A DNA stretch of 23,383 nucleotides, taken from positions 1-23,383 of IMG/VR virus record IMGVR_UViG_3300032245_001641, one strand, 5' to 3'. Below are positions 1 to 23,383 of the stretch, piece by piece. The notes beneath the pieces were generated by a model. It ran no database searches, was not told where the DNA came from, and saw nothing but the letters and a program-made list of their open reading frames with translations. A program made the translations under genes and the position numbers. The first letter of the stretch is position 1; each line of letters opens with the position of its first letter. This DNA is from a virus.

Positions 1-1288
1 GCACAAAACTCTTGCCAGGTTCAACAAGCACAAGATTAAAAATCCTAGGAATATTAATACCAACGGCAGCAACACCATAAGTTGCCACAATGATTTTATC
101 AACTGCATCTGCTACCTCATCATATTCTGCTTGTCGTTTTGATCCTTTGGTAGCACCGGATACAAACACAGCCTTGTCTCCCAGCCGTGCTACCAGTTGT
201 CTACCGCACTCGGTACGGTCCACCAACACAAGAGTGTTGCCTGTTTCATTTACTTGCCGCACAAGATCTGCCATGGTGTCTAGTCGTCCGGACTCTTCCA
301 ACAAGTACTTGAGTTCGCTCTGATAGTCTTTGTACTCTACATGATCAACGAGTTGCACGATGTTGACATGGCAGTTGGCTAACACACCTTGTTGTTGTAA
401 TTCGCTGGCACTGAGCTTGCCAATCACAGGTCCAAGACTTACCAGTAGTGCTTGGCTTTCAAACTTCTCTTTGGGCACAGTTCCAGTCAACCCCCAGCGA
501 ATTGGCACTCGAGCCATTACACCTGTCAGCAAAGTTTTGAGTGCATCTGCTTTGGCCATGTGTACTTCGTCCACAATAACACACACCACACCTTCTAAAA
601 ACTCACCTATGGTGCAGTCACCTACTCCTGCTTTGGTGTTCTTCAAGAGATTGTTTAGGCTCTGCCATGTGCAGATTGTATGTGTGCGCCCATATTCTTT
701 TCTGTCACCAAAATACACACCAACATCTTGTTGCATGTTGATATAGTCTGCTTCGGTCTGTGTTACTAGACTCTTGTTGGGCACTATAACAATGCTACGT
801 CCATACGGCGTGATAGCATTGCTTAGTGCCGCTGTCATAATAGTTTTACCTGCACCTGTGGCCACTTCCTGTATGCACTGTGGATTGGCCAGGAAGTTGT
901 TGATGATTTCCACTTGATAGTCACGCAACATAATGGGTTCACCTGCGGCTGGATGTGTCTTGGGCCAGGTCACATGTTCAAAACTTGTTTCTGTTACTTG
1001 TTCAAAGTTGAATGTGTTGGAATAGTCACGTTGGTCGTCCAGTTCAATGTCGTAATCAAATTTTTCAAGTATGGGCACAATCTCAGGCAACAAATTTACA
1101 TAAGTTGATCCACCCAGTTGAAAGTATGCTATCTTGCCGTCCCAGCGTCCTAAGCGTACTGCTGGCAAATAACGTGCGGCAGGGTTTTCATATTTGAAAG
1201 CTGTGACCAAGGCCTTGCGAGCATCCAAGTCCAGGCCTTCAATCTTGATGTTTACTTCGTCACGTATGTGTATTGTGCATCTTTTCAT
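1..1288 (-). CDS. uvsW: UvsW-type SF2 DNA helicase (partial, runs off left edge)
   Basis: Superfamily 2 helicase; in T4, UvsW unwinds branched DNA and R-loops and helps switch from origin- to recombination-dependent replication. About 429 codons are visible, starting at ATG 1288. I translated it by hand because it has no stop inside the window. Visible motifs: Walker A ATGAGKT (residues 143-149), DEVH box (240-243), motif III LTGT (267-270), and a second RecA-like domain ending in IIVATYGVAAVGINIPR, which resembles motif V. The first ~110 residues precede the helicase core and contain LGRWDGKIAYF, matching the extra N-terminal domain of UvsW. The start overlaps the stop of the radical SAM gene (ATGA, 1285-1288), so it is translationally coupled and last in the operon that starts at 3240. 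The C-terminus is missing. The family is clear; the symbol rests on the N-terminal domain and T4-like context. Confidence 0.9.
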   Translation of the reverse strand, partial: MKRCTIHIRDEVNIKIEGLDLDARKALVTAFKYENPAARYLPAVRLGRWDGKIAYFQLGGSTYVNLLPEIVPILEKFDYDIELDDQRDYSNTFNFEQVTETSFEHVTWPKTHPAAGEPIMLRDYQVEIINNFLANPQCIQEVATGAGKTIMTAALSNAITPYGRSIVIVPNKSLVTQTEADYINMQQDVGVYFGDRKEYGRTHTICTWQSLNNLLKNTKAGVGDCTIGEFLEGVVCVIVDEVHMAKADALKTLLTGVMARVPIRWGLTGTVPKEKFESQALLVSLGPVIGKLSASELQQQGVLANCHVNIVQLVDHVEYKDYQSELKYLLEESGRLDTMADLVRQVNETGNTLVLVDRTECGRQLVARLGDKAVFVSGATKGSKRQAEYDEVADAVDKIIVATYGVAAVGINIPRIFNLVLVEPGKSFV

Positions 1289-2409
1289 ATGTATTGAACC
1301 AGTTCAGGAAATGTTTGTTTGAAATTTAATTCTCGATACTGGTCGTGTTCATGCAAGTATCGTTTAAAGTCTGCAAAATGCTCACTGTCATCTGTGTTTT
1401 CAACCAAGTCTGCCCAGGTTCGTGCTTCGGCATATTGACTTGTTCTTAGTTTTTCTACAATGTCTTTTCGTGCATGTTTGCACCACACCGAAGGTCTCAT
1501 ATGTGGAGGATTGTGTACGCGACCCAGCCACGGAGCAGGCAGTCCTATATTATAGCACCATTCAAGAAATTCATCAATATAATAGACATTATACGCACTC
1601 ACAGTGTGGCTCACGCTGAGACGGAAATTTGGTAAGTTTTGGCACTCCAGATATTTTGACACATTGGGCTGTATCTGATTCCAGTCACTGGGGTAACGAA
1701 TGTAATTATATCGATCACCCACACCATCTATGCTCAATTGCATGTCAATCTCTCGGAAGTGTTGCCACAGATCCCACCATTCTTGATCTGGCCATGTGGT
1801 AACATTTGTGGTGTAGTGCAAGGAAATATTGCCAGCTTGGTTGGTATCAACATAGTGCTGGAGCAAGGCCTTTTGTTCGTCAATGCCGCTGAGAAAGGGT
1901 TCTCCTCCGGGTATGTCAATGTGTATTAGGTCAGGAGCAGATGCAATAAAATCAGTTACAAAATTGTCTTTGTAAAAATGAAAATTCTTTATGTCCTGAA
2001 GGTACACTGTTCGGTATTCTCCGCGCCATCGACTACTACTGTATGGACTACATGTGATGCATTTGAGATTGCAAGTGTTTCCAAACGCAATGCTGGCAGT
2101 GATAAAACCGTGTTGGTTGATATCATAGTCAGCGTAATGCATGTGCCAACGTGAGAAATCCAGTTGACGTTTGCTTTCAATATTGTTCTCTTCTTCAATA
2201 CGACATCTTGTGCAGCCTTCGGGCCACTGCCCAGACTGGAATTGTTGTTTTACGGATTTTAAAAAGTCACTGCGTTGATACTGTTGCACAGTGTGTGTTT
2301 CAATATTGAATTTTTGATCATAAGACTTTGTGATAAATTTGCAACAAGGAGTTATACTGCCCATGGGGCTGATGTCAATATTGGTCCAAGGAGAAAAACA
2401 AAAAGTCAT
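1285..2409 (-). CDS. Radical SAM protein with N-terminal twitch/SPASM-like cysteine domain
   Basis: 374 aa. Radical SAM enzymes use a 4Fe-4S cluster and S-adenosylmethionine to start radical chemistry. The CxxxCxxC motif is at C113, C117 and C120 (NTCNLKCITC), and the family GGEP motif is at about 168-171 (GGEPF). Before it, residues 1-70 hold FCFSPW (C4), PCC (C22/C23) and CTRC (C66/C69), a pattern like a SPASM/twitch auxiliary-cluster domain but placed N-terminal to the radical SAM core. The usual SPASM order is the reverse. The gene lies between a P-loop-like protein (stop 2413, 3 nt gap) and uvsW (ATGA overlap), so all three are probably co-transcribed from 3246-3274. The substrate is unknown; peptide or protein modification is a guess from the SPASM resemblance. 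Confidence 0.85.
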   Translation of the reverse strand: MTFCFSPWTNIDISPMGSITPCCKFITKSYDQKFNIETHTVQQYQRSDFLKSVKQQFQSGQWPEGCTRCRIEEENNIESKRQLDFSRWHMHYADYDINQHGFITASIAFGNTCNLKCITCSPYSSSRWRGEYRTVYLQDIKNFHFYKDNFVTDFIASAPDLIHIDIPGGEPFLSGIDEQKALLQHYVDTNQAGNISLHYTTNVTTWPDQEWWDLWQHFREIDMQLSIDGVGDRYNYIRYPSDWNQIQPNVSKYLECQNLPNFRLSVSHTVSAYNVYYIDEFLEWCYNIGLPAPWLGRVHNPPHMRPSVWCKHARKDIVEKLRTSQYAEARTWADLVENTDDSEHFADFKRYLHEHDQYRELNFKQTFPELVQYI

Positions 2410-2412
2410 ATT

Positions 2413-3240
2413 CTATATTGTTTCATAGGTCAACGTTTTAAGTTGTTGCGTTGTACTGGGGAACACATCAAGTCCGTCACAACGAATTTCTAAATTGTGC
2501 TGTCGCAATAAATGTTGTATGTATGCTTCATCAAAGATACTGTTCAACACTAGTTCGTTGTCAACGTTGTTGAGCAAGTCACTGACATACTGATGGCATT
2601 TAAATTGAATGTTGTGAGATTTCTGTACCTGTAAAAAATTCTCATGTTGTTTTTTTATTGTGTCGATGCTAACTGTGACAACTAAATTCAGTGACAGTGC
2701 CAACTGAGAAAATGATTGCGGCCAATTTTCAAATATATCTTGGGTTGATATTTGAGCTGTTGCTGGTATTTTATTGTATTCTCCTGAGTTGTATGACTGA
2801 TCGAGTACATCACTTATCCAAAAAGAACACCACTCCCTCATGATCCATCTAGGAACAGTATCGTCAAACTTGCCTGTGTATCCCCAATGTGTTTTGAGTT
2901 TATAGCTGGCTTCATCTTGCGACATTTGATATAAAATATAACCAATCAAATGATCACTTTGTGTTTTAAAAAATTGATTGTTGTAATAATCCAACCCATG
3001 ATCTTGACAAGGAACAACAACAACCACTTGCTCACAATCAACATTCAATGCTGTATCATCAATGTGACCGTATCGTATAACTGTTGATAACTGTTTTTTC
3101 TTAGACCAAAACTGATGACTACTACCATTGTCACTGAACATCAACTCTTCAAATGGTTCAGTTCTTAAATTGGTATAATTGTAAATACACCGTGACAAGT
3201 ATGTGCCATAACATCCCGGCGGGAAATAAACTTTGATCAT
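2413..3240 (-). CDS. Unknown protein with sulfotransferase/P-loop-like N-terminus
   Basis: 275 aa, function not recognised. The N-terminus MIKVYFPPGCYGTYLSRC gives a beta strand followed by a G-C-Y-G-T-Y-L turn and a helix. This recalls the PAPS-binding P-loop of sulfotransferases (PRSGTTFL-like), but the resemblance is weak and there is no Walker GKS/T. The middle is rich in aromatic residues (W, Y, F) and there is no signal peptide or membrane segment. It is first in the operon with the radical SAM gene and uvsW. A sigma70 promoter ends 5 nt before its ATG and no Shine-Dalgarno sequence is visible, so the mRNA may be leaderless. The coding sequence looks AT-richer than the neighbouring core genes, which could mean more recent acquisition. 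ORF reality is well supported by position and spacing; function is open. Confidence 0.75.
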   Translation of the reverse strand: MIKVYFPPGCYGTYLSRCIYNYTNLRTEPFEELMFSDNGSSHQFWSKKKQLSTVIRYGHIDDTALNVDCEQVVVVVPCQDHGLDYYNNQFFKTQSDHLIGYILYQMSQDEASYKLKTHWGYTGKFDDTVPRWIMREWCSFWISDVLDQSYNSGEYNKIPATAQISTQDIFENWPQSFSQLALSLNLVVTVSIDTIKKQHENFLQVQKSHNIQFKCHQYVSDLLNNVDNELVLNSIFDEAYIQHLLRQHNLEIRCDGLDVFPSTTQQLKTLTYETI

Positions 3241-3245
3241 ATAGT

Positions 3246-3274
3246 AGTATATACTTATTGCAACACAAAGTCAA
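3246..3274 (-). promoter_or_regulatory. sigma70-type promoter for the 3240-to-1 operon
   Basis: On the minus strand, -35 TTGACT (3274-3269), 17-nt spacer, -10 TATACT (3251-3246). The -10 sits in the palindrome AGTATATACT, which also forms the -10 of the gp32 promoter. The -35 overlaps the T-tract of the upstream terminator by two bases. The expected transcription start falls on or next to the ATG at 3240. Confidence 0.75.
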
Positions 3275-3297
3275 AAAAACAGGCTCCGAAGAGCCTG
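3273..3297 (-). terminator. Rho-independent terminator closing the AAA+ ATPase operon
   Basis: Minus-strand hairpin CAGGCTC-TTCG-GAGCCTG (3297-3280), a 7-bp stem with a UUCG-type tetraloop, followed directly by seven Ts (3279-3273). It lies 45 nt past the stop of the 29-aa membrane ORF. Confidence 0.85.
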
Positions 3298-3341
3298 TTG
3301 TAAAAACCCAGGGCGGAGCCAACCAATCCCCGGGGTAAACC

Positions 3342-3431
3342 TTATTCAACTATCAAAATACAGAATGCCAACAAAAATGCAAAGCCAATGTGACCTAGAA
3401 ATATCAACAGTAGTACAGCAAGCCAAGCCAT
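3342..3431 (-). CDS. 29-aa predicted single-span membrane protein
   Basis: The ATG at 3431 is preceded by GAGGTGATC, a good Shine-Dalgarno sequence at normal spacing. It encodes 29 residues that are almost wholly hydrophobic: MAWLAVLLLIFLGH then IGFAFLLAFCILIVE, with a single histidine in the middle and a C-terminal acid. The start is 2 nt after the stop of the 51-aa gene (3434), which suggests coupled translation. A longer reading of this frame from 3527 would overlap the 51-aa gene fully and has no ribosome site, so the short form is preferred. Function unknown; very small phage membrane proteins include holin helpers and superinfection factors, but nothing here singles out a role. Confidence 0.55.
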   Translation of the reverse strand: MAWLAVLLLIFLGHIGFAFLLAFCILIVE

Positions 3432-3433
3432 GA

Positions 3434-3589
3434 TCACCTCGCCACTGCCAATGCTATTGCTGCCGTATTCATGGCACTGGCAAACACATTGAACCAGCCC
3501 CAAAATGTATTGCCTTCTCGGAAACACTGCACAGCAAAGTATCCACTGACAAACACGAACAAAAAATTCACAATGTTCATTGCTGACAT
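3434..3589 (-). CDS. 51-aa predicted membrane protein
   Basis: Starts at ATG 3589, one base after the ATPase stop codon (3591), and ends at TGA 3434. The N-terminal half (NIVNFLFVFVSGYFAV, from about residue 5) is hydrophobic, and so is the C-terminal part (WGWFNVFASAMNTAAIALAV), so two membrane segments are likely with a short charged loop (CFREGN) between. It sits between the AAA+ ATPase and the 29-aa membrane ORF with almost no gap, so it is probably translated by coupling; the ribosome site is weak (GAAGAG). I do not recognise the family. The main doubt is size, but the packing on both sides supports it. Confidence 0.55.
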   Translation of the reverse strand: MSAMNIVNFLFVFVSGYFAVQCFREGNTFWGWFNVFASAMNTAAIALAVAR

Positions 3590-3590
3590 G

Positions 3591-4619
3591 TTAGGCACTC
3601 TTCATACATGTTGTTTCAGCCAGTCGCTTCCAGTTGCCTGCAAAGCTCTTGCGCAAGTCTGCAATCTTTAGCGCCATACGCAGGCTCATCTCACGCAAAC
3701 GATTCTGATTTGCTTCCATGAACTCAATGATCTCGTCCTGCACACACTCTTCAAAATCATAGTCTGCAAACAACACACCGTCTTTGGCAATCTGCTTGAT
3801 ACGCAACACTTTGTCACGCATGGTGTCCAGTGTCAAGTCAAGATAGTGACAGCGTGATTGCAGTGCATCCAAGTGATCACGCAACTTTTGGCTCTTCATC
3901 TGATCAAACTTCAAGTTGGTAATAAAGATCACCGAACCTTTGAACTCGAAACGATCTGGGATGCCTTCACGACGCAGAGTGCTAGACTCTGACAACCATG
4001 AAATGGTACGCTTTTTGCCAGAGTCCAGGGCACCCTTCAGCAAGTTCAGTGCCACGTCATCAAGCAAAATGCTGTCACAGTCATCAAACACCAACACACA
4101 ATTGTCATCGGAATATTTGTACAGGGCTTGATACAAGCCAATGGGTGTTGCACTACCTTTGACAACTTCGGCACGGAGACGCTTGCCTGCCAGTTTGTCA
4201 AACAGTGTGGCTTTTTCGATCTCTTGCTCAACACCAAAGCTCTTGCCCACACCAGGAGGGCCTGACACAATCATAGCACGGATGTCACCGTTGACACAGG
4301 CTTTTGTCATCTCATGCAAGATGTCAAAACGCTCACGAATACGTGTCATAATTTGTTCTTCTGTTTCTGCTTCTACTTGGGGGGCAACAAACGCCACTGT
4401 ATTTTCTTTGCTCACTGCATCTCCATTGACATACTCGATGTCGCTAATTTTGTTGACTTTGATCCGAATAGTATCGGGGCAATTGGGAAATGTGCCGTTG
4501 TTTTTGACAGTGACAAAACTGCCTTTTGCTCCAGTTTGGAAACCGCTAACAAGAGCAAAACTCTTGTTGGCAACGGGACGATTGCGATACTCACCTTTGA
4601 TAACTCGAATTGCACTCAT
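3591..4619 (-). CDS. AAA+ ATPase
   Basis: 342 aa. Walker A GPPGVGKS (120-127), Walker B VLVFDD (175-180) and a sensor-1-like stretch VIFITN (230-235) mark a AAA+ ATPase. After the core come arginine-containing helices (about 255-335) like a lid domain. Residues 1-110 form an N-terminal extension with beta-rich text (VKNNGTFPNCPDTIRIKV) that I do not recognise. The start has a strong Shine-Dalgarno sequence (AAAAGGAGCC) and a consensus sigma70 promoter 44 nt upstream, so it is probably expressed early and well. Downstream are two tiny membrane proteins and a terminator. Similar single-domain ATPases occur in marine T4-like phages without a firm role; clamp-loader gp44 is an alternative but the N-terminal extension argues against it. 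Confidence 0.8.
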   Translation of the reverse strand: MSAIRVIKGEYRNRPVANKSFALVSGFQTGAKGSFVTVKNNGTFPNCPDTIRIKVNKISDIEYVNGDAVSKENTVAFVAPQVEAETEEQIMTRIRERFDILHEMTKACVNGDIRAMIVSGPPGVGKSFGVEQEIEKATLFDKLAGKRLRAEVVKGSATPIGLYQALYKYSDDNCVLVFDDCDSILLDDVALNLLKGALDSGKKRTISWLSESSTLRREGIPDRFEFKGSVIFITNLKFDQMKSQKLRDHLDALQSRCHYLDLTLDTMRDKVLRIKQIAKDGVLFADYDFEECVQDEIIEFMEANQNRLREMSLRMALKIADLRKSFAGNWKRLAETTCMKSA

Positions 4620-4662
4620 GGTTGGCTCCTTTTGTGTGCGGTTGTTTACTGTTTATGTCTCT

Positions 4663-4691
4663 ATTATAGCAAAAGATGGATTATTGGTCAA
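4663..4691 (-). promoter_or_regulatory. Consensus sigma70 promoter for the AAA+ ATPase
   Basis: Minus strand: -35 TTGACC (4691-4686), 17-nt spacer, -10 TATAAT (4668-4663). It overlaps the last codons and the stop of the 60-aa gene. The sequence AATAAT follows the -35, and TTTTGC precedes the -10, as in the promoter at 4893-4921. Confidence 0.85.
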
Positions 4692-4863
4692 CCGGGGCAA
4701 ACAATGCTTGACCTTGTTGCATAAAAACAACAAACGCTTTCATTGTGCGCTCACTGTACACCATGCGACCGTTTTTTTGAATGTCTTGCAGGGTTTCCAA
4801 CAGGGGCATGCCCAGGAAGTCTGCTTCTTTTTGTATTTGTTTGATTGCTGTGGTGATCTGCAT
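4681..4863 (-). CDS. 60-aa hypothetical protein
   Basis: Starts at ATG 4863 with Shine-Dalgarno AAAAAGGAGCC and a consensus sigma70 promoter just upstream, so it is a real and probably early-expressed gene. The protein is soluble-looking and helical, with an amphipathic first half (ITTAIKQIQKEADFLGMPLL) and a short C-terminal part ending FAPVDQ. No known domain is visible. Its stop (TAA, 4681-4683) lies inside the spacer of the next promoter, so the two transcription units abut. Small early proteins of this kind often act on host enzymes, but that is only a general expectation. Confidence 0.7.
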   Translation of the reverse strand: MQITTAIKQIQKEADFLGMPLLETLQDIQKNGRMVYSERTMKAFVVFMQQGQALFAPVDQ

Positions 4864-4892
4864 AGTGGCTCCTTTTTGCTTTGTATGCCATT

Positions 4893-4921
4893 ATTATAGC
4901 AAAATGGGAATTATTGGTCAA
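4893..4921 (-). promoter_or_regulatory. Consensus sigma70 promoter for the 60-aa gene
   Basis: Minus strand: -35 TTGACC (4921-4916), 17-nt spacer, -10 TATAAT (4898-4893), then AAAAAGGAGCC ahead of ATG 4863. Near copy of the promoter at 4663-4691. Confidence 0.85.
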
Positions 4922-4937
4922 GTACTACAAAAGTACT
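4921..4937. repeat. AGTACT-ACAAA-AGTACT inverted repeat
   Basis: Two copies of the self-complementary hexamer AGTACT separated by ACAAA. It overlaps the last base of the -35 at 4916-4921 and is followed on the plus strand by a T-run (acttttta). It could be a weak plus-strand terminator or an operator; neither is certain. Confidence 0.4.
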
Positions 4938-4951
4938 ACTTTTTAGCAGAC

Positions 4952-4980
4952 AAAAAAAACCCTGCCGGAGCAGGGTTTTT
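4952..4980 (-). terminator. Bidirectional rho-independent terminator after the 165-aa gene
   Basis: ACCCTGC-CGGA-GCAGGGT hairpin flanked by eight As on the left and five Ts on the right, so it can work on both strands. On the minus strand it lies 13 nt past the stop of the 165-aa gene and is followed by TTTTTTTTG. Confidence 0.85.
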
Positions 4981-4992
4981 GTATTGATTTTA

Positions 4993-5490
4993 TTATGCCG
5001 GAGGAGTAGAATTTAACTGGCCGACTTTTACTGCCCAGGCCAGTGAATTGGAGTCGTAGTTGTAAATGGTTAATGTGTGAGTCAATGTGCTGCCATTTGG
5101 AATTTGATATGACCAAGTGCCGTCAACTGGGAACGCATCTGCATTGGGTCCTCTTGATTGCGGCACACCATCAAGTGCCACATTGCTACGGCAATCAGCA
5201 ATTGGGCTGGCAGGCAGTACATCAAGCATGAATACTTGTTGCACATCTACGCTGTCACCGCCGGTGCATTGCACAGCCATTGGGAAATCACCGACCATAT
5301 TTTCATCAACATCAACCGAAAACAACACCTGCTGTGCTGTTGCGGCGCGATTAAAATCTGTGATATTTTTAGATGGCACTGTTCCAGTGTAGATTACAGT
5401 TCCATTTAATGTAGCAACAATTGATGCAACATTTTCAGTGTCATCTGCATAGTATCCTGTGCCCCAGAATTTCAAATTTTTTGTAGCCAT
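4993..5490 (-). CDS. 165-aa beta-rich protein, possible virion component
   Basis: 165 aa, no recognised family. The text alternates short hydrophobic strands and turns (NLKFWGTGYYADDTENVASI, then VIYTGTVPS; later TWSYQIPNGSTLTHTLTIYN), typical of a beta-sandwich such as an Ig-like or carbohydrate-binding domain. It has no signal peptide or membrane segment and two cysteines (C95, C115 by approximate count). It is a single-gene unit: T4-late-like boxes and GGGAG upstream, a strong terminator downstream. Late expression plus the fold impression suggest a structural or decoration protein. This is inference; nothing proves it is in the virion. Confidence 0.7.
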   Translation of the reverse strand: MATKNLKFWGTGYYADDTENVASIVATLNGTVIYTGTVPSKNITDFNRAATAQQVLFSVDVDENMVGDFPMAVQCTGGDSVDVQQVFMLDVLPASPIADCRSNVALDGVPQSRGPNADAFPVDGTWSYQIPNGSTLTHTLTIYNYDSNSLAWAVKVGQLNSTPPA

Positions 5491-5503
5491 TTAGCAAGTC
5501 TCC

Positions 5504-5522
5504 CATTTATAAAGTATTTATC
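5504..5522 (-). promoter_or_regulatory. Candidate T4-late-type promoter boxes
   Basis: Minus strand reads GATAAATA (5522-5515) and TATAAATG (5511-5504), each one base off the T4 late box TATAAATA. They lie 14-32 nt before ATG 5490, with GGGAGA between, so a short-leader late mRNA is plausible. No -35 element is seen, as expected for late promoters. Confidence 0.55.
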
Positions 5523-6255
5523 ATTTCCAATGCTCTTTAATAACAGAATCTGTTAGATCCATGGGTTTTGGTTTTCCGTGAAATACCAACACTGCTGTTT
5601 GGTCTGTTATTGTTGTGCCGGTTCTGGGTTGCAGATGTTTTCTTCTAGTAAAATTGTACCCACCATCTAAACATTGCCAACGCCAGCTTTTGATGCGTTC
5701 TGTATCAAAAAATCTCATCTCAGCTGGCCCTACTGATTTGGTAATGTAATCTTGATCTCCAGGATATCTGTGTATTATGCTGTCCAATGACTGACTGCGA
5801 AATTCTTGCCATACTCGAGCATATTTTTCAGTATCCCACCACATTACACTGGTGTTGGCGCCGGTGTGTGCAGGCCTCCAAAGATATTTAAAATCTTTTA
5901 CTGTCCAAAAATAACGAGTGGGCTGTTGCCAAATCCAGTCTATGTTGCGAACTATCACAGTGTCAAGATCAAAATACAACATTGGTCCTGTATGGTGTTC
6001 GGGATTAAACAGTTGCATTTTGTACCACCAACCACGTTTGTGTCCACCGATCCCCCAGTCCTCAAGTTCATGTTTTATCATGTTTGGTGGTACTGATCTA
6101 GCGGCTTCAGTGTACACATGAAATCTAACGCCAGGAGAAATATGACGATTTAGCATGTTGTACAAACGCTCTACGTAGATCCAATCGTAGAGGTCTCCAT
6201 GTATCACACAGGCACAGTTTATTGGTCCAGTTGGTGTTGTATTCTTTTTAGCCAT
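5521..6255 (-). CDS. GT-A-type glycosyltransferase
   Basis: 244 aa. The pattern of a GT-A enzyme is clear: an N-terminal strand (CACVIHGDLYDWIYVERLYNM), MLYFDLDTVIV with the metal/nucleotide-sugar-binding DxD (DLD, 96-98), a later GDQDY (166-170), and a C-terminal VFHGKPKP (224-231) of the HxG.KP type that helps bind the nucleotide diphosphate. It would transfer a sugar from a nucleotide-sugar; donor and acceptor are unknown. The start at 6255 has AGAAGGACT upstream and lies 37 nt inside the end of the preceding GT-B-like gene, so the two are coupled. No signal peptide or membrane segment, so it is cytoplasmic. Confidence 0.8.
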   Translation of the reverse strand: MAKKNTTPTGPINCACVIHGDLYDWIYVERLYNMLNRHISPGVRFHVYTEAARSVPPNMIKHELEDWGIGGHKRGWWYKMQLFNPEHHTGPMLYFDLDTVIVRNIDWIWQQPTRYFWTVKDFKYLWRPAHTGANTSVMWWDTEKYARVWQEFRSQSLDSIIHRYPGDQDYITKSVGPAEMRFFDTERIKSWRWQCLDGGYNFTRRKHLQPRTGTTITDQTAVLVFHGKPKPMDLTDSVIKEHWK

Positions 6256-7070
6256 AGTCCTTCTCGTAATTCTTCAACTGTGTATTCAGTGTGGCATATC
6301 TGTGTTAGCCACAATGCTCTATCTATAGTATAAGGTTGTTCAATGTCAGGCATACCCACTGCCACAGGATATGCCAGGCTGCTGTGTGCCACAATGGGTC
6401 TACATCCTGCAATGCCTGCTTGAGTGCCTGGTCCTGAGTTGTGATTGACCACAGCATGACAGTTGAAATGCATGTCAAAACTGTCGTAAGTATTGGCCAC
6501 AGGCTGTGCAACTTCCATTGTGACATTGTTGGGCATATATGGCATACGTAATGGGCTACGAGGATGTGCTCGTATACGTATGGGACGATCAGTTGAATTT
6601 CGTAACAGTTGGATTTGTTCCAACACCCATGATTCCATGCTGCCAATGCCCGCAACTTGCAAACTGTTTCTATGTTGTGCGGCAATGATGATTTCTGGTC
6701 CTGGTGCAACCTGTGTGGCCAGGCTTATTTGCAACTTTCTAGGACGATCCCAATCCAAATTGTCATAATGACCATAATAGCCATCTCGAGTGATATGATT
6801 TACAGCCAGCTTCCAAGTCTGTCCACGATACAGCGCACCAATGTCTATCACAATCACCGGTTTGTTTTGCCTGCAATAGTGTTCATACACTGCTTGATTT
6901 GGCTTCATTCTACCATGCCACAGCACTGACCAAATCACTGCCGCGTCAGCGGTCATTGAGTTTTCTTGTGTTTGTATGCCTGCGGCTTGACAACAGTCCA
7001 GAAATGCACTCATTACTGGTTTACTGTTCAATGCACATTGGGCAGGAAAATAAGCTATGGTTTTTATCAC
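6219..7070 (-). CDS. GT-B-like surface-glycan transferase (paralogue 1)
   Basis: 283 aa from GTG 7070. The frame is open 12 codons further up, but that part overlaps the divergent gene, and VIKTIAYFPAQ looks like a true N-terminus. Motifs shared with four other proteins here: VIDIGALYRG (74-83), RIRAHPRSP (165-173) and VNHNSGPGTQAGIAGCRPIVA (about 208-228). The last resembles the nucleotide-sugar or CDP-alcohol site of capsule/teichoic transferases (S-ExxxxGxP pattern). The downstream GT-A gene overlaps it by 37 nt. The divergent neighbour starts 13 nt away, so any promoter must lie inside that gene. Substrate unknown; capsule-type or glycerophosphotransferase-type activity is possible. Confidence 0.7.
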   Translation of the reverse strand: MIKTIAYFPAQCALNSKPVMSAFLDCCQAAGIQTQENSMTADAAVIWSVLWHGRMKPNQAVYEHYCRQNKPVIVIDIGALYRGQTWKLAVNHITRDGYYGHYDNLDWDRPRKLQISLATQVAPGPEIIIAAQHRNSLQVAGIGSMESWVLEQIQLLRNSTDRPIRIRAHPRSPLRMPYMPNNVTMEVAQPVANTYDSFDMHFNCHAVVNHNSGPGTQAGIAGCRPIVAHSSLAYPVAVGMPDIEQPYTIDRALWLTQICHTEYTVEELREGLWLKRIQHQLDQ

Positions 7071-7078
7071 TGTAAATA
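7071..7078 (+). promoter_or_regulatory. T4-late-like box, leaderless start predicted
   Basis: TGTAAATA, one base off TATAAATA, ends 5 nt before ATG 7084. A T4 late box is normally followed by about 5 nt before +1, so the A of the ATG would be +1. Confidence 0.5.
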
Positions 7079-7083
7079 CGTTT

Positions 7084-7866
7084 ATGAAATACACTGTATG
7101 TACCACTTTTAACGCCGACGGTTACAAGACTTACGGCTCACGCATGATTGACACATTTTTACGCACTTGGCCTCAAGACATTGTGCTCAAAGTGTACACT
7201 GAAGGTTGTGATGTGACACAAACTGCACCCAATTTACAAGTACTGGATTTAGAACAAGTGAGTCCTGATCTTGTGGCATTCAAAAACAAATGGCGCAATG
7301 TGCCCAAGGCCAATGGAGACATTGGGCCTGGCAGTGAACGCAAGGCGTTTAAATGGCAAGCAGTACGCTTTGCTCACAAAGTTTACACTATATTTCATGC
7401 TGCTCGTACCTGCAACACTGAGTGGTTGATTTGGATGGATGCTGACATGGTTTGCCATAGTCCAATCACTGTGTCACGCATTGCTGAATTTTTTCCGGAC
7501 TCAAAGCATATTTGTTATGCTGGTCGTAGCAACAAATTCACTGAATGTGGATTGTATGGCATGCATTTAAGTGAGCCCGTTATTCAAAAGTTTCTCACTG
7601 AGTTTCAACGCATGTATGATGATGCAGAAAATGGTATTTTTAAACTGAGTGAATGGCACGACAGTTATGTGTTTGATGATGTCAAGGCTCGCAGTGACCT
7701 AGCAGAACTCAATTGGTCAGCAGGCCTAATCAATGGCGAAGGTCACCCACTGATCAATTGTGAGTGGGGTGCATACATTGACCACCTTAAAGGCAAACGC
7801 AAAGGCAGTGGTCGTAGCAAACTCAAAGACCTTGTGATTCAACGCACTGAAAAATACTGGCAATGA
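7084..7866 (+). CDS. GT-A-type glycosyltransferase
   Basis: 260 aa from ATG 7084; the frame is open 9 codons further up but that would cross the late-type box and the divergent start. The core WLIWMDADMVCHSPI carries the DxD motif (DAD, 119-121) after a GT-A-like N-terminal half (KYTVCTTFNADGYKTYGSRM). Later NWSAGLINGEGHPLINCEWG may form the acceptor side. The C-terminal tail is lysine/arginine-rich (KGKRKGSGRSKLKDL). First gene of the plus-strand module 7084-10085 and joined to the next gene by an ATGA overlap (7863-7866). Donor and acceptor unknown; transfer of a sugar to a late phage or cell-surface product is inferred from context. Confidence 0.75.
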   Translation: MKYTVCTTFNADGYKTYGSRMIDTFLRTWPQDIVLKVYTEGCDVTQTAPNLQVLDLEQVSPDLVAFKNKWRNVPKANGDIGPGSERKAFKWQAVRFAHKVYTIFHAARTCNTEWLIWMDADMVCHSPITVSRIAEFFPDSKHICYAGRSNKFTECGLYGMHLSEPVIQKFLTEFQRMYDDAENGIFKLSEWHDSYVFDDVKARSDLAELNWSAGLINGEGHPLINCEWGAYIDHLKGKRKGSGRSKLKDLVIQRTEKYWQ

Positions 7867-8666
7867 TATTTCTCAGCAAAAATGGTGACGACGAATACAT
7901 TGACATGTATGCACATGGGCTCGGGCTTGAGAGTACACCCTTGGAGTCATGGTGCTATGAGGACAGCACAGAACCACTCATGTTGCGTGGCATAATGAAA
8001 CACAAGATCATCAAACGGTGCTGGGCAGATAACAGACCATTTAGATACATGGACTCAGGGTACCTGGGCAATCGTCCCAGTCATAAAAATCCTCATGGAT
8101 GGAAACACTATCATCGCATTGTGCCCAACAACTTACAACATGATGCAGTAATACCACGTCCCAGTGATCGCTGGAACCAACTGGGACTAGAGGCAGCCAA
8201 CCGACGCTATGGCAGCAACATACTGATTGTTGCTCCTGACGAAAAGCCTTGTAAATTCTATGATATAGAACTAGAAGCATGGCTGGCAGAAACCACAGCC
8301 ACAATCCAACAACACACAGATAGACTCATTGTCATACGTGAGCGCAATCGGAGTCGCACTGATAGAAAAACCAATCGTGTAGAACATGCCTTGGATGATG
8401 TGCATGCTGTAGTAACGTTCAACTCAATAGCAGCCACAGAAGCCATCTTAGCAGGTGTGCCTGTGTTTGCTATGGCGCCCAGCAATGCTGCCAGGCCGGT
8501 AAGTAATACAGATTTAAGCCAAATAGACAATCCATGGTTTCCCGATCGAGACCAAGTGCTGGCCTGGGCATATCATTTGGCCTATGCTCAGTTTCACATA
8601 GATGAATTCAAAAACGGCTCAGCCGAACAAATACTTAAACAAACAGAGGAGATATTAAGTGCGTGA
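7863..8666 (+). CDS. GT-B-like surface-glycan transferase (paralogue 2)
   Basis: 267 aa, starting in an ATGA overlap with the GT-A gene. It aligns by eye along its length with the C-terminal half of the 550-aa fusion at 10984-12636. Matching landmarks: MLRGIMK, FRYMDSGYLGN (60-70), YHR-N (83-90), IPRPSDR (97-103), FYDIELEAWL (132-141), TDR (152-154), VTFNSIAATEAILAGVPVF (184-202) and AYAQFHIDEFKNGSA. The VTFNS-EA-GVP segment is the likely donor-binding loop of a GT-B fold. It probably works with the preceding GT-A enzyme, since the other copy has both parts in one chain. Substrate unknown. Confidence 0.7.
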   Translation: MIFLSKNGDDEYIDMYAHGLGLESTPLESWCYEDSTEPLMLRGIMKHKIIKRCWADNRPFRYMDSGYLGNRPSHKNPHGWKHYHRIVPNNLQHDAVIPRPSDRWNQLGLEAANRRYGSNILIVAPDEKPCKFYDIELEAWLAETTATIQQHTDRLIVIRERNRSRTDRKTNRVEHALDDVHAVVTFNSIAATEAILAGVPVFAMAPSNAARPVSNTDLSQIDNPWFPDRDQVLAWAYHLAYAQFHIDEFKNGSAEQILKQTEEILSA

Positions 8667-9309
8667 ATATCAAGGGTGGTGGTTCCCAGACGTTGAATCA
8701 CATTTTCCAAAGATGCTGAAAAAAAGCATAGACAAAGGTGGTCCTGCTGAGTATCAATACCAAGTGCGTGATCGCAGTTTAACACATGCCAAGCGTCGTG
8801 GTGTGGCCCTGGACGTTGGTGCCAATGTGGGCCTGTGGAGTCGTAGCCTTTGCAAGAACTTCAATACAGTGTTGGCATTTGAACCTGTGGCCATGTTTCG
8901 CGAGTGCTTGATTAAAAATGTATCTGCAGATAACTTGCAAGTAAAAGACTTTGCATTGGGCGATAGACGTACCAAGGCCACAATGATCATCACTGAAGGC
9001 AATACTGGTCATACACACATTGATCCTGCCACATTAGGGCAAGGTGATACTGAAGTATACCGACTGGATGATTTAGATTTGGATGAAGTAGACTATATCA
9101 AAATGGATTGCGAAGGCTATGAATATCGTATCTTGCAAGGTGCTGAACAGACCATAAAGAGATGTAGACCTGTTGTTGTGGTAGAACAAAAACCGCACGA
9201 TGCCTACAGTGATCAGTATGGGCAACATGCTGCCATTGAACTATTAAAATCTTGGGGCATGGTCAGGCTAGATCAGGTCAAAGACGATTGGATCATGGGG
9301 TGGCAATAA
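8659..9309 (+). CDS. FkbM-family methyltransferase
   Basis: 216 aa from GTG 8659, overlapping the previous stop by 8 nt. SAM-binding motif I is LDVGANVGLW (51-60), followed by VLAFEPV (71-77), in which the acidic residue would contact the SAM ribose. The diagnostic FkbM stretch DYIKMDCEGYE is at 145-155. FkbM-type enzymes O-methylate sugars, polyketides or polysaccharide ends. Placed between two GT-B-like genes in the same plus-strand module, it most likely methylates the glycan made here, for example as a cap. That assignment is inference; the family call is strong. Confidence 0.88.
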   Translation: MREYQGWWFPDVESHFPKMLKKSIDKGGPAEYQYQVRDRSLTHAKRRGVALDVGANVGLWSRSLCKNFNTVLAFEPVAMFRECLIKNVSADNLQVKDFALGDRRTKATMIITEGNTGHTHIDPATLGQGDTEVYRLDDLDLDEVDYIKMDCEGYEYRILQGAEQTIKRCRPVVVVEQKPHDAYSDQYGQHAAIELLKSWGMVRLDQVKDDWIMGWQ

Positions 9310-10085
9310 AATATGCATGGTCACCAGAAGTCAAAGGCGAGTTTGAAACTTGGAGTCTGGTACCTTGGCAGCGGCAAGGACTAAAAACATTTGATCGTTT
9401 GAATCAGATACCACAAGACCATGTGTTGGTTGTGAGCCATTTTGCGCCATGGTGGTCGCCACTCAAAGAATGGATTGCCAGTGGTCGTCCCTGGATTGAA
9501 ATTGAATACGGATATTGGGGACTGGATACTCCGCGTCGAGCCACACGCAGGGTCACCTACTGCGGACATCACAACATGAACCTACGCCCTAGACCTTACA
9601 GCAGGGCTATGTTGTTTCCCGCACCTGTGCAACAAGAATGGCAACAGAGACCTGGCGAATATGTGTTGGTACCCATGCCCATAAATGAGCTGTTAGTTGA
9701 ACGTCGGGGCATGAACATATCCGAGTGGTGTGCGATGATAAAAACAGAAATCAGCAAGTACTGGTCTGGTCCTATAGTATGGCGCAAAAAGGCTGGGGAG
9801 AAAGCATTGCGATTTCAGCATTTTCAAAATCAACTGTCTCGAGCACATGCTGTGGTTGGAGAACGTACCATGGCCTGTGTGGAGGCTGTGCTGTCAGGCA
9901 TACCTGCATATACTGTGGATGCCAGCATGACCACATTGCTCATGGGCGGCGTAGAAAATTTGGCCAATATACAATACCCCGATCGAGCTGACTGGTGGGA
10001 TCATATTGCATGGAGTCAGTTCCACGTTGACGAATTTGCCAAAGGCAATATTGCAGAGCTTGTGGAGTTATACCAAATACGGTAA
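9300..10085 (+). CDS. GT-B-like surface-glycan transferase (paralogue 3)
   Basis: 261 aa from GTG 9300, overlapping the FkbM stop by 10 nt. The frame is open 16 codons further up, but VAIKYAWSPE looks like a proper N-terminus. Shared family landmarks: WIEIEYGYWG (65-74), RVTYCGHHN (84-92), VVGERTMACVEAVLSGIPAY (about 185-204) and IAWSQFHVDEFAKGN (236-250), the last nearly the same as in paralogue 2. The N-terminal VLVVSHFAPWW is Rossmann-like. Last gene of the plus module; its 3' end overlaps the convergent gene by 18 nt with no terminator between. Same caution on substrate as its relatives. Confidence 0.7.
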   Translation: MAIKYAWSPEVKGEFETWSLVPWQRQGLKTFDRLNQIPQDHVLVVSHFAPWWSPLKEWIASGRPWIEIEYGYWGLDTPRRATRRVTYCGHHNMNLRPRPYSRAMLFPAPVQQEWQQRPGEYVLVPMPINELLVERRGMNISEWCAMIKTEISKYWSGPIVWRKKAGEKALRFQHFQNQLSRAHAVVGERTMACVEAVLSGIPAYTVDASMTTLLMGGVENLANIQYPDRADWWDHIAWSQFHVDEFAKGNIAELVELYQIR

Positions 10086-10991
10086 AAACTTTTGATAAAT
10101 GCGGCCTGCTTGTGCATCTTCATCGCTCCAGTGTGCGGATGCTAGATCATAGACCCATTGTTCTCTAGCAAAGGTATTGGGTGTTTCGATCTTGGAAATG
10201 TCTTGGTTGGCGACTGTCCAGCTCACACAACTTGAATCATCCACAAACACTGGTATGCCTTCACACACTGCTGCCACGCTGGCACTGCTGTTAAAAAACA
10301 CTGCTGAATGTGCCCCTTGCAGATTTTCAAACAAAGAACTTTGTGTGGGTTCGAGTATGACAACATTGTGTTGATTTTGTTTGGTTGTATACTGTGCAAA
10401 ATCTTGCATATTGTACTGTCCTGGGTGAGGGCGGACATAAATCTGTCTTGAACTCACTGTTCTAATTTGCTGAATCTTTTCATTCAGCCATTGGATAGGA
10501 TTCAAAGTTTTCATGGCAAAACCGCCATCTCGTTGCATACAAATCAAAATATATCCTGCATGGTTGTTGCGAACAGGTTTTAATTGTACACCCAACTGTT
10601 GACTTATTTCTGTCCATTTACCAGCATCACTATTGCGGTTGGCATACTCAGCACGATCATAAAATGGTCCGTTGAGGCTGTATCGCAAATAACTGCCATG
10701 TTCGTCGAGATATTTCCAGCATGATGCATCTATGCACATGGTGTGAAGTTTTCGTTGGCGTTGTTCTGAGATGATCTCTTTTCGCAATGCAATATTACGG
10801 CCGCCAGTGTTTGTAGTAGCCCAACCCAACATCACTGCCAATCGACTGGGGGTATAACGATGTTCCCATTCTACTACCACAGTGTGGCCCACAGCACGAA
10901 CACCATCAGCAAAACTTTCCAGGCACTGTATTTTCCTAGAATGCTTTTGTGGGTTTGCCACACTACTAACGTAAACTACTACGTCAACCAC
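10068..10991 (-). CDS. GT-B-like surface-glycan transferase (paralogue 4)
   Basis: 307 aa from GTG 10991. The open frame extends to 11156, but the extra 55 codons lie inside the fusion gene and read as out-of-frame text, while GTG 10991 has GGAG 11 nt upstream and gives VVDVVVYVSSVANPQKHSRK, a good first strand. Family landmarks: LDEHGSYLRYSLN (95-107), ILICMQRDGG (148-157), YVRPHPGQY (185-193) and VFFNSSASVAAVCEGIPVFV (231-250). RPHP is typical of capsule/teichoic-type GT-B enzymes. The start overlaps the stop of the fusion gene by 8 nt, and the 3' end overlaps the convergent paralogue 3 by 18 nt. Confidence 0.7.
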   Translation of the reverse strand: MVDVVVYVSSVANPQKHSRKIQCLESFADGVRAVGHTVVVEWEHRYTPSRLAVMLGWATTNTGGRNIALRKEIISEQRQRKLHTMCIDASCWKYLDEHGSYLRYSLNGPFYDRAEYANRNSDAGKWTEISQQLGVQLKPVRNNHAGYILICMQRDGGFAMKTLNPIQWLNEKIQQIRTVSSRQIYVRPHPGQYNMQDFAQYTTKQNQHNVVILEPTQSSLFENLQGAHSAVFFNSSASVAAVCEGIPVFVDDSSCVSWTVANQDISKIETPNTFAREQWVYDLASAHWSDEDAQAGRIYQKFLPYLV

Positions 10992-12636
10992 CTTGCAAGA
11001 TTCTCCAGGCAGTGCCATCACGCATTTCTGGCTCGGTGAATTGACAATAAGCAATGTGTCTACACCATGCATGTATCTCTTCCAGGCTGGGTTTTTTAAT
11101 ATATTCAATCTCGCTAATGGAGTTACTGCATAATGCCGCGGCTGCGTTGGGACCAAGTGTGATAGCGGGTTTGCCGTATATCAATGCTTCGCCGGCAGCA
11201 ATACTAGAAAAGGTCACCAGACAATAAATGTCTTGACTCAAAGCTGCTTCCATGCTGTCATCACTGGTTCTAGCGGTGCGACCTGGTTTGCGGCGAACTA
11301 TGACTTCTCGATCTGTGTTGGCTGAGATTTCGGCCAGGGTTTGCTCTAGCCATTGTTCCAGGTCAATGTCGTACAAGTTCAACAACTTCTGACTGGGAGG
11401 TGCCAACAAGATTTTGCCGCCGTCTGCACGACACTTGGCAGGTTTGATGCCTGTGCGTTCAAATCTGTCGCCCGGACGTTCAATTATGGGACCAAAGTTT
11501 TGTACATCGTTTAGGGTCACACGATGGTATGTTTTCTTTTTGCCATTGCCAAAGTATCCAGTATCAATGTAATAAAAGTCTCGGCCACGTTCACGACACG
11601 CTCGCATTTCTTTGCGCTTGGTGATACCACGCAGGATAACTGGCACCATGCTGGGTTCGCTTTTGCTCCAGGTGGTTATTTGGCCGCCTGCTCCCATGGT
11701 AAAACTCTGTAGTACTGGATCAAACATTTTTCCCTTTTCTTGGTATCTAAATTCGCTGTCAATGGCATGCACGGCCTGATTGTCCAGGGCCTGTATTTTC
11801 TCAGTCAATGACTCCAGGCCTAGACCATAGTAGTCACCTGCTGGGTCCACGCGATACTTGACAAGGTCTCTAAATAGTTCCTGCATTTCTGGTGGCACCA
11901 TGTCAAATTCATGGCGTGGCAACGGGGCAGATTCTACTTTTTGTTTATCTGTTGATATTCTTTGTTCACAATAGTTGGTTAGAAGTTTTTCTAAATGCCA
12001 TTCTTCCGAAAAATTTCCTTTGTCGGCAAACTCATGAAAGCAAGGAGTTCCCAAGGTGTAATGCACTAACTTGGCGTCAGGGTTCCCGTCGTATTCAATG
12101 TCCAACCAGTTCCACTCCGGCGGCAGTTCACCAATGCGCTCATCGTCCAGCCAAGTGAATCTATGCAGTTCAGCACCGGTTGATTGTTGTACAAACTCTG
12201 GTGTTAGTCGGCGATTGGGATAACTGTTACAGTTCCATAAGATCACACTTGACCAGTTCTTGCGTGGATAGTCTTCATTCTTGCTGCCAAGATATTTCAC
12301 AGGCATTCGTGTTTGGTAGTCATGTTTGACCACCATGACATCTTTGGTGAAATCTCTGGAGTCCCATAATTCCACAATATCGCCTCGCAAAATCATGTCA
12401 CCGTCGATGAAGATGGCCCAACCTTGGTAGTCCATCAAGTGTGGCACAAGGAATCTACTGTAGATAAATTGATTGCTACCGTCGGTGTGTATTTCATCGT
12501 AGTCTTTGAACAAGTTCAACGCCACAGGAATAATAGCCACAGGCTGACTGGCATGTCTAATAATGCTATTCACACATGTGTGATATGCAATGGCTTCTCT
12601 AGGGTCGTAGCCCACAAACACAGGAATAGGTTTCAT
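10984..12636 (-). CDS. Two-domain glycosyltransferase: GT-A fused to GT-B-like (paralogue 5)
   Basis: 550 aa. Residues 1-225 are a GT8-like GT-A domain: PVFVGYDPREAIAYHTCVNS at the start, WAIFIDGDMIL with DxD (DGD, 78-80), NWSSVILWNC (127-136) and LVHYTLGTPCF (190-200). Residues about 260-550 match paralogue 2: VILRGITKRKE (333-343), YYIDTGYFGNG (355-365), YHRVTLN (370-376), IERPGDR (385-391), LYDIDLEQWL (421-430), TDR (441-443), VTFSSIAAGEALIYGKPA (474-491) and IAYCQFTEPEMRDGTAWRIL. The linker 226-260 is charged. It is probably a bifunctional enzyme adding two units in turn. ATGA overlap with the nucleotidyltransferase gene upstream (12633-12636) ties it to precursor supply. Confidence 0.8.
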   Translation of the reverse strand: MKPIPVFVGYDPREAIAYHTCVNSIIRHASQPVAIIPVALNLFKDYDEIHTDGSNQFIYSRFLVPHLMDYQGWAIFIDGDMILRGDIVELWDSRDFTKDVMVVKHDYQTRMPVKYLGSKNEDYPRKNWSSVILWNCNSYPNRRLTPEFVQQSTGAELHRFTWLDDERIGELPPEWNWLDIEYDGNPDAKLVHYTLGTPCFHEFADKGNFSEEWHLEKLLTNYCEQRISTDKQKVESAPLPRHEFDMVPPEMQELFRDLVKYRVDPAGDYYGLGLESLTEKIQALDNQAVHAIDSEFRYQEKGKMFDPVLQSFTMGAGGQITTWSKSEPSMVPVILRGITKRKEMRACRERGRDFYYIDTGYFGNGKKKTYHRVTLNDVQNFGPIIERPGDRFERTGIKPAKCRADGGKILLAPPSQKLLNLYDIDLEQWLEQTLAEISANTDREVIVRRKPGRTARTSDDSMEAALSQDIYCLVTFSSIAAGEALIYGKPAITLGPNAAAALCSNSISEIEYIKKPSLEEIHAWCRHIAYCQFTEPEMRDGTAWRILQGG

Positions 12637-13397
12637 CTGCGTTCAATATCTTCCTCAACACAGCGTTCACCGTATTGTATTTCAATCAACTTTAGTGGTT
12701 GGTCAGTTTCGTTGCACAGCTGATGCCACTCATTGAGTTTGATCCAGCAGGATTGATGTCGTCCGGGGCTGGCCATCAAGTCATAATCTGTGCTGTGCGG
12801 ATCAACTGTGTACACTGTGGCTTCACCTTCGGCCACAAACCAAAATTCTGCACGTTGTTCATGTCGTTGCATGCTCAAACAAGTATGAGGCAGCACAGTG
12901 AGTTCTTTGAGTTTGGTATTGGCGCCTACTTCGTGCAACACACGATAGTGTCCCCAGGCACGATCCGTTCGAGGTGTTTTCCATTCTGTGAGAATCCATG
13001 AACTTGAATTCATTTTGTGTTCGCCGCCCACACCAAAGCGAAAGTCCACATCATCAAACACCATTTCTGGTATGTTATCGGCTGTGCGATCTCCACCATT
13101 GGCAAATATAAACTTGGTACCTGGAAACATATAGTAGTTACGGGCAACACGAATAGCGTCTATTGCTGATCCATCGTCATCATTGAATTCAATTACTTTG
13201 TCTACCACACGTAAATTTTCAATGATAGCCCGGCGTTCAGTGGCAGGCATAAATGGACGACCTTTTTTGCGTGTGAGCCACTCGTCACTGTTGATCCCAA
13301 CTACAAGTCTGTCTCCCAAGGCCTTGGCAGCTTCAAAGTAGGCAATATGCCCAGAATGTAGCGGATCAAATCCGCCTGTGACTATTACTATTTTCAT
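12633..13397 (-). CDS. Nucleotidyltransferase-cupin fusion (sugar/alcohol-phosphate activation)
   Basis: 254 aa. Residues 1-140 are a cytidylyl/adenylyltransferase of the HxGH superfamily: VTGGFDPLHSGHIAYFEAAK with HSGH (14-17), GINSDEW, ER-II, and NSSSW (130-134) in the place of the ISSTRI-type motif. Residues about 147-253 are a cupin like the C-terminus of type II phosphomannose isomerase/ManC: LPHTCLSMQRHEQRAEFWFV (169-188), EWHQLCNETDQPLKLIEIQYG and EEDIER. The protein could both isomerise and activate a sugar- or polyol-phosphate to a nucleotide donor for the neighbouring transferases. First gene of the minus module; a perfect late box lies 5 nt before the ATG. The exact nucleotide and sugar cannot be told. 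Confidence 0.8.
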   Translation of the reverse strand: MKIVIVTGGFDPLHSGHIAYFEAAKALGDRLVVGINSDEWLTRKKGRPFMPATERRAIIENLRVVDKVIEFNDDDGSAIDAIRVARNYYMFPGTKFIFANGGDRTADNIPEMVFDDVDFRFGVGGEHKMNSSSWILTEWKTPRTDRAWGHYRVLHEVGANTKLKELTVLPHTCLSMQRHEQRAEFWFVAEGEATVYTVDPHSTDYDLMASPGRHQSCWIKLNEWHQLCNETDQPLKLIEIQYGERCVEEDIERR

Positions 13398-13402
13398 GTT
13401 GA

Positions 13403-13410
13403 TATTTATA
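13403..13410 (-). promoter_or_regulatory. T4-late promoter box TATAAATA, leaderless start predicted
   Basis: Perfect TATAAATA on the minus strand (13410-13403), followed by TCAAC and then ATG 13397. The 5-nt gap puts +1 at the A of the ATG. No Shine-Dalgarno sequence is present. Confidence 0.65.
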
Positions 13411-13436
13411 TGTGCAGTTTTGTGCTAAGTAAATCA

Positions 13437-14042
13437 ATGTTCACCGACCAATACTATGAAACGTTAAAACGCAGCCAAGAGTTCCAGCAACAAAGTATAA
13501 ACTGGGGAGGATATGGCAGTTATCAATACATCGAACAACTGCGTTCAATAGTGCAAAAGTACCGTTGCAAAACCATGTTAGATTATGGTTGTGGCAAAGG
13601 ATTGCAATATCCCCAAGACGAAAACAATTTTGCGCAACTGATTGGAATAAAGGATTATGTCATGCATGATCCAGCATACGAAAAACATGCTGATTTGCCG
13701 CCAGGCACATGGGACTTGGTTGTCTGCTTGGATGTGTTGCCATTCATACCCGAATCAGATATAGATGCAGTGCTAGAACTCATGTTGAGTCGTTGCAATA
13801 AGATATGTGTAATTGCACTTCAGCCCATTCCTGAAGCCAAAAAAGCTCGTAGCAAGAAACCTTTTGTATGTGTGCATGATCAGGCCTGGTGGCAGGACAA
13901 ATTATCGCATGAAAAAATTCATTTGATCTGGTACAAGTCAGACAAGCCATTTGATTTGCCAGCTTTTATTGCAAGTAATCCAGTGGGCGGGTTGTCTGCT
14001 TGGCTTAGATTTAAAAATTTTATTAAATCAAAGTTTTTCTAA
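13437..14042 (+). CDS. Class I SAM-dependent methyltransferase (divergent)
   Basis: 201 aa from ATG 13437. An ATG 27 nt upstream (13410) is in frame but lies on the minus-strand late box, so the later start is preferred. Motif I TMLDYGCGKG (46-55) and later TWDLVVCLDVLPFIPE fit a class I methyltransferase. A tail with AWWQDKLSHEKIHLIWY follows. The protein shares its layout with the next gene, which lies on the opposite strand and has AWWMDRV at the same place, so they are probably paralogues. The two genes converge and overlap by 15 nt at their 3' ends. Acceptor unknown; glycan or protein methylation is possible. Confidence 0.7.
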   Translation: MFTDQYYETLKRSQEFQQQSINWGGYGSYQYIEQLRSIVQKYRCKTMLDYGCGKGLQYPQDENNFAQLIGIKDYVMHDPAYEKHADLPPGTWDLVVCLDVLPFIPESDIDAVLELMLSRCNKICVIALQPIPEAKKARSKKPFVCVHDQAWWQDKLSHEKIHLIWYKSDKPFDLPAFIASNPVGGLSAWLRFKNFIKSKFF

Positions 14043-14546
14043 TATCAGTCTGAGTTCAGGTTTTGGGGCGATACCTTTGTGTGGTTTGCCACCATAGTCT
14101 ACAGCCTCCCACCAAGTGACATGGCATTGATCAAACTGTTGTTGCACCCGATCCATCCACCACGCACAGTTTTCCACAATTAAATGTGCATTGCGTCCGT
14201 CGGGTAGATGCTTCTTTGCAGGATAACAAGCAATGATCAAAAAGGCTGCACGTTGGAACTTGCTTTGCATGAGCTTTAGTGACTCATTTAATAATTCGGG
14301 TTCAAAGTGTTCAATCACGTCACAGCTGACAAGACAATCATAGGTACCAACAGGAACGACATTGTAATCAGGGTTACCAGGATCGTAGCCTCCCAATGCT
14401 CGAATATTGGGAAACTTTGCCGCCACACGATCAAGAAGAAATCCATTTGCGCACCCCCAATCTATCAGGCTCCTGGTCTGATACTCGGTGATAAAATTGT
14501 GTACCAAGTCGTACTTGGGCAAAAGTTCTTTGTATATTCCGGTCAT
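14028..14546 (-). CDS. Class I SAM-dependent methyltransferase
   Basis: 172 aa. SLIDWGCANGF (26-36) is motif I, GGYDPGNPDY follows as the acidic second strand, and YDCLVSCDVIEHFEP is the typical post-motif region of Methyltransf_23-like enzymes. The short C-terminal part (CAWWMDRVQQQFDQCHVTWW) is aromatic-rich and similar to the convergent neighbour. ATGA overlap (14543-14546) with the preceding methyltransferase shows it is the last gene of the long operon that begins with gp32. The unusual company with recombination genes does not reveal a substrate. Confidence 0.75.
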   Translation of the reverse strand: MTGIYKELLPKYDLVHNFITEYQTRSLIDWGCANGFLLDRVAAKFPNIRALGGYDPGNPDYNVVPVGTYDCLVSCDVIEHFEPELLNESLKLMQSKFQRAAFLIIACYPAKKHLPDGRNAHLIVENCAWWMDRVQQQFDQCHVTWWEAVDYGGKPHKGIAPKPELRLILEKL

Positions 14547-15298
14547 GATACCATCATTGTGGCCAAGCTTCGATCAATCCAAGGCACTATTAAATCTCTT
14601 TGCTGTAGATATCCATGGGCATACACACTTGGATCTGCAGATTCAGGCAAAAGTTTCATCTCAGACAACTGTTGCCAAGTAGTGGTTTTTGGATCCAAAG
14701 GTGCATGTTCACTCTTGTACACGATGGCATTTATCCAGGGATCTGCTGGTGCTTGTTTAAAAAATCCTGTGCGGCAATCCCATCCTGCTGTGGCCAACAT
14801 GTAAATCAAGCTGACCATGGTGTAGTGATAGTAACAACCCGAATTCAAATAGAAATCTAAATTTCGTTTGTTGATGCGTTGGGTCGCTGGTACTATCAAC
14901 ACCAACATAGCACCCGGACTGGCCATAGACCACCAGTTGCTTAGTGTGCCTACGGGATTGATTGCGTATTGAAAAGCATCATGACACCAAAGCACATCAA
15001 ATCCACCTTTGGGAGCATGTATTGGCTTTTCAAAATCTCCTGGTTGGTATATTATATTTTTGTATTTTCTTGCCATGGAAAGACTGTCCACTATGTCCAC
15101 TCCCACACAGTTGATATTCAATGGGTCAGGAACATCGTCTCTTGTGGTTCTTGTGGCCCACCATTTTAGGTCCTCGCCGGAGCCACAACCCAAGTCAACC
15201 ACAGTTTTGATACTCATCATGAAGTCATCATATTCAAACAATTGATTCAATGTTTGCAAACTGTGTTGATGACTTTCGTCAGCATTGAGAAACGTCAT
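14543..15298 (-). CDS. Class I SAM-dependent methyltransferase
   Basis: 251 aa. Motif I is VVDLGCGSGED (33-43), then CVGVDIVDSLSMARKY, GDFEKPI and FDVLWCHDAFQYAINPVGTL, a standard class I methyltransferase core of the UbiE/Methyltransf_11 type. The C-terminal third (from about 150) is less conserved-looking and aromatic-rich. It overlaps uvsY by ATGA (15295-15298) and the next methyltransferase by ATGA (14543-14546). Co-translation with uvsY suggests expression with the recombination genes, whatever its target. DNA, protein and small-molecule substrates all remain possible; no DNA N6/C5 methylase motif (DPPY, PCQ) is seen. Confidence 0.78.
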   Translation of the reverse strand: MTFLNADESHQHSLQTLNQLFEYDDFMMSIKTVVDLGCGSGEDLKWWATRTTRDDVPDPLNINCVGVDIVDSLSMARKYKNIIYQPGDFEKPIHAPKGGFDVLWCHDAFQYAINPVGTLSNWWSMASPGAMLVLIVPATQRINKRNLDFYLNSGCYYHYTMVSLIYMLATAGWDCRTGFFKQAPADPWINAIVYKSEHAPLDPKTTTWQQLSEMKLLPESADPSVYAHGYLQQRDLIVPWIDRSLATMMVS

Positions 15299-15747
15299 AG
15301 TTGAATGTCTTCCATACCAGCAGCTCGCAGTCTTACCACATGTCCCAACATAAAGTTTTTGCTTTCCATGGCTTTCATGATGCCGAGGAATCGATTTCTC
15401 AACAACGCCACTTCATTGATAATGGTTTCAAAGTCAATGACTTCATCTTCGCCATCCACATATTTTTCAGCATCACGGCTAGTCAACGCACGAGCATATC
15501 CTTCAAGATATTTTTGAAAGTGTTTGCGGCGTATCTTTCTCAGTTGTATGTTGAGATGATTCAACACTGCTTCTATCTCTTGCAGTTGATTGAATCTGTG
15601 CTCGGTGATGCCAGGTAAGGCTGTGATATTTTTTTCAATCAGCCCACCAATTTTACAGTCAAATTTGGCTTGATTTAATTCATTCTCATAATGGGCTATG
15701 AAGTCAGGTATGTTGCCTAAGTCGGCAACTACTTTGCTGTACCACAT
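15295..15747 (-). CDS. uvsY: UvsY-like recombination mediator
   Basis: 150 aa, close to T4 UvsY (137 aa). In T4, UvsY loads UvsX on gp32-covered ssDNA. The central helix LRKIRRKHFQKYLEGYARAL is strongly basic (about 72-91) and is followed by TSRDAEKYVDGEDEV and by FLGIMKAMESKNFMLGHVVRLRAAGME. The last segment matches the UvsY pattern of a long helix with AI-SRGF-IKH-. It starts with TGATG coupling to the 87-aa acidic gene and has no Shine-Dalgarno sequence of its own. Location directly after uvsX supports the call. Confidence is moderate to high because UvsY proteins diverge quickly. Confidence 0.8.
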   Translation of the reverse strand: MWYSKVVADLGNIPDFIAHYENELNQAKFDCKIGGLIEKNITALPGITEHRFNQLQEIEAVLNHLNIQLRKIRRKHFQKYLEGYARALTSRDAEKYVDGEDEVIDFETIINEVALLRNRFLGIMKAMESKNFMLGHVVRLRAAGMEDIQL

Positions 15748-16010
15748 CAGTAGTCATCTTCTAGATTGTAGTTGTCTTCTTCGTCAAGGTCTTCTTCATC
15801 TTCTTCAGCATAGTCCTTGTCATTGTCCAAGTATGCTGTGAGGGCTTTTTTGATGTCTGAATCACCTTTGAAGGCATCCCGAATTTCGTCTACATCGTGG
15901 TCATGATCAATCAAGATAGCCACAATGCTTTCAGCAGCATCCATACGGTCTACCACATTGACATATCGTTTTAACTCGCCCCAAATTTCGCTTGCTACTT
16001 CTGCTGACAT
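15747..16010 (-). CDS. 87-aa acidic protein between uvsX and uvsY
   Basis: Starts with a very strong ribosome site, GGAGGAATAAA before ATG 16010, that overlaps the uvsX stop. The first 60 residues look like a small helical domain (SEIWGELKRYVNVVDRMDAA, DHDHDVDEIRDAF). Residues 62-87 are an acidic tail with runs of D/E (EEDEEDLDEED). Proteins with such tails can compete with DNA for basic partners, and UvsY downstream is basic, so a regulatory role in filament assembly is possible. This is inference. I do not know a named family. Confidence 0.7.
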   Translation of the reverse strand: MSAEVASEIWGELKRYVNVVDRMDAAESIVAILIDHDHDVDEIRDAFKGDSDIKKALTAYLDNDKDYAEEDEEDLDEEDNYNLEDDY

Positions 16011-16011
16011 T

Positions 16012-17067
16012 TTATTCCTCCGCTGTGTCGGCTGTACTTACCTCAGTTTTGATGTTCTTGAAGTCTTCCATGACTTTGTCCAAACAACCATCGTCGTTCT
16101 TTTCCCAGGCTTTGCGGAACTTCTTGATAATTTCTCCATCGCTGGTGGTAAACACCAAGCTGTTGCCTTCGCGCTTGAGCAGTTCTTTTTTCTCAATCAA
16201 GTCCACTAGACCCGAGTAAGGACTCATACCTGTTGTGTAAGGAATCTTGACTTGCACACCTTCAAAGGGTTTAGCATAGCGTGTTTTCATGACTTTACAG
16301 CCTGCACGAATACCATTGACATCTGACACTTTGTTGCCGTCCTCGTCCTCTTTGAGCTTCATCTTTTTCATGGCAACAACAATACTTGATGCATAGATAA
16401 AGCCTTGACCACCGGAGATTTTATCATCTGGATCAAACATGTCTTGACTTGCGTATGTGTGATTGGTACACACCAAACCTACATTGTAACTACCAAACAT
16501 GTTCACACAGTTACGAACCAGGGCTGTGAGTGCTTTGGGTTTACGACCCAAGTCACCTTTCATTTCACCTGCGTCAAACTGGTTAACGTCTGTGGGAGTC
16601 AACAACATACCCAATGAGTCAATCACAAACATGACCTTGGGACGTTCACCTTCGGGTAGTGCTTTGTAGTCACTCATGAATGTGGAGATAGTTTTAGCCA
16701 CATCATCAATCATGGCCATTGAAAGTTTCAACAGTTTGCTTTCGCTTGTGTCTACACCCAATGCTTTGAGCCAGTCTTCGTCTAGTGCGTTTTCACTGTC
16801 AATCAACACCACAAAGATGCCTTGCTCTTGTGCGTTCTTGATAATGTTGCCTGAGCAAATGTATGATTTGCCTGCACCCGAATCGCCAGCAAACACAGTT
16901 ACCTTACCTAGCGGGATGCCGCGATTGAAGTCGCCGCTGATCAAATAGTTCAAGGCATAATTGCCTGTTGAGATCCAATCTGTAGGATCGTTAAAACCGA
17001 TGCTGAGGCCATCGATTGATTTTGTAATTTCTTTACGGAATTTTGAAACGTCAAAGGGTTTACCCAT
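16012..17067 (-). CDS. uvsX: UvsX, RecA-like recombinase
   Basis: 351 aa (T4 UvsX 391 aa). Forms ATP-dependent filaments on ssDNA and drives strand exchange in phage replication and repair. Walker A GDSGAGKS (61-68), Walker B VMFVIDS (145-151), and the DNA-binding L2 region with TNHTYASQDMFDPDDKISGG (201-220) are in order. LLTPTDVNQFDAGEMKGDLG follows Walker B as in the UvsX group. The start is preceded by AGGTGATTC. It follows gp32 by 60 nt with a hairpin between, and the 87-aa gene starts 1 nt past its stop. The call is secure. Confidence 0.95.
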   Translation of the reverse strand: MGKPFDVSKFRKEITKSIDGLSIGFNDPTDWISTGNYALNYLISGDFNRGIPLGKVTVFAGDSGAGKSYICSGNIIKNAQEQGIFVVLIDSENALDEDWLKALGVDTSESKLLKLSMAMIDDVAKTISTFMSDYKALPEGERPKVMFVIDSLGMLLTPTDVNQFDAGEMKGDLGRKPKALTALVRNCVNMFGSYNVGLVCTNHTYASQDMFDPDDKISGGQGFIYASSIVVAMKKMKLKEDEDGNKVSDVNGIRAGCKVMKTRYAKPFEGVQVKIPYTTGMSPYSGLVDLIEKKELLKREGNSLVFTTSDGEIIKKFRKAWEKNDDGCLDKVMEDFKNIKTEVSTADTAEE

Positions 17068-17091
17068 GAATCACCTATTATTTTTTAAAGA

Positions 17092-17116
17092 ACACAGAGG
17101 GAGAGCCCCTCTGTGT
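17092..17116 (-). terminator. Hairpin between gp32 and uvsX (attenuator or RNA-processing site)
   Basis: Ten-bp perfect stem ACACAGAGGG/CCCTCTGTGT with a 5-nt loop. On the minus strand it is followed only by TCTTTAAAAAA, not a full T-tract, so termination is likely partial. It lies 11 nt past the gp32 stop and 25 nt before the uvsX start. Confidence 0.6.
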
Positions 17117-17127
17117 AGTACTGTCAA

Positions 17128-18132
17128 TTACTTGGCTTGACGGCTACGGATCATGGCCAGGATGTCCTGGGCATTTTGACCTGAGGCTGCAGGCTTGGCC
17201 ACTGGTGCGGCTGCTGTAGGAGTGTCGTCTTCGTCAAATGAGTCAGCTGGTGCCGGTGCTGCCTTGGGAGAAGGCATTACTGGATTGGATTGACCTTTGG
17301 GCGCATTTGGCGTGTCTTCATCAGCATGTACAGCACCACCGGGTGCTTGTACGCCAGCAGGGCGGAAGTACTGACCCCAACGTTCTGTGTCGTAAGGTTG
17401 TCCGTCAACTGATGCCTCAAACATTTCTTTGATTACTTTCAACTCAACATCACCTGGCTTCTTGGGCAGGAATGTGCTCAAGTCATACAAGCCGTGAGTT
17501 TCAATTGCGGCTTGTTCAGCTTCTGTGAGTGCAGACTCTTTACGTGCCCACTTTGAAGTGTTGTAGTCAGCGAAACCACCTTTGGCAGTTTTAGTGATGC
17601 GGAAGTCCAAGCCACGCAAGACGTCTGTGGGCAATTCTTCCAGTTCAGGGTCCATCAATGCGCCTTTGATGATGGTAAAAATCTGAGGTCCGATAATGAA
17701 ACGTCGGATGGGATTTTCTGGTGTTTTGTCTTCGCTCAGTGGGTTTTCACGCACAAAACCTTGGAAGATGTAACTACGTTTCTTCCAGTACTTGCGACCC
17801 ATTTCTTCAAGGCTCTTGTCCTTGAACCAGGTGCGTACTTCTGCAAGAATAGGACAGGCTTCGCCCCACATTTCCACACAAGGTACTTGTACATACACTT
17901 GTTTGGATTCCATTTCACCTTTGATGCCATTGAATGGTAAACGAATCATTGCTCGTTCTTGCCAGAAAAATGTGTTTTTGGTGTTTGCGTCGGGAAGGAA
18001 TCGCAGTGTTGCACTTTGCCCTTCTTCCATGTTCCAGTGTGGATAAATTGAATTATCTCCACCTGTTTGGCTGCTGCCTTTGTTGCCTTCTGCTGCCTGT
18101 AGTCTTGCTCTGATTTCTGCTAATGATGCCAT
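17128..18132 (-). CDS. 32: gp32-type single-stranded DNA-binding protein
   Basis: 334 aa (T4 gp32 301 aa). It covers ssDNA during replication, recombination and repair. Recognised by the basic N-terminus MASLAEIRARLQ, the OB-fold core with TLRFLPDANTKNTFFWQERA, VPCVEMWGEACPIL (83-96), and the KYWKKRSYIFQGFV DNA-binding stretch (114-127), all as in marine T4-like phages. Only two cysteines (C85, C93) are in the zinc region, where T4 uses H and three C, so the T4-type zinc site is not complete. Residues 265-320 are a P/A/D-rich linker with a short acid patch (FDEDD), and the end is basic (MIRSRQAK). Shine-Dalgarno AAAGGAG; strong promoter 85 nt upstream of the ATG. Confidence 0.92.
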   Translation of the reverse strand: MASLAEIRARLQAAEGNKGSSQTGGDNSIYPHWNMEEGQSATLRFLPDANTKNTFFWQERAMIRLPFNGIKGEMESKQVYVQVPCVEMWGEACPILAEVRTWFKDKSLEEMGRKYWKKRSYIFQGFVRENPLSEDKTPENPIRRFIIGPQIFTIIKGALMDPELEELPTDVLRGLDFRITKTAKGGFADYNTSKWARKESALTEAEQAAIETHGLYDLSTFLPKKPGDVELKVIKEMFEASVDGQPYDTERWGQYFRPAGVQAPGGAVHADEDTPNAPKGQSNPVMPSPKAAPAPADSFDEDDTPTAAAPVAKPAASGQNAQDILAMIRSRQAK

Positions 18133-18146
18133 AGTTTTTCTCCTTT

Positions 18147-18195
18147 AAGTTGCCTATGTTGTTGCCTATCTAAATGCTTAGATCTAAGTTGCCTG
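18147..18195 (-). promoter_or_regulatory. Triple AGGCAAC repeat in gp32 leader, candidate translational operator
   Basis: Minus-strand AGGCAAC occurs three times: 18194-18188, 18167-18161 and 18155-18149. The first and third continue as TTA; the second continues as AAC. The third lies right next to the gp32 Shine-Dalgarno sequence (AGGCAACTTAAAGGAG). A perfect palindrome CTTAGATCTAAG lies between the first two. T4 gp32 represses its own translation by binding its leader, so these repeats may be the binding or nucleation sites here. Confidence 0.5.
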
Positions 18196-18223
18196 TGATG
18201 CTGAATAACTGTATCACTTGTGT

Positions 18224-18252
18224 AGTATATACTAGTGTTTGATCAGCGTCAA
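18224..18252 (-). promoter_or_regulatory. sigma70-type promoter of gp32 operon
   Basis: Minus strand: -35 TTGACG (18252-18247), 17-nt spacer, -10 TATACT (18229-18224) inside palindrome AGTATATACT, the same -10 context as at 3246-3255. Predicted leader is about 85 nt. A late-like CATAAATA lies just upstream (about 18264-18256). Confidence 0.75.
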
Positions 18253-18268
18253 TGTTATTTATGATCAG
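18240..18268. repeat. TGATCAG direct repeats around gp32 -35
   Basis: TGATCAG at 18240-18246 and 18262-18268, 22 bp apart (about two helix turns), flanking the -35 and the late-like box. Possible protein-binding site; chance is not excluded. Confidence 0.3.
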
Positions 18269-18274
18269 TTTGTT

Positions 18275-19288
18275 CTATTTTATTTTTTTTAAAATTTCTG
18301 GACCAAGCTCTGTGGGTCCTTGTTGTTTGGTTATTTTTTTGTGCAAATGAGCAAGGTATCGTCCAGACGCAAAGTGCTCATAGTTGTAGTCAATGGTTTC
18401 TTGTTCAATGCGATACAGCTCATTCCAGTTGTAAGGACTCAACTGGCTGAACTTGGAAATCATATCCATCAAAGTGATCAATCGTGTCACTGGATTTTGA
18501 ACGTTGTCAAAATGATAATCAAAAATTTTGTCATAGGGGCGAAATCCAAGCCAGTGACTTACATGATTGTGCCATCCTGGTTGAGCATAGGCCAAAAACA
18601 AATTACCAGCGGCCACGCTGTAAAAAAACTTTTCTGTCACAAAAGGGTAATAACCAGTGGCTACAGTTTCGCTTACTAGATGCAAAAAACTTGTGTCGAT
18701 TCGCGGAGAAAGGAATTCTTGATTTCGGCGATGATCTCTGTCAGCACGACCAAACTCAACTTGCAAGGTTGAAAAGTCATTAATGTTATTTTGAACAAAA
18801 AACATTTCGTACCATTTTGCTGGTGGACCAATTAGATCATGCAATTGTCCTGCCAGACTATCAGAATCAAATGTAAAAACTTTACTACAAGTATCAGGAT
18901 TAAAATATCCATACGAGTTCAGTGCTGAAGTCAACAATATGCGACCGATGTGTCTGGAATTATTAAAACTGCAAAGAAATTTTGTAATGTCTTTGGGTTT
19001 TTTAAATTCAGAATCTATTCTAGAGATATTATTCTCACAAAACCAAGTGTTAATATCAAATTTAATTTCTAACTTAGGATAGTTATTTTTTATATCAAAG
19101 TTGGGGATGTACTCACAATAAACTGTTCTCCGACTATCAGTCTTTGATTGTATTGCTGTGAGTATTGAAGACGTTGCGTTTGCAAAAAAACCATCCTGGT
19201 GATCAATCACCGTGATTGGAGCTGAATCAGCGAGACTTGTTAAATCAATGTTGTATTGTCCGTTAATATTTGTGCGTATTATTGTCAT
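18275..19288 (-). CDS. GT10-like (fucosyltransferase-type) glycosyltransferase
   Basis: 337 aa from ATG 19288. An in-frame ATG at 19306 lies in the stem of a terminator hairpin and is unlikely to be used, although no Shine-Dalgarno sequence is clear for either. The stretch SFLHLVSETVATGYYPFVTE followed by KFFYSVAAGNLFLA (about 200-234) matches the donor-binding region of alpha-1,3-fucosyltransferase-like GT-B enzymes (SxxxxxETxxxxxYxTEKxxxxLxxGxxP). Then come a WLGF segment and DYHFDNVQNP. The N-terminal half is AT-rich in coding sequence and unfamiliar. It is a single gene between a terminator and the gp32 promoter. Likely adds a deoxyhexose or similar sugar to a glycan; the donor is uncertain. 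Confidence 0.7.
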   Translation of the reverse strand: MTIIRTNINGQYNIDLTSLADSAPITVIDHQDGFFANATSSILTAIQSKTDSRRTVYCEYIPNFDIKNNYPKLEIKFDINTWFCENNISRIDSEFKKPKDITKFLCSFNNSRHIGRILLTSALNSYGYFNPDTCSKVFTFDSDSLAGQLHDLIGPPAKWYEMFFVQNNINDFSTLQVEFGRADRDHRRNQEFLSPRIDTSFLHLVSETVATGYYPFVTEKFFYSVAAGNLFLAYAQPGWHNHVSHWLGFRPYDKIFDYHFDNVQNPVTRLITLMDMISKFSQLSPYNWNELYRIEQETIDYNYEHFASGRYLAHLHKKITKQQGPTELGPEILKKIK

Positions 19289-19292
19289 GTCA

Positions 19293-19323
19293 AAAGAAAA
19301 AAGCATGCCATTGAGGCATGCTT
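19293..19323 (-). terminator. Rho-independent terminator after the long structural-type gene
   Basis: Nine-bp stem AAGCATGCC/GGCATGCTT with loop TCAAT on the minus strand, followed by TTTTTTCTTTTG. It lies 29 nt past the stop at 19353. Confidence 0.85.
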
Positions 19324-19324
19324 C

Positions 19325-19332
19325 TATTTACA
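19325..19332 (-). promoter_or_regulatory. T4-late-like box nested next to terminator
   Basis: TGTAAATA on the minus strand (19332-19325), then GAAGC and ATG at 19319, the same 5-nt spacing as at 7084 and 13397. That ATG opens only a 9-codon frame (MPQWHAFFF) that stops at 19290, one base before ATG 19288. Could drive the GT10-like gene. Confidence 0.4.
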
Positions 19333-19352
19333 CTCAGTGAATCTGTCTAAAA

Positions 19353-22300
19353 TTATCTGAGCAAAGCCAGTGATTTTATTCTGGCCAGCAGTGCATCACC
19401 TTCTTGTGGTTTGAAATCAACACCTTCGTCAACTTCATGCCCACGTGGACTACTGCCCATTTGAGGACCAAATTCATCAGGCTCGGGGCCAAAGCCGCGA
19501 ACATCAACTCTTAAAGGAAGCGGGTCTAGGTCAGTGCCTTCAATGTCATTGCTGTTTGCCACTGGATGTGTGGTTGCTCCCAACGGATCTAAATCAGTGC
19601 CTTGGATGTCGTGCTGATGTGGTACTGGGGATATCTGAATTATTTGATCGCTGCGGTCTTGTACTGGATGTACTTCCACTCCTGCGAGATCTTGCAATCT
19701 TGATAATTCTTCTTCCAGTCCAAATGACATGCCGCCGCATTCAGCCAGTCCATGTTGTGGACAGTATTCGCCTTCCATGGTATAGTTACATTCAGCCATG
19801 TGGTTGACGTGTTGTGCCATATAACTTTCATCAATGCCAATGTCAGCGGCAAAACGATCACTAATCCATTCGCCAGGATCGCCAGTTCTGGCTTTCCGTG
19901 TACCATAAGGCATGTCATCAAAGTAGTAATCATATAGTACGTCATACAATGCATCACTCATTTCACCAGTTTGGGTAAAATCTTTGACGTCACGCTTGTA
20001 TGTGTCTACGATGTGATCCAAGGTGCTACCAGTTGAATCTGTCAACACACCTTCGTTCACAGCAACGCCGGCATTTTTCAACACATCGCGCAGGGAATCC
20101 AGGCTTTCATCTATGGCGTCAGGCATGTTTCTACTTTCAGGATAAACATCACCAGCATCTGGTATTTTTGGCGTTGTTGGCTTGTACACACCGCCGGGTG
20201 TCCAATCACCGGCATCTGGTATCTTGTCTGTGGCCGAAGAAGATTTTGGCCCAAATTTCTCGCCAGCATTGCCTTTGAGGAAGTCACTGAACTCTTTTTC
20301 AGTTTGTGTTCGTTGTATTGCATCTTTCATGCTCTCACCAGGCTTGACTGTGATTTTGGGCTTGGCAGTTTTGCTAAGGTCGCCCTTGAAATTGGGGTCG
20401 TTTCTGCCGCGCATCACTGCTGGTCGTTCATAATTGTCTGGCAGTTTGGGTGTGCTTCCTGCAGATGTCACTGTTGGTGGACGATCTGAGGTGCCAACTC
20501 GCAAGGCTCCTGGTTGAGTACTTTGTAATCCGCCCAGGGGTGCTGCCTGTGTGGTTGTGGGTTGTGTTGTAGGACGATTAAATGAGCCGGCCGTCGCTGG
20601 ATTAAAGCCGGCGCCGCTGCCGGAAAGCTCTTTACTGATATCTTTGGCTCTGTTGAATGATGATCGTAGTCCGCCCCAAGACCCAGTACTACCACCTCCT
20701 CCGCCCAGTGCTACGCCGCCTTCCAATGGTGGTAAGTCTGTTCCTCGATCCCTGCTCCATCTAGGATCAGCTTCATCAAGATCACTGACGGTCATGGTCT
20801 GAGATTTGCCAGTTGTGGGATCAGTGGCTGTTGTGGTATTTGTATAAGTTGAAGTTGGTTTGCCGCCAACATCTGTAGTATTCATAGTCGACTTGGTACT
20901 GATATTGGTGTACGGATCGTTTGGTTTTACAGGAGCCTGCTGTTGCCAACTACCACTGGTTGGGTTGTACTTCATTTGTGCGCCTTGTGTAGTGGTAAAA
21001 TTTTGTCCTGGTGTTGGTGTGCCTTCTTTAACACCTTCAGGATCGCCTCCCGGTGCTTTGATGGTGCCCTTGGGATCAGCTTGCCAAGTACCGCCTTTGT
21101 TAACACCCATGGCTGAACCTTTTGTGGTGTCGGGGGTCAAAGGCTTGTAATCTTTGCCCCAACCTGGACTGGCTGTTCTAGGGGTGCTTGGAGCACCTTC
21201 GGGATCACCGCTGGGTGCTTTTACATTTGGTTGGCCTGCTTTGGGAGGTGAGGCTGACCAGGTGTCGCCTTGAATGCTGCCTTCTTTTACATTTGGCTCA
21301 CCAGGTTTAACAACTACCTGGCCTTTGTCTATTGTTGCGTTGACTCGCCCAGTGCTAGATGTAGTGAACGTTTGACCAGGCCCTGTGTACACAGTAGTCA
21401 ACCTGCCTTTGGGGCTGCTGTCATCGTCGCCTTCGTCAATTTGATCTCCTGGTTCGACGTCTATTCTATCTTTGTCTATTGTTGCTCTGACTCGTCCAGT
21501 GCTAGATGTAGTAAACGTTTGGCCCGGGCCTGTATACACGGTACTCAATCTACCTTTGGTACTGTTGTCTTTGGTACTGTTGTCTTTGGTGTCAGTGTCT
21601 TTGGTGTTGCTTTTTTTAGAACCACTGTCTTTTTTAGCTGTGTTGGCTTCGCTTAGGCCTGCAAGACGCAACACATCATTCAATGCGTTGATAGGTTGGG
21701 TGGTGGCAAATGACACACTTTCTGCCACGGTGCTACGAGTTTTGTTTTTCAATTGTGCCAACTGTTGATACACTGATGGCTTCTGATCAGGAACGTTTAA
21801 TAGATCAGATTTTCCAGGAGCATTGTCTGGAGCAGATGGTGGAACTTCTACTCCAGTGGATGGTTCCACTCTGAAGTTAGGTAATTTTACGCTTGGGCTT
21901 GATCCCAATTTTGCCCTTGGTAACGAATAATCTGTTCCTGGTGTCGGTTCAGTAGGCGCAGTAGGTACATCGGCTTTTGCAGGCGCAGTAGGTACATCAG
22001 CTGTTGCAGGCGCAGTAGCGGCCGCCGGAGCGATTCCTGCACGTTGTCTTAGAAATCCCATTGGGTCTGCTGCATACTGTAAGTCAGTAAGTTTGTCTTG
22101 CATGTATTGTTGATTGCGTTTTTCTAAGTTAGCATCAATTTCAGATTTACGTGCAGTGTATCCTGCTTCTGCATCTTTGCGCAAGGCTGGTAATTTGGCC
22201 AGGTCGGCAGGAGTATTGAGACCATATTTTTGACTTAAGAATCGTTTGCGCATTGCTTCTTCGTGACTGTGTGCTCCTTTGCTTAACAAATCTTCTAACT

Positions 22301-23383
22301 CATCAAATTCGTTGTGATAGTTGCCTCTGTAGTCAGGATCATACACACCTTCATCCATTGACAATCCAGCATGTCGGAGCATCTCAGCCAATTCATCCTC
22401 GTTGTTTATTGGATTGTCAAGTGATGGCGATTGTCCGGGTTTCATACCGCCCATTGGGCCAGACATACCGCTGCCAGCACGTCCACTGCCTCCAGGGGTG
22501 TTCATACGAATACGGCCCACTTTGGTGTCAGTCACTGCTGGTACAACTTTTGAAGCAAGACGCCCATCACCAGGTGAAACAATTTCTTTTCCACTTTGTT
22601 TGAAACTGGGGTTTCTGTCATAGAAATCTCGAGTCTGTTGATTCATGCGAGATGTGTCCAAATCAGGTTGTCCATAACGACGGTTCAAGGAATCTTTGTA
22701 TTCTTGATTGCTGAGTTTTCCAGGATTGTCCATGGAAAATTCACCTTCTTCATTCAGTTCAGGTGCAGTGTCTTGCTCAACGTCGGCAGGTTCTACTTCA
22801 GTACTTTGAGGTGTTTGGATGCCCAGTTCTGCCAGTCTTGCTTGCACGTCAGAGTCATCCCAAATATTGGCTCTTGGATCGCGATCAGCCAAGTCGTTCA
22901 AGATATCAAACAAATGATCATCACCAATGACATCATACAACTGTTCTGTGGCGTTGGTAGCATCGGGTCCTACGATCAGTTCTGATGCCATGAGCTCGTT
23001 GAGTTTTTCCTGTGCTTCGGGGGTGTCTGGTAGTGCCCAGGTGCCTTCGCTGATCTGTTCGACCCAGTTTTCAAATATTTTTGCTTCTTTCATTTTTGTT
23101 CCTTGTTGTATCTTGGCCAATGTGGGCAAGGCAGCTTCGATTCTAGCATCCAGTGTTTGTTCCACAAACAGGTCGCGTAGATTTTCCACCAGAGCTTCAG
23201 CTTCACCAATGTGATCTGGAGCCCAGGATTCAAAATAACCTTGATAGCCACGTGAGCTGCCAAGATGCTTGAGTGTTTCTTGAAGATTGCTGTAGTATTC
23301 TCTTGCGCTTTCCACCAGCTGTTGTGTGACACCCTCAAACACACGATTGTGTTGCGCACGATTGAAACGACTGAGCACAGCCA
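19353..23383 (-). CDS. Very long repeat-rich protein of marine T4-like phage type, probable structural protein (start at or past right edge)
   Basis: At least 1342 codons. The frame is open to the edge, and the last two bases read xTG GCT GTG, so the start may be one base outside. Residues below count from GTG 23378. Residues 1-95 are helical (EYYSNLQETLKHLG, GYFESWAPDHIGEAEAL). From 96 comes MKEAKIFENWVEQISEGTW with GPDATNATEQLYDVIGDDHLF, a block I associate from memory with T4-like marine phage proteins. Then a long linker rich in P, G, S, T with internal repeats (about 450-1050). A motif L--L--AGL---EG recurs near 326, 564, 1094 and 1224. A Cys/His-rich patch with EGEYCPQHGLAECGG is near 1200. 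It ends with a terminator. Role unproven; virion or head/tail-associated is the best guess. Confidence 0.7.
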   Translation of the reverse strand, partial: AVLSRFNRAQHNRVFEGVTQQLVESAREYYSNLQETLKHLGSSRGYQGYFESWAPDHIGEAEALVENLRDLFVEQTLDARIEAALPTLAKIQQGTKMKEAKIFENWVEQISEGTWALPDTPEAQEKLNELMASELIVGPDATNATEQLYDVIGDDHLFDILNDLADRDPRANIWDDSDVQARLAELGIQTPQSTEVEPADVEQDTAPELNEEGEFSMDNPGKLSNQEYKDSLNRRYGQPDLDTSRMNQQTRDFYDRNPSFKQSGKEIVSPGDGRLASKVVPAVTDTKVGRIRMNTPGGSGRAGSGMSGPMGGMKPGQSPSLDNPINNEDELAEMLRHAGLSMDEGVYDPDYRGNYHNEFDELEDLLSKGAHSHEEAMRKRFLSQKYGLNTPADLAKLPALRKDAEAGYTARKSEIDANLEKRNQQYMQDKLTDLQYAADPMGFLRQRAGIAPAAATAPATADVPTAPAKADVPTAPTEPTPGTDYSLPRAKLGSSPSVKLPNFRVEPSTGVEVPPSAPDNAPGKSDLLNVPDQKPSVYQQLAQLKNKTRSTVAESVSFATTQPINALNDVLRLAGLSEANTAKKDSGSKKSNTKDTDTKDNSTKDNSTKGRLSTVYTGPGQTFTTSSTGRVRATIDKDRIDVEPGDQIDEGDDDSSPKGRLTTVYTGPGQTFTTSSTGRVNATIDKGQVVVKPGEPNVKEGSIQGDTWSASPPKAGQPNVKAPSGDPEGAPSTPRTASPGWGKDYKPLTPDTTKGSAMGVNKGGTWQADPKGTIKAPGGDPEGVKEGTPTPGQNFTTTQGAQMKYNPTSGSWQQQAPVKPNDPYTNISTKSTMNTTDVGGKPTSTYTNTTTATDPTTGKSQTMTVSDLDEADPRWSRDRGTDLPPLEGGVALGGGGGSTGSWGGLRSSFNRAKDISKELSGSGAGFNPATAGSFNRPTTQPTTTQAAPLGGLQSTQPGALRVGTSDRPPTVTSAGSTPKLPDNYERPAVMRGRNDPNFKGDLSKTAKPKITVKPGESMKDAIQRTQTEKEFSDFLKGNAGEKFGPKSSSATDKIPDAGDWTPGGVYKPTTPKIPDAGDVYPESRNMPDAIDESLDSLRDVLKNAGVAVNEGVLTDSTGSTLDHIVDTYKRDVKDFTQTGEMSDALYDVLYDYYFDDMPYGTRKARTGDPGEWISDRFAADIGIDESYMAQHVNHMAECNYTMEGEYCPQHGLAECGGMSFGLEEELSRLQDLAGVEVHPVQDRSDQIIQISPVPHQHDIQGTDLDPLGATTHPVANSNDIEGTDLDPLPLRVDVRGFGPEPDEFGPQMGSSPRGHEVDEGVDFKPQEGDALLARIKSLALLR
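21324..21558. repeat. 88-bp duplication inside the long gene
   Basis: Copies at 21324-21411 and 21471-21558, 147 bp apart and clearly similar (shared CCAGTGCTAGATGTAGT, TTTGTCTATTGTTGC). They encode KGRL-TVYTGPGQTFTTSST twice (residues about 608-636 and 657-685). Confidence 0.8.
21555..21608. repeat. 15-bp tandem repeat
   Basis: TTTGGTACTGTTGTC twice, then a changed copy (TTTGGTGTCAGTGTC) and a part copy. Encodes a T-K-D-N-S type repeat. In-frame period, so length changes would keep the frame. Confidence 0.8.
21954..22015. repeat. 27-bp tandem repeat
   Basis: AGGCGCAGTAGGTACATC-type unit at 21954-21980 and 21981-22007 with a part third copy. Encodes the 9-residue repeat ADVPTAPAK in the proline-rich linker. 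Confidence 0.8.

Follow-up and report, generated by a model that had tools for sequence, protein, structure and literature searches.

A conserved two-strand glycosylation island with five GT-B paralogues and late promoter motifs in jumbo T4-like phages, proposed to act on a virion protein

The window analyzed here is an entire IMG/VR contig of 23,383 bases from a T4-like phage that encodes UvsW, UvsX, UvsY, and a gp32-type protein. Its UvsX is nearest to those of the jumbo phages Sinorhizobium phage Phosso, Cronobacter GAP32, and Pectobacterium CBB (66-69% identity), and contigs carrying relatives of the island described below reach 364 kb; the source lineage is a jumbo T4-like phage. Between uvsY (15295-15747) and uvsW lies an island encoding eight glycosyltransferase domains (five GT-B paralogues and three GT-A domains), an FkbM methyltransferase, and an HldE-like nucleotidyltransferase-cupin. 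The positions of its open reading frames agree with those of a preliminary description, except for the start of protein G, which we place at the ATG at 7084 instead of 7057, as both its conserved N-terminal sequence (MKYTVCTTFNADGY) and the spacing TAAATA-N5-ATG require. The features, with the letters used for the proteins, are as follows.

5521 to 6255, minus strand: E, GT-A glycosyltransferase with a DxD motif (phrog_1962 glycosyltransferase, E 4e-22; DxD in 50/50 relatives)
6219 to 7070, minus strand: F, GT-B paralogue of the HP type with a GTG start at 7070 (profile matches to H, J, K, and the C-half of L at 96.9-99.9%; RXHP in 52/52 relatives)
7073 to 7078, plus strand: putative TAAATA late-promoter core of the G-H-I-J operon, 5 nt ahead of the ATG at 7084 (exactly 5 nt in 45/59 relatives)
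7084 to 7866, plus strand: G, GT-A glycosyltransferase with a DxD motif (start moved from 7057; Glycos_transf_2 E 2e-4, weak and below cut-off; DxD in 59/59 relatives)
7863 to 8666, plus strand: H, GT-B paralogue with Arg/Lys at the His position (BLASTP, profiles, and motif; weak DUF6716 match in 41/48 relatives)
8659 to 9309, plus strand: I, FkbM-family methyltransferase (Pfam Methyltransf_21, E 8e-20)
9300 to 10085, plus strand: J, GT-B paralogue with Lys at the His position (BLASTP, profiles, and motif; present in 9/29 islands)
10068 to 10991, minus strand: K, GT-B paralogue of the HP type (AlphaFold model near retaining beta-Kdo transferases)
10984 to 12636, minus strand: L, GT8/GT24-like GT-A half (L-N, residues 1 to ~230) fused to a GT-B half (L-C, ~300 to 550)
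12633 to 13397, minus strand: M, HldE-like nucleotidyltransferase fused to a mannose-6-phosphate-isomerase-type cupin
13403 to 13410, minus strand: putative late promoter TATAAATA of the M-L-K operon, 5 nt ahead of the ATG of M (TAAATA exactly 5 nt ahead in 44/49 relatives)
13410 to 15298: variable flank with the methyltransferases N (13410-14042, plus), O (14028-14546, minus), and P (14543-15298, minus)

In the flank, N and O have weak Pfam and PHROGs matches and P has a clear one. A DNA-level search of phage records with the island sequence returned no match. No hydrophobic segment was found in the island proteins, so that the island holds nothing resembling a flippase, an exporter, or a lipid-anchored initiator.

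The composition of the island was compared across 29 distinct islands, delimited from uvsY to an AAA gene or uvsW and distinguished by sequence and not by sampling site. The genes for M, L-N, L-C, K, I, H, G, F, and E were each found in 26-29 of them; J was found in 9 and the flank genes N, O, and P in 15, 24, and 1, respectively, counts of absence that depend on most of the relatives' records being fragments. G and F lie on opposite strands in 28/29 islands, and by these comparisons the two-strand island is kept, almost unchanged, as a single functional block. The gp32-uvsX-uvsY...uvsW backbone is also present in Phosso and GAP32, with different genes in between, which places the island in a variable site. 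Matches on bacterial or archaeal genome contigs numbered only three (L195, L196, and L197, from Neomarinimicrobiota and Euryarchaeota MAGs), carrying a marine version of the island with co-directional genes; bacterial copies of the island were rejected, as all three contigs carry uvsW and are phage contigs binned into MAGs.

The kinship of the five GT-B proteins, which had been recognized by eye, was examined at three levels. BLASTP within the window, with E-values that refer to a database of 25 window proteins, matched H to L-C (37% identity, E 1e-48), to J (5e-15), to K (2e-9), and to F (7e-8). This was further strengthened by a comparison of family profiles built from 21-63 relatives each, in which all ten pairs among F, H, J, K, and L-C aligned at 96.9-100% probability and the control profiles (E, G, L-N, and S, a protein encoded elsewhere in the window) reached at most 1.3% against them; by their profiles the five are true paralogues, far above chance. 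The AlphaFold2 model of K (55 sequences) had a pLDDT of 93.6 and a pTM of 0.90, and the top 15 PDB neighbors of this model in Foldseek were all retaining beta-Kdo transferases of GT-B fold (KpsC, KrkA, and WbbB; E 6e-7). Instead of unrelated folds or the lack of any GT-B fold, we thus obtained a predicted GT-B fold, with its two Rossmann-like domains, for K directly, from AlphaFold and Foldseek, and for F, H, J, and L-C by profile homology.

Conventional family searches with the same proteins gave little. Sequence-profile searches of the PDB with K and with L returned no match, none of the five GT-Bs exceeded the cut-off of a Pfam model, and the relatives of H matched DUF6716 (PF20471, "putative glycosyltransferase") weakly, at 18 bits against a cut-off of 27. 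Capsule_synth (PF05159) had no match among the window proteins, and a search for PF05159 references in 100 genomes of one phylum gave 2 matches, not enough for profiles to be compared. A tree of 72 sequences, in which the outgroup phages have long branches and unsure positions, places the K and F copies from marine contigs within the K and F clades, which makes the duplications behind K and F older than the split from these contigs. Among the best seven BFVD matches to K, four are proteins of Tetraselmis virus 1, a giant virus of a green alga (A0A2P0VNK4, A0A2P0VP54, A0A2P0VP74, and A0A2P0VP72; TM-score ~0.7), nearer to K in fold than any solved structure. These "capsule polysaccharide biosynthesis" proteins, mostly ~300 residues long, have a K-like predicted fold at 15-18% identity, which suggests that the GT-B family of K is common to phages and giant viruses.

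The donor-site motifs divide the five paralogues. In sialyltransferases and Kdo transferases, the (K/R)XHP motif contacts the CMP moiety of the donor (PMC12887879); it is invariant in K (63/63 relatives) and in F (52/52). At the His position of this motif, L-C and J have Lys (51/51 and 21/21), and H has Arg (48 relatives) or Lys (3). Retention of the HP motif makes a CMP-linked donor probable for K and F, and the Lys/Arg in place of His suggests that the donor class has changed, with nucleotide-diphosphate sugars as the probable donors of H, J, and L-C; the proposed split is based on this single motif. The retaining beta-Kdo transferases KpsC (GT107), WbbB (GT99), and KrkA (GT140) resemble K in overall fold, and K and F share with them both (K/R)XHP and the Gln of QXXXD, whereas the island GT-Bs are shorter (~260-310 residues) and the HP motif is missing from H, J, and L-C. 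By the definition of QXXXD with a nucleophilic Asp, taken from PMC12887879, membership of K and F in these families (GT99/107/140) is ruled out despite the Kdo-transferase-like fold of K, since the +4 position is Gly in K (62/63) and Ser in F (52/52) and the nucleophile is absent. The CMP-Kdo/CMP-sialate synthetase family PF02348 was absent from 14 related records, and a CMP-sugar donor could be supplied by the host.

The three GT-A domains proposed in the preliminary description are borne out by their DxD motifs, conserved in L-N (48/49 relatives) as in E and G, and the N-half of L matches GT8/GT24 structures. The full-length model of L has a pTM of 0.50, which leaves the relative placement of its domains uncertain. 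The window and some relatives have L as a fusion; most relatives encode the two halves as separate open reading frames that abut or slightly overlap in another frame. Recurrence of the fusion in several contigs makes a sequencing error unlikely, and the fusion suggests that the two halves act jointly, in successive steps. The methyltransferase I was rightly assigned to the FkbM type, and the nucleotidyltransferase-cupin fusion of M was recovered by Pfam as CTP_transf_like (3e-15) and MannoseP_isomer (1e-19). The best NCBIfam model for M was TIGR02199 (HldE domain II), at 74 bits below the equivalog cut-off of 181.5; M is by these matches related to the heptose-1-P adenylyltransferase HldE/RfaE2, with a specificity that the score does not fix. 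The earlier reading of activation, transfer, and capping as one block holds insofar as the enzymes are present and the core genes recur together. It does not extend to synthesis of a complete glycan: M is the sole gene within the island that could activate a sugar, PF02348 is missing as noted above, and epimerases, where present in relatives, are located elsewhere in the genome.

The two operons, headed by M and G, carry a putative signal for late transcription. The T4 late promoter TATAAATA is positioned at -13 to -6 (PMC1524935). An exact search for it in the window alone gave 1 site against 0.42 expected and looked insignificant, but anchoring on the conserved, corrected start codons of relatives reversed this verdict: TAAATA ends exactly 5 nt ahead of the ATG in 44/49 relatives of M and 45/59 of G, against ~2 expected from shuffling, and in 0 for uvsX, uvsY, and gp32 and 1/27 for uvsW as control genes. 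A predicted T4-type late-promoter motif therefore heads both operons, in support of the earlier claim of late expression, which would follow from it. In the relative G005, the core also precedes two genes called virion structural by PHROGs and genes that resemble tail sheath and tail tube by eye.

The spacing itself points to an unusual type of transcript. In the relatives G005 (L210-L220) and G006 (L224-L234), core-to-ATG distances are bimodal, with a short class of 4-8 nt (25 and 22 genes, a Shine-Dalgarno-like motif in 0 and 1 of them) and a long class of 15-30 nt (27 and 24 genes, mostly with such a motif); both window sites (7073-7086 and 13395-13410) have the short spacing. Unrelated AT-rich control hexamers placed 0-6 genes in the short class, which in T4 and GAP32 held 4 and 0 genes, with no excess over their controls. 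Under the T4 late-promoter spacing rule, transcription of the short class would start at the start codon, which suggests leaderless late mRNAs in the island lineage and perhaps in Mosig as well (10 genes).

We propose, with a confidence that is moderate at best, that the island is a late-expressed glycosylation module whose acceptor is most likely a virion protein; its acceptor, donors, linkage order, and late expression are all read from the gene content and its context. M would activate a sugar phosphate, the soluble GT-A and GT-B enzymes would assemble a short glycan one linkage after another, the methyltransferase I would methylate it, and the acceptor would be a co-produced virion protein such as a tail fiber, sheath, or capsid protein. 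The presence of soluble enzymes only, the late promoter motifs, and the lack of a hydroxymethylpyrimidine synthase together favor a late, cytosolic, non-DNA acceptor. Virion protein is placed first because in CcrColossus and CcrSC kindred modules are flanked by tail genes and lysis genes and in podovirus ct7QV12 a GT-B is encoded beside the large terminase gene, and further support comes from the TAAATA core that the island head genes have in common with the virion structural genes of G005. The Caulobacter phages CcrColossus and CcrSC carry a GT-A/GT-B pair homologous to L-N/L-C, another GT-B, and an O-type methyltransferase; unlike the phage of the window they are siphophages, and unlike the island their modules adjoin tail and lysis genes. 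The stretch examined in them held no homologue of G, E, M, or the FkbM methyltransferase I. Glycans on capsid and tail tube subunits are known from mycobacteriophages (Freeman et al. 2023, as cited in PMC12619734), a likeness in function to the role proposed here. Four core glycosyltransferases are described for moraphages in a paper that does not mention uvsX (PMC12619734). Downstream of E, a small Thr-rich protein (4993-5490, minus strand) occurs in very few relatives and has no family match; it is a candidate acceptor and may have a structural or decoration role.

The main rival, which we consider rather unlikely, is that during infection the enzymes alter the LPS O-chain, the core, or the capsule at the host surface so that competing phages cannot adsorb, a form of superinfection exclusion. 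Modification of the host O-chain is how the GT8-rich clusters of related pelagimyophages have been interpreted (PMC7029224), and this weakens the case for the virion. The island and these clusters, including that of Mosig EXVC030M, have a GT8-like GT-A, an rfaE-like gene, and a T4-like phage background in common; the pelagimyophage genes are scattered or lie in a hypervariable host-recognition region, whereas the island is a fixed uvsY-uvsW block with five GT-B paralogues. The cultured marine phage Mosig has homologues of G, L-N, and E, two FkbM-type methyltransferases, and two GT-Bs, and its module has ribonucleotide reductase and RuvC genes nearby and no annotated tail genes beside it, which again counts against a virion acceptor, as does the frequent action of GT8-like and KpsC-like enzymes on lipid-linked cell-envelope glycans. 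The solved structures closest to K (KpsC, WbbB, and KrkA) produce capsule and O-antigen, and M is nearest to the LPS heptose enzyme HldE. Phage exclusion functions are usually early, however, and both operon heads carry late promoter motifs; the island also lacks a membrane, flippase, or export gene, and the kindred modules of Caulobacter phages are linked to tail genes. Between virion and cell surface, the sequence evidence leans to the virion.

It is improbable that the glycan goes to some other acceptor made or modified late, be it a small molecule, a protein of the host, or a polymer that is secreted; the data leave the acceptor unfixed, but the repeated linkage of kindred modules to tail genes and the promoter core shared with virion structural genes speak against it. 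The alpha- and beta-glucosyltransferases of T4 are GT-B enzymes as well. Glycosylation of phage DNA bases in the manner of these enzymes, for which the multi-sugar DNA modification reported in phages offers a precedent (Pyle et al. 2024, as cited in PMC12619734), is nevertheless very improbable, since the thymidylate synthase/dCMP hydroxymethylase family PF00303 was found in 0/15 related records, some >340 kb (T4, GAP32, and Phosso were positive as controls), no Pfam match to the T4 glucosyltransferases was obtained, and the T4 enzymes were absent from the 50 best Foldseek folds for K.

Returning to virion glycosylation, a bolder form of the proposal, which we regard as doubtful in its entirety, would join the separate observations: a virion-glycosylation locus driven by late promoters and with leaderless head-gene transcripts, its five GT-Bs drawn from a viral family that has relatives by fold among giant algal viruses and that split into CMP-donor (His) and diphosphate-donor (Lys/Arg) branches through a change of one active-site residue. 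Phage glycosyltransferases are usually listed one by one without a function; here, many uncultured freshwater phages have one conserved module in common, for which the enzyme family is defined and donor-site signatures and late promoter motifs are at hand, and the kindred modules of the cultured Mosig, CcrColossus, and CcrSC make a virion sugar coating testable. The GT-B family additionally provides a natural experiment on the way a single GT-B scaffold may switch its nucleotide donor.

Three minus-strand genes outside the island merit mention. The 1341-residue, repeat-bearing, Thr/Pro/Gly-rich protein at 19353-23378 adjoins the replication genes and has no Pfam or PHROGs match. A Twitch-domain radical SAM protein at 1285-2409 (NF033640, 299 bits, above cut-off) takes varying positions around the island in relatives. 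Protein S (18275-19306), without a Pfam match, contains "YPFVTEKFFYSVAAGNLFLAY", which by eye resembles the GT10 fucosyltransferase signature; it is likely a further glycosyltransferase, and its homologues lie near gp32/uvsX in a few relatives.
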